NCBI GenBank assembly: GCA_032622095.1
Contig: CP136064.1
Location: 256,535,863-256,599,862 of the forward strand
Length of the DNA stretch: 64,000 bases
Direction: 5' to 3'
From: Siphonodentalium dalli
Lineage: Eukaryota; Mollusca; Scaphopoda; Gadilida; Siphonodentaliidae
Notes under the pieces: model-generated
The model's database searches: none
The model's input: only the letters and a program-made list of their open reading frames with translations
Told to the model about the DNA's origin: nothing
Translations under genes and position numbers: made by a program
Shown here: positions 1 to 64,000 of the stretch, piece by piece
How positions within the stretch are numbered: the first letter of the stretch is position 1
Layout of the letters: each line of letters begins with the position of its first letter

Positions 1-337
1 ATGGCACGGTGACCTTTTATAAAGTATGGCACGGTGACCTTTTATAAAGTATGGCACGGTGACCTTTTATAAAGTATGGCACGGTGACCTTTTATAAAGT
101 ATGGCACGGTGACCTTTATAAAGTATGGCACGGTGACCTTTTATAAAGTATGGCACGGTGACCTTTATAAAGTATGGCACGGTGACCTTTATAAAGTATG
201 GCACGGTGACCTTTATAAAGTATGGCACGGTGACCTTTATAAAGTATGGCACGGTGACCTTTATAAAGTATGGCACGGTGACCTTTATAAAGTATGGCAC
301 GGTGACCTTTATAAAGTATGGCACGGTGACCTTTACA
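1..337. repeat. Tandem array of 24/25-bp units (cut by window edge)
   Basis: Fourteen units of the pattern ATGGCACGGTGACCTT(T)TATAAAGT run from the first base, starting at 1, 26, 51, 76, 101, 125, 150 and then every 24 bp to 318. Five 25-bp units come first and from 150 on all are 24 bp. Because 24 is divisible by three, the array is open in several frames on both strands and yields an 8-residue repeat; I treat those frames as artefacts. The array abuts an hAT relic at 337. Its true left end is outside the window. Confidence 0.95.
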
Positions 338-632
338 ATTCCAATGACAATGTTGACCAAATGTAGGACAATATTGTTATTCTTAAATTAACTAGCAGTT
401 TTGACTGGTCACGGGGAAGGACCAGGGCACAATCTTTCCATATAAGGTAGGAAATTATGCAAATATTGGTCCGAAAACAATACCCCCCCCCCAATAAAAT
501 GTTTGAAAATCAAACTACAATATCATTTTCAACCTATTGTTGGTTTGGAAATTACAATTATGTTTTGTCAGGTATGAAATTTTCAACTGTTGAACTGTGA
601 GACACCCCTCACCCCCCGGTTGACACGTCCCT
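337..632 (-). mobile_element. Truncated hAT-family relic (same family as 27359-28409)
   Basis: Read on the minus strand this matches the left half of the intact element at 27359-28409. The outer end is CAGGGACGTGTC (632 downwards), followed by a C/G-rich run, the block around AACAATATTGT and the end of the first internal repeat. The match stops abruptly at the tandem array at 337, so the other end is lost or was replaced by satellite expansion. No open frame of note remains. Confidence 0.7.
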
Positions 633-868
633 GTCCATCTTGAATATACAATACATGGGTTGAAATGACAACGAAAAGTGAAACACATTCGCCAAGCCCG
701 AGTAACAATTAATCAAAACAGATTTGCCTGTCGCAATGCTTCGGCGTTGACCGTGACGTATAGCGGACACGATTTTTGCTCACACGAACGAATACCGTTT
801 TCTTTCTGTGTGCATTTCTGTGTCAACCCGTTCGCACTTGTCTGCGTGTAGTGTAAATGCACCCTATA
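633..868. other. Unassigned spacer
   Basis: Single-copy-looking sequence between the hAT relic and the MITE. I see no open frame, splice-site pair, RNA gene or repeat unit here. Confidence 0.6.
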
Positions 869-1315
869 GCCGATGGGGTCAATGTCATAAGGCTCCGGTC
901 ACATTCGTAGCCTGCTTTTTAAATCGATCACAAATGTAGCCAGCTTTTCTATGGCGATCACATTTGTAGCCACCTTTTCATATTCATTCAAGCCTCAACG
1001 AGTTGATAGACGAAAAACAACTTGAACTTTAATGTGGTATTAGTTCATCTAATATAACTCGAGGTTTCCGATCAATGTCGTTAGAATGCTCGAATTATTT
1101 TCCAATATAAGTTGATAAACGAAGTCATTTCTGGAGCATGGCGTCGGCATTTTAGTCACGAACGCGATGACGTCATATTTCGCGCCATATAAAGCATGGA
1201 ATTAGAAAAGTTGGCTACGAATGTGATCGCCAGCGAAAAGCTGGCTACATTTGTGATCGATTAAAAAAGCTGGCTACGAATGTGACCGGAGCCTTGTGAC
1301 AATGGCCCCATCGGC
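869..1315. mobile_element. MITE with long terminal inverted repeats, Mutator-like (copy 1)
   Basis: The ends are inverted copies of GCCGATGGGGTCA...GGCTCCGGTCACATTCGTAGC. Each arm holds about three sub-repeats of the form CGATCACATTTGTAGCCAGC. The roughly 230-bp core has no coding capacity. A second copy lies at 44270-44692 in the opposite orientation and is flanked by a 9-bp direct repeat, which fits the Mutator superfamily. No clean target duplication is visible at this copy. Confidence 0.85.
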
Positions 1316-1478
1316 CTTATTATACATGACCCAGGGTAATCAATCTGTATTTTTCAGCAATGTTGGTATAAACCGTTTTATTACCGAACATTCATAAACT
1401 AAGTGGACAATGTTCTCGGGTGAATGGTATCGGGCACATCGATCGTTTTCTGATATTTTCCGGAGAAATAGCCATGTG

Positions 1479-1878
1479 TTAGCCCTTTACCCAACAGAAC
1501 GGCCCTGTGCCAATGCATTCTCTTATATATGCGAGTCGACCATAGGTCGCCTCGCATATATAAGAGAATGCATTGGCTTAACACATTACAAATTATAAAA
1601 TTGTTAAAGAATGTAAGAAAAAATGGTAAAAAGTGTTAAAAAAAGATTTTTTTTAGGCCAATGCATTCTCTTATATATGTGAGGCGACCTATGGTCGACT
1701 CGCATATATAAGAGAATGCATTGGCACAGGGCATAACTGTAACTATCACAATGTGGTCAAGGAGCCGGTTCCAATGATATCCATATTTGTATGGTTCTAT
1801 TGAGACAGACCGAAGATATTTTAGGCTGTTGAAGCTTTATTTGGCCGGTTGTGGCCGGTTTGTTGGGTAAAGTGTTAG
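1479..1878. mobile_element. piggyBac-like hairpin MITE, copy A
   Basis: The ends are CCCTTTACCCAACA and TGTTGGGTAAAG. Inside are two 67-bp hairpins (1510-1576 and 1658-1724) with arms CCAATGCATTCTCTTATATA, the second being the reverse complement of the first. The element is bracketed by TTAG on both sides where other copies have TTAA, which supports a 4-bp target duplication of the piggyBac type. It is non-coding; open frames across it come from the hairpins. It lies beyond the 3' end of the lectin gene. Confidence 0.88.
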
Positions 1879-2714
1879 ACCGACCAAGATGGTGGACAGA
1901 AAATTACCGAGTGAAATAAACACGAAGGAAAAGCTTAGGTATATGTATTATCGACAAGAGCGTCAGCCAGAGAACTTAAAGATCTAAAGATTCGAAGAGA
2001 ACCAAAGAATGAATTACATTAGGTATACTCATGGTCAATATATATAGACGCTACAATGCTGTTTTGCCAGTCTTTCTGAAGCAATATGTTGTAAATAATC
2101 ATAGGTTGTACATACATTACGTTAAACTATTAGTTGATAAGTGCAGATGTACTAATATTATTTGCAATGGAAATGAGTTATAACATATATAATTTTATAA
2201 AACATATATGCCATATTATATACCAGTTGAAAGAGGACGCTCCAAAACATTGTATTATCAACTTATTCGGTCTAATAAACTGTGAACTTGTTGTTTTAGT
2301 TGAGATATCGACCTGTGTTCTGTGATCAAGTTTCAATATTTCAATGGAAGGGGAATAACTCTATACCTAACATATAGAGTAATTCCCCTTCAATTGGAAA
2401 TACATTATTAGTTTGAATTCTGTTGCATTATGGGAACCATAATGGGGGAATCTTTCTATGATTTCACCTGTTCTATATATTAAAACCGTATATCAAGGCA
2501 CTGTAACAAAAAAATAATCTTTGACTTTAACGAGATAACGGTGACCTCTGGGCGCATGCTTAGTATACATGCATATACACACACACGCACACATACATAA
2601 TTATGCTTACGTATCCTAACACACACACCCATATATATATGTATATATATGCATACACATATACACATACATGTGGACCATTTCCATATTGAACATTTTG
2701 AATGTTCGGCGCTT
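1879..2714. other. 3' flank of lectin gene: AT-rich, one hairpin, CA/TA tract
   Basis: This stretch lies downstream of the lectin stop codon and should contain its 3' UTR. It holds a perfect 19-bp hairpin (2347-2389, arm GAAGGGGAATAACTCTATA) and an impure (CA)n/(TA)n tract at about 2573-2670. I found no canonical AATAAA on the minus strand close to the stop codon, so the poly(A) site is not assigned. Confidence 0.5.
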
Positions 2715-2857
2715 TTATGCCTTGTAGATTCTGCATCGTATGCTGGAGTCAGCCTCCCAGTGAAACCTGGTGCAAGTCGGACTTCTGTGGCAAATCGCGA
2801 CGCAGTCCTCGATAATGATTCCAGTGTTTCCGTGGACGAAGAAGTCGAAGCCTACCT
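2715..2857 (-). CDS. Lectin gene exon 5 (terminal; PAN-like core and stop)
   Basis: The 3' splice site reads TGGTGTCTTCTCAG then AGGTAGG; the first two bases AG complete a GAG codon with the G left by exon 4. The exon encodes 46 residues with the pattern DC-x3-C-x5-C-x12-C, typical of PAN/apple domains, and ends in TAA at 2717-2715. Confidence 0.85.
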
Positions 2858-5800
2858 CTGAGAAGACACCATCATCAAGGTCGAATGTTTCATATGTCAT
2901 CGAAGCTCCTGTAATTGTATGGTAAAGTATCAAGGTCGAATGTTCCATAGGACATCAAGGTTCCTCAAATGGATTGATAAATTATCAAGGTTGAATGTTT
3001 CATATGCTATCGACACTCCTAGAATTGTATGAAACGACATCAAGGTTGAATGTTTCACATGACATCGAGGCTCCTAGAATGGATTGTTAAAGTGTCAAGG
3101 TCGAATGTTTCATATGACATCGACTCTCCTACAATTGTATGATAAGATGTCAAGGTTGAATATTTCACATGACACCGAGGCTCCTAAAATGGATTGACAA
3201 AGTGTCAAGATCGAATGTTTCATATAACATCGGCGGCGCCTGGAATTGTATGATAAAGTATAAAGGTCAAATATTACGTGGGACACAGGGGGGGGGGGGG
3301 GGGTCCGGAAAAAATTGCACATATAGGGCCCAAAATTTTGGGGATCCACCACCCCCCTTTCTCATGTTTTATCAAAATTTCAGAGTTTTTGTTTAGCCGT
3401 TCTTCAATAACTGTTAACTGCCTTTCAATCCCACTCCACTATCCTTTTATTGGTGCAAACTCTTGCTGTGTACCATTAAGACTCAAGCAATAACATTACA
3501 TAATTGGTAAACACAGATGATCTGACAACAATAATAAAGCACTGTGTAGGTACACTATATGTCACAAATCGCCCTAGACCCCATTATAGCTGATTATAGC
3601 AGTGATTATAGCCTTAATATATCGGGTGTGTTAAATTGTGTCTGACAGAGAACACTGGCCTGCACTGGCCAGTGTAAATAGTGGTAAACAGGTCAGGGGT
3701 TCTGAGGAGTTCCACAATTATTTGTGAATGACCAAAGAACTCTTTAGTCTTATCCACCATTCTGGTTAGGTATACACATAGATATATGGTTATTATATCC
3801 CCCGATATTAGTCGGCGGGTATATAGTTGACGTCTCGAGCCGTCCGTGCGTCCGTCCGTGCAAACATTTTGCATTATAACTCAAGAGTCGGTTGTCATAT
3901 TTTGATGCCCTATGGCATGGTGACGGACCAGAAATAGGGAACGAATCAGAACGAATATGCATAATATCACGGGTTGTGACCATCAATGCCTACCATAGTT
4001 ATGGGCCCTGTTCGACTTTATGAAATTCAGTCCGTACAAAGTTTTTGCAATATAAGTTAAGTGTCGGTTGTTGAATTTTGATGTGGTTTGGTATGATGAT
4101 AGACCAGAATGATAGGGGAAGGATGTATATGCACATATTACTGCATATCACAGTTTTCGCCTGTCAATCAGTGTCAATGCATACCAGAGTTACCGGCCTT
4201 GTTCCATCCGTAAACACATTTTTCATTATTATAACTCAACCATGGGTTAACAGATTTTGATGTTCTTTGGTACGAGTATGAAGACATTGAAGAATGTCAT
4301 TTCTCAATGTATCTGAATGCATCACATTATTTCAGTTCATCTATTTTATTTGTAAGTGATAACAGTATACAATTAGTATTTTAGTTTAGTCTTGTTGAGC
4401 AGTTAAGCTCCAAGATGAAGTTCGGAAATTCAATGAGAATAGCGTCACCTTCAGTTGGGATTGTCTGAGCAGTAAACAGTAACGGTCATTCATCATAACC
4501 AATTCAGTTTTATTTGGATAATTGTTGCAAATTAACATTACTTGCAATCATTCAAGATGAGAAATAACCAGAAGGAATGAATTTGATTACATGCCAGAAC
4601 AAAACAGTATTTCAGACATTAGAAATTTATGAGATACCCTTTTCAATTTCATGTTATGCAACAATCAGGTTAATGATATCTAGTCATCATTGAGTATTCA
4701 CCATGTAGTATCCAATTTGTGATACAGTTTTTTTGTTTTATTACTTTTATTCAGGTAATATATTAATTTTGTTACTAAATATTTCTTCCGTTGATCATAA
4801 GTTTCCTCAACGGTGGACCACTGTGAAGTGGGCCGGGATCCTGTGAAATCCAGAATGTTGCTAAATCTGAGGCTAAAGAGTCACTATAACTGCCTATATA
4901 GCCCTATTTGTGATGCGGTATCCCAGGCTGAGTACAAACATGCCAAGCGAAAATTCCGACAAACGTTACGCTCGTCTATGAGGAAGACGGAACATGACTC
5001 GCTCGATCAACTTTGTGCTAGGACAAATAATTCACAGTTTTGGCGAACTCTGAAGTCAGCTGACCAGGGATCACGCTCGAATGGTCTATGTTCAGTTATG
5101 AAGTTCGACGACATCACTCTTCGGGATCCAGTTAAAATTTTGTCAGCATGGGGATCCTACTTCAAGAACCTGTACACTCCTAATGCGCATAGTGATCCTG
5201 AATTCGAAGTCGTCGCACGAACGCGCATCGAACAGCTCCTCGACGTATCACACACAAACTATACTGACATTATATTCTGTGAACGGATAACTATCCCAGA
5301 ACTCAACTCAGTTTTAAAGAACCTTAAACGCCATAAATCAAGCGGAATAGACAATGTGGTGAATGGGCATATTATTAATGGGAGCGAATGTCTTAAAGTG
5401 GCTCTTTGTCATCTCTACAACGGCATGATTGACTTGGAGTGGATACCTCCGTGTTTAAAAACTGGTATCATCGTACCCCTCTACAAGGGATCTCCAAAAC
5501 CACACGCCATTCCTGACAGCTATATCGAGCTATCACTCTGCTTCCAGTTATGTATAAAGTATTCGAAGGCATCCTGCTTAACAGGTTCCTCACGAACGGT
5601 CACTTTCCAAATTTCCCTAATAAATTACAACATGGTTTTCAGAAAGGTGTGAACTGCCTCATGACCTCCTTCGTTATCCCAGAGTCTATCTCGTATCTCC
5701 ACGACCTTGATGCTCGAGCATATGTGTGCTTCTTGGATTCGCAGAAGGCTTTTGATCGTGTATGGCACGAGGGCCTTCTGGTAAAACTTCACGACATGGT

Positions 5801-8800
5801 TTTCAATGGAAACAGTCTGCGACTTGTGACAAATATGCACCAATATTGCAAAAGTCATGTTTTATATAACGGATCTCTTTCTGAACCATTCGATGTTCTA
5901 CAAGGAACAAGACACGGAGCAGTGACTTCACCCTTTTTTTTATCTTGCTGGAAACTTTGACCAAATCCAGAAATGGTCTACACATCTCTGAAATTCCGTG
6001 TACTTCGCCGTCTGCGGCTGACGATATTGCTCTGGTATCACTCACGAAATCAGGTCTTGATAGCCTCATCGACATCTGTTATATATACAGTCGGCAGTGG
6101 AGATTTAATTTCTCAACGACGAAAAGCACAATTGTTGTATTCAACGAGACAAATCGTCAAGATAAACTCAACGATAGACAATGGTTTCTTGGTGATCAAC
6201 CGCTTCCAGAATCTAACAACTATGTTCATCTTGGAATCAAACAGTGCAAATTCCAAGCTGATACAACTAGGAGCTCAATTATTTCGGAAATGTTACGAAA
6301 ATCGTACTTTAGTATCGCTGGAAGAGGTTTGCTCAAATCGTGCACACCACTAACAATGGCAAATCTGTTAGGATCAATCGTGCTGCCAAAAGCTCTATAT
6401 GGTTGTCAGTTGCTGAATATCACAAACAACACAACCATGTATTCAATGGAAAAGGCATACCGATTATGTGTCAAACACACCCAAACGCTCCCGACGCGGA
6501 CCCCGACCAACGTTGCGATGAGTCTCCTTGGGTTAATACCGCTTGAGACGGAGATACACATCAACAAACTATATTTTCTCTCTGAACTGATCCATCTGCC
6601 CCAAGGACACCAGGTGCCTCTTACGATCTTTCTCCAAAAAAATTTCCAGCACACCATTTTCGCTCGTCAAACAACTAGATTCGTCCCGGATATCATTGAA
6701 ATATTAAATCGCTATGCCCTGTATCATGTCCTAACATCATACGTGAAAACTGGAATTTTCCCAACGAAATCTTCTTGGAAAAATCTTGTGCAGACAGCAG
6801 TCCGACATAATTATTATCGAGAATGGTGCCGGTCTGTGTCAGTCGATCGAAACCTCGATGTCTTTAAAATTGTACACGGAGACCCAGCATCATGTTGGAA
6901 CATTTGGAGGATCCTACGAGAATACCCACGTTTTAATAAAGAACTGCGAAATCTTGCCTTGTTGCTAAACAAGACAACATACAGTAATAATTTGACATGT
7001 TGCACATGTAAAAATACATATAACAATGAGTTAATACATGCAATTCGCTGCTGTAATTCAACCTGTTCTGTCTTCCTGATGAACGACTATCTGGAATACA
7101 TAACTGACCAATACGGCGTGGCCGTCTTTCTGTATGTTGACTCGTTAAGTGATATTGAACTTTATGCATTTCTACTCGGCGCCGACGTCATGCAGTCGCC
7201 GGTGGAAATAGCACAACGCATGGATCAAATAGTTTTAGACACTGCTTCTTTTCTGTTCGTCTTGTGTCAACTGATTCGAGGACAATAAGTGCATTATTAA
7301 TCCATGACGTTGGAATGTCGACCTCGGCTCTCACATCCAAATGGACATATTTGAGCCATGGGACATATGAGACAGTAAACATATTACGGCGGAGCCACTC
7401 CGCAAACACAGTGTATATTATTGTTCCATTTATATGAACTATACATATTATTCTCCATATTGGAGGTCCACAATAAAATATATAACAGATATGGTACTAA
7501 CATGCTTACAAACAACATTACATGGTCAGTACTTGTAAATTGTTTGAAAAAAACCCATTTTGGAAAAAATTTACAAGCACGATTTTTTCGGCCTCTGGAC
7601 CACCCACCCACCCCGGCCCTATATACGGAATTTGTTTGCAGAACCCCCCTCTGTGGGACATCGAGGTTTCTAAAACGGCAATGTATTGAAATACAATACT
7701 TACATTAAGGCAGAATATTACATTATATTTCTATACGCCAGCGCGTACTCTAACATTATATTTATATACGTTAGCGCATATTCTAACATTATATTTCTAT
7801 ATGCAAGGGTATATTCCAACATTATATTTCTAAACGTCAGCGCGTACTCTAACATTATATTTCTATACTTCAGCGCGTATTCTAACATTTTCTTGATATT
7901 CAGTGGATTTATTAGTTTTCAGATGAAGCTGCCGAGTGCATTAAAGATGAGTCACTTTTATTAAATCCTCTTCATGACTATATAGATACAAGTTGTCCGG
8001 CCAGCTGTTTACATACTCCTCGAAACGCAAGCAAATCAGCATTCGTTTCTTAACCCTTTACCCAACAGAATGGCCCTGTGTCCTACCAGTTGGCCCTGTG
8101 CCAATGCATTCTCTTATATATGCGAGTCGACCATAGGTCGCCTCGCATATATAAGAGAATGCATTGGCTTAACACATATTAAAAATGATAAAATTGTCAA
8201 AGAATGTAGAAAAATATTATAAAAAATGTAAAAAAATGTAAGAAAAAATTATAAAATTGTTAAAGAATTAAAGAAAAAAATTGTAAAAAAAGATTTTTTT
8301 TAGGCCAATGCATTCTCTTATATATGCGAGGCGACCTATGGTCGACTCGCATATATAAGAGAATGCATTGGCACAGGGCATAACTGTAACCATCACAATG
8401 TGGTCAATGAACCGGTTCCAATGATATCCATATGTGTATGGTGTTATTGAGACAGACCGAAGATATTTTAGGCTGTTGAAGCTTTATTTGGGCGGTTTTG
8501 GCCGCTTTGTTGGGTAAATGGTTAAAGGTGCCATCTTCATGTCACGTTAACCCTGTTACTAAAACACAATTGACGTGAAGTTATCCCATATTTATTGAGG
8601 GAAATGTTCAGATCAAAAGTTCAACAAACTAAGGTCATGTGTGAACTTTTTATCTAAACATTTCCTTCAATAAATAGGGCACCTTCTGCACTTTAATGTA
8701 TTTGTCACCTGCTTTTTACCACCTTAACATCCATCCGAATGAACAATAGACTATTCCAATGTACACATTTTAACTGACTGGGAGAATACATTTAGTATAG

Positions 8801-11800
8801 CAAGCATCAACGATGCTATTTGGGTTGACGAACGTGAAAATACGAATTGGATTATTTAAAAACTTTATTTCAATATAAAATTTTATTCAGACAAACATCG
8901 TGCAATTATGATACCCAACAGCTTGGTTGAGATTTGACATAAAACACATTGGGCTTATCGAGAAGTCGGAGTTCGCATTGTTGTCTGTTTTAATGGGTTT
9001 TTGGCGGGGTGGGTGAGAGTTGTTGGGCACGACTGTGCCACGACATATTTGTGACTATATTATGTTGGGATTTACACAATAACATGTTATGGTATATTGT
9101 CCCTGGGTATATCCTTCATGTAAGAATACACGAAACCGCGCACCCATCCATTCTCCATATGTGTTATTAGTTTGAGTTAGGGTTAGGGCTAGGGTTAGGT
9201 TGGGGCTAGAGTTTGAGCTAGGGTTAGGGTTAGAGTTAGGGTTAGGGTGGTTAGGGTTGGGGTAATTAGAGTATTCTTACATGAATGACATACCGCCGCT
9301 GTCGTTTTTTTTAAATTTGTATTGTGTATGCATTCCAGATAGTCAAGCCTGTTTATCGTGTTTTGGACAATGGTATATGTGACCCGCCATATCAAATCCA
9401 GTTGGAAGTCGGGATTTTTTTACCCTGTGCCAATGCATTCTCTTATATATGCGAGTCGACCATAGGTCGCCTCGCATATATAAGAGAATGCATTGGCCTA
9501 ACAATTTTTTACAATTTTAATAATTTTTTCTTGTATTCTTTAACAATTTTATAATTTCACCCATACAGAGCCCCAGACAAACATGAGCAGACGACACTCT
9601 TCTATATGCTTCTATATATGTGTGGGGCTCCCTGCAGGGTAATGGATGTTTTTTATTTTATGTCCTAAAAATTGTCAGAAACATTTATTTAAAAAAAATG
9701 ATAAAAAATTGTTAGGCCAATGCATTCTCTTATATATGCGAGGCGACCTATGGTCGACTCGCATATATAAGAGAATGCATTGGCACATGGTAAAAAAAAT
9801 CCCGACTTCCGACTGTATTTGATATGGCGGGTCACATATAAAGACATCAGACACAAGCTGTTTAGGATATGAATTTTCAAGATTAGTCGCTCACCATTTG
9901 ATGCAATTTTCTTGCCACGTCCGAAAGCAACTTTGATATCTCTGTTTGGGTAGGTGCCTTCTGCCATTTTCTCAACAGGTCCATTCATGTAGGATTGATC
10001 TGTAATGAATCACACCTTGTTGCGATCGTAATATATAAATGTATAAAGAGACTCCCAATCTCCAGGATTTAAATTAAACCTAAACTTATGTGTTTTTCCA
10101 TGTTATTATATGGGTGTATGTATAAACATCGGTCAATAATTACATGTCTATATGGCTCTATATTAGTTTAAAAGACATACCGAAGTGGCAAATTCGTTAG
10201 CAATGTTCACACTCTAATACGAACCCCGCCAGCAATCAAATTATCAGATTATATGCATATTACTCGAAACCGGCTGTGGGTATGTGTAAATTGGTAGTTC
10301 AAAGGAATAGTGCTTGATTTGGCCTTTCATTGTTACTAAGGATCTTTTATTTTCTTTCTGAGGCGATACTCTCTATCAATTCAATAACATTTAATCAAGG
10401 TATAGTTGGTATATATCCTATCGATCTATTTCGATAGCCGGACCACGATAAAAGTATAAAGAAATTATACTTATAATGTGCATAAAATGAGACGCGCAGA
10501 TTAATTGTCTCTCGAATGTCGGGAGTAATTAAACGATTCTCTATCTCTGCCCGTCACCATTTCCAACAACAATAACAACAACAAACAACAACAAAAACAA
10601 CAACAACAGCAGATCAAGGAAACTTAATTGTCTAGTAGGTATATTTGCATTACAAATATTCCTTAAAAACAAGAAGAACCATTTGTGTTAAACATGTTTT
10701 ACTTAACAGTACTTAAAATTGATTATCTCGTCCTAAATACGTTTTATATACGTATCAAATAATAAGCATGAGTCGAAAACACCTGTCCGGAAACGCTGCT
10801 ATCAATTTTTATTATATGCTTCCCCATTAAATAGTGGGAAATTGCCGTGGCGTAGAGCGTTATATCCATCGCCTGGACCGACTCGATGGATAACACTGAC
10901 CGACTCGATGGATAACACTGACCGACTCGATGGATAACACAGTAGTATTACTTTTTCGGAGATTACATCCGGTTTATAGCGGCGAATCACATTAAGTTTC
11001 AAAGCGTATCAATAACAGCCGGACTATTGTTTTAATTATTGATTTTCACGGTTCATAAACTGTTATTTAATTGTTATAATGTTAACTCATTTGTTTTAAT
11101 ATATTCTTATCACTAAATTATGTATACATTAATTTTCTCGCATCATTTCAGAATAAAACAATGGGGACTATTTCTTATGGCGGCTATTCTCGATATTTGT
11201 CATTCGGTGGTGAGCAAATCAATTGATGGAATGTAAACAAAATGCAAGTGTCGAAGCTTTCTAACAATTTGAAGTGAACTGTAGGACAAAATTAGCAGTT
11301 TTGGTGCGGTTTATAGCGCATATAATAAAAAGAAAACCTACGGGTTTTGGTTGAATACCCGGATTATCTCATTCGTGGGTGCAAGGAAGTACAGAATTTC
11401 CACTCGCGGCTTGCAGCCGCTCGTGGAAATTCTGTACTTCCTTGCACCCACTCATGAGATAATTCGGATATTCAACCAAAACTCGTAGGTATTCTCTATA
11501 TATTGATTTTATATCTATATTATTTCATATCAAGTGGGACATTGTTTCGTTAATATTTTAGAACAGACCATCATGAAGCGTTCACGCGATCTCATGTAGA
11601 TATAGAGTTCACCCGCTTTCTCCGCTCCGCGAGCCGCAATTGCATGTGCCGTGTGTATTATACCAGAAAATTTGAAATAAATCAATATAAATTGATAGAA
11701 TCACAAGGATCTTAGATTCTTATTTATTATTTTATACCCAGGAAGCTATATACCACTTGTTATATGAATAGATAGACCATCTTTAATAAGCTATATTGTC

Positions 11801-14800
11801 AATCGAAAACACACACAAATATCTAATGATAATAATAATATGTTATGTCCTATTTTTTTAAAGAAACTTTGGGGGAAAAATAATTGTCTAGTGACAGTAT
11901 AAAGTTGTCGCCCGCTGTCGAGGGAGACAATGAGATTTGTCACCCGCTCGAGAACGGACTGTCTCCCGAGGAGCGCAGCTCCGAGGTAGAGATTCCGTTC
12001 TCGAGTGGGTGACAAATCTCAATTTCTCTCGAGAAGAAGGGCAACAACTGTTTTGTTATCCGATTAATACAGACAAAAATCCTTTCCATCCACACGCACG
12101 ATGTTGCACTGAGTCACGAGTCCTTTTTTCCCGATTATGTATATTTTCAGTAACTTTACACGAGATGTTCACTTCACGTCATCTCCCCCCGAAACCTATT
12201 GGGTAGTTGTCGATTTCATTAATGTATATTCATATGTGTCAATGCTCCCAAGTACATGGCGATCCCCCACTTTCGCCTATAGTATTCAAATTTTAAATCT
12301 TAAATGACTCATATAATTCGGTATCAGAAATAGTTTTGTGTTGCATTTTTGGACAATATTTCAGAAAATGGGTGAAAACTATCAAATTATAGAGACCAAT
12401 AAATATAGCATAGTTTACAAATATATATAAAACAGCCACTGGAGCTTTGCGAACATATCCACTATATATATATATAACGAGCAGTCTCTTTGAAAAGTCG
12501 ACGAATATCCTAACGGATATACGTCTCTAGAAGTGTCCATAATATTACATTTCTACTCGGCATTCTCAACATGACGTAATAAACCGTTTCCAAATATGGA
12601 TTGCATTTGTGTGGTATTAAATGTTTGTGAGAATCGCATTATTTAGAATTAGTTATAACTACAACTAGATGCGAAAGAGTAATCAGTTATCAATATCGTT
12701 GACTAATAAAAACTCGAAGATGATGTGTCCTATCTATTGCGATGAGTAAAATTAATTATGGATATATAGCCTGTATTCAGTTTTCCAACAATAGTTGAGT
12801 TTGATACTGCGTGGGAAAATTGTCAACGAGTCATTGACCTCTGATCTCTGAAGTGATCTGCTATGCCATAAACCAGTGAAATCGCACTCAGTCTGCGCCA
12901 CTCTCCAATGAAATGGAGGGAATCCCTCAATATAGAATCTAATTTTAACAGAGAGTTCTAGAGACGTACATCCTATACAGGATTTTGTCGACTAATATGA
13001 GGAGTCTGCATATGTTGTTTAGTTAGTTTTACAGCGCTTGTCCTTATTCAATGCTACACAATAGTCGGATTCCTTATGTCATTTTGCAATTTTGGTTTGT
13101 TAAAAGCGATCTGAAAACGGATTCTGTATGCCTAGCAGGTGTGTTTTCGGGATTGACTTGTTTCCATTCTTTAATTTTGGCGGGTCGGCCTAAATCGGGG
13201 TCAACATAGTTTAAAGAGCGTTTCGTATTTGCAGAAAAACGATAGATGGTGCCATCTGGCGTATGGTGATCCGTGCGATTTGAAAGTTCTCAAAACTACT
13301 AGCTATTACCCTTACGTGTATTTTTGAAAATTTTGATGTGATCAGTTCATTCTTGCTGGCTACAGTTGCGATCAAAATTTAACACTGATCCCTATGGAGA
13401 TTCTAGATTTTGGATAAATGGCGCCATATTGCGTATGATGATATGCGCGTACTGATATTCCTAAAAATACTAAGTATGAAACACAGACATAGTTTTAAAA
13501 AGATTGGATGTGATCAGATTATTCTTGCTGGCTACAGTTGCGATCAAAATTTAACACTGAACCCTATGGAGAATTTCGTGTTATGCTCAAACGTTGATTG
13601 TAATATCACTTATTGGCGATCCTGTGCAACTATATATGAAGATTAACACTCGTTTTTGACTCACTATAACTATCCGTGATTTAATAGTTGCAATATATGA
13701 TATAGTTATGCCTCAATATACAGTAACTGGCAAAAGTAAGTGCCGAATGGTTTTTGTAATTTCGATAATATGCAGTTTGTTGAGTCAAACGAAACTATTC
13801 CCAACAAGACTGAAGTTTCACGATGTGATTACATATTAAACTATTGTTTTATTTGATACTGTTCGTCTTGTTGTCCACTGACTAGTTTTTGAAGCCACGT
13901 TGTTGATCATAACGGATGTAGTGTCACAAATACACATGTATAGATGTTAATTGTTCATATTCATTAACTCCACCGTTGTCATCGGAGTCTATATATCCCA
14001 CATACACTGGGAGATTCTGTGTATTCGCAGGATTTGAACTACTGACAAATGGACATTTCAGTGAGATCTTTACTATACAGTATAGGCTTTGCTTTCACAC
14101 TTCCCACGCCAGTTACATTTGGCGAACTTCAGTACAGCGACTGAAACCTACATTCACCATCAATATTCTAACCACAATTAATCTTCACGCTTCATGTATA
14201 GCTGTGATAATCAAGTAAATTCGAATTTCCACTAAAGTAGAGCTTAATGAGTAAAATACATATAAACTATAATTGCATTTTCCTGCAAATTCCCAGTAGG
14301 TGCTTAGTAAAACCGTTACTAAGAGCTATCGGGTGGCAAAGTCTCCCGATCTTATAATGATCAGTGGGCTATGCAGAATATGCCTGCATAGTTTTAGACA
14401 TACATGTGCCCAAATTGGAACAAAACCAGCACCATGTGATTAGACACTGACTAAATTAAGCAAAAATACCAATGAATGATTAGTACACAATTGTGGTATT
14501 TGATTAGCAACTGTCGCTAACCTTAACTAAGACATTTGGTTCACTCTGATGGTCAGGTATATCTCAAATTTCACATTTGGGTATCAACTGCATCGGAAAT
14601 GCAAACACTGGCGTTGAATTACGACGATATAAGCTATAATTGCAAGTTCCAGTCAATTCCCGGTAGTTGCCTATATAGGCTAAGTTTCTCGATCTTATAA
14701 TGATCAATGGCCCATGGGGCACAAACCTGTACAATTTCATACCTGTGTCACCATTTGAACATAACCCATACCATCCGACTATAGACACTATCTAATTTAC

Positions 14801-17800
14801 GGGAAAATACCACGACCCAGAGGGTTGATCGCCATGGGACGTCACGATTCAAAGCCCAAGTATAGAACGATCCATTAAGCTAAGCCGATGGTTTGTTCAC
14901 AACAGGTGGAGTCGTGATACATTATGAAGGATGATGGAAGGGTCCCCTCAACTATGTTCTTCAACGTTGCTAGTATCAATAAGTGGTCTTTACGAAACCA
15001 CCATGCACAACTTCCTGTCTATTCGCGATCTTGTCGCACCATTATCATGTCAGCCTAAGATATCTTGAACCCTCTCCTCACAAAATAAACAATGCTGTAC
15101 AATCCACAATATCGACAATTGTCCGTCCAGTAAAAGCACGTGTGCTTGTCGCAAAATGGGAGCATTATAGTAAACTTTATCACCATATAATAATACAACA
15201 ATGTCATTGTTTTTGTTAGAACCCACAGTTCTCACACATAACATAAATATAGAATTTATTACTTTTAATTTTGTAGTAGACATGGTCAAATTGACAACAC
15301 CACTGTCGTGTCATTATTATTCTATCCCATTAATCGTGATTCATATGCAAGTCTGTTTAAGCTTTGTCCACGCACTGTGTCACTTGCTTCTTAATGTGTT
15401 TTACTATATATAAGACCAAGCACATAATGCACATATATGTCTCCTTATAAATAAATTCTCTCTTAGAAAGTGTCCAGAGATGTCTTGCCTATTTATACTG
15501 ACAATTTATTTTTATTCTTGTGGAAAAGGATTTGAGGGAGTGATTTGTTATGTTGACTAAGGTGTTAATTTAGTATGTGAAACATGTATCCCGGGGGGAT
15601 GTATTGGGTGGACGGAGAATGTGTCTTCTTTATCATCAGATTAACATAATTTCAACTCCCAATTTGGATAAACCCGACCAGGATTTATAGAACAACAACT
15701 AATCTATGCCCAGCAATACATATGGACATGATAACATTTAAAAATTTGAAACAATACCAACCTATTCACATGTATGGCTAAACATATCATTGGCATAGAC
15801 GAGTTGTTGTAGTTGTTAAATTGATGTTGGTCGGGTTTCTCCAAATTTATTACTAAAACAGAATGATCCATAAGCATAGCTTGGCATGAAAATATAAAAA
15901 ATTATACATGACCGAACAATTTTAACAAACAGTGACTGACACCTACATAAATATGACTTGCATATTTGTTACCACACAACTCCGTATTATCCGGTACTTA
16001 AATTCGTCCTGGCAATAAACATTAATTTTGTCAATTGATGAAAAAACACCATCAATCAATTTAAAACGACATCCTGAAACTGTAGTCTTGATAAACATTA
16101 CATTTGTAGAATAGTGGACATTATCACTGAAGCACGTGATTGTGATGTATATAATTGATGTGAACCACATTTTTGTTATCAATTACTGTATCTGGTGGCC
16201 TGACTATATTGCAAGTTAATTTTGTAAAATCACATATAGTTACAGTAGATTACATGTAAGAGCCATGCATATATGATAGCCATTAAGTTCCATCACTGTG
16301 AACATTTGAGTAAATTGTCAAACTCTCTATTGGGTCCAACGTTAAATTTTGATCGCAACTGTTGTACTGTACCCGCGGAGACCAATATTCTCAAAAATAC
16401 ATTTCAGAGTCATACTTGATATATGTGTCTAATTTCAACTCGCACAATTCATGATAAGGCTAATCGTGTTAGTTAATATTTGTTATAACCAGGAAACGCT
16501 CTTTAAACTCTTAAAACCGTCCAAACAATTTGTTTCCACTAAAATGTCAGACTGGAAACAGGTAAAACCTGAAATTAGACCGCCATATTTGATAGTGTTG
16601 TTAATTTCAACTCGCACAGTCCACCAGAAGGTTAGTTATGAGGATTAATATCTGTATAATAAGTAAACGCTCTTTAAATTCTTAAAAGAGTCCAAAAACA
16701 CTTTTTCCATTAAAATTTCAACTGCACACAGGTAGACCCTGAAAGTAGACACGCTATTGATAAATAAACAGTTCGCATGTCGTATTTGACATTCCGAAAT
16801 TGCGCGACCTTTTTTTCGACAAAAGGAATCTGACTTGTCGTGAAATCAGCGATGATGGGGGTAGGGTTAGCTTTTCTGCGATATCTTTACCAAAAATCGA
16901 TGTATCGCAGTTTTGTTTGTGACATATGATCAAGATATCCTTGTATATTGTCCATGTTCGTCTATCTGTGATGTAGCTGATTTTAAGTATATACAATACC
17001 TTAATATTTTGGAAAGAAAATTGAAATTGCAGTCATAAATACAATTCATCTGATGATTTTATGATAAAATTCCACATTAAGATATGTAATTATGCAATTT
17101 GTGGAAAGATCTCTGTCTGTTTTTCGATTTCCAACAACAAAGAAAGCCACTTACCGATCTTGCTATGCGTAATAGCATGGTTTTTATTACCAGGTGGACG
17201 GGGAAAAATAGAGGGGTACACAACCAAAAGCCTCACACAAACCTGTTTCCACTAAAATATCAAGCTGGAAACAGGTAGATTCTGAAAATAGACACACTGG
17301 TGGTATAGAAACCGTTGTCATATCGCTTTTAACATTCCGAAAACGCTCGACAATGTTTTTCGACATAAGGAATCCGACTACAAGCGAACATGCATTATTT
17401 TCGCCTTTAATTATAAAATTATGACAAGCATCACCCAGAATGAAAAACAGTGCTATAATCATGAATAAATTCCTAACATCATGTCGTAAATAGAAATGTC
17501 AGTACACTATGATTTGACAAATGAAAAAAGTTGTTTGAATATAGGTAATTTAATGCTGAAAGCATACATGTACGCATAAAGCGACCGAATCAGTCGCTGA
17601 ATGGTAGAACATAATGTTCATTTGTTTTAATTCCACTTCTGTTTGTTAAAATTGTGACTAAAACCTAATCTTGACACCCGGCGTTCGGTAAGGAGTGCAG
17701 ATACTAAAAGCCAAGTGAGCCTGTTACAATATGCGTTCCCTGGGGGAATACTATAACAACTCACGCTTGCATCCAAAATAGCCAATACCACCACATCCAC

Positions 17801-19925
17801 CAAGTTTCCATGTAGTTGGGATTCCTCTGTAGAGAAACATCCAGTTGGTACAGTGTCTCGAGTTTCCGACTGTATCCGGCCCCGTGGCCCCGAAATAAGA
17901 GTAGAACTCTGGGTTCATCAGACTCCCGTCCCGCCAATGTAAGGTTTCGTTACCTACCCCGACAGCGCTTTCGTTGTGATGTAGTCCAATCGAAAGCCAG
18001 CCCCAGTTTTGACTGTGAAACAGACATAATTACAGGGGACTGTATCCTAAATCCGGCCATTTATAGGACCATCTCCTTTTATACTCAACATAATATATGC
18101 AACAAATGAATGAATTTGAGCCATGTATGAGTACAAAATACACTCATGTAACTTGAGTCATATATTAAATTTCATTATAATTGCTTGCATCGTTCAAAGA
18201 ACACATGGCCCAAATTCATTCATTTTTTGCATATATTCAATCTGTTGAGTATTAAAAGAGATGGTCCCATAAATGGCCGGAATTAGGGTACAGTCCCCAT
18301 TTAAACAATGTTTTTATCCATATTTTCCAAAAGAAATCAGCAATTCATTAGACTAATGGTATCCGTAAAAATCATCTCGGATACTGCAAATACCGGGTAT
18401 CGAGCAGATTTGTTTTACATTTGTATATTTAAATACTAAGTGTTGTCATCACTAAATCCAGCATTCTGATTGGTCGGCGCCCACGTGGCTAGTTGCAGTT
18501 ATTTCTCGGTGAATGCGCAACGGCTCATAACACCAAGCTCATAACACCATCGATACGTCAATGGGTTTGGAAAGACGAACGCGTAATGTTTTGGGCGCAT
18601 TTGGACTCGCGCAGGATTGACTTAATTTACATCATCGGGTTTCAATATGAAGAGAAATTGTTCCTATTAACCTTTGCCAAGGGTGCTATTGGGTATTTTG
18701 GGCTGTTTTTGTCACGATACACTTTTCGATTTAAATACATTTACAAAAGTGGCTTTTTCGCTAAATGTATATAAATATAAGGATTAACTGTCATGTGGAC
18801 TATTTTTATGGAGATGTAACCGTGAGGTAAGTGGTCATAACTTGTATGTAAAACCCTTCGGGTTTTACACAAGTTATGTCCACTTACCTCACGGTTACAT
18901 CTCCATAAAAACAGTCCACATGACAGTTAATCCTTATATACGTACTTTTCTTTTGATCGTTGTGGGCTCCCGATAGCGCATAACAAACTGCAAGGCAGAG
19001 TTCAGTCCCCTGCTGGTACGCTGACCAACACGGCCACCGTGTACACAGAATGTGAGGAAATCATTCGTTGTTTTAATTAAAACTTTTGTCGTTTAAAATT
19101 CATTCTGCATTATTCTGAGAAACCAAACTGCCCATATTCATTTGAAAATTGGCAATATCAAGCCAGAATTAATTGTTACTGACAAAACACTTTTATAAAA
19201 ACAATATTAGATTTAAATAGGAAAATATACATGATGGCAGCTGTCAAACCGACGTACCGAGGGGACTGAACTCTGTTTTATACAGCTTACCATTTCTATT
19301 AATTACCAATGACCAGCCAATCCCACTATGCATATTGATTACCGCACACGTCTCAAAATATTTTTGGTTGACAGAACCAATGGAAAACCTCTCTTTTTGA
19401 TGTCCCAAAAATCATTTGAAATTGAACTTGATGAGGTATCTTTTTTGAGGGCAACAACACCAATACAATATGGGTATGCACACTTATTTGATTACACGTG
19501 TGTATTAGTTATGTACTTTTAGTTATGTACTTTAATTCGTTTCAGAATCTCAATTCCGACAATATACATGATGACAGCGGTCAGACCAGTGTTGCGAGGG
19601 GACACTGTCTTGTACTTTGATCGCATTCATCTCTATAACTCCAAGGGATTTTGATTGAATATTTCGAGAACATTATTTAAAACGGTATTGAATTTGTGTA
19701 AACGGTGCATCACATTTAGAGTACGTTTACATACTGACACGTTCTTACGGAAAATAAGAAACATAATAGTACAGATAGGCGGAATGGTTAGAAAGGGGAT
19801 GAAACAACAAGCCCAACTGAATCATGTTAAGATTGGCCCCATTCTGTTTCAAGCCTCCCTTCATACACGTATGTTGAGAGGAGAATCGGACGGTAAGGAA
19901 TGAAACTAATATATTGGTATTGTAG

Positions 19926-19963
<38 letters not shown>

Positions 19964-20891
19964 AGTTTTAGTGGTATACATTTAGGAGATACACGTACTA
20001 TGATGAGTTGGATCTTCGGGGATTCGAGCATGAACCAAATTTGTGAACGAGCCGGCTTGTCGAAATGCGTTTTTTATCGGCAGCCATGAAGTAAGATATC
20101 CTTTTTCGGTGATCAGATCTCTGTGTATGTTCCATGTATTTACTCGGAACAGCACCGGAACAACTTCCCGTCAACGGCCGTTTCTATAGTAAACATATGT
20201 GAGCGGCGGTCTCGATTACGCGACTCCTGGCTTCGAGGTGACGTTTCTTACGCTGGGTATCATGACGCGATGCCCCATTCAAAATGCGTTAGCTGATCAG
20301 CGGCCGATTGTAATGAATCAAAAACTAAAATTACAACTCCCGACCAATCAGAATGTGTGTTTCAGAGACAAATATTCAAATTGAATTACAATTTAAATAT
20401 TTCTATTGCAAGGGATTCATTTTTATCAAATAGTGCATGTCCGAACTGCATCGCAAATGTGTTTTGTTTTCAGGGAGGCTGAGTTCATTTCATCTCCAGG
20501 ATTATAATCTTGGGTGCCGCATGAAAAGTGAAAATTTCAGTTTGAATGCTGAGTTTGATATATATTGTGTCGTTTCACAGTTGAGTAATAATATACAATA
20601 TATGTCAGCCGCCCTAAGTATTTAGAAGACAATGCACTTACCAACTGCACTTGAAGCTGTTGTAGAAATTTGAATACTCCTGTATTTCTGCTGCGTTATC
20701 GAATGTTAGCAGGCTCATCCCCATGCGTTGACACTGGTATTCAGCGATGTCATAGTTATCATCTGATAACTGGTAAGTGCTGAGCATGTATTTCGAATTG
20801 ACGTAAAGAGCTGTGGATAAATTCCAAATATAATATAGAGAGGTTTCACAAACTCACATGCGATTACAAATAAAGCTGTCAGGAGGTTCAT
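2715..20891 (-). CDS. Secreted C-type lectin-like protein with C-terminal PAN/apple-like module (5 exons)
   Basis: Exons 20891-20858, 20810-20642, 18012-17765, 9999-9895 and 2857-2715 join into 699 nt (232 codons plus TAA). Residues 1-12 are a short signal peptide. Residues 13-150 form a C-type lectin-like domain: first helix cysteine at 38, WLSIGL at 73-78, WRDG at 94-97, and cysteines 122, 141 and 149 as in the canonical core. The calcium and sugar triplets (EPN/QPD, WND) are absent, W136 being followed by KL, so sugar binding may be lost or altered. Residues about 152-232 look like a PAN/apple module with cysteines 204, 208, 214 and 227. NES and NET at 81 and 89 are possible glycosylation sites. 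Family knowledge suggests an extracellular recognition role, which is inference. All four splice junctions agree in phase (1, 2, 1, 1). Introns 2-4 are packed with mobile elements. Undetected extra exons cannot be excluded. Confidence 0.85.
2871..3285. repeat. 55-bp tandem array with 110-bp higher-order period
   Basis: The word T(C/T)GAATGTTTCA recurs at 2881, 2936, 2991, 3046, 3101, 3156, 3211 and 3267, an almost exact 55-bp period. Units alternate between an AATTGTATG type and an AATGGATTG type, giving a 110-bp dimer. The array lies in intron 4 right next to the exon 5 acceptor. It is interrupted by the hAT-like element at 3286, and one more half unit continues at 7653-7690. Confidence 0.92.
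3286..7652. mobile_element. hAT-like element with 8-bp target duplication, carrying a nested LINE (copy 1)
   Basis: The left end starts CAGGGGGG...TCCGGAAAAAATTGCACATATAGGGCC and the right end is its imperfect inverse. GTGGGACA lies directly outside both ends (3278-3285 and 7653-7660), an 8-bp duplication of the target, here the 55-bp satellite. CAG termini plus an 8-bp duplication fit the hAT superfamily. A shorter copy without the LINE is at 21565-23449. No transposase frame is visible, so it is non-autonomous. Confidence 0.75.
4905..7478 (+). pseudogene. Non-LTR retrotransposon (LINE), 5'-truncated, frameshifted reverse transcriptase
   Basis: Three consecutive frames carry reverse transcriptase blocks: LKTGIIVPLYKG (about 5456-5491), LDSQKAFDRVWH (motif A, near 5733-5768), LQGTRHGAVTSP (motif B, near 5896-5931) and SAADDIALVS (motif C, near 6012-6041). 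The tail has a cysteine/histidine knuckle, CCTCKNTYNNELIHAIRC. One frame break comes from an extra AT near 5523 and another from the T-run at 5932-5941, so the copy is dead although the catalytic aspartates are kept. No endonuclease domain lies upstream. Comparison with 23290-23310 places the insertion between about 4905 and 7478. The bases before 4905 belong to the host hAT-like element, so the GTG at 4813 is not a real start. Confidence 0.85.
7721..7892. repeat. 33-bp tandem array, about six units
   Basis: CATTATATTTCTATA recurs at 7721, 7754, 7787, 7820, 7853 and 7886, an exact 33-bp period. As 33 is eleven codons, the array is open in one frame and gives a repetitive peptide that I regard as an artefact. 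It lies in intron 4 of the lectin gene. Confidence 0.92.
8050..8525. mobile_element. piggyBac-like hairpin MITE, copy B
   Basis: TTAA flanks both ends (8050-8053 and 8522-8525), with CCCTTTACCCAACAGA at the left and TTGTTGGGTAAATGG at the right. Two long hairpins occupy the centre. It is about 75 bp longer than copy A owing to a local duplication of GGCCCTGTG near the left end and an expanded A/T-rich spacer between the hairpins. It lies in intron 4. Confidence 0.88.
8588..8677. repeat. Imperfect hairpin, arm TTTATTGAGGGAAATGTTCA
   Basis: About 25-bp inverted arms are separated by about 40 bp. The same arm word occurs at 59907-59932 and, diverged, at 56250-56275, so it belongs to a dispersed palindromic element. 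Confidence 0.7.
9115..9285. repeat. Interstitial telomere-like TTAGGG tract inside a 15-bp inverted repeat
   Basis: Bases 9174-9265 are built of TTAGGG and variants (GTTAGGG, GCTAGGG, GGTTGGGG). The tract is bracketed by TTCATGTAAGAATAC (9115-9129) and its exact reverse complement (9271-9285). It may be a scar of break repair or telomere-sequence capture. It lies in intron 4. Confidence 0.85.
9374..9840. mobile_element. MITE with different termini carrying the same double hairpin (copy C)
   Basis: The inverted ends begin TATATGTGACCCGCCATATC and extend about 45 bp to CGGGATTTTTT. The interior holds the same hairpin pair as the piggyBac-like family, but without the CCCTTTACCC ends or TTAA. 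The middle has an unrelated GC-richer stretch near 9570-9640. It ends 55 bp from the exon 4 donor. Confidence 0.82.
9895..9999 (-). CDS. Lectin gene exon 4 (symmetric phase 1-1, 105 bp)
   Basis: The acceptor reads GTGTGATTCATTACAG and the donor reads CAAATG then GTGAGC. Two leading bases AT complete a CAT codon with the C from exon 3, and the final G joins AG of exon 5. It encodes residues 152-185, including a basic FGRGKKIA segment, probably the first strand of the PAN-like module. The exon is short and has no strong domain signal alone; support comes from splice sites and phase agreement. Confidence 0.78.
10000..11330. other. Intron 3, start: low-complexity CAA tract and a 22-bp triplication
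   Basis: A (CAA)n-rich stretch lies at about 10558-10613. ACCGACTCGATGGATAACAC recurs three times at 22-bp spacing (10877, 10899, 10921). I see no exon or transposon end in the rest. Confidence 0.7.
11331..11496. mobile_element. Foldback palindrome 1 with CTCG-type tip
   Basis: Two arms of about 72 bp pair almost throughout (GGTGCAAGGAAGTACAGAAT in the left arm). The tip is CTCG-CGGC-TTGCA-GCCG-CTCG: CTCG is directly repeated, not inverted, around a mini-stem. No target duplication or coding frame is evident. Confidence 0.88.
11903..12049. mobile_element. Foldback palindrome 2 with CGAG-type tip
   Basis: Arms of about 65 bp pair imperfectly (left arm word GAGATTTGTCACCCGCTCGA). The tip is CGAG-GAGC-GCA-GCTC-CGAG, the same plan as foldback 1 on the other strand. 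The arm sequences are unrelated to foldback 1. Confidence 0.85.
12496..12997. mobile_element. Short inverted-repeat element
   Basis: About 40-bp arms, imperfectly inverted, contain TCTAGAGACGTA and GTCGAC near 12498-12535 and 12955-12997. The 420-bp centre has no open frame that I can support. Ends and target duplication are not resolved. Confidence 0.55.
13061..17381. mobile_element. 4.3-kb long-inverted-repeat element in lectin intron 3
   Basis: The left arm starts AGTCGGATTCCTTATGTC (13062) and continues through TTTAAAGAGCG (13191) and AGTTGCGATCAAAATTTAAC (13366). The right arm has these in inverse order at about 16342, 16491 and 17369-17380. Both arms hold internal duplications: on the left a 174-bp-spaced pair at 13334 and 13508; on the right a roughly 175-bp-spaced pair at 16431 and 16605, and related blocks at 16690 and 17240. 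The centre has a diverged direct repeat at about 14280-14465 and 14640-14812. No coding frame is recognisable. Transcribed as part of the intron, the arms could pair. Confidence 0.7.
17765..18012 (-). CDS. Lectin gene exon 3 (C-terminal half of the lectin domain)
   Basis: The acceptor reads ATTATGTCTGTTTCACAG and the donor reads GCAAGC then GTGAGT. It starts with one base T completing a TGT codon and ends with C. It encodes residues 69-150 with WLSIGL, HWRDGS, a cysteine at 122 and a final CGGIGYFGC block: the beta2, W-x-DG and closing-disulphide regions of a C-type lectin-like fold. A MITE begins 22 bp upstream of the acceptor. Confidence 0.88.
18035..18298. mobile_element. 264-bp MITE with about 90-bp inverted arms
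   Basis: The arms start GGGGACTGTA and run through CCGGCCATTTAT, ACTCAACA and AATGAATGAATTTG. The spacer is about 90 bp. It lies in intron 2, 22 bp upstream of the exon 3 acceptor, so the remaining polypyrimidine tract and branch region are very short or partly MITE-derived. Confidence 0.85.
18775..18940. mobile_element. Foldback palindrome 3 (tetraloop TTCG)
   Basis: Arms of about 80 bp are nearly perfect (ATAAGGATTAACTGTCATGT at the outside) and close on AAAACCC-TTCG-GGTTTT. It lacks the CTCG direct-repeat tip of the other foldbacks. It lies in intron 2. Confidence 0.88.
18996..19275. mobile_element. 280-bp MITE, ends CAGAGTTCAGTCCCC
   Basis: Inverted ends CAGAGTTCAGTCCCCT and AGGGGACTGAACTCTG are followed by partial arm similarity (GGTACG and CGTACC). 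CAG ends suggest an hAT-type element, but I see no 8-bp duplication. A diverged copy of the right-arm region recurs at 19560-19620. Confidence 0.7.
19276..20641. other. Intron 2, remainder
   Basis: A pure (GA)n run lies at 19927-19959 followed by a G-run. Otherwise I see no exon, MITE ends or RNA gene. Open frames here are short and without recognisable domains. Confidence 0.55.
20642..20810 (-). CDS. Lectin gene exon 2 (N-terminal half of the lectin domain)
   Basis: The acceptor reads TGGAATTTATCCACAG and the donor reads GCAGTTG then GTAAGT. It encodes residues 13-67, including AEYQCQRMGMSLLTFDNAAE, the first-helix signature of C-type lectin-like domains (cysteine 38), and KCS at the end. 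It begins with CT completing a TCT codon and ends with TG. Confidence 0.88.
20858..20891 (-). CDS. Lectin gene exon 1 (start codon and signal peptide)
   Basis: MNLLTALFVIA is followed by a split serine codon at a GTGAGT donor. The ATG at 20891 is the first in-frame methionine downstream of the TATA box; upstream in-frame codons include no ATG. Intron 1 is only 47 bp, with consensus ends. Confidence 0.82.
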
Positions 20892-20935
20892 GATGGGAGC
20901 TGCGCTGCTGCAGCATTCAATATCCCGCGCACTCA

Positions 20936-20943
20936 CTTATATA
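20936..20943 (-). promoter_or_regulatory. TATA box of the lectin gene
   Basis: TATATAAG on the minus strand ends 45 bp before the start codon. A start site about 30 bp downstream would leave a 5' leader of about 20 nt. The box lies in a decayed hairpin-MITE copy whose intact relatives contain the same GCATATATAAG word. Confidence 0.55.
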
Positions 20944-21046
20944 TGCGAGTCTCACACAGGTGTGCCAATGTGTTCGCTTACATGTATATATAATGATAGG
21001 TTCCTATGGCCTCGCATATATACGATAATTCATTAGAACAGGGTTT
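20936..21046. mobile_element. Decayed hairpin-MITE relic at the lectin promoter
   Basis: GTGCCAATG, TATATATAATGATAGG, CCTATGG, CTCGCATATATA and ACAGGG follow in the order of the second hairpin of the piggyBac-like MITEs, with many substitutions. A partial first hairpin (CTTATATATGCGAG) precedes it. The outer ends are gone. Confidence 0.65.
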
Positions 21047-21320
21047 TCGCAAAATTTCAGGAAGCTTGTCATGGAATGGTTAACTGCTATATATATATTG
21101 GGCTCCCTGGCCCCCATAATTCACAATACTTTAACGATTTCGTGTCCGATTTCACACCATAAAACCGTATACATTTCGTATATTATGGTATGTGTTTGCA
21201 CAACTGCATATTATATGTATACTAGCTTGTCCCCGAGACACACCGCGCGTTGCCCTCTGCACATGCCTGGGACTATATAATACGATGTTTAGAAGTTACA
21301 TCTGATTACAACTAACAAAC
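21047..21320. other. Upstream flank of lectin gene
   Basis: No gene, repeat unit or transposon end was recognised between the promoter relic and the Harbinger-like inverted repeat. Confidence 0.5.
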
Positions 21321-21479
21321 TAAAGCTAGCCACACATGCTTGCGTATGCGTTAGCGAAAACAATCGGATCCGTTCATCGGATCAGTTCGTCGTGCGAAAG
21401 TACCCACACATGTTTGCGTTATCGTTCCGTTGGGGTCATGCGAACATTGTCCGATAGTGATCGTTTCAGTCACTTCACC

Positions 21480-21560
21480 ATGGATTTACAGAAGGAGAAA
21501 TTGTTAGTGATTGTTGCTGTGTATCATTACCAAAGGAGGTTAAGAAATAAACGATCGTAA
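21480..21560 (+). pseudogene. N-terminal fragment resembling PIF/Harbinger nuclease
   Basis: The frame opens with MDLQKEKLLVIVAVYHYQRR and a basic RLRNKRS before a stop. Leucine-rich then arginine-rich starts of this type are common in Harbinger nucleases, but 26 residues are too few for a firm call. It is cut by the hAT-like insertion. Confidence 0.35.
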
Positions 21561-21564
21561 TGCT

Positions 21565-23449
21565 CAGGGGGGGTCTGGAAAAAAATTGCACATATAGGGC
21601 CCAAATTTTTTTTTCCCCGACCCCGAGGGACCCACCACCCCATTTGTGCATTTGTTTTCCCTCCAAATTTTTGGGACTCACCCCCTTTCTCATGTTTTTA
21701 TCAAAATTTCCATGTTTGTTTAGCTGTTCTTCAATAACAGTGTTAACTGCCTTTCAATCCCATTCCACTATCCTTTTTTTGGTGCAAACTCTTGCTGTGT
21801 AAAATTAAGACTCAAGCAATAACATGCTTAATTGGTAAACACAGATCGTATACAAACGAAATATAAACTATTTCCATGAGTTTCCTGGTGTTTTCAGTAT
21901 CTAACAACAATGATAAAGCATATAGTGTAGGTACACTTTATGTCACAAATCGCCCTAGACCCCATTATAGCCTTAATTAATATGTCGAGTGTGTTGTATC
22001 TGGCAGAGAACAATGATCAGTGTAAATAGTGGTAAACAGGTCAGGGGTTCTACAATTATTTATGCATGACCAAATAACTCTTTAGTCTTATCCACCGGGG
22101 TGGGGTGGGAGAGGTTAGGTATACACATAGATATATGGTTATTATACCCCCGATATTAGTCGGCGGGTATATATTATAGCTGACGTCTCGAGCCATCCGT
22201 TCGTCCGTCCGTACAAACATTTAGCATTATAACTCAAGAGTCGATTGTCATATTTGTATGCTCTATATGACATGGTGAAGGACCAGAAATGGGGAACGAA
22301 TATGCATAATATCACGGGTTGTGAGCACCAATGTCTACCAGAGTTATGGGCCCTGTTCGACTTTATGAAATTCAGTCCGTACAATGTTTTTGCAATATAA
22401 GTTGAAGTGTCGGTTGTCGAATTTTGTGGTGATAGACCAGAATGATAGAGGAAGGATGTATGCACATACATGTATTGCTGCATATCACAGGTTTCCCCTG
22501 TCAATGCATACCAGAGTTACCGGCCTTGTTCCATCCGTAAACACATTTTGCATTATTATAACTCAACCATATGTACATTTGTGCACTAGAGTCTGCAGTA
22601 TAGTTTCAGTCAGATTTTATTCTTGGTTTTACTATTAGTTTGAATTTTGAAGACATTGAAGAATGTCATTTCTCAATGCATCTGAATGCATTACATTGTT
22701 TAAGTTCATCTATTTGTAAGCGATAACAGTATACAATTAGTATTTTAGTTTAGTCTTGTTGAGCAGTAAAGATCCAAGATTAAGTTCGGAAATTCAATGA
22801 GAATAGCGTCACCTTCAGTTGGGATTGTCTGAGCATTAAACAGTAACGGTCATTCATAACCAATTCAGTTTTATTTGGATAAGTGTTGCAAATTGACAAT
22901 ACTTGCAATCAATCAAGATGAGAAATAACCAGAAGGAATGAATTTGATTACATGCCAGAACAAGACAGTATTTGAGACATTAGAAATTTATGAGATACCT
23001 TTTTCAATTTCATGTTTAATATGCAACAATCAGGTTAATGATATATAGTCATCATTGAGTATTCATTATGCAGTATCCAATATGTGATAGTTTTTTTTAT
23101 TTTATTACTTTTATTCAGGTAATACAACTGGGTAATATATTATTTGTGTTACTACATATTTCTTCCGTTGATCATAAGTTTCCTGAACGCTATTACGGTG
23201 GTCCACTGTCAAGTGGGCCGGGATCCTGTGAAATCCAGAATGTTGCTAAATCTGAGACTAAAGAGTCTCTATAGCTGCCTATATATATAGCCCTATACCA
23301 ACAAACATGGTACTAACATGCTTACAAACAACATTACATGGTCAGTACTTGTAAATTGAAAAAACCCATTTTGGGAAAACATTTTCAGCCTCTGGACCAC
23401 CACCCACCCGGTCCTATATACGGATTTTTTTTGCAGACCCCCTCCCCCA
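21565..23449. mobile_element. hAT-like element, copy 2 (no LINE)
   Basis: It matches 3286-4904 and then 7479-7650 of copy 1, including the CAGGGGGGGTCTGG start and the GGTCCTATATACGGA tail. The 2.57-kb LINE of copy 1 is absent: sequence runs from GCCCTAT straight to CATGGTACTAACATG near 23300. The right end reads CCCCCACTG. No matching 8-bp flanks are visible. Confidence 0.8.
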
Positions 23450-23535
23450 CTGATCTTCTCGGAAATATCCTGCCACGCATTAAATGATTTCTGGCTTTCG
23501 TGATATTCCACATGCTGGCACACATACAGATAGAC
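23450..23535 (-). pseudogene. MADF/Myb-SANT-like fragment
   Basis: A minus-strand frame reads VEYHESQKSFNAWQDISEKI, matching the second half of MADF-type domains (tyrosine, then AW-x-x-I). It stops at the hAT-like end. An ATG-started frame of 86 codons (23542-23799, minus) lies just upstream, with no recognised domain. Confidence 0.35.
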
Positions 23536-24283
23536 CCGGATTTAACTAGAAAGGCACAAATCTTCCACTTCTTGTGGTGTTATGGGAGTAGATCTATAAT
23601 TCGCGGCATGTTTTATTACTTTGAAAAATCGCGCCTTTTCCAGGATGACGTCATAAATAATTGGGAATTCCGCTGCGGAGGCATTCGGAGCGTCAGAATA
23701 GTTTCGCATCGGAACCGCATGCATGTGTGGGTGCCCGTGCATTTCTACTTGATTTTCCATCCGACAATCGCATGCGATAAAAATAACGCAACGCACCATA
23801 CGCATACGCAAGCATGTGTGGCTAGCTTTACACTATTTTAAAATTATAACACGGGCCCCGCTCCTTTTTCAGCGCACCAGAGGACACGCTCAGCTCAACC
23901 ATATATTAAAGGGACCCACCGGGTCACCCCTCACACCCCATATTAAAGCTCGTGGGCTCTTCCCCAAATAATCCATCCATTCAAATAAATCAAAGAGATA
24001 ACATTATTCCAATTGTGTCCGCTTTTGCCGTGTTCAGACATGACTATTTTCTGTGTGCCTATCTCCAACAACAACAACCGTGGGGTGAAGGAGAAGATCA
24101 CTCGATCTTTTCGACCATCCCGGGCGCTTCGCGCCCATCTACTCACTTTATACATGTGATTTTGAGACAGTCCCATGCATGTCTACAGAGCAACGTTCTA
24201 CGTGAATTAGTTTCTCTGAGACAACTACATACAACATGCAGCTGTGCCACAAATCTGCCGCATATACCTAACACGGAGATACC

Positions 24284-24685
24284 TTAACCCTTTACCCAAA
24301 CAAACCGGCCAAAACCGGCCAAATAAAGCTTCAACAGCCTAAAATATCTTCGGTCTGTCTCAGTAGAACCATACACATATGGATATCATTGGAACCGGCT
24401 CCTTGACCACATTGTGATAGTTACAGTTATGCCCTGTGCCAATGCATTCTCTTATATATGCGAGTCGACCATAGGTCGCCTCGCATATTTAAGAGAATGC
24501 ATTGGCCTAAAAAAAATCTTTTTTTAACACTTTTTACCATTTTTTCTTACATTCTTTAACAATTTTATATATTTTTAATGTGTTAAGCCAATGCATTCTC
24601 TTATATATGCGAGGCGACCTATGGTCGACTCGCATATATAAGAGAATGCATTGGCACAGGGCCCTTCTGTTGGGTAAAGGGTTAA
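24284..24685. mobile_element. piggyBac-like hairpin MITE, copy D (inverted)
   Basis: TTAA occurs at 24284-24287 and 24682-24685, with CCCTTTACCCAAACA and TCTGTTGGGTAAAGGG inside them. The order of internal blocks is the reverse of copies A, B, E and F. Both hairpins are intact except one T substitution in the right arm of the first. Confidence 0.9.
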
Positions 24686-24898
24686 ATTGTGAATATAGTG
24701 TCACATAAGTGTGATGCGGAATACGTCGTCTATTTGAGCTTCCTTTTTTTGTCGCTTCGCTCACCGTGTATATCCGACACCCGAACTAGTGCAGGGATTT
24801 TGCTATTTGTCATCTTGATAAAGTACCATTGTTAAAATTACACCACTTTAATGTATAATGCGTAGTAATGTTTACGAAGTATCTCGCTCTGTATGTTC

Positions 24899-25030
24899 TC
24901 TACACTGCAAATAAGAGTGTTCAGATTTGAACGCGTTCAGCCCCGGATGTGTTCAGTTACTGAACAGTAAGTGTTCAATTTTGAACGCATATATTCAGAA
25001 AACTCATTTATTAACGGTAGTGTTCAAACC
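24899..25030. mobile_element. End of a GTTCA/TGAAC-rich MITE
   Basis: TACACTGCAAATAAGAGTGT is followed by multiple GTTCA...TGAAC inverted words. The same end occurs, inverted, at 38560-38592. The other end of this copy was not found. Confidence 0.6.
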
Positions 25031-25160
25031 TGCATGGACGTCGATCCGCTTGTGTTAGTATACTTAGTTACTTCATATATATATGATATATCGCATATGC
25101 TTACGGGATTAATGCATACTCGTTTGTGAAAATGATGTCTTGTGCATGACGCGCACACTG

Positions 25161-25241
25161 TGTTAAAACGCGATACCCCTCTGTGTAGAGCGCTAGAGGG
25201 GTATCAATAAAGTATACCCTCTCGTGATATTTTTAACGCGG
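25161..25241. repeat. Palindromic segment with GATACCCCTCT stem
   Basis: GATACCCCTCT (25172-25182) pairs exactly with AGAGGGGTATC (25195-25205). Outer GTTAAAACGCG and TTTTTAACGCG words add a second partial inverted pair. Confidence 0.6.
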
Positions 25242-25313
25242 CGGTGAAACGCATGCAGGCTCTCTGACATATACATACATGAATGGACAGCAAGCATAGC
25301 GAATTTAAATAAG

Positions 25314-25616
25314 ATGACCTTTTACAGAATAATTAAGCCAGACTTTGACATAGATAAATATCTTTCACACACCAACAACAATGTCGTTTCACGCCTGATG
25401 AAATTCCGTACTAGGAATCACCGACTTCCCATCGAGACAGGCTCCTGGGTTGGACAAGTTCACGAAGATAGAAAGTGTAAATTATGTAACAACGGCATTG
25501 GAGACGAATATCACATTATTTTGAAGTGCACCAAACTTACTGATCTCAGAAAAAAATACATTAAACCATATTATCCACCGCTCACTACCTCTGTTGCCTA
25601 CATAAAGCATGCCTAA
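25314..25616 (+). pseudogene. LINE C-terminal fragment with CX2CX8HX4C knuckle
   Basis: One hundred codons end in TAA. RTRNHRLPIETGSW is followed by CKLCNNGIGDEYHIILKC and RKKYIKPYY, the conserved tail downstream of reverse transcriptase in many invertebrate LINEs. No reverse transcriptase lies upstream, so this is a 5'-truncated or orphan piece. It is not the same subfamily as the LINE at 4905-7478. Confidence 0.7.
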
Positions 25617-26053
25617 TAAACGTTACTTTTATTACGTCAAAGTAGCTTTATTAGGTCAACGTATCTTTATTAGGTTAGTACTACTTTCATGACGTAATTG
25701 CATATGCAAATTGCGCAGGTAACTAGGGACGTCCACCGACCCGAATGACATCAATGTGATTTTGGGACCTTTTTATCGTCCATAATTCACCGCAATTGAT
25801 ACAATATTCGTAATCGGATATGTGTTTTCGCTCTAAAACATCTATAAACCATTAGCTGAAGGTCAGCTTAGAATAACTATTAAAAAACCCAACGAACTAT
25901 TTCGCTCTAAGCTGCATTCCGGTTTTGCCAATTCATGAATACTAATTAGTTTGCTTGACCTAATAAATGTAAGGGCGTCATCGAAGTAACGAATGTAAAA
26001 CTGAGGAAAATGACAGATTTACCGCATAAAATGCATGTTTTGTGCGATGGATA
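25617..26053. other. Spacer with TTTATTAGGTCAA repeats
   Basis: TTTATTAGGT occurs twice at 25654-25676 and a similar word begins the block at 25610. An inverse form (GACCTAATAAATGT) occurs near 25957. This may be a small MITE of about 370 bp; the ends are not convincing. Confidence 0.4.
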
Positions 26054-26222
26054 AATAAAATATGTAGCTAATGTTGTCGCTAAAACTGTTTATATCCGCT
26101 CGAGGGATTTGGCATATATTGCACTCGGCAGAGCCTCGCCCAATAGATGCTCAAATCCCCCTCACGGACATAAACATTTTAAGCGACGACACTTAAGTCT
26201 AGCTACATGTTCTATATTTATT
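26054..26222. mobile_element. Foldback palindrome 4 with CTCG tip
   Basis: Arms of about 70 bp pair imperfectly (AATATGTAGCTA and TAGCTACATGTT outside, GGGATTTG and CAAATCCCC inside). The tip is CTCG-GC-AGA-GC-CTCG, the same plan as foldbacks 1 and 2. Confidence 0.8.
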
Positions 26223-26899
26223 ACACCCGACCCAATGCATTGAAACTGAACAGCCTGTTCAAAACAAGCAATAGGAAAACCCTTACGAATCTATCGATAT
26301 TCATCCGCGAAGCCCTCTTTCAGATAGGAGCCCATGAGGCATTAAACTAGAAGTCCCCACCCCATATAGACACAACACCTTGTATAAAAGCGACCGAACA
26401 ATCGCCCATGCAGGAAATGCCCATACATAATAGAATGACCTAAGGTATACTATATATGATTAACAATGTGTATGATTGTCATCCAAATCCCCATCACCAC
26501 CCAACCCCACCACGCCCGATAACCCAAAAGAACTAATAAGACAATTATACTGAGAGATATATACTCGGAACATGTCACATTCATTTATGTTGTTATCTTC
26601 GCGTATGTGCATAATTTAACTTATATGTTTAATTCATTTTGTTCATGCTCATATATATTGTCGATGAAAAGAGTAATAAAAAAAATCTACCCCACTAGAA
26701 GTTTCAAGCTAATTACACTAACTGCCGCGTCGATTCTGTTGTCAACGACGGGTTTGTTCGTAAATGGTATTGACTACAAAACCGTGTGGTAATTTGTGCA
26801 TGGATTATATTATTATTCTAATGTATTTGAGTCTTTATTCAATTTTTGCGCGAGATATTTTATATTCAATTGAAATTTGGTTCCCACTGAATTCTCAAG
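26223..26899. other. Unassigned spacer
   Basis: No transposon ends, satellite units or supported coding exons were seen. Confidence 0.5.
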
Positions 26900-28860
26900 T
26901 TCCCGATGTCCGATCGTAATAAAATTGATACCCATACATTGGCCAGAGACTGAACTTGCAACATGCAAACATTTGTCCTAAAAATATTCATAGAAAACCC
27001 ACAAAAGTCACCTAAACGCAACCCGTCATATAGTGCGCAATGATAAACTCCGACAATAAACTGTCTTCCAAAATATCTCTATAGTGGGGTTATTTGGGGT
27101 TTATACCCATCGATGTCCGATCGTAATAAATTTCATGCCCATGAATTGGCCAGTGACTGAACTTGCAACATGCACAAATTTGTCGCTAAAATCTTTATAG
27201 AAAACCCACAAAAGTCACCTAAACGCAGCCCGTCATATAGTGCGCAATGATAAACTCCGACAATAAACTGTCTTCCAAAATATCTCTAGTGGGGTCATTT
27301 GGAGTTTATACCCCTCGAGATTATTTCAATTAGTACGCCATGTTCCCGACGTCCAATGCAGGGATGTGGCTAGAGGGGGGTGTGGGGGTGTCTCACCCCC
27401 CCCCCCAACAGAGAGCTATATTTTCAATAGTTGGAAATTTCATACCTGCCACAACGAAATTTCACACCAACAATATGTTGAAAATGTTCTTGTAGTCTGA
27501 TTATAAAACAATTTATTGGGGGGAATTTATTGTTTTTCGACCAATATTTGCATATGTTCCTATTTTTTGTCAAAATTTTTGACAGAAATGGTCATCAGTT
27601 GGAAATTTTCCAACACTTGGAAAGCTTGTGTCCTGGTCCCTCCCCCGTGGCCAGTCAAAAACTTCTAGTTAATTTAAGAAAACAATATTGTCATACAATT
27701 GGTCAACATTGTCATTGGAATTGTCATCAGATGGAAATTTTCCAAACTAAGTGGGAGTGTAGGGTTTGAAATTTCCAACAGTAGGAAGGCTTGAGGCTAG
27801 TCTAGATGTTAGGATTTTGCGATTTTCTTGTTCAGATTTCCAAATTTTCGCACACCGGGCCGAACCATGGTCGGCCCGGTGTGTCATTGCCCCATCCACA
27901 TGGCCAATACAAAACTGCTAATTAGTTTAGCAAAACAATATTTTACTACATTTGGTCAAACTTGTAGACATAAATGGTCATCAGTTGAAGAATTTTCCAA
28001 CACTAGAAAAGCTTCAGTTGAGGCCAGTCTAGATGCTAGGATTTTCGATTTTCTTGTATAGTTTTCAAAATTTTCTCACACCGGGCCAAACAACCATGGT
28101 CGGCCCGGTGTTTCCTGGTCTGTTGTCGGTAGCTGTGGGAATTTGTCTGGAATTAGATCACTAGTTGTTTTTTTGGGGGCAATTTTCAGGTTAAAATATC
28201 TTAATGTTCTCATACTGGGAAAATAGAAGCATGGCTTATGAATATATAGGAAATTAGGCCTGAGCATGAGGTACAAGGGGGGGGGGGGGTGCAAATGGAA
28301 TTATGCAAAAAGTTGTGTTGGTGTGATTCCGACTCAAGGGGGGGGGGGGTGCAGTTGGAAATTCCCAAGGTGGACACCCCCCAGCGGAGACCCTCTAGCC
28401 ACATCCCTGGTCCAATGGTAATACATTTGGTATCGACGAATTAGTAAAAGACTGAACTTGCAACAAGCAGAAGGTTGCCGTTAAAATTAGTTATAGGAAT
28501 AAAAAATAAACGGTTGCCGTTAAAACTATTTGCAGAAATCCGCCAACAGACATTCAAACACAGCCAATCTTTCGACCAATATATTTCTAGTGTGGGTTTA
28601 TATCGATTAATATGAAAACTCCGACAATAAACTGTCTTCCAAAATATCTCTATATAGTGGGATTATTTGGGTTTATACCCCTCGAGATTATTTCAATTAA
28701 TACGTTAAGTTCCCGACGTCCAATCGTAATAAATTTGGTATCCACGAATTGGTAAAAGATTTAACTTGCAATATGCAAAAGGTTGCCGTTAAAAATATTT
28801 ATAGAAATCCGCCGATAGTAATTCAAACACAGCCAACCTTTCTACCAATATATTTCTAGT
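26900..28860. repeat. About 205-bp satellite, four units, interrupted by an hAT element
   Basis: GTTCCCGA(T/C)GTCC(G/A)AT recurs at about 26900, 27107, 27342 and 28709. Each unit holds ACTGAACTTGCAACATGC and AAACTCCGACAATAAACTGT. The third unit is split at 27358 by the hAT insertion and resumes at 28410. Later units carry AGGTTGCCGTTAAAA variants. Confidence 0.88.
27359..28409 (+). mobile_element. hAT element, non-autonomous, with perfect 8-bp target duplication
   Basis: It starts CAGGGATGTGGCTAGAG and ends CTCTAGCCACATCCCTG. GTCCAATG flanks it exactly on both sides (27351-27358 and 28410-28417). Inside are a C-run near the left end, G-runs near the right end, and a roughly 230-bp tandem duplication whose units end in a palindrome, CACCGGGCC...GGCCCGGTG (27851-27882 and 28078-28109). 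No transposase frame is visible. Confidence 0.95.
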
Positions 28861-28937
28861 TCCATGCAACTGGTTTTGAGGAACTGGAAAAATTGTGTTA
28901 AAAATGATATAGCTACTATTATTAACTGCAGCATTAA

Positions 28938-30188
28938 TCTATTATATATTTTGGAAGATCTGTGTGTCTGTGTGTGTGTCTGTGTGTGTGTCTGTGTGTG
29001 TGTTCGCGATGAACTCGAAAACGTCCCACCCGATTTCGATGAAACTTGGTATGTGGTGGTATGTTCGGCCGGAGACGAACATAGGCATATTAATTTGTCC
29101 GTGCGACGTCACCTTGACCTTGAAATCGGGTCATTTCAAGGTCAAACGCCCGAATATCACGGGATTTCGATGAAACTTGGTATGTGGGGGTACTTTCTTA
29201 TGGCGAGTCTCATAAGCATATTCATTTGCCCGTGCGACGTGACCTTGACCTTGAAATCGGGTAACTTCAAGGTCAAATCGCCAATTTTGATGGGATTTCG
29301 ACGAAATTTGATATGTGGGTTTAGTTTTGTCCACTGATTGTTTTGGACGGGTCCAATCGTGACCCCGACCAGACCTTGACCTTCAAAATGATCAATTCAA
29401 GGTCAAATCGGGTAAAACCGAATGGATTTCGACGGGCACGTTTGTCGGGTACTTTTGTCCGGGCAGTGTTTTTGGACTGGTCAAATCGTGACCCCACTTG
29501 ACCTTGACCTTCAAAATGGACAATTCAAGGTCAAAGCCCGGACGAAGTCGGGTCACCTTCTAGTCTATTATATATTTTGGAAGATCTGTCTGTGTGTCTG
29601 TCTGTGTGTCTGTGTGTCTGTGTGTTCGCGATGGACTCGAAAACGGCCGAACCGATTTCGATGAAACTTGGTATGTGGGGGTATTTTCGGCCGAGAACTG
29701 GCATAGGGCTATTAATTTGTCCGTGCGACCTGACCTTGACCTTGAAATCGGGTAATTTCAAGGTCAAACGCCCGAATATCACGGGATTTCGACGAAACTT
29801 GGTATGTGGGGGTACTTTCTTATGGCGAGTCTCTTAAGCATATTCATTTGCCCGTGCGACGTGACCTTGACCTTGAAATCGGGTAACTTCAAGGTCAAAT
29901 CGCCAATTTTGATGGGAGTTCGACGAAATTTGATACGTGGGGTTACTTTTGTCCACTGATTGTTTTGGACGGGTCCAATCGTGACCCCGATCAGACCTTG
30001 ACCTTCAAAATGATCAATTCAAGGTCAAATCGGGTAAAACCGGATGGATTTCGACGGGCACGTTTGTCGGGTACTTTTGTCCGGGCAGTGTTTTTGGACT
30101 GGTCAAATCGTGACCCCAATTGACCTTGACCTTCAAAATGGCCAATTCAAGGTCAAAGTCCGGACGAAGTCGGGTCACCTTCTAGTAA
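28938..30188. repeat. 626-bp unit in tandem duplicate, rich in TGACCTTGA/TCAAGGTCA
   Basis: TCTATTATATATTTTGGAAG marks unit starts at 28938 and 29564. Each unit has a TG/TCTG microsatellite, then GATTTCGATGAAACTTGGTA, and eight or nine TGACCTTGA or TCAAGGTCA words. The units are closely similar and both end CACCTTCTAGT. Open frames of 70-157 codons across it follow the repeats and are not credited as genes. Confidence 0.92.
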
Positions 30189-30293
30189 TATATATAGTTA
30201 CATATTACTGTTAGCAGAACATATTTCATTTGTAGTCATGCAAAGTGATATACAATATATAGGATGTTTTTTTCTGAACATTTCATCTACACA

Positions 30294-30499
30294 GGCATCC
30301 GAAATTCGGATGTGTTTGAAAACTTTTGGGAACGCGAAACACAGTTACAAGTAGGCGGGGATATAGACAAGCCACTAATTGGACTGTATACATGTGACGA
30401 TGGCAATACCCTAACTATAGCTATGACAGTACACAGCATATTGGTAGTGTACTGTCAAAGCCGGAATCAACAAACTATGAGTACTATCAATACACTATA
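30294..30499 (+). CDS. Possible terminal exon, unrecognised
   Basis: A good 3' splice site (TTTTTTTCTGAAC...CTACACAG) precedes an open frame beginning IRNSDVFENFWERETQ and ending in TAG after about 68 codons. No family is recognised and no partner exon was found upstream on this strand. It contains an inverted pair, TGACAGTACAC and GTGTACTGTCA (30422-30452). It could equally be chance. Confidence 0.22.
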
Positions 30500-32608
30500 G
30501 CCGTATGTAATTAGACAACGGCGGCCGCCTAACAGCCATATCAGAATAACTATTCTTCCTGTGGTTAATCCGGTTTAAAGGCCAGTAGTCATCAGATTGT
30601 TGAAAGCCTGCACTGAACGACCTTTGGTGATAACTTTAATCATCCGACGGCGTTATGATATTCTTTGTGTTTTACGACGGTTGAATCTTTTGAAGGATCA
30701 GTATCGACGTACGTGCAAAGAAGTCTCGACAGTTGACGCGTCTTTGTATTTTACCGTGAATAGAAATGAGGTTCCAGTGTTACATTATACACCTTTACAG
30801 CTGGAAAATAAATGGAAGTCTGACAGAAAAGTCTAAATCGCCGTATGTTATCACGATCCTGCATAAAGAACACGTCCTATTGTTAGCAAAAGTCTTACTC
30901 ATCCACAGAATACAATGCTCGTATGAGAATATACAGGTCTTATTTGCCTTTCTGAATCTTCATATTTCTTTCAATATAGTCATCGACATCGAATCTATGG
31001 GTACACCAATGCTTTAATACTAACGTGTTAACAGGAAGCAAACCACCACTATTCTATTGAAACAATTCCGTGTGAAAATAACGCATTATAGAATTACACA
31101 TTTTGTGTTCTCGGATCGTTCTGCCACACAGGGGTCCGGACACATTTCTAAAAATAGTCACAGGTCGATTGCCCAGGAAATCACACGCAGTCTGAGGCAA
31201 ATTTATCCAAAGGCACCTTTTTTTTAATTGGTAACAGCTCTATACACCTTCGTTAGACATTATTCTTTGAAATTAGCATGCATGAAATACGATAAGGCGA
31301 TATACAAGTTTTAGAAAATCCAAACGCATATTCAAACCCTGATAGATTTGACAACAGTGTCTAAAATGTCAATATCCTGCCAGTCGAATTCGATAACATT
31401 ATCGTCAAATAATACGCATTTCCCTATATGAAGATATTGATATCAGATTTTGAATTTGGGATCGGATTTTATCAAACAAGTTTTGATTTATCATATTTTG
31501 TGGATGTTAGTTTTAAAGAACAGAGTCTACTGAAGGATATAATCCTGTTAACAAAATCGGTAGTTTGAAAAAGAAAATGTGATTTTGAAGCCATTTCCCC
31601 ACAATAAATAATATAGACTTTAACCACATCGAAGACAGAATAGCTTTCACCAGATTCACTATCAGTAACCATTCACTGATATATATAGAGAAGGAGCAAC
31701 ATCTTCAGCCCCAAGTAACATTAGAAGAGAGAAATTTAAGTGCGTGTTTTGTTGTGATGATTTCATACAAGATGAAGAACATTTCCGTATTTAGTATACA
31801 CAACCTGGGACTAGTATATAGTATGTGTATACTAGTCCCAGACACAACTACGAAGCGAACTTTTCGAATCGATGATTGACAATTGTCCAGCATTTGCGAA
31901 GCATTGACGACTACAAATTTATTACTATAGTGGACAAAATAAAGTCCCATGCACTCTAAGCCGATCAATATGCAGAATGATCCATCGCTTCTCCGGTGCG
32001 CGTGATAATCAAACAACAGTTGGTTAACCATTATTATGATATATGATCCCGAGACTCCGTTTGCATGTTAGCGCATTTGCGTAATTTGTTGTTTTGTATA
32101 TGTTGCAGTCAATCTGTCAAACCAGTCATTTTGACCAAATGACTAAAACTTCTGACTGAATTTTAGTGCCAAATGCCTATTTAATACACATATATTAAGG
32201 ATTAAGATATACATTTTTTTATGAAATTATAGGTATTTAACATACAGTAACACAGAATACACAATGATATGCGGTAACTCATAAATTTGTTTCAATAATT
32301 CGTACATGAGTGACATCTACTTTTACAGAACACATATTTTATAGCAAAGAAATCGCTTGATCTTGCATCTCTTAGATCCACCGCAATTACATGTTATGTT
32401 TTAAGCACACCAGAATGGTAGCCGATCGTATATTATCAGTTTTCCACAGCTGTATAGCACCGAAAATGTTTCATTGATCTCCGCGTCCTCTGTCAACAGA
32501 TGGAATGGGCACCGTCACATTGTCGCCGACACTTTTGGATCACAGCATGGGGTAGCGATGAAGATGTGACGATGTGACGATGGTGATTGTTTAATGCCTA
32601 CGTAATGG
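30500..32608. other. Sparse region with one strong hairpin
   Basis: A 14-bp perfect hairpin, CTGGGACTAGTATA with its inverse, lies at 31802-31840. A 78-codon plus-strand frame ends at 30836 and a 108-codon minus-strand frame spans 32031-31705. Neither shows a domain I recognise, and the second runs through the hairpin. Confidence 0.45.
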
Positions 32609-33712
32609 TTAGAGCACAAGAATAGTTCTTTACCAGAATAAATCGAGTCGGAGACGAGATTTATTCTGGTAAAGAACTATTCGCGTGCTCTGACCTACTT
32701 AGAGCACAATTGACCGCACATAATGCGATTATCTCGAAATACGCAATTGATCGTGCGTTGAACACAACGTACAATCCGTGCGCTGGCCGAGATGAACACA
32801 ATGACCCGTTAGCCACACCAATCATCGTGATTACCCATGCAGTGAATGTGAATGTGAATAAATATGTCCGAAGCGACACGGATTAACGTGTGACGCGTTT
32901 TTCACAAAACAATTAGTCACTCGCAGATGTGTTTGGAAAGTCAAATGTGGAAGTCGCATGATTGTGTCTTACTATTATTATATACATTGTATAAGTGGAT
33001 AATGAATTCCGAAGAAGTCTGTGTGTCAGAATGATGACATGGAATTTGGACCTGTAACCAACAACCAACTACTTTTTGCCAAAGGTAATGCTGCACATCA
33101 TTATTATGTGACAAACGTGTCGCCTTTTCAAGAAACTGTTTTGAAATTACTACCATAATAGTCCATTGGTTCCTCCATATTCTCCAGATACAAGTTCTGT
33201 TGTTTGTTATATCGGATATATGGAGCGCTATAATGTGAAGTGGTGATTGTTGGATTATTGGATATATTTGTGGTAAATTACACCCAATTCCCAAGGCTGA
33301 CAAACTAATATTTCAGTGATATCCCATTGTTCGAGACGCGCCACTCTTAACAAACAAATCGCGCGGTCGTTTCAATGTAGCTTCAGTTATTATACAAGAG
33401 GACGTGCATCCCCCACCCGCACTCCCCTTATACGCCGTCCCTATATATGTGCCTGCTTATTATATTAGGGGTTCATAAATAGTAACGGCGTATAATGGCA
33501 GTGTGTTTGGGGGAAGCAGAGCGCTGTTCGTGCCCCTGTCGCCTCTGGTAATTGAAGCTACTTCGAAGCGACCGTGCGATTTGTCTGTTGTGAGTTGAGT
33601 GTGCCTAACAATGGGGTAATCATTGAACTATTCATTCGCCAGCCTTGGGAATCGGTGTGCTTTACCAAAAATCAGGGAACGATTGCAACAATGGGATTGT
33701 GCTCTAAGTTCT
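32609..33712. mobile_element. MITE with TTAGAGCACAA ends and foldback head, split by an insertion (copy 1)
   Basis: The left end TTAGAGCACAAGAATAG and right end ATTGTGCTCTAA are inverted. The left part is a palindrome (about 32611-32691) with tip CGAG-TC-GGA-GA-CGAG. A second copy at 62437-62842 is colinear except for about 685 bp present only here, between roughly 32884 and 33568. Confidence 0.75.
33330..33615. repeat. Large palindrome inside the split MITE
   Basis: ACAAATCGCGCGGTCGTTTC and its approximate inverse at 33575-33595, AGCTTCAGTTAT and AATTGAAGCT, and TTATACGCCGT with its inverse, form nested inverted pairs. The left arm appears to be an inverted copy of MITE sequence that continues beyond 33570. 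Confidence 0.65.
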
Positions 33713-35339
33713 AGTTAGAACTCTCATATATTTCGTACACCATAGTCCAGTCCGAGGTATCGTTATCACTCACCCATGCAACAAGCATGTCTTCAATGTC
33801 ATAGCTTGCACGCTCAATAGATAATTGACTCTGTGGATGGCGATATTTCCCATGCACTATATACCACAAGCTCTTAATTCAGACATTATTTTAGCAGTGA
33901 CTTCTGAACCATTGTCACGCTGTGGCGCGCCGAACAGAAGAAATATATCCAAGTTGATACGCAACATCACAAGCTCTTTTCGATGTCAACGACCTATGCA
34001 GAATGTTATTAGATGGTCCTGATACACCATTATCCACTTACAAGAACAATGTGGTAGCAACTGCATGTCGATAAGGTCAACTAGCTAGGTCACGAGATAA
34101 AATAATCTGTAGATAAGATTGGCCTGACCACCACACCTTTGGTTGCAGGCCTAACACGTTTCCGCTAATCAACGCACACTGTCTTGAACAGTTCACTGCG
34201 TCTCTGGTCATGTTTGAACATTTCTTCTGTAATTCCTTTAAAGTGATGTGAAACACACCGGTAGGGTGATCAAGTAGAAATTGATGATAATATTGCTCAA
34301 AGCAGTTATTGTTTACAAATATTAAATCCAAACTGACTAAGAACCGTCATTATTATATATTAATTAAATTCAGTGACTCTCGATGGCTAAATCATTTTCG
34401 TTACTTTATCGCCGATAGTTGCGTCACGAATCGCGAAGTAAATATTTACAATTGAGAGTAGTTCAGATGATGTTCTCTATGGAGTGGTACGGTATATTTG
34501 TTTTATATTTTCGGCGGTGTAGTAGAATGCTACATTCCTCCAGTTGACCTAGTGCCTCAATACTAACTTAACAGTTTAACACACCTGAAAAAGTCCATAA
34601 TATGTGTTTAACATTCGATCACGACCGCCGTGGCCAGTGACATTGTGGATAACTGAGCACGTTCTATAACATCAAACGTCTCCTCAATGTGAACAAAGTA
34701 CAGTATATTATTGTTAACTGTTTACTGTGCTGTGGTGTTGTTCAATAAAACAATGAGCTTTAGTCATATGTTTCATCTTCATTTGAAGTTATTGGACTGT
34801 TCACGGGACGTGGAGTATTATTTTAAGGCGAATTTACGTTTCTTATCGTTTATAGCAATATGCTAAATGCTTTGTGCCCCTTTAATACTGTCATTAAGAA
34901 TATGCATGCCAAAGTTGTAGATCTAGGTAGAATTTTCGATTAGCGGGAACTGATGGGTTCACGACATACAAGTTAAATATTAGCATATATATATATCATT
35001 ATATATGACAACCTGTACCAACTTTATCCGACAGTATATAGTTTGATAATTGGTATAACATAGGTAGGGGTATATATTCCCCATTCGTATGGTTGTATTT
35101 AGGCTACACGTAGTGGTGATCAGTTGAAAACTATCATAATTGGGTGGACGGATGCATGGGGTTCTCGGCCATTTGGCGACGTAACGCATGGGATACGATC
35201 CCCCAATTGGGGGGGGGGGGGGGCTATAGCTTCGGGTCTGACCATTGCATATCTCCCCGAAGGGGGGGGGGGGGTCCACCCTGCGTTAGTGTAGTTGTAT
35301 CTATTACGTTATAGGCATATATGACTATATTGGCCCGTG
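33713..35339. other. Unassigned region with G-runs near 35210-35275
   Basis: Mostly featureless. Two G-runs of 14 or more bases (35210-35223 and 35262-35273) sit in a stretch resembling a MITE end (GGTCCACCCTGCG), but I could not pair it with another end. Confidence 0.45.
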
Positions 35340-35760
35340 CCACACCGTATAGCTAATATCGGTATTGAAGGGGTTAATGAAACCAGTCAATTTTCACAGA
35401 ATACACCCTGTTATCGTCCCGCAACTGGACGAAATAAAAAAAAATCATTCCCGGCCACTGACACCGTGACGAGGAACTGATTGGCCAGTCTCAGACAGAC
35501 TTGGACAAACGCGCGTCACTATATAGCTGTAACCAATATGTGCATTCAAGGAGTTAATAAAACCTGCCTTGAACGACACAGAAAGTCGATTCGCACAGGA
35601 AACACTTGGTCAACTTCAAGCAACTGCAAGATATACAAAATACCTGCATACGGGTCCGTGGGGCGCCTCGGCAGTCGTGGCTATACTAATTGAAAATCGC
35701 AATACAATGTATCGTTATTAAGGGGTTAATATAAACCGGCCGTGGACAACTAATACCCCA
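35340..35760. repeat. Degenerate 170-180-bp tandem repeat, three units
   Basis: The word AAGG(G/A)GTTAAT with a following AAACC recurs at about 35366, 35547 and 35720. The intervening sequence is only loosely similar. Confidence 0.55.
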
Positions 35761-36173
35761 AGTCGTGCACGACAGCAGCACTCCCATGGATATTTTCGTC
35801 AAAGACAACTGATAAATTGCGCGCGGGTCGACTAATTCAACGCTAAATATTAATTATCTTGTCTAGTGGGGTAACCCACTTCAGATTTCACGATGAGTTT
35901 TGTTTTGTTTTGTTTTGAGCATTTTCCAGATCGGTAGAAAACATATCAGGGACGTGGTGGCGACACGGGAGAAGGGGCGGGGTAGTTGTAAATTGCAAAT
36001 CCCAGATATAAAATTACACCCATCCCCAAAGGGAAATTGTCCCATTCTGTCAAATCCGTATCCGTGAATATATATAGTGTTCATATATTGATCGATTCAG
36101 ATATTTTTATGTTGCCGGTTCATCACTTGTGTAGAAACTCACGATATAATACGATCCCACGCTATTTTGTTTT
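35761..36173. other. Unassigned spacer
   Basis: A TTTTG microsatellite at 35898-35917 and a short palindrome GTGGGGTAACCCAC at 35866 are the only features seen. Confidence 0.5.
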
Positions 36174-38594
36174 ACACTAATTTCAGTATTGAACACTGCC
36201 GTTCAGTCCGTGTTCGCTTCTCTTGAACATATGTGTTCAATGTGAGACCACGGGCATGGTCATTAATCATTCACGCTTAACTAATGGCATGCGATCCCAC
36301 TGGACTGTCTGCATTGAGTTCTCTTAACAAAATAGCATGTAGCGTCGTCTTTTGAAACATGATATCCTTCCACGCAACTGGCATTAATTTTGGTTTGAAT
36401 ATCTGTGTAGTTTAATGTATATGGATGGACAAAGCCTTCACATTAATGGAACCAAGTCAGTTGCGCCATTCTGTGGCGTTAGATTAAAGGTTCGAAACAT
36501 AGTTGGTATTTACAGGGTCTTTACTGACAAGAGACAGGGTCAAGTTTATCAATACAGCATGCACTATGCATGGTAAGTACCGGTATATATGTAATCGTCA
36601 TCATAATTATCAGCATATGTGTTTATGTATATATTTATCTAAAAACATGCAAAGTTAAAATTTGACAATTCAGTTGAGGACATTAGTTGGACATTTCGCA
36701 CCCAATTGTGGTTGAAATTGTTCTAATTTTTTTGTTTGATATTCCGTCCAGATATTAGTGGGGAATATGCTGATATCGGTTGATTTTTTGATAATAAGTG
36801 AGTGTCTCATTCATGCAAGTACTGTTTAAAACTTCTGTGAACTTTGTCATCAGCATTCTCACGGTTAATTTTCTCGCAAAAACAAAACAAAAACACTTGA
36901 GGTCATTGGGGAATATTTGGTGTCACATATATATTAAATTTGATTATATTAGTAGATCTCCAATAAAAATATATTGATGTGCCGGTTATTCATACATGGA
37001 TCATTGCTAAATAGCCCAATACATTTTCTAAACTATAGTTAACGTGTGCTGTTCCACCGTTCTAATTGGTGATGTTAGCATGTGGCCAAACACTGAAAGA
37101 AATAATGTTTTATAATTTCGGAAGCGGTGTTGACTGGTGTCTTTGAATTGGTAGGTATTAATATCAGGATATCATAATATGATTGTAAAGCCGGGAAACT
37201 CGGAAAAAAGTGCTGGGTGGTAAGATCGCATCCTAATAGCATCCAGAATTGGAAAACTAATATTCTAATATATTAAATTATTCTTTCTTTCAGGAGCTGC
37301 ATATAGAGCATCGATCGAATATCAGCGGAAACTTTGGGCACAACATATACGGATGCTACAAACTACTCACGTTGGGTGTAGCTGAATTACCAGAAATTAT
37401 GTGACCGTAGAAATGTCTATTGCTATATTAGCTAGCACCGTCAATAAATTCTAGTGACTGTTAATCCATTACTGCATGGTGTCAGCTGGTGCCAAAAATC
37501 GAGAAAGTTCAACAGGAACCGGCGCAGAAATACATCGCACATTCAATGTTAAAAGATTTGTGGACTAATGTGTGTGACTAATTCCGATAGTTCAAAGAAT
37601 TGGACCTAAGATGATAAACCTCACGTCTAGCCTTACCTAAAACAAGGTAACTGTGATGCACTGTCCGAGATGTAAGGTTGACAGTTTGTTATTAATTCAG
37701 TGGTTGAAGGATATTCCAGATGTTCAGGATGTTCATTCGGCCAACTGGATTTCGTGCCAAATTAATACTGTTGCCAATGCTGACCAACACGGCATGGATG
37801 TTTTTGGATGCGGATTATTCAAGTAAACGTATAGACTGTTGTGCCATTGATTCATCGGCTTATCAGTCTTATTAAATGTTATTTTACCTATATAATACTC
37901 ACATTTTAATTAGGTTGAATGACCTTATTACCCAACAATTACATCAGCATTTCATAAATATACATGCTTCTGTATGGAACAGTTGCATTATATTTAAATT
38001 ATTAGCGATAGCTTCAGCTTGTTCTCAGTAATCATACATTAATAACCACAAACGTATTGGGCCAGTTAATATGTATTAGATGTGCACAGGAGAAGAATGG
38101 CACTAAGACTGTTAAAGTGTGACTACAGACTGTTCACAATTTCTCACCCATTTTATATTGAATTTGATCTCGCGTTTGCGAAGCCTTGTGTTCGTGTATA
38201 TGAAGCATGCTAGTATTTAAATTTAGTTATTTTGAGAAACACGTGTGTTCAGATTTTGTTGTTTGAACACATATAAGTGTTCAAAAGCTGTTGCAGTGTT
38301 CCGAATCCGAACACATCAAGCGTTCACATATTTCGTTCATATATTAAGCGTTCACATATTTCGAACACTCAAGTTCAAAATCTGAACATGATGTGTTCAA
38401 AACTGAACGCTTATATGCATTCATAAATTGAACACATCCATTCAATTCATTGAACACATGCGTTCAAATCTGAACACCGGGGACCGTTCAGAGTAATTGA
38501 ACACTTCTGTTCTAAATTGAACACTGAACAGTGTTAATTATCTGTTGCATTTTTGGCGTTCAAATTTGAACACTTTTATTTACAGTGTATATAA
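36174..38594. mobile_element. Possible 2.4-kb element with GTTCA/TGAAC palindromic ends
   Basis: The right end (38230-38592) contains more than fifteen GTTCA or TGAAC words, many in facing pairs, and finishes TTTATTTACAGTGTA. The left end near 36174-36240 is a shorter, weaker match (TTTACACTAATTTCAG then GAACACTG). The pairing of these two ends is an inference. Confidence 0.45.
36421..36576 (+). CDS. Possible short exon or 51-codon frame, unrecognised
   Basis: The frame starts MDGQSLHINGTKSVAPFCGV and runs to HYAW; the last codon overlaps a consensus donor ATG-GTAAGTACC at 36571. It sits inside the GTTCA-ended candidate element. A second 56-codon frame, MHCPRCKVDSLLLIQW..., lies at 37656-37826. 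Neither has a family I recognise and their splice phases do not obviously join. Confidence 0.22.
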   Translation: MDGQSLHINGTKSVAPFCGVRLKVRNIVGIYRVFTDKRQGQVYQYSMHYAW

Positions 38595-39428
38595 TGGCCT
38601 TGATTATTATCGACGATTAATTGAACAGTTCAACGCTCACCAGCAATTATTAATGATAATGCGTTCTTGCATGAGCAAATATGAACCATGGGTATGATGG
38701 TATCTAACATCTAACATGCTTCTTATTACATACACACTCATACAGTTTCTAGAGACATCAATGCGTTTCTGAAGGGGTCATACCAATGAAGACAGTGCAT
38801 GCGGAAGGTTATATGGTCATTTTCAGCGCAGTCGCAAACAATCAGACTTAAAGGCACGTGAGGCCTTGGTTGTCGAAAATATTCATATTTGTTCCAATCA
38901 CCGTAAACAGAAAAAAACAGTAAAACGCATAGTTTCGTTCATATATACCATGACCATCGCGTAAACAGCATGTTATCATAAAGACCTACTATATTGTACC
39001 TAAGCAAGAGCCTGATTGTGTTACAGAAGACAGCACAATGCTACTGGCTAATCACACACAAATGGCATAAACGCTCTTTATTAGTTCCATATCAGGAATT
39101 CACCCACAAAGAACGCTCTTTATGTTTACCATCATAATATAAACAAACATCAGAAAAGTAACTTTTTATGCTTTTGTTTACATAACAATGGTCAACCATA
39201 TGACAATAACATACTGTTTATGCGATATTTCTTATTTGTATACGGACAAAGACTGTCTACATTTTGATGTTCTTTCTGTTTGTGGCGGTTTTTGACGGTT
39301 GGAAATATTTTCACAGGATACCCACCGCCAAGGCCAACCGTACCTTTAAACAGTCTGTTAAATGTTGATGCCTAGTGTACGGCAATTTGAATTGTGGCTG
39401 TCAACACATTTGATCGATATTTATTTAA

Positions 39429-40260
39429 AAAATGGATGTTGATTTTGTTGCGTTCCTTAGAGTCTGGATGCAAGACGTTGGTCTGACATAAAAATGCCAG
39501 ACCAACTGGCATCAATTACTCCATGGAACGCAACGAAATCAAAATCCATTTCTTAAATTTACACTCATCCGAGCCAACTAGCAGTTTAAAAGAGCTTTAA
39601 CCCTTTACCCAACAGAAGGGCCCTGTGCCAATGCATTCTCTTATATATGCGAGTCGACCATAGGTCGCCTCGCATATATAAGAGAATGCATTGGCTTAAC
39701 ATATTAAAAATTATAAAATTGTCAAAGAATGTAGAATTTTTTTTTTTTAGGCCAATGCATTCTCTTATATATGCGAGGCGACCTATGGTCGACTCGCATA
39801 TATAAGAGAATGCATTGGCACAGGGCATAACTGTAACTATCACAATGTGGTCAAAGAGCCGGTTCCAATGATACCCATATTTGTATGGTTCTATTGAGAC
39901 AGACCGAAGATAATTTAGGCTGTTGAAGCTTTATTTGGCCGGTTTTGGCCGGTTTGTTGGGTAAAGGGTTAAAAGAGCTTTAAGCGCCCATTTCCAATGT
40001 TATTTGCGTAGCTTGTTGCAAGTTGCGTCCACTTAAGAAATGGATGTTGATTTTCTTGCGATCCAAAAAGTATGGATGCAAGTTGGCCTGACATTGCATG
40101 TTCCACACATAAAAATAACAGACCACATTACATCCATACTCTATGGAACGCAACAATCCATTTACATATATTTACACTCAACCGAGTCAGCTGGCAGATA
40201 CAAGAATATTAAGCGCCCATTTCCAACGTTATTCTCGTGACTTGATGCAAGTTATGTCTA
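39429..40260. repeat. Duplicated foldback unit, first copy split by hairpin MITE E
   Basis: AAATGGATGTTGATTTT...TTGCG and GGAACGCAACGAAATCAAAA pair across 39429-39555. The same arms recur at 40038-40162. Both copies continue into AAGCGCCCATTTCCAA (39981 and 40211). The piggyBac-like MITE lies in the first copy only, so the second copy serves as its empty site. Confidence 0.8.
39597..39972. mobile_element. piggyBac-like hairpin MITE, copy E
   Basis: TTAA occurs at 39597-39600 and 39969-39972, with CCCTTTACCCAACAGA and GTTGGGTAAAGGG inside. Both hairpins are intact and the spacer between them is the shortest of the family. A longer 15-bp direct repeat, TTAAAAGAGCTTTAA, lies at 39586-39600 and 39969-39983. 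Confidence 0.9.
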
Positions 40261-40480
40261 CAGAAACATGGATGAATGCAACAAGGGTCATAACCAGTGG
40301 CGGATCCCGAAAAATTGAATAGGGGGGGGCGCTAATTGGCCATATGATGCGAAGCATCATCCGAGCTGCGAAGCGACGAGGGGGGAGAGTGCGAGAGGGG
40401 GTCTCCCTCTCTTACTGGAGGGGGTCCAGGGGAACTCCCCCGGGAAAATTTTACAAAAATTGCACCAGAAACAAGCGTTT
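40261..40480. mobile_element. Solitary hAT-type end (CAGTGGCGGATCC)
   Basis: CAGTGGCGGATCCCG at 40291 is followed by a G-run, a hairpin GATGCGAAGCATC and G-rich sequence. This start is widespread in hAT MITEs of invertebrates. The opposite end was not found. Confidence 0.5.
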
Positions 40481-40789
40481 TCCTCAACTCTGAGCTCTAA
40501 TTTGATTAGTAAATAGCTGCCAGCAATAGCAACAATATCAATTATATAAATGAATATGCATATATGTTAAGTTAGCTGTAGCCATATAGTTCTACCCACA
40601 GCCCTTCTAACCTACTCGAGTGACATATACAATGCCCCACCAAACATGAATTGTCAGTTATCAGTGGGCTAGAGGAATGGAGGTTCTTGTATATGCCCAC
40701 AATTAATGTCCAAAGCTTGATTTGGGAAACATTTGACAAAATTTATCAAAACATACTATAATAACATTTACAAAGCTTCATAGTTCATC

Positions 40790-41310
40790 GAATGCTTATT
40801 AACTCCGGCAACTACACATTTTCAAGTCGTGTTACTCTGGCAAAATTCATCGGATCGAACACAAAATCTAATGACCTGTATTTTCATGCGAGTAATCGAT
40901 ATACGAAATTTGTCTGATAAAAAGTAAGATAACTATAACTAAAGTTATAATCTGTAAATCAAATCTGCAAATTTTAATGGACAAGGGCATTAACTCCGGT
41001 AAGAATGGGCGGACCACACACAAATTTGAACTTAACCTGTATTTCCATATGATTAATCCATATACCACATTTGATAACAACTATGACTAAAAGTTATCAC
41101 CCGGAAACCAAAATATGGGCCAAATTGTTAGTGATAAGGATCATAACTCCGATATAAATGTGCGGACCGAGCCATAATTCGAACTTGATTAGTGTCCCTT
41201 TACAAGTAGCCTCACATACAAATAGTTAATTCCTCTACTATTACTGAATATGTCACCCTGAAACCAGATGGGACGGATGCACAGACGGACCATTGGTCAT
41301 TTTATCTTCT
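40790..41310. repeat. Degenerate tandem repeat with TTAACTCCGGTAA, about three units
   Basis: (T/C)(A/T)TAACTCCG recurs at about 40798, 40989 and 41146, with ACCTGTATTT(T/C)CAT and GGCGGACC nearby. The last unit ends in GGACGGATGCACAGACGGAC. Confidence 0.65.
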
Positions 41311-41714
41311 GTCACGACAGTTGATTCAAGGTAAAATATGTACACTTGGTGCAAATTTAAATTATTCAGTTATCCAGTATACACTTATATAAAATGGTGA
41401 TGAGAATCATGAATGTTTTCTCCGTACTTTCAAACTACCATTCCCATGTCGTGTTTTGGTCTATCGTTGATTCATTACATAATGGCGACGCATAGATATG
41501 TTTGTTGGAAAATCGGCGGAAAGAAAGTTATATCAATTTTGGTGCTCCCTCTTCTGATCCCAATTCCTGACTTAAATGTTTTTTTTTATGTTTTGTTTAA
41601 TGGCATTGGAAACTGCGATATATAGGGGCTCATACCCATCTCTGTCCACCGAACCTTGTCTCCTGGATCTTTTTTTAGACCCCCTCCCCTGATAATTATA
41701 AAAAACTCAAATAG

Positions 41715-42530
41715 ATTTCCGGAAGCAAAATTTGAAAATGTTCACAAAGGTAACGCCGCTAAAGCGCATGAGATCCGTATACATATGAAGCTGTGTTATT
41801 TTGTCCTGTATAATAACAGTCACCTGGAATCGTATCAGAGCACGCGCTTAACGCAACGTACAGTGGCGCTCTCGTTAGGAAAAAGCAGAATTAAAACGTA
41901 ATCCCCAGAATTAATACAGAAATCACCACCTCGTCGTTAGTATTTACACAAATTACCCATTGCCACACATTATAATCGGATGAAAGCTATCTACATAGAA
42001 GTTGAGTGATCTAGATAAAAAAAATATGCTTCATATCTTGTGTCGGATGGCAAAATGTCATCAAAACACTTATTTACTGTGATTTGAGACTTCAGTTCTT
42101 TTAATTCTCCGCATTTTCTGTTCCAATTCCAAAGCTTAACAACAGTTGTTATTAGCGAAGACCGAAACAAAATCAAAACTCAGTTCCGGTTGTACCGCCA
42201 TGTTCCGGACAATTCACAAAAAAATGAAGGAAATAATTGAAATTGAATTGAAAAAGATGGTGATTATCATGTTGGCAGCATGTATATGATTCAACAACAA
42301 TATAATTGTTAGTAGTGTAGCGCTAATTATGAACTTCGACGTGATGAATTATTCAACTTCGTCTTTTCAACGGCGGTTAGTTCAAAATTATCTAATGCTG
42401 ATCAGTGCTGATTACCAGGTTACCGATGATTAAGTTTGGCCAATTGTGAATTCAACGAATATAGATACATAAAGCGCAGTTTAACTTGAATACGAATACT
42501 GCTAGTTTGGTAAAAGTAACATGACTCTTG
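41715..42530 (+). repeat. Dispersed roughly 0.8-kb repeat, copy 1 (pair with 48165-49150)
   Basis: CATGAGATCCGTATAC, CAGAGCACGCGCTTAACG, AGCTTAACAACAGTTGT and TAGTTCAAAATTATCT occur in the same order in both copies. Each copy also has private insertions. No open frame is shared, so I call it a non-coding repeat of unknown class. Confidence 0.75.
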
Positions 42531-43165
42531 ATTTTGATCAAAGTCAAAGAGATACTAGTTAAGAATAATGCGAAATTATTCAATTTATTGAGAAATATTG
42601 TCATGCATTGGTACTTTTGTATTTGTAATTAAGGGTGAGGTCAAGTGACAAATTATGAATGAGTATTTTCATGCAAATCGCCGGGGGGGATCTGTATGAA
42701 GAAGTTATCCGTGGAACAAAGGAGGTATACCAATTGAAGAGGCATACCATTTAACTGTCGGGTGCGTTGGTAAATTACATTTGTTTTCCATAAATTTATT
42801 TTGAGAATTTTATTTTAGAATTATAACACTTGACATACTTTAAAAAAATCAATATACAATTGAAAAATAAATACACCAAATTTATAATGGAACAAGTTTC
42901 AAGCGGATCCGACAAATAAATACCTAATGTTTTCAATACCACATCAAGTCACACTCAGACATATTTGCAACTCTGTAACTTTTGCTCCGCAGATTTGCAT
43001 GGAATCACTTGACCTCCCCCTTGAATAATTTGAAAGTGAAAGCATCGATGGATGATTATTTTATTTTGTCGAGACATGTAAATCTTACTGCACAGTGGCA
43101 CTCTCTACTTGTCAATGATGTCGGTCACCAATCACGATCAAAATGTGTACATGTGCGCAGTTAGT
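42531..43165. other. Unassigned spacer
   Basis: The end of this stretch (about 43045-43110) shares GACATGTAAATCTTAC...ACAGTGGC with 52470-52520. Nothing else was recognised. Confidence 0.45.
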
Positions 43166-43619
43166 CTGTGCACAGGAGTTTGGAATTTGGTCAAAACCCC
43201 TCTTTTATTGGCGGAACCACCACCCGGGACCAAATGTCACGGAAGGAACGAAACAACAAATTGTTGCCACCCATTTTGAACTCAACTGTATTCCTACAAA
43301 AAATATATTTTCACTAGAAACTTTTGGTACCTCTTACACCTTAGATGCCAATCTACAACATTCCATAGGTATATTTTTCCAGTTCTTCGAAAACCTCACT
43401 TTATTTCGGTAATGTATTGTAAATTCACCAACGAACACAAATCTGCGACTTCTTCATCACCTGTCTTAGAATCTGAGTAGCGGAACTAGTACGGAATATG
43501 CGAAAACTTTAAAACTATGATCCGGAGACGGATAGCACGAAAGTACCGTTTATAATTTCGAACATAGCTGCTGATTACATGTTTATTATAACACCGTACC
43601 GATGCACTGATCATCATGG

Positions 43620-44260
43620 ACTTTTTGATGGATGATAACATTGGCGTCTAGATGGGAGCGAATCATTTTGGGCTCATTTGCATAAAAACATGGCCGCTGG
43701 CAGACATCTTGGATTTAAGTGATAATACTAGATAAATCTGAATCAATAACACAGCCTAGAGCCTGAGTCGATGCTCCTATCATCACGAAATTTTTCATCG
43801 ATCATGACATTGATATATAGACGACACCGAGGCACCGAGACACCGAGGGCTTATTTGCATGAAAAACATGGCCGCCAACAGCCATCTTGGATTTCAAAAT
43901 TGCATCATTTAGCACGGGCAAGAGGTCGCAGTGTTGGTCCGATCATAATTAAATTTGTCACGGAGGTTGACATTGACATGTAGATGGGAAACGAGTCATT
44001 TTGGTGTGAATTCTCAAAGAAACATGGCCGCCGTCGGATTTCAGCGACAACACCGCATATATAATTAAATCAATAACACTGCCTAGAGCCTAGGCCTATG
44101 TAGATGAACCGATCATCGTGAAATTGTTCATGGGTCATGACATTGGTATCAAAATGAGAACGAATCATTGCTAGAGACTGTAACATTGGTGCGACCGTCG
44201 TGAAATTAGTCATAGAAACATGGCCGCCGTCGGATTTCAGCCACTCGTTTCATCGACCAT
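43620..44260. repeat. Degenerate 170-180-bp satellite with ACATGGCCGCC
   Basis: ACATGGCCGCC(A/G) recurs at about 43689, 43868, 44023 and 44218, with TGTAGATGGGAA and GAAAT(T)TGTCA words between. It is the same family as the regular array at 52650-53830. Confidence 0.7.
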
Positions 44261-44269
44261 GAAAGTTAC

Positions 44270-44692
44270 GCCGATGGGGTCATTGTCACAAGGCTCCGGT
44301 CACATTCGTAGCTAGTGTAGCCAGCTTATTTCACCGGCGATCATATTCGTAGTCAGCTTTTCTAATTCGTGGTTTATATTGCCAGAAATATGACGTCATC
44401 ACGTTCGTGACTAAAATGTCGACGTCATGCTCCAAAACTGACTTCGTTTATCAACTTATATTGGAATATAATTCGAGCATTCCAACGACATTGATCCGAA
44501 ACATCAGGTTATTAGATGAACTTATATCAAAACTAAATTCAAGTTGTTGTTCATCCATCAACTTAGAAAAATTAGATTAACCTGATCGTGTTCATTGAGG
44601 CTCGCCTGAATATGAAAAGCTGGCTACAAATGTGATCGCCATAAAAAAGCTTTTATCGGATCGCGGAGCCTTGTGACAATGACCCCATCAGC
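44270..44692. mobile_element. MITE, Mutator-like, copy 2, with 9-bp target duplication
   Basis: The ends GCCGATGGGGTCATTGTCAC and its inverse match copy 1 (869-1315), and the core is in the opposite orientation. GAAAGTTAC lies directly outside both ends (44261-44269 and 44693-44701). Confidence 0.88.
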
Positions 44693-45506
44693 GAAAGTTA
44701 CATTAAGTAATGTTTTTAATATTTTTTTGGTATTTTTGATTTTGAGAAAAACAATGCCGATGGTGGCTAGCTGTCTTGAATTTAAAAATTGAATTTCCAA
44801 TTCATGAGCACATGCTATATAATCGCATAAAGCCATTCTTTGAGAGTTTTGGTGCTGATTCGTTACGACACACGAGTCACGAATACTATTTATAGATCCT
44901 GGTACCGGTACAGTTGACAATACTTATAGTTGCTTATTAAATAAAATTTATGTTAGCGAGTTTATCACTAACTCAAATTTATAAACTAGTTATTCGGTAA
45001 ACCAGTTTGCATTACAACTTGCAAACGCACAAATAAAACGTATACTGTAAAGAATACGTAGGTTAATTTTGTGCTATTACATTAAAGAATCTTATTACAT
45101 TTTGTTACTGTATTTGGCATATTAATGGCGAGTTTTTGTACCCTACATTGACAATTTTGAATTTCGCGAAACTAAACACTCGTTCTATATATGCATGGCC
45201 AATATCGTTACCTAACTCAAGAAAAATGTCTTCTCTCATCAACTAAGACATATATTTGTTCGTCAGAACTAGTAAAAAACAGCATTTTATGTGGAAATAA
45301 TTCAGATATTCTGGCAACGAATCTGCACCAAAACGCACAAAGGAATCGCTTCATGCATAGGCATATATAGGCCTCCCCGTGAGTCTGTATATCTTTTTCT
45401 TCTACTTCGTGATATTCGACCAGTAATCAGTGGGTTGATTACTATTACTATTATATGATGGATATTTTAGGTCTATACAACGGAGCGCGACACAAGCTCA
45501 TATGGG

Positions 45507-45518
45507 GGGGGGGAGAGC

Positions 45519-45551
<33 letters not shown>

Positions 45552-45557
45552 AGAGAG
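45507..45557. repeat. (GA)n microsatellite flanked by GCTAGAGAG
   Basis: A G-run is followed by about fifteen GA units with GAGCTAGAGAG at both edges. Confidence 0.9.
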
Positions 45558-46378
45558 TGTTGGTCCCCTTATGACCAATCATTGCAACCAGTAGCATTAC
45601 AAATTCAAGTAGTACATATAGGCCTACCGGTACATAACGAACATAAAACAAGAAGTAAAAAACAATACCACGTGGTCGTGCCATAAATAGAAATAAATTA
45701 TATGTGAAATATTTGTACAAATTACCATTCAGTCAAATGAAGAATATCTTCTTGGGTAGTTGTCATTTTCATGAGATGATAACAGCAGACACAGAAAAAT
45801 ACAGAAATTTTCAGGAAAATGCACAAAACATCAGGATTAGATCTTCAAAAACGAGCATAGTATGACGCAAACATAAACTGATTTAAGTTTTCTGGCGCCT
45901 TAGTTCGAAAACCACACGCACTTTCAAATATTTTTGAATTTCGCGGGCTTTAAATTTAGGTTTCGATTTTATTTCGTTCCGACTTTGTTATTCCGGAAAA
46001 ATTGTTTTGTGCCGTTTGTCATTCCGATTCTAAGACAGGTGATGAAGAAGTCGCAGATTTGTGTTCGTTGGTGAATTTACAATACATTACCGAAATAAAG
46101 TGAGGTTTTCGAAGAACTGGAAAAATATACCTATGGATGGTTGTAGATTGGCATCTAAGGTGTAAGAGGTACCAAAAGTTTTTAGTGAAAATATATTTTT
46201 TGTAGGAATACAGTTGAGATCAAAATGGGTGGCAACAATTTGTTGTTTCGTTCCTTCCGTGACCTTTGGTCACGGTGGTGGTTCCGCCAATAAAAGAGGG
46301 GTTTTGACCGAATTCCAAGCTCCCGTGGTCTGTGAATCCGACCATTTAATATTAATTAATATATGTGTTAGTTCAAAT

Positions 46379-46600
46379 TCAATACCGATGGTATATACTG
46401 AGTCCATGCACTGTCGTACCCAGTATTACCGTCAGACTAATAGTACCACCATATCTATAACCGTCTGCGAGGAAATCCCAAGCTATGACTGGATAGCGTA
46501 AAAGATAACCTATGACTTTTAGTGTAGAAATGTAATACATACCTTGTGATACCTGAACATTCAGAACAATCAGGAGAACGACAAGAGCTGGACACGTCAT
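46379..46600 (-). CDS. Candidate two-exon small secreted peptide
   Basis: Exon 1 (46600-46543) starts MTCPALVVLLIVLNVQVSQ, a convincing signal peptide in a good initiation context (CAGCAATGAC), and ends at CAAG then GTATGT. A 78-bp intron ends ATTTCCTCGCAG. Exon 2 (46464-46379) completes a GAC codon and runs DGYRYGGTISLTVILG to TGA, giving a 48-residue product. An AT-rich AATAAAAG lies about 35 bp upstream. No family is recognised; exon 2 could instead continue through another donor. It lies just outside the 43166-46334 element and 319 bp from hairpin MITE F. Confidence 0.4.
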   Translation of the reverse strand: MTCPALVVLLIVLNVQVSQGMYYISTLKVIGYLLRYPVIAWDFLADGYRYGGTISLTVILGTTVHGLSIYHRY

Positions 46601-46610
46601 TGCTGAGTTT

Positions 46611-46745
46611 TCTTCAAGTTTCTCCTATTTGCTTTTATTCTATCAATGTACCCCAGCGTACCGTACAAATAGAATACCCGTTCTTCAAATTTCTCCGATT
46701 TGCCTTTAGCGTATCACTGTACCCCACCAAAGTCGTGTTGCGTTC
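46611..46745. repeat. About 72-bp duplication upstream of the candidate peptide gene
   Basis: TTCTTCAA(G/A)TTTCTCC(T/G)ATTTGC and ATCA(A/C)TGTACCCCA occur twice (from 46610 and 46681) with moderate divergence. Confidence 0.7.
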
Positions 46746-46918
46746 AAATAAAATAGCCTACTATACATTCATTTCGTGTGCCTATAAGTATATTATTGAT
46801 GTACCGTTACCATCCTATGAAGGTAGTGAACGACCAATCAGGTCGATGGAGACACACAGCAACAAAGCGGCACATTCGACGTGCAATCTTAAAGGTTCAT
46901 CGATCCTATCTAGTTGTG

Positions 46919-47318
46919 TTAACCCTTTACCCAAACAGAAGGGCCCTGTGCCAATGCATTATCTTATATATGCGAGTCGACCATAGGTCGCCTCGCATAT
47001 ATAAGAGAATGCATTGGCTTAACACATTAAAAATTATAAAATTGTTAAAGAATGTAAGAAAAAATGGTAAAAAGTGTTAAAAAAAGATTTTTTTTAGGCC
47101 AATGCATTCTCTTATATATGCGAGGCGACCTATGGTCGACTCGCATATATAAGAGAATGCATTGGCACAGGGCTAACTGTAACTATCACAATGTGGTCAA
47201 GGAGCCGGTTCCAATGATATCCATATTTGTATGGTTCTATTGAGACAGACCGAAGATATTTTAGGCTGTTGAAGCTTTATTTGGCCGGTTTTGGCCGGTT
47301 TGTTGGGTAAAGGGTTAA
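46919..47318. mobile_element. piggyBac-like hairpin MITE, copy F
   Basis: TTAA occurs at 46919-46922 and 47315-47318, with CCCTTTACCCAAACAGAAG and TTTGTTGGGTAAAGGG inside. Both hairpins are near-perfect. It is nearly identical to copies A and D, which suggests recent activity. Confidence 0.9.
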
Positions 47319-47348
47319 ATTGCAGGCGATAAAGGGCTCTCATCTGCA

Positions 47349-47882
47349 ATGGAAATGTGACATGAAACTACTCTGGCTGTACGCCCATAGAGAACATATT
47401 CCGCCAGTACAAACCTGGGAACTTTTTGATGTTCAGAACCGTTATGACAGGGAACTTTATAACATTGAAAAACAAGGCATGGCATATATATTTCCTTGTT
47501 TATACTTGTTCCTTGACAATCTACTTCACATTATAGGGGGTTATCCCTTGCAGCACCATATTGCATACTTGTCTGTGACTTGTGTTAACCGATATCGCAA
47601 TAAATATTGAATTAATTACCCAGGGAAAATTCCATAATTGTAAGCGACACAACGCAAAATCACTCATAAAGTCACTTAAATTGTGCAATTTATAGTTGGG
47701 ACATTCACGTACAGTGAAATACATTTTAAGGAATATGTCATAACTAAGAACTATATTCAGCGCGTTATTGTTTCGACTTTATAAGGTTCCCATGGAGTCA
47801 AAACTTCAAAAAGTGTCCAGGTTTTGTACTGGTGGAATTCGGGCGTTTGCCAGAGTAGAGATTCATGGCATAATCTAATGGA
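47349..47882. mobile_element. Small member of the 49251-52460 inverted-repeat family
   Basis: Arms hold CAGTACAAACCTGGGAACTT and, inverted, AAGTGTCCAGGTTTTGTACTGG, then AGATTCATGGCATAATCTA. It directly follows hairpin MITE F. Confidence 0.65.
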
Positions 47883-47899
47883 CTCTCACATACATTTTA

Positions 47900-48065
47900 A
47901 ACAGGGATGGGGTAGTTATGGGTCATTTTTAAATTTAATAGACTTTAAGTAATTACTTTTTCTCAGTAGTTGAGAGTTATTTGTAATTGGGCCATTTCTC
48001 AATTACAAGTAATTGAAAGTACTTGATTACTTGGATAAATCGATATGTAATTCAATAATTGTGTT
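47900..48065. mobile_element. CAGGGATGGGGTA end with TAATTAC-type self-complementary words
   Basis: CAGGGATGGGGTAGTTATG is followed by multiple AAGTAATTAC/GTAATTACTT-like words. A similar start, CAGGGTTGGGGTAATCGTAA, is at 60448. This resembles a common hAT MITE type; far ends were not found. Confidence 0.5.
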
Positions 48066-48164
48066 GTAATAAATAACTTGTGTTCTGCATTTATTTCACA
48101 CCCTTGTGTCTGATAGGTTAATCCACGACTATGACTACCATAGGTACTATAATTTCCTGTGTTG

Positions 48165-49150
48165 TGATTATAGAAAACTTAATCAGATTTCGCGAAGCGA
48201 AATCTGAAAGTTTTCATGACGGTAACGCGCATGAGATCCGTATACCTATGAAGCTGTATTATTGTGTTCTATATATAGTTCACGTTACCTGAGAATAGTA
48301 TCAGAGCACGCGCTTAACGTAACGTAAAGTGGCGCTCTCTTAAATGAAAGGCGCAATAAAAAAGATTATCCGATTGGTCAGATTGTCTATCTTAACCAAT
48401 CAGATTTGACGTTGCATAGACATTGTTGTTGCTAAGCCTTGTAGTTCAAATACAGAACTCACCACCTCGGCGTTAGTATTTCCACAAATTACCTATTATC
48501 ACACAATAAAAGAATGAGATGAAAACTATATCATAGAAGGTGGGTGATCTAAATAAAAAATTGTACTTCATATATTGTTTTGGACCGAAAAATGTCACCA
48601 AAACACTTCTTTTACTGCGATTCGAGACTTTCGTTGTTTGAGTCTGACTTGCCTGGTCAAGTTTGTGTTTGAAATTGACAGTTTCAAACTCTGAGTCTTT
48701 GTCATTGCCGTTCACGTTTCAATGAATGATTAGCTGAAAGTTAAATTGGCAAGATAACTAGATCATAGTTGCCATCAACTGAATGAATTTAATCGCAAGA
48801 ATGCGTCTAATTTATCAATTATCAGCAGTCTCTGTTCCAACTCCAAAGCTTAACAACAGTTGTCATTAGCGAAGACCGGAAAAAAATCAAAACACATTTC
48901 CGGTTATTCCAACAAGGTGAAGGACAAGGTCGGGACAATTCTCAAAACAAAAATTAAAATCCTTGAAATTGAAATGAAATTAGGCTTCATCTTGGACGTG
49001 AGGAATTATTCTGACTTCGTCTTTTCAACGTGGATTTAGCGGGCGTTAGTTCAAAATTATCTGATTCTAATTAATGGGCAGATTTCCAGTTTACAGTTTG
49101 TTTAATTTGAATGTGAATGCTACTAGTGCTACACTGCTAGTTTTGTGAAA
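48165..49150 (+). repeat. Dispersed roughly 0.8-kb repeat, copy 2
   Basis: It is colinear with 41715-42530. It begins with a hairpin, AGATTTCGC-GAA-GCGAAATCT, that is diverged in copy 1. It is followed at once by the inverted-repeat element at 49251. Confidence 0.75.
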
Positions 49151-49250
49151 GTAACATAAATAGGATACATAAATACACGGAGACACGATTGTCCCAAACC
49201 ACATATCAACACAAGTAAGAAGAAGTAAGATGGATGCTGATTATTTATGT

Positions 49251-52200
49251 CTAGATCATGCCACCATTCATGAATCTCTACTAAAGCTAGAATGCCGGCA
49301 TAGAGATCATATTCCACCTTTACAATTCCCAGAAACTGTTTTTAAGTTTTGACAGGGAACCTTATTAAGTAACGCGGGGAATGTAGTTCTTTGTTCATAC
49401 TTGTTGCTTAATGATTTATTCATCGGTAAGTGAAGTTCCCATCCCGAGATTACGTGACTTTTGGGACCCGATTCCGCGATAAATATTTATTTTATTCCCT
49501 GTCACGAAAATTATTGTTGTAAATGTAAGGCCAAAGTAAAAAGATACTATGTTTCCGTACATCAGATGACCCTAAAAATAACCCGCCGACCCTAAACTTT
49601 TTATTGATAGTCAAAATATTCTAACATTTAATGTTTTTTACCACTAATGCTCATAAATATTGATGACCTTTAGTGTGCAAAACACATGGTTTCTAACATA
49701 TCCCTCTGAAAAGTGACCATGAATTGACGGCCGTCTCAAAGGCCCTAGGTGTGTGATGGGTTGTGTTTTGATGGGCATACATTTTGCAATTTTAATATCC
49801 TGCTTTTACAGTGCTTTATGTCTTGTTTGGGGCTTATGGTGGGTGTATATATACATGTATAGAGGTTATCACCATATGGGTCATTCTATCGTTACGTGTG
49901 ACATTTAGAGGTTTTTAGAGCCTTTATAATCAAGATAACTTTAATTTTATAAAATTATTTTAGTCAAGGGATGCTGCATTTTATTTGCCAGAGGCTAGTC
50001 CACGACTTTTGAGACATATTTTAAACTCATTGTGTACCATAAATTTTTGGCAGGACATTATTTGGTGTGTTACGTGTGTGACGCACAAACATAAGTTTTT
50101 TGCATGTCCTCTTTTTGAGTCTATATTCATGTGAAATAGTAAGTCTAGAATATACAATAAATGTCACGTTTGAATGGAAATATGTTCAGCTATTCAAAAA
50201 ATAGTTTCTGAATTGTTAACACCAAACCACCTTCCATTCCAAGGCTTATAACCACCAAAGAGGCAGCGTTACGTGTATGACACAAAAACGTTACGTGTGT
50301 GACGCTGTGAAATTGCTATTAGATTATTGGAATTCAATACCCTCAATGATATATAATTTGGCCAATAAGAGTAGTGTGATCATGTACATGTGAAAGAGGG
50401 CATTAAGTTGGGTTAGATAGATCCTGGGTTTTAAATTTATGTAATGTTAAAAGTTTTTTAAGTAGTGGACAAAAATGGTCATGCAAATGATTAAAATTGT
50501 ACAACCATGACCGCAGTTACAAACTCAGCCGTCAGGACCATGTAAAGGTACTAGTAATCCAATTAATTTGCACTATGAGCATGGGATAGGTTATCGAATT
50601 ATTGATAATCAAAAGATTCTATAGTTTGACAATCAACTTAATATTCATCAACATGTACATCTAATTCACTTATAAGTGATCCATATGGAAATCCACAGAA
50701 CATACCCACATATATCAGGTAGGAAGGGGTGGTACAACTGATGTAAAAACATATTCTTGGGGTGTTTGCGTCATAAAAAGGGCTAAATTCTCCTTTTCAC
50801 ACCTTTTTAATTTTGAGATATAAAGCCAACACATCATCTCAATAATAGTTTAAATGACATTCACATTGCAGAAACACTGTATTTAAGTACCCAGGACCCC
50901 ATGGATGTTTTAAAGGGGTTACTATTAACCCTGGTCATGTCTGCATTGAGTTTAAACTGAACAGTGCCTTATGCTTAAGACCCATCAATGTGCTCTTATT
51001 GCGCACAATTACTTCAGAATGATAAAATGAATGAATTTAAGATAAAAAAATGTGTAAAATACATTTTCTTGATATTTAGAAGTTTCTTCAATAAAATAAA
51101 GCCAAAAAGAAACCTGAGTTGTGTGGTTTGTGACTGGTAATGGTTGATTGTATAATGTCACACACGTAACGTTACGTGTGTGACAGATATCGGAAGCACT
51201 GCAAAATTCGTAAAAAAGTATTAATATCTTATTTTATGATGTTTAGTGCTTCATCCAAACCATGGAGTCACAGAATATAGAAAACTACGATGTATGTTCA
51301 TGTAGTTTTTGAAAAATTAAAACTTTAATGTTAAATCGTTACGTGTGTGACAGATGATTAGTCATGGAGATGTTGATGAATAAATGTTCAAAATTTTGAA
51401 AATGTGGGTATGTTTTATATTTTTTTTATTGGAAAAATATACACAATGTATTGCCGCAAAATTATAATGTTTACTATCAATAACCTTCATGTCACAGCTT
51501 ACGTGGCCACTCTGATAATTATGCAAAAATAACAGAGTTGGGTACTACTATTTCAAACAAACCAAATATATACAAACAGGTAGGCAACAATATAGTTTAA
51601 TACCATTTTTGGAAAGCTGAAAATCTGTACTTTTGAACGAATCAAGTGCCAGGATTATTCAGCATGTTTGAAATTTTGCCATTTTTTACAATTTTGGGAT
51701 ACCTAATGGTAGAATGACCCATATATGTTAGGGGTATAGCCACTGTCTCCAAAAACCAGGCATGCTCGGTGGACGTACTGGCTACCCCCAGACAATGGGA
51801 TGTAGTCGTCACAATACAAGTACAGTACAGTATAAATAATGGCGGTATTATTGGTAAAATTCTTATAAAAAGTTAGTGACATCAATTTCCTACCAAGTTT
51901 ATAGCCAAATTTATGACAATGTGCTACATGAGTACATGTCATGTATGTGAATAATAAAAAACATACCTAAGCATGAAATTTGATTTTTGTTATCAACCTT
52001 AATGTTTATTTCCAGTTTCCACTGTGTTGATTAAGTAATACTTTCCCCACAACACAGGTTGGTATTTTATGTCACTTCGGTCAATGTTGTTCAACATTTC
52101 TGCAGCTGGATAAAAATATCGAAATAAAATTAAAAACAAAAATTTCCCTACCTACATGTACCTACCCTAATATTTCCACTCCGTTACCGGAAACATACAA

Positions 52201-52460
52201 TCTTTTTCTTTGGCCTAAGCGACATAATGCGAAAGCAATTCTGTAATATCGAGCTGGGAACTTCACGTACCGATGAATAAATCATTAAGCCACAGGTACA
52301 TGTACATGAATGAACAAAGAAGTACATTCTCCATATTTTTTTTTTTTTTACTTTATAAGGTTCCCTGTCAAAACTTAAAAAAAAAGTTCCCCGGTTTTGT
52401 ACAGGTAGAATATGATCTCTACGGGTGTCAGCTTTAGTAGAGATTCATGGCATGATCTAG
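49251..52460. mobile_element. 3.2-kb element with about 300-bp long inverted repeats, split by an inner element
   Basis: CTAGATCATGCCA (49251) pairs with TGGCATGATCTAG (52448-52460), and the match continues inward through AAGTTTTGACAGGGAACCTT, GATTTATTCATCGGTA and GTTTCCG. The inner element at 49874-51725 accounts for more than half its length. No open frame is recognisable. Confidence 0.82.
49874..51725. mobile_element. 1.85-kb non-coding element with repeated GTTACGTGTGTGAC
   Basis: The ends GGGTCATTCTA (from 49878) and TAGAATGACCC (to 51721) are inverted, with ATAT on both outer sides. GTTACGTGTGTGAC or a one-step variant occurs near 49891, 50069, 50268, 50290, 51171 and 51338. At 51157-51184 the word and its reverse complement form a perfect 28-bp palindrome. 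The superfamily is not recognised. Confidence 0.7.
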
Positions 52461-52649
52461 TTTATGCCATGATGACATGTAAATCCTACAACACAGTGGC
52501 GCTCTCTATTTGTGGAACTTTTGGGCAAATTGCATGCTGCTTCGGGGAAGGTTGTGCAAACTTACTGTAATTTCTACATTTCAGTCCGTTTATACCTATA
52601 ATTCAAGTTATTAGCTCAATGCTTGAGCTATTGCCATGGCTTTGTCGCC

Positions 52650-53830
52650 CGTCGTCGGTGTGTGCATGTGTTCGTGTGCACGTACGGCATCAACAATGCA
52701 GGCTACATGTCGTAACTTTGGTCGGATCATTATGAAATTTGTCATAGCTGTTGACATCAACATTTAGACCAGAATGATTAATTTTGGGGTCATTGGAAAA
52801 TAAACATAGCCGCCAGTGGCCATATTGGATTTCAATATTCAATCCATTCCATTAGCACGGGCTACAGGCCATACTGTTTGTCTGATCATCATGACAATTG
52901 TCATGGATGTTAATATTGACATGTAGATGGGAACGAGTAATTTTGGGGCCATTCGGCCCAAAAACGTGGCCGCCAGCAGCCATCTTGGATTTTACTTTTT
53001 GTATGACTAAATTCTTTAGCACGGGCTACAGGTCGTACTTTTAGTCTGATCATCATAAAATTTGTCAAGAATGTTAATAATGACATGTAGATGGGAACGA
53101 GTCATTTTGGGGATATTCGGCCAAAAAAACATGGCCGCCAGCAGCCATCTTGGATTTTACTCTTTGTATGACTAAATCCTTTAGCACATCTACAGGTCGT
53201 ACCTTCAGTCTGATCATCATAAAATTTGTCATGGTTGTTGAAATTGGAATGTAGATGGGAACGAGTCATTTTGGGATCATTCGGACAAAAAACATGGCCG
53301 CCAGCAGCCATCATGGATTTTACTCTTTGTATGACTAAATCATTTAGCACGGGCTACAGGTCGTACTTTTAGTCTGATCATCATAAAATTTGTCAGGGAT
53401 GTTATCGATGACATGTAGATGGGAACGACTCATTTTGGGGTCATTCGGCCGAAAACATGGCCGCCAGCAGCCATCTTGGATTTTACTCTTTGTATGATTA
53501 AATTCTTTAGCATGGGCTACATGTCAAACCTTTAGTCTGACCATCATAAAATTTGTCACGAATGTTAATAATGACATATAGATGGGAATGAGTCATTTTG
53601 GGGTTATTTTGCCAAAAAACATGGCCGCCAGCAGCTATCTTGGATTTTACTCTTTGTATGACTAGATTCTTTAGCATGGGCTACAGGTCGTACCTTTAGT
53701 CTGATCGTCATAAAATTTGTCATGTATGTTAACGATGACATGTAGATGGGAACGACTCATTTTGGGGTCATTCGGCCGAAAACATGGCCGCCAGCAGCCA
53801 TCTTGGATTTTACTTTTCTCTTCATGTCTA
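52650..53830. repeat. 163-bp satellite, about seven units
   Basis: ATGGCCGCCAGCAGCCATCT (or a close variant) recurs at 52803, 52965, 53131, 53293, 53457, 53621 and 53783, spaced 162-166 bp. Each unit has TCATCATAAAATTTGTCA and TGTAGATGGGAACGA. The frames open on the minus strand across it are artefacts. Confidence 0.94.
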
Positions 53831-55605
53831 TAAACTAGTATTAGACATTCAACTTTCCACATTCCTAATAGCTCCATTGACTGTAATACATTAAATTATT
53901 CCCTTTCCAAGTTGAGCTACAGTGTCATTGACACTTTCATTTGAAATGGGTTTTGCTGCGTACATGCAATGCATATTCTGAACTGATAGTGTGCCCTTTT
54001 TTTTGGAACTTCTCCCGGTACCAAATTTATTTGTTACAGAGTGTTTATTTTAGCTTAGGCATGGAATAGGATGCTATTTTAAATGAGAAACAAAATTATC
54101 ATTATACAAGGTCACCATTCGTCACTGCTTGCTGAAATTTCAATAATTTTTCCAAGTCTAAAAGACTAAAATGAATCGTGATATGGATATAATATCATAT
54201 CATTCGCTCCAATAGTGCTATCAAGTACCAATCACTGTAGCAGAAGTGTACATGCAATATCCAGTTCATTGAATGAATCATGAGTATAGCCTGGTTGAAA
54301 TACTACTGTGTGGCGAGTCACACTCGTCTTCGGGCTATTGAGGCCATGTATGCATGGTGCTATGAACGGTTTGTATTGTGAATGGGTTAAATGATCTGCT
54401 CGTAAACCCTCACAGTAGACAATTTTATACCAGGTTCTATTCTGTATTCAGAAATAGCTCGCAATGGAAATTTACATGGTACATATTTTGTTAAGATTTT
54501 TTGGTCCAAGATGGTAGCCGGATATTTGGTTTAAATAACCATCAGTGGCAGTGCTTTGGTTTGTTTTGTCCACCAGACTGTCTGGATCACTTTATATTTT
54601 ACTTTTACAAACATATTTCAGAGTTAATAAATGGCTGATATATAGAGTCCTACGAATCTTCCAAAATGAGGACTTAGCCCACCAGATGTACAGAGGTACA
54701 ATGAATCTAAATGCCCGACTTAAATAACTAATAGTTGTATTAAATGCTATTTCTAAATCATGTATATGAACCCCAGTTATGTAAACAAATTACATGTAAA
54801 TAGTATGAGATAACCAAAACACTAATCGCCAGATATACCCCATGCATTAAGTGAACTTTGGTTAGAAATTCCACCAAATTGTTTATAACGTATCAGTATA
54901 GCCCTAGCTAATCCTCACCTTTCAAGATTTTGGTGTTGAATGAGTCACGGCGAATAAGTCTCCTAAACACATTTCCTCGGTGTTGAGTGTTGTTCTTATT
55001 GCTCACTCTCTATGTTCTGTATATAAACACACGCTTGACTCACACAATGTGTGTTTTGAGGATAATATGGAATTCATAATATCATAGTATTATACTATTA
55101 TAGTATAATATTAGTATATTCTTTACAACATACAGGGTCAGGGTATTATAATTTAGTAACTGTTATTTCTAAATTATAACCTATAACGAAGGACATCCAT
55201 AAGGTCCAAATGATATGTATGCTTTCAGTAACAGCGCGTGGAACATACATTCAATTGTTATATACCGGTACATGCCCGTGAAATATAAATACACGGCACC
55301 ATCGAAACCGGATTTAAACCGGCACATGCGACTTGAGAATATACTTCAAAGTATCAACCTGTGCGGGTACAATTACCAGTATTATTCATCTAATCTAATT
55401 GTATATTTACATATCATGGCCTTGGATGGAGTAAGTTTTCGAATAACGTAGTACGTTCTTATCATATTAATGTTGTGAAAAAACATTCCGACAATTAACT
55501 GCTTGTGCATCGACTGAGGCGGTTCGTTGACGTTACGTCACCACTCGAATTAGTTATCAGAATGTATTTAATGATTGTGATTCCGTTGAATACATGAGCT
55601 TCACG
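53831..55605. other. Unassigned region
   Basis: An AT-rich palindrome (AGTATTATACTA...) lies at 55086-55120. A 60-codon frame at 54545-54727 has no recognised domain. I see no transposon ends or splice-supported exons. Confidence 0.5.
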
Positions 55606-55922
55606 TCAACGGTGCGGAATAAATGTTGGTATATATGTTAAATTCAAGAGTTTTCGTCGGATAGGTTCAAAGAAATGTGTTATTGAACATGTCTTGTCTG
55701 GATTTATGCATGCCCATAGTGGTGAACATCCATACCAAATTTCAGTATTAAGATCCGACGACCAATGGTTGATACATCTGCTTGGGCGGACACAGAAACC
55801 AACATTTCCAGATAAACAAAGATCAATAACGCTAGAACGGAAAACCCAAATAAGACGTTCCAAAACTTTTCTGAATATCAAATGTCATTGAGATCCGACA
55901 ATCGATTTTTGAGATATCTGCC

Positions 55923-55962
55923 CGGACGTCCCGACGAACGTCCGGACGTCCCGACGAACGTC
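55923..55962. repeat. 20-bp perfect duplication CGGACGTCCCGACGAACGTC
   Basis: Two exact adjacent copies occur in a stretch (55690-55980) with ATCCGAC words, typical of diverged invertebrate dispersed repeats. Confidence 0.8.
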
Positions 55963-56291
55963 TCATTGGACGTATGTAATCCAGTGTACCCAGCCATGGA
56001 GGTATAATTACATCGTTCAAATGAGCAGATCAATAGGATGTTTGATAGCAAGATATATATTCCCGCCCCAAAAAGAAACCTCCCTTCTCCCATCACTGCC
56101 ATACAAGTTCTCCGGTTGTACGTTACCCTTTCTATGCTAAATATGTTCTCCCATGCAGTCAGTTATAACAGTCTACTTCGGAATTTTCTATTATTGATTT
56201 GGAGGGATGCTGATGTGATAAACGCAGACGACAGGCAAATAAAAGTGCAGGAGGGGACCTATTTATTGATGGAAATGTTTAGATAATAGCG

Positions 56292-56374
56292 AGTTTGCGA
56301 TTTCAAACCGGTACGGGTACCGGTACGCGTACGGGTAGCTACCCGTACCGGTACACGTTTTGAAATCGCAAACT
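56292..56374. repeat. Hairpin with GGTACGGGTACCGG-rich loop
   Basis: AGTTTGCGATTTCAAA pairs exactly with its inverse at 56359-56374. The loop is made of overlapping GTACGGGTA/TACCCGTAC words that can pair among themselves. GCGAGTTTGCGAT recurs inverted near 58623. Confidence 0.8.
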
Positions 56375-57767
56375 GTTTTACCGGTAGAATTCATCACATC
56401 GACTGGTAATGTATGGTGAGCCAACTGCAACAAAAAAGATATTATGATATACATTGTTATTCGCGTTATTGGCCTATGTTATACTTAGCGTTATGGGTTG
56501 TTGGAAATATGTATTTAGATTAGATGAGCCCCATGATAATCAGTTGCTTTCATCAAGGACGAGCTAGGTGGCAGTTGGAAGAGGACGTTGCTTTTCTTTC
56601 ACTCATATTGGTAACATTTTCAACAATTGGATTCTACAAGTCATAGACCGATCGAGTGTTGACAATTAATAAATCGGTTGGAATTTTTAAACTTAGAAAA
56701 TAGATTATGATAGCTCAAATATACAATAACGTTATATATAGTTAAAATGTCCAACCAATATTCCATGTAAAATGTATTGGTTTAGACCAAGGGTCTAATA
56801 TTGTCCTACATGTACTTTCAGTTCGATATAGTACTTTAGTTGGGGATTATTTAGTCATATTAAAGATGCATAATCCGAATTAACGCTCCCAAGTTACTAT
56901 TTTTTTTTGGCTTCGGGGGTAAATCTAAATATTTGATTCGAATCGAGGAACCCACCATCAAAGCGCAGAGTGATCAGATATCGATTTTTGAAGTTTGTTA
57001 TTTCTTGAATTGTGTAATTATTTGTGGCCCAGAAAAGAGTCATCAAACCGACGGTCTCGGACAAAATTGCGGACGAAGATGCTTAACTCTAAAATCAAGT
57101 GGTAATGCGGCCAAAATTTTATACTATAGTTGACAGCAGTTAGCATTATTTTGTTGTAATTAATCGATTCTGATAACAAAAGCGTATTTTGAAGAAATGT
57201 TCTTGTTGTAACTTTATGATATGGGGACCGTCTGAACGGTTTGAGTAGATTTAAGTAAACCCTTGTTTGGAATCTTTCAACAGATCGAATGGTCGGCCCG
57301 TCGGGGCAAGGGAATATTCATCCCAAGAATTGGGATTGTTGTCGGGATCTAAACCCGGAGGTAGGTTGAAATGTTTAACTTGGTAACAAAAAAGGTGTCA
57401 AAATGTAGTCTGTTTAATTATACGGATTGAATACGGAGTGTTTATTATACGGATTGAATAAAGAGCGTTTGCTTCACTTCTGTGCGAAACACAGAAAACA
57501 GCTGAAACTCGCTCTGCTTATATGCTTAGATTTTGTAGAGTATGTATAGGTATTTCGTGTATTTGGCGACCTATATTATCCCCACTACAGTATACACAAG
57601 TATTGTGGTTCAAATGCGCCACGTCCGTTCAGATAGTAAATATATATTAAAATGAGAAATCAGTCCCCACCTACATACGACAAGGTAACTAAACGGTAAT
57701 TATATTCAAATGTGCAATGCATAGATAAATCCACGATATATTTATGTCCTTGTACAATGGGTTGAGA
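56375..57767. other. Region with two dispersed-repeat blocks shared with 59040-59520
   Basis: 56910-57010 (GGCTTCGGGG, TCGAGGAAC, TTTTTGAA) matches 59431-59515. 57465-57630 (AAAGAGCGTTTG, TATTTCGTGTATTTG) matches 59085-59260. The order of the two blocks differs between the copies. No gene was recognised. Confidence 0.5.
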
Positions 57768-58224
57768 CAGGGACGTGACGACAGGCGTGTCTTAACCCCC
57801 CCTCCCCAACTTTGGTCAAATGTTCAACATTGGGAAATTTGATATACCTGACACAACATTTGTTGGAAATTTCACACAAACAATAGGTTGAAATTGTTTT
57901 CGTAGTTTGATTTTCGAACAATTTATTAGTGGATAATTTGTAGTTTTTAGACCAACATTTGCATATTTCCCTATTTTTGGTAAAACAAATTTGGACTGAA
58001 ATGGCTGTCAGAAACAGTTGGAAATTGTTCAAGCTTGGGGGGGAGGGGGGGGGGGGGGGTGTCAGGTCTAAAAATTTCCAACAATTTGAAAGCTTGATGC
58101 CAGCCAAGGGGAGGGGTTGATTTACGCGCAAACTTGTGAATTTTATATGGTTCGAGATGTGTAGTTAGAAATTCGAAGGTGGACACCCTTCCTAACGCGC
58201 AGACCATCTATAGCCATGTCCCTG
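57768..58224 (+). mobile_element. hAT relic, shorter member of the 27359 family
   Basis: The ends CAGGGACGTGACGACAGG and GCCATGTCCCTG, and the interior (ACATTTGCATAT, a G-run, AATTTCCAAC) match 27359-28409 with a large internal deletion. No 8-bp flanking repeat is visible. Confidence 0.8.
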
Positions 58225-58699
58225 TAATGGGCGTCTATAGCACCATCTACTCACTCTATTAATCACAACCTGTCATTAATGCAGTGAACAAAGTTGTTAG
58301 TGAAAAATAATCGGCCTTCCGTATTTATCTAAGTGCTAGAAGCCGCCTCGAGAATTTGAACACAAATCCTGGGTTAAAATGACAACTTTATCAATAATAT
58401 TTGCCCATGAAATCTTTCAATAAATAGGTTAACGCATAGCTGACTGGAATTTCATGGAATTCATGGACCTTTGGGTGATAAAATCGTAGTGAAAGGCTAC
58501 CGGTCAATGGGACAAATCTACCCGTTTCAATTCGCTATCGCTTTATGTGCTGCATTGAAAGTACCCAAGTGACCGTGACGATGTTCACAGATTTACCCGT
58601 ACCCGTTTTCATCGAACGGGTATCGCAAACTCGCTATTGTTGAACTTATTATGTGAACATTTCCTAATAACTATACTCATCAATGGTGCATTTATATTA

Positions 58700-58975
58700 T
58701 AGAAAGGGTTAATTGTAGCAACCTAAACTCAAATTTCGTGTGAACTAATCCGCATTGCTCGTGTGGAGCTATTGAGTCCGCTGAATCTTTCATCTTAGAT
58801 TGTCCTCAATTTGATGATGTGCGAGTTAAAGTCACTTGGCGATTGGCGCTCCAAAATACACCAACTAATATTCGATTTTTAATTTTTTTCCGGTATCGAA
58901 ATAGGTCGATAAATACTTGAACTACCATTCTGCGAGCATTGTATATACCAGAAAGACGCATTGACGTATTCAAAA
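58700..58975 (+). pseudogene. LINE C-terminal relic (cysteine knuckle)
   Basis: In one frame TNPHCSCGAIESAESFILDC is followed by PQFDDVRVKVTW, the tail motif of many LINEs. An in-frame TGA precedes it and the usual histidine is replaced by serine. A TGA follows after about 50 codons, with similarity possibly resuming at ALYIPERRIDVF. Confidence 0.6.
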
Positions 58976-59035
58976 ATACAACTTTGAACACGGTGTTTGG
59001 GTCTCAAAAAAGAAGCCATTTTCACGGCATGGTAC

Positions 59036-59520
59036 AAAAAAGAGCGTTCTGTGTTAGTCGATTCCTGATATAGTAGAACTAAAGAGCGTTTGTTTCACTT
59101 TTGTGATAACAGTTGAAAACAGCTGGAAAATGCCAAGTATTTTTCAGAACACACGAGGCCGGCATATCAATATTTCGTGTATTTGTCAACATATCTGATA
59201 CCTCCTTCCAATTTATGTTGACAACATTTGGAAGCTCGAATGAGCCATGTCCATTTAAGTTATTAGATTACCTTCCTCGTGGTGAAATGTCCAACCGAAC
59301 ACTCCTATGTGGAGACGTTAGACTGCAATGTCTAACCCATACAATACAACATTATGATATTCGATGCTTTAAAAGTATAAGCTCGAATCAAAAAGATTTA
59401 AAGATACATAATCTGATTGAAATTATTATTTCTTCGGCTTCGGGGTAAACACTATTTGAATTGAGTCGAGGAACGCACGCATCAATTTCGATTTTTGAAA
59501 TCTGTTATTTTTCACCACTT
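59036..59520 (+). repeat. Dispersed-repeat copy with paired AAAGAGCGTT words
   Basis: AAAAGAGCGTTC (59039) and AAAGAGCGTTTG (59082) bracket ATTCCTGATATAG. The inverse of this block is at 39066-39121. A 111-codon frame runs through it from a TTG, but its related copy near 57500 does not keep that frame, so I do not call a gene. Confidence 0.55.
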
Positions 59521-59906
59521 GAAATATCTGGCGGCTTGATCTTCTTCCAGAAATAGTACAGACATATGCGGACGCCGCTGCGAGGGGTCACTCAAGGTCA
59601 CGGCTCAATGTAGGTACTAGGTAGGTATCATTGCATCAGTGGTGATCGCAAATTAATTTCGGAATAAGACGATGAAAAGTATCGCCATCAACAAGAATAA
59701 GGTATGTTGTGATATTGGACGTGCGTATACAAACATACACACATTTACGAATAGGCAATCATGTTTTATTCAGGCCTTTTGACATGTATATAACACCATG
59801 CTGGTTACACGGGGGAATACTATGTGTTTACATTTACGATAACACGTGTTGGGGAATTCCAATTTGAACTAGGACGACGCATAATAAAATTACAGAAGGA
59901 GTCCTA

Positions 59907-60022
59907 TTTATTGAGGGAAATGTTCAGATAATAAGTTCACATACTGTCCACTGTTGAAAATATTATCTGAAAATTTCCTACATGGTAACTACTCATCACT
60001 GAGTGCTTAGTATAGAAAGGGT
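59907..60022. repeat. Hairpin with TTTATTGAGGGAAATGTTCA arm
   Basis: It has the same arm as 8588-8612, with a partial inverse at 59970-59990, and is followed by ATAGAAAGGGTTAAC, which also occurs at 58699. It is a dispersed palindromic element with unclear ends. Confidence 0.55.
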
Positions 60023-60654
60023 TAACATAGTGTGATAATGTAGCTCCCTACGTACAATTGGATCCTGTAGTTCGATTATTCGATTTGTTGTGTACAAATA
60101 CTAATATAGAGCTAGCATTTATACTGACACCGGTCATTGTCTTCACATTTCGAGTGGACAAACTGACGACAAACGTTGGTAAAACTAAAGAAATTGATCA
60201 ATAGTATGCCATGGAAATTCTATCGATGCACTTATACTGCTATTCAGTTTAGAAGGAACTATATATGTCGTGTCCATATGTGACAATGCTTAAATTCATC
60301 GGTACTGTTTAACAACAACAGATAATCCATCCTTTACTTTGCAAGAATATAAACCACTGATCCGTAAACGGACATCGCTCACTCGAGTTTCCAAATTTTG
60401 ACGAGGTAATTTGGAAGGAGATATAAGATAGGTTAATACATACACGACAGGGTTGGGGTAATCGTAATCTGTAATCGTAATCAAAGTAATCGATTACAAA
60501 ATTTGGAGTAATCGTCTGTAATCAGTAATCATGACATTTCTATTACACGAAATATCGATACACCGGCTTCTTATACTTTGAAAAATACTTTCCATTGCCA
60601 CAGCCATTTCCAGCTGTTTTTCGAATAGAAGTAAAATAAACGCTTTTTAGTCTA

Positions 60655-61590
60655 CCATATCCCACTGTATTACCGATCCGGATTACCACCGGTCACGATG
60701 CGGATCACTACCGGCTGAAAGTGGCAATTTGTGTAACGGTAGGTCGACTAAAACGTTAAGTATATTATATATCTGAATGTAACCCACACAAAGTTTGTTG
60801 CCGCCGTCTTTCTTACATACATTAGAAAATGGCCACGCCAAGAAAATATAAAATAATCGCCTACGATAACCTTAGAGGTAGCATATGTTACTAGGATCTA
60901 GTTGCACGTGGCCCATTATTTATCTTCATTGGCACAATACATGATGCAAATGCATGGAATTTTCTCTTATTTCTGTTGCGTATACAAGAATGTCCATAAC
61001 TGTACAAAATGGCAATATGGTTTGTCAAGTTGAATGTAAATTAAACGCGTAGTATCGATTTCCATACTCATGGGTTCCAAAAAACAGGATGCGGATCGGC
61101 ACCGTTCACTATTTTATTTACACATCCGCATCACCTGCCGGTACAGATCCGTACCCGTTCATTTCATGGGTATCTATGTTCAAAACGTCCCAGATGGCCA
61201 CAAGTCGAACATACAAACGTGTACATTAGGCGAATGACTTAGTAAATGGTCTATCTTTTCGTACCACGAGAATACCGCATAAAGAAATAAAACATGAACC
61301 ATCCATATCAGCTACTGCTCGAAATAATGAAACACAATGGTAAACATGCGTTACAAATATAAGAATAAGTGAACATATATTGTATACTTATCAGATTTAT
61401 CGGCGTCCTCCGCTAGCCGAGTTACTCCTATACACGAAGGGAGAAAAAATTCACACCTTCCACAGAATGTAGGGCGAAAATGATCCAACTACAATGATGC
61501 CACGTTGCACGCTTTTGTCAAAACAGCCGGTAGTGATCCGCATCGTGACCGGTGGTAATGCGGATCGGTAATACGGTGTGATATCAGGTA
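60655..61590. mobile_element. About 0.9-kb MITE with near-perfect 55-bp inverted ends
   Basis: GATCACTACCGGCTG-type ends: GTATTACCGATCCGGATTAC on the left and its inverse on the right differ at very few positions over 55 bp. Weaker inverse similarity extends outward through TAGTCTA. The interior is non-coding and contains further CCGGTACAGATCCG-like words. Confidence 0.88.
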
Positions 61591-61628
61591 TAGACTACCA
61601 TGGGACGCTTTATTTCTGGCCCATGTCC

Positions 61629-61832
61629 AGTCTAATAAAATTAGACTGTGTTTCATTTCAATCAACTTATATTACGGTCTAAGGACTCTCGTGGTTAAAA
61701 TTATTCCAAACGAGAGAAATCTAGCCAATACGCAGTCTAATAAAATTAGACTGTATTTCATTTCAATCAAATTACGGTCTAAGGACTCTCATGGTTAAAA
61801 TTATTCCAAACTAGAGAAATCTAGCCAATACG
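61629..61832. repeat. 105-bp tandem duplication with AGTCTAATAAAATTAGACT
   Basis: Units start at 61629 and 61734. Each begins with a 19-bp near-palindrome. They differ by a 5-bp deletion and a few substitutions, so the duplication is recent. Confidence 0.92.
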
Positions 61833-62436
61833 CAACGAGCGATGTCTTGCTTTAACAATGAATAGCTTCCTGCAAATTCGATTAATATTCACTTATTCTT
61901 ACAAGCCACACCCGCGGAATTTGACTGCAATCTCATGAAGTTATCGTATAAACTACACGTTAGCGTCGCGTATCTTAACTGACCAAACGTCGTATGTTCA
62001 AAATCAAAACTAACGTACGTTTATTCATAATTGGGGAATGATTAGACAGAAGAGAAGATATTAAAAAAAAAGTATTTTATCCTGACCTATGGATATTACG
62101 TCACGTGCCAAAATAGGGATCATTACAACTTCGTAGTAAATTCCAAGCACGTATTCTAAATAAGGAGATGATGCAACATGACCGCTGTACTGCTCAATAC
62201 GATATATCGTAGCGTGCTTATCGCTATATTTTCAGTTAATTGTTCTTTATAATATAGCATTTGAATGACGAAACTTGTATTCTTCATGTATAGTGAAGCA
62301 ATTAACCTTGAGATAATTTTATTGCAAGGAAATTGGTTAGAGGAAGATTGACCACTCTTAAATGTTTACATGACCTCAGGCGCACGTGTGTATATATGTG
62401 TGTGTATCACAATGATAAACACTGCCTTAGTAATGG
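61833..62436. other. Unassigned spacer
   Basis: Only a short GTGTGTATATATGTGTGT tract near 62385-62407 was seen. Confidence 0.5.
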
Positions 62437-62842
62437 TTATGCGCACAAGAATAGTTCTTTACCAGAATCAATCGAGTCGGATACGAGATTTATTCTGGTA
62501 AAGAACAATTCGTGTGCTCTGACCGACTTAGAGCACAATTGATCCCATGCACATAATGCAATAAACTGGAAATGTGCCATGCGCTGGCCGCGATTGGATA
62601 CAATAGCCGGTTAGCCACGCCCAAAAACGTGATTAACATGAACTGAAGTGAATAGATATGTCCGAAACAACACGGACTGTTCCCACTTTGAAGCGCCCGT
62701 GCGATTTATTTGTTATGAGTTGTGGGTGCCTAACAATCATTATTATGGGGTAATCATTGAACTATTCCTTCGCCAGCCTTGGGAATTGGTGTACTTTACC
62801 ACAAATCAGGGAACGATTGCAACACTAGGATTGTGCTCTAAT
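62437..62842. mobile_element. MITE with TTAGAGCACAA-type ends, uninterrupted copy 2
   Basis: It is colinear with 32609-33712 but lacks the 685-bp insert. The foldback head (62450-62515) has tip CGAG-TC-GGA-TA-CGAG. The right end ATTGTGCTCTAA is intact and the left end is mutated (TTATGCGCACAAG). Confidence 0.75.
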
Positions 62843-63597
62843 GAATATTAATGATTTTTCACCAAAAAAGGTATTCCACCTTCATCTCTGAAATCAGATA
62901 CAATGCGACAAGACGTAGATGAAAGTAATGAGACGGAGTCTGGAATTTATCAGACTGGTCCATGTCGTGCGCATGGCTGTTGTTTGTTTGGGACCCAACC
63001 ATGCACCGTGTTCAAAGTTATATTTTTATGACGTGTGCGTCGTTCTGGTACATATTATGCTCGTAGAATGGTAGAATAGAAATAATTTAGTTAGTTTTAC
63101 AATACCTGTCTATATGCTATAATGCACTCGAGAACATACCTTCTTCGTCTTTAAGTGTAGACAATATGAATAGTATCACTCAAAATCGCGACCTGAGATG
63201 CAACTTGTCCTAAGTGCATTTTGTGTTATGTTTTCTACATAATTAAAACAAATTGGAAATATGTTGTGAACGCACCAGATGAATTATAAGGCTCGGCCTA
63301 ACACCAAAATGAGCCGAAATGTATTTCCTTTCACTCAAGCCACTCCATATTTTTGCTGATACAGTGATCTATTGCTTTTATTGTCTCTTAATAATTGCTC
63401 AGAACTATATATATAGGGTCACAGGCACTGCGGCCCATTTACGCACTTCGCAAACATTATGTTATACATATCAAATTGCCGTCTTCCCGATATATACTCC
63501 TTCGATTCCACACTCAATGCACAACTTTCACAACAAAGACAACTTTCATTACTTATATTAAAAGACCACTTAGAACCCATTTACAACGATGGTATCC
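62843..63597. other. Unassigned spacer
   Basis: No gene, transposon end or repeat unit was recognised. Confidence 0.5.
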
Positions 63598-64000
63598 CAG
63601 ATAGCATGACTACGTTGGGCCAACGTTGGCATAATGTCGGCACGGTTGGCATTAGGTTTGGCTAGATTGACGTTGTTGGCCCTTGGTTGGCCCAACGTAT
63701 TTCTCCCAACCGTTGGAAATATAACGTTGGCCCAACATTGTGCCAACGCGAACATGCCAACGGAATTATCTGCAGTAAATTGGTTGGGTTAGCGTGGTTG
63801 GTCCTTGGTTGGCCCAACGTATTTCCCCCAACCGTTGGAAATATAACGTTGGCCCAACATTGTGCCAAGCGAACATGCCAACGGAATTATTTGCAGTAAA
63901 TTGGTTGGGTTGGCGTGATTGGCCCTTGGTTGGCCCAACGTATTCCTCCCAACCGTTGAAATTATAACGTTGGGCCAACGCCAAAATGGAAATGGAATTT
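63598..64000. repeat. 121-bp satellite rich in TTGGCCCAACG (cut by window edge)
   Basis: TTGGTTGGCCCAACGTATT recurs at 63683, 63805 and 63926. Each unit holds CCAACCGTTGGAAAT and CGTTGGCCCAACATTGTGCC, so nearly the whole unit is made of facing CCAAC/GTTGG words. Minus-strand frames across it are artefacts. The array runs off the window. Confidence 0.92.

Follow-up and report, generated by a model that had tools for sequence, protein, structure and literature searches.

A probable gene for a divergent C-type lectin-like protein with a PAN-like hairpin in repeat-rich DNA of Siphonodentalium dalli

Analysis of a 64,000-nucleotide stretch of Siphonodentalium dalli DNA (hereafter the window) pointed to a minus-strand gene for a small, probably secreted protein. 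We consider it quite probable that this is a real animal gene, single-copy within the window, whose product combines a putative signal peptide, a divergent C-type lectin-like domain (CTLD) encoded by exons 2 and 3, a short linker from exon 4, and a PAN-like hairpin from exon 5. The exons form an open, phase-consistent chain; the product resembles CTLDs beyond chance, has the four canonical cysteines, and has lost the EPN/QPD and WND motifs. Judged from its sequence, the protein is most likely a divergent, secreted CTLD/PAN-like protein that would bind its ligand without the main calcium site.

Results

Joining the exons reproduced what the preliminary description had claimed, namely, five phase-matched minus-strand exons with GT-AG borders at all four junctions and a 232-residue product. 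The coordinates are those of that description, the junction phases are 1, 2, 1, and 1, and the frame is open through all 232 residues to the stop codon.

20858..20891, minus strand: exon 1, coding part of 34 nt; ATG and hydrophobic MNLLTALFVIA; phase 1 out
20642..20810, minus strand: exon 2 (169 nt), encoding the N-terminal CTLD half and its first conserved cysteine, Cys38; phase 1 in, 2 out
17765..18012, minus strand: exon 3 (248 nt), encoding the C-terminal CTLD half; phase 2 in, 1 out
9895..9999, minus strand: exon 4, 105 nt; candidate linker; symmetric (phase 1-1), can be dropped without a frameshift
2715..2857, minus strand: exon 5, 143 nt including the stop; PAN-like hairpin C204-x3-C208-x5-C214-x12-C227

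Coding DNA amounts to 699 nt of the 18,177-nt locus (about 18.2 kb), or 3.85%, in agreement with the earlier figure of under 4% of an 18-kb gene, and is richer in GC than the locus (46.5% versus 37.7%; 26 of 20,000 random sets were equally GC rich). A simple splice matrix ranked the donors in the top 0.31 to 4.12% of 3,814 minus-strand GTs (GTGAGT of exon 1, top 0.60%), and among 2,869 AGs the four acceptors lay in the top 0.49 to 12.13%. The CTLD is flanked by phase-1 introns, as is usual for extracellular modules. A tblastn search of the product against the window returned its own exons and otherwise weak matches only (E of 4.1 or worse). No second trusted host gene was found by Pfam in the longer 148 of the 200 stop-to-stop frames of at least 65 aa, with 25 of 46 families listed, and tRNA and Rfam scans of the window gave no hits.

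The proposed CTLD was upheld over exons 2 and 3 by profile ranking, simulations, and hhalign. Among 1,661 open-frame fragments of the window, a CTLD profile ranked exon 3 first (14.2 bits) and exon 2 second (11.4 bits), the next fragment scoring 5.1, and the phase-consistent join of the two reached 24.0 bits, against simulated maxima of 8.9 (428 strict windows) and 12.5 (107 relaxed windows). An hhalign comparison with 10 CTLDs gave a probability of 93.3 (E = 2.8e-7), and none of five decoys matched a lectin or PAN domain. Cysteines C38, C122, C141, and C149 align with the four canonical CTLD cysteines (paired C1-C4 and C2-C3); exon 3 holds LSIGL, HWRDGS, GPD, Cys122, WKLGGC141, and YFGC149, of which LSIGL (a WIGL-type core) and HWRDGS (the W-x-D-G strand) are in register with the CTLD alignment. 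By these comparisons, the lectin resemblance of exons 2 and 3 is well beyond chance. Pfam Lectin_C matched only when the two exons were joined (18.1 bits, E = 0.0048, profile positions 3 to 105 of 107, for the CTLD alone; 17.0 bits for the whole product; curated cut-off, 22.6), and Pfam returned nothing for exon 2 or exon 3 singly. The domain search proposed in the preliminary description found both expected families, Lectin_C and PAN_1, in the joined product, each below its Pfam cut-off. In the PDB match list that includes LY75 and langerin, 6 of 10 entries were not CTLD proteins, and unrelated proteins stood at similar E-values; AlphaFold mean pLDDT was 33.8 for the exon 3 frame and 52.7 for the exon 5 frame, both modeled as single-exon frames, values too low to inform on the fold.

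The weakness of single exons is what would be seen if random open frames had been assembled under the guidance of an earlier reading. That explanation is extremely improbable, since no strict simulated window came near the real score and the profile that placed exons 3 and 2 at the top was unguided; it is already contradicted for these two exons and still possible for exon 4.

The absence of EPN/QPD and WND was likewise borne out by the alignments, in which GPD occupies the EPN/QPD position and WKL the WND position, both in register. The W of WND and the P and D of QPD are thus retained, and the main calcium site would keep about one of its five ligands; the usual calcium-and-sugar site is apparently missing. 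According to parts of a bivalve review (PMC12842671), however, CgCLec-3 lacks the coordinating motif and yet is reported to be calcium dependent, so that motif loss is no proof of lost calcium use.

A PAN-like module had also been proposed, and it is present in exon 5 as a cysteine hairpin with the best PAN score in the window, on weaker support than that for the lectin domain. The apple/PAN profile scored exon 5 at 11.5 bits, a small margin over the next fragment (8.7). PAN_1, PAN_3, and PAN_4 all matched it below cut-off, PAN_1 reaching 13.4 bits with the whole product and 18.3 with 46 residues of exon 5, versus a cut-off of 21.4. The match is partial (profile positions 24 to 53 of 76), and the central C-x3-C-x5-C...C hairpin is in place (C204, C208, C214, and C227). 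In the PDB match list that includes MIC4 and microneme antigen L2, the top entry, TLP-IPT (E = 1.1e-6), was taken as chance, four weak repeats having been summed. The modest score, together with a distance of about 15 kb from exon 3 that is bridged solely by exon 4, would also suit a PAN-like exon belonging to another gene, with the lectin gene ending after exon 3 or elsewhere; we regard this as unlikely, as the strand, phase (1), and order of exon 5 are consistent with exon 3 and boundaries on both sides are phase 1. Adding exon 4 to the PAN query lowered the score from 12.8 to 11.2. A longer form of exon 5 was also considered.

2858..2908, minus strand: possible lengthening of exon 5 by 51 nt at its 5' end (exon 2715-2908, alternative acceptor, same phase; 249-aa product)

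Because its acceptor is weaker (top 17.3%, versus 1.64% for the exon 5 acceptor at 2857) and the extension overlaps the end of a 55-bp tandem array, the 249-aa reading was dropped.

The gene had been called complete; the open exon chain stands, and completeness is uncertain. Neither exon 1 nor exon 4 is backed by homology, intron 1 is very short (47 nt), no AATAAA or ATTAAA follows the stop within 870 nt, the PAN domain is partial, and two first exons compete to supply the hydrophobic N terminus, a putative signal peptide as judged by hydropathy and eye.

20936..20943, minus strand: TATA-like TATATAAG; its start is 52 nt upstream of the exon 1 ATG
46543..46600, minus strand: alternative first exon, MTCPALVVLLIVLNVQVSQ, with GTATGT as its phase-1 donor; the product of its join to exon 2 reads ...VSQA/LYVN

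The CTLD gene may be real with its ends misplaced: it may begin at 46543-46600, in which case it would span about 44 kb, or at a first exon not seen here, and exon 4 may be absent or one of several linkers. We give this reading a minor but appreciable chance. The distal exon, 25.7 kb upstream from exon 2 and in the same phase as exon 1, would encode a signal peptide of textbook form, the residue at the junction being small (Ala); it is the stronger signal-peptide exon (donor score of 5.04 and hydropathy of 3.3; the hydropathy window of exon 1 is 2.5), and none of 400 simulated 43-kb sequences contained a first exon as good. It could, however, be part of another gene, and exon 1 has a strong donor in the right phase 47 nt from exon 2 as well as the TATA-like box. 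Comparable first exons arose about 0.05 times per 43 kb in the simulations, at a cut of 4.7 that just left out exon 1, so one as near exon 2 as exon 1 is unlikely to be there by chance. Exon 4 is the weakest exon: the thresholds applied left it as the sole candidate between exons 3 and 5, but a candidate on the control strand passed them as well, with a higher splice score (8.64 versus 6.18).

The description of the surrounding DNA as filled with transposons was fair, with a frame-broken LINE-type reverse-transcriptase gene, palindromic elements, and tandem arrays.

2874..3272, strand not assigned: 55-bp tandem array (about 7 copies) that lies in intron 4 directly next to exon 5
4801..7285, plus strand: LINE-type reverse-transcriptase gene within intron 4, on the strand opposite to the lectin-like gene (frames 4801-5649, 5517-5957, and 5885-7285; RVT_1 in frame 5517-5957, E = 1.1e-12)

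The distal copy of a palindromic repeat was convincing (0 of 1,000 shuffles as good), and the repeat pattern had no match in IMG/VR. The TATA-like box sits in a possible degraded half-copy of this repeat, for which 16 of 1,000 shuffles and 55 of 2,369 window pieces were as good; as the half-copy is not convincing, we do not claim that the repeat donated the box.

Another reading is that of a pseudogene, a decaying copy in which the lectin-like exons are recognizable but the product is no longer made. Decay would account for the Pfam scores below cut-off, the PAN match that stops at position 53 of 76, and the lack of AATAAA or ATTAAA within 870 nt downstream of the stop, and the introns are large and repeat filled. 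Still, the five exons are open over 699 nt with intact splice sites, the canonical cysteines are retained, and within-window repeats, which make up 30.7% of the locus, include not one of the 699 coding bases; we consider a pseudogene unlikely.

Discussion

On the preferred reading, that of a functional gene, the signal peptide would direct secretion, and disulfides would probably join C38 to C149, C122 to C141, C204 to C227, and C208 to C214. With the main calcium site (site 2) presumably lost, recognition would proceed through loop side chains and without a canonical calcium-bound sugar; the PAN-like hairpin may provide a second contact or a packing surface. By analogy with expanded invertebrate CTLD families, the protein would most likely either bind matrix or serve in extracellular recognition of an immune or mucosal kind.

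In its putative signal peptide, one CTLD, and canonical cysteines, the protein resembles the mollusc-type single-CTLD secreted lectins covered in the parts of PMC12842671 considered here, and it differs from them in the added C-terminal PAN-like module and in a domain that falls below the Pfam cut-off. The EPN/QPD and WND positions are often variable in those lectins (RPD, KPD, VPD, HPD, and YPD), and GPD/WKL is not among the motifs in the table passages of that review. SPL-1 and SPL-2 of Saxidomus purpurata likewise have xPD for EPN (RPD/KPD), and according to the same passages calcium is not strictly required, a precedent for the proposed calcium-independent mechanism; the likeness is one of motif description only, and SPL keeps WND in the table where WKL stands here. 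Among PDB sequences, the CTLD of human LY75/DEC-205 aligns to the exon 2 half (E = 0.0056) and that of langerin to the exon 3 half (E = 0.27), their EPN/WND positions being in register with GPD/WKL; both are other proteins with other architectures, and langerin retains its calcium site. PAN/apple domains (Pfam PAN_1, PAN_3, and PAN_4; MIC4; microneme antigen L2) share the C-x3-C-x5-C-x12-C hairpin and a C..F.W/Y pattern, whereas here only the middle of the profile is matched and the product stops right after the hairpin.

Among the papers listed in searches of the open-licence full-text literature, none was found to describe an animal protein combining a CTLD with a PAN domain, which does not imply absence from print, and nothing came up on CTLD intron positions; the passages of PMC10140915, PMC9334734, and PMC8878817 consulted name no CTLD+PAN protein. 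A CTLD with a dismantled calcium site (GPD/WKL), fused to a minimal C-terminal PAN hairpin, might mark a lineage-specific family whose alternative first exons, 25 kb from each other, supply two different signal peptides, an unlikely proposal; if true, such a family would represent a small calcium-independent recognition protein of unusual architecture.

The locus matters mostly for a point about methods, as a gene that is less than 4% coding and whose single exons Pfam misses could be correctly inferred from the raw sequence, the homology evidence emerging only after phase-consistent exons were joined. As a member of a very large known family, the protein itself is ordinary and divergent; the CTLD repertoires of molluscs and other invertebrates, already known to be very large, gain with it one more divergent protein of CTLD/PAN-like type.

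Gene model

The lectin-like gene at 2715-20891 is probably real. All five minus-strand exons of the preliminary description were located, with GT-AG borders, intron phases 1, 2, 1 and 1, and a product of 232 residues plus stop:

20858-20891, minus strand: E1, proposed first exon
20642-20810, minus strand: E2, part of the C-type-lectin-like domain (CTLD)
17765-18012, minus strand: E3, remainder of the CTLD
9895-9999, minus strand: E4, candidate linker
2715-2857, minus strand: E5, PAN-like hairpin

From these coordinates the introns measure 47, 2629, 7765 and 7037 nt, and coding sequence makes up 3.85% of the 18,177-nt span, in line with the earlier figure of under 4%. The description of the gene as complete held in part: the exon chain was found, with weak links at E1, E4, and the PAN end. 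The 64-kb window looks like animal DNA, and the style of its repeats may point to a mollusc or some other marine invertebrate. GC content is 38% in the window and 46.5% in coding sequence versus 37.7% in the locus; among 20000 random sets matched in length to the coding exons, 26 were equally GC-rich. Within-window repeats cover 30.7% of the locus and 0 coding bases. The CTLD is bordered on both sides by phase-1 introns, which are usual for shuffled extracellular modules.

C-type-lectin-like domain

Pfam searches of the 232-aa product matched Lectin_C at 17.0 bits (E 0.011; cut-off 22.6, not reached), and a third weak family, DUF5354 (E 0.032), overlapped the first half. Searched apart, E2 and E3 gave no Pfam match; joined, they matched 3-105 of the 107 positions of the Lectin_C profile, with 18.1 bits and an E-value of 0.0048. 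None of five decoys (the reversed product and four shuffles) matched a lectin or PAN family in Pfam; one of them matched an unrelated family at E 0.29. A profile built from ten CTLDs, 10/10 of them recognized by Pfam, ranked E3 (14.2 bits) and E2 (11.4 bits) as the top two among 1661 stop-to-stop fragments of at least 25 aa from six frames of the whole window; the third scored 5.1. Splice scores came from a simple matrix, and at thresholds chosen to admit the real exons there were 98 candidate internal exons, among whose 116 joins E2+E3 ranked top at 24.0 bits. Across 428 order-3 Markov windows, the top join reached 8.9 bits and the top single exon 10.4, compared with real values of 24.0 and 12.4, respectively; when the splice thresholds were relaxed, the maximum join score in 107 simulated windows was 12.5 bits. 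Alignment with the ten CTLDs by hhalign gave a probability of 93.3 (E 2.8e-7, identity 17%). Among 10 PDB entries matching the CTLD piece at E <=10, four were CTLD proteins (LY75 twice, E 0.0056 and 0.0059; langerin, 0.27; CLEC4M, 2.8) and six were apparently unrelated. Single-frame structure prediction without an alignment gave mean pLDDT values of 33.8 for E3 and 52.7 for E5, too low to support a fold.

The product has 10 cysteines (38, 66, 68, 122, 141, 149, 204, 208, 214, and 227); C38, C122, C141, and C149 occupy the four canonical CTLD positions, and C204-C227 has the spacing of a PAN hairpin.

PAN-like end, linker, and first exon

PAN_1 matched the 232-aa product at 13.4 bits (Pfam, E 0.069), below its cut-off of 21.4; this match spans profile positions 24-53 of 76, and the protein ends one residue later. 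E5 alone matched PAN_1, PAN_4, and PAN_3 at 18.3, 16.8, and 16.2 bits. A PAN/apple profile built from six domains placed E5 first among the 1661 fragments (11.5 bits; runner-up, 8.7). The PAN piece had four PDB matches: TLP-IPT, two micronemal proteins (E 0.1 and 0.32), and VP2 (0.48). The TLP-IPT match of the PAN piece (E 1.1e-6), which sums four 7-bit repeats, is probably due to chance. TLP-IPT was also the sole PDB sequence match of the 232-aa product. An alternative in-phase E5 acceptor, adding 17 residues, scored -0.19 versus 3.64 for the one originally proposed. A 55-bp tandem array (2874-3272) adjoins E5. Some of its units duplicate the stretch around the alternative acceptor, which gives the array several weak decoy acceptors. 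The first AATAAA after the stop lies at position 1841, 874 nt downstream.

No domain support was found for E4. It is the sole symmetric phase-1 candidate that the chosen thresholds admit in the E3-E5 interval, but a candidate on the other strand of that interval passes too and outscores it on splicing (8.64 versus 6.18); E4 is therefore not beyond chance. Adding E4 lowered the PAN profile score from 12.8 to 11.2, a value reached by 0/2000 shuffles of E4+E5.

In favor of E1 are its strong donor, which has the required phase and lies beside E2, and a TATA-like box (20936-20943, minus strand) 52 nt before the ATG, whereas intron 1, at just 47 nt, argues against it. Upstream on the minus strand, five donors could close a hydrophobic first exon of matching phase. 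The most hydrophobic, 46543-46600 (MTCPALVVLLIVLNVQVSQ), 25.7 kb from E2, is a strong signal-peptide-like candidate for the first exon. At cuts of donor >=4.7 and hydropathy >=2.5, two real upstream candidates pass (E1, at 4.70, sits at the cut and was left out of the count), compared with 0.05 simulated first exons per 43 kb; 0/400 simulated sequences equaled 46543-46600, and no first exon on the 64-kb plus strand passed. The 46543-46600 exon is either an alternative start of the lectin-like gene or part of another gene.

Repeats and transposon remnants

An element in which two near-perfect 68-bp palindromes, inverted relative to each other, enclose a spacer of 57-220 bp is present in six copies (12 palindromes):

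1509-1725
8100-8372
9429-9784
24438-24655
39627-39819
46950-47166

Flanks are alike in 5/6 copies (reversed in one of them), which places the element inside a larger repeat. Around the 9429 copy the flanks differ from those of the other five. A nested inverted repeat at 9374-9840, 55 bp from E4, has 48-bp outer arms around a paired-palindrome element. Diverged copies of the palindrome lie directly upstream of E1 (20928-21034): the distal one (20964-21034) is convincing as a true copy, and the half-copy at 20928-20961, which holds the TATA-like box, shows no significant likeness to the palindrome. A LINE-type reverse transcriptase extends over three overlapping plus-strand frames at 4801-7285 (RVT_1, E 1.1e-12 in the middle frame). 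A plus-strand fragment at 25248-25613, with a weak zf-RVT match below cut-off (E 0.0084), is probably another LINE remnant. Tandem arrays are as follows:

1-335: 24 bp x 13.8, 99% match
9176-9263: telomere-like GTTAGG x 15
52701-53814: 164 bp x 6.8
63676-63979: 121 bp x 2.5

Calcium site and comparison with mollusc lectins

Alignments with langerin and with the ten CTLDs bore out the earlier observation that EPN/QPD and WND are missing: GPD stands for EPN and WKL for WND, and the acidic residue after the EPN position is replaced by Arg (NEHC to SRHC). By mannose-binding-protein numbering, five residues bind calcium at site 2, and about one of them is kept here. With so few ligands, we infer from the residues that the CTLD may function without a canonical calcium-bound sugar. 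This is not certain, since CgCLec-3 lacks the coordinating motif, yet is described as calcium dependent; the same source describes SPL-2 as a calcium-independent binder, and the bivalve motif variants it describes include RPD, KPD, VPD, HPD, and YPD (PMC12842671). Reported C-type lectin numbers exceed 100 in most gastropods and reach 200-500 in bivalves (PMC10140915), and 146 CTLD proteins are reported for Aplysia (PMC9334734). The predicted gene is a further divergent member of a known CTLD kind, not a new kind; given such repertoires, another divergent member is unsurprising.
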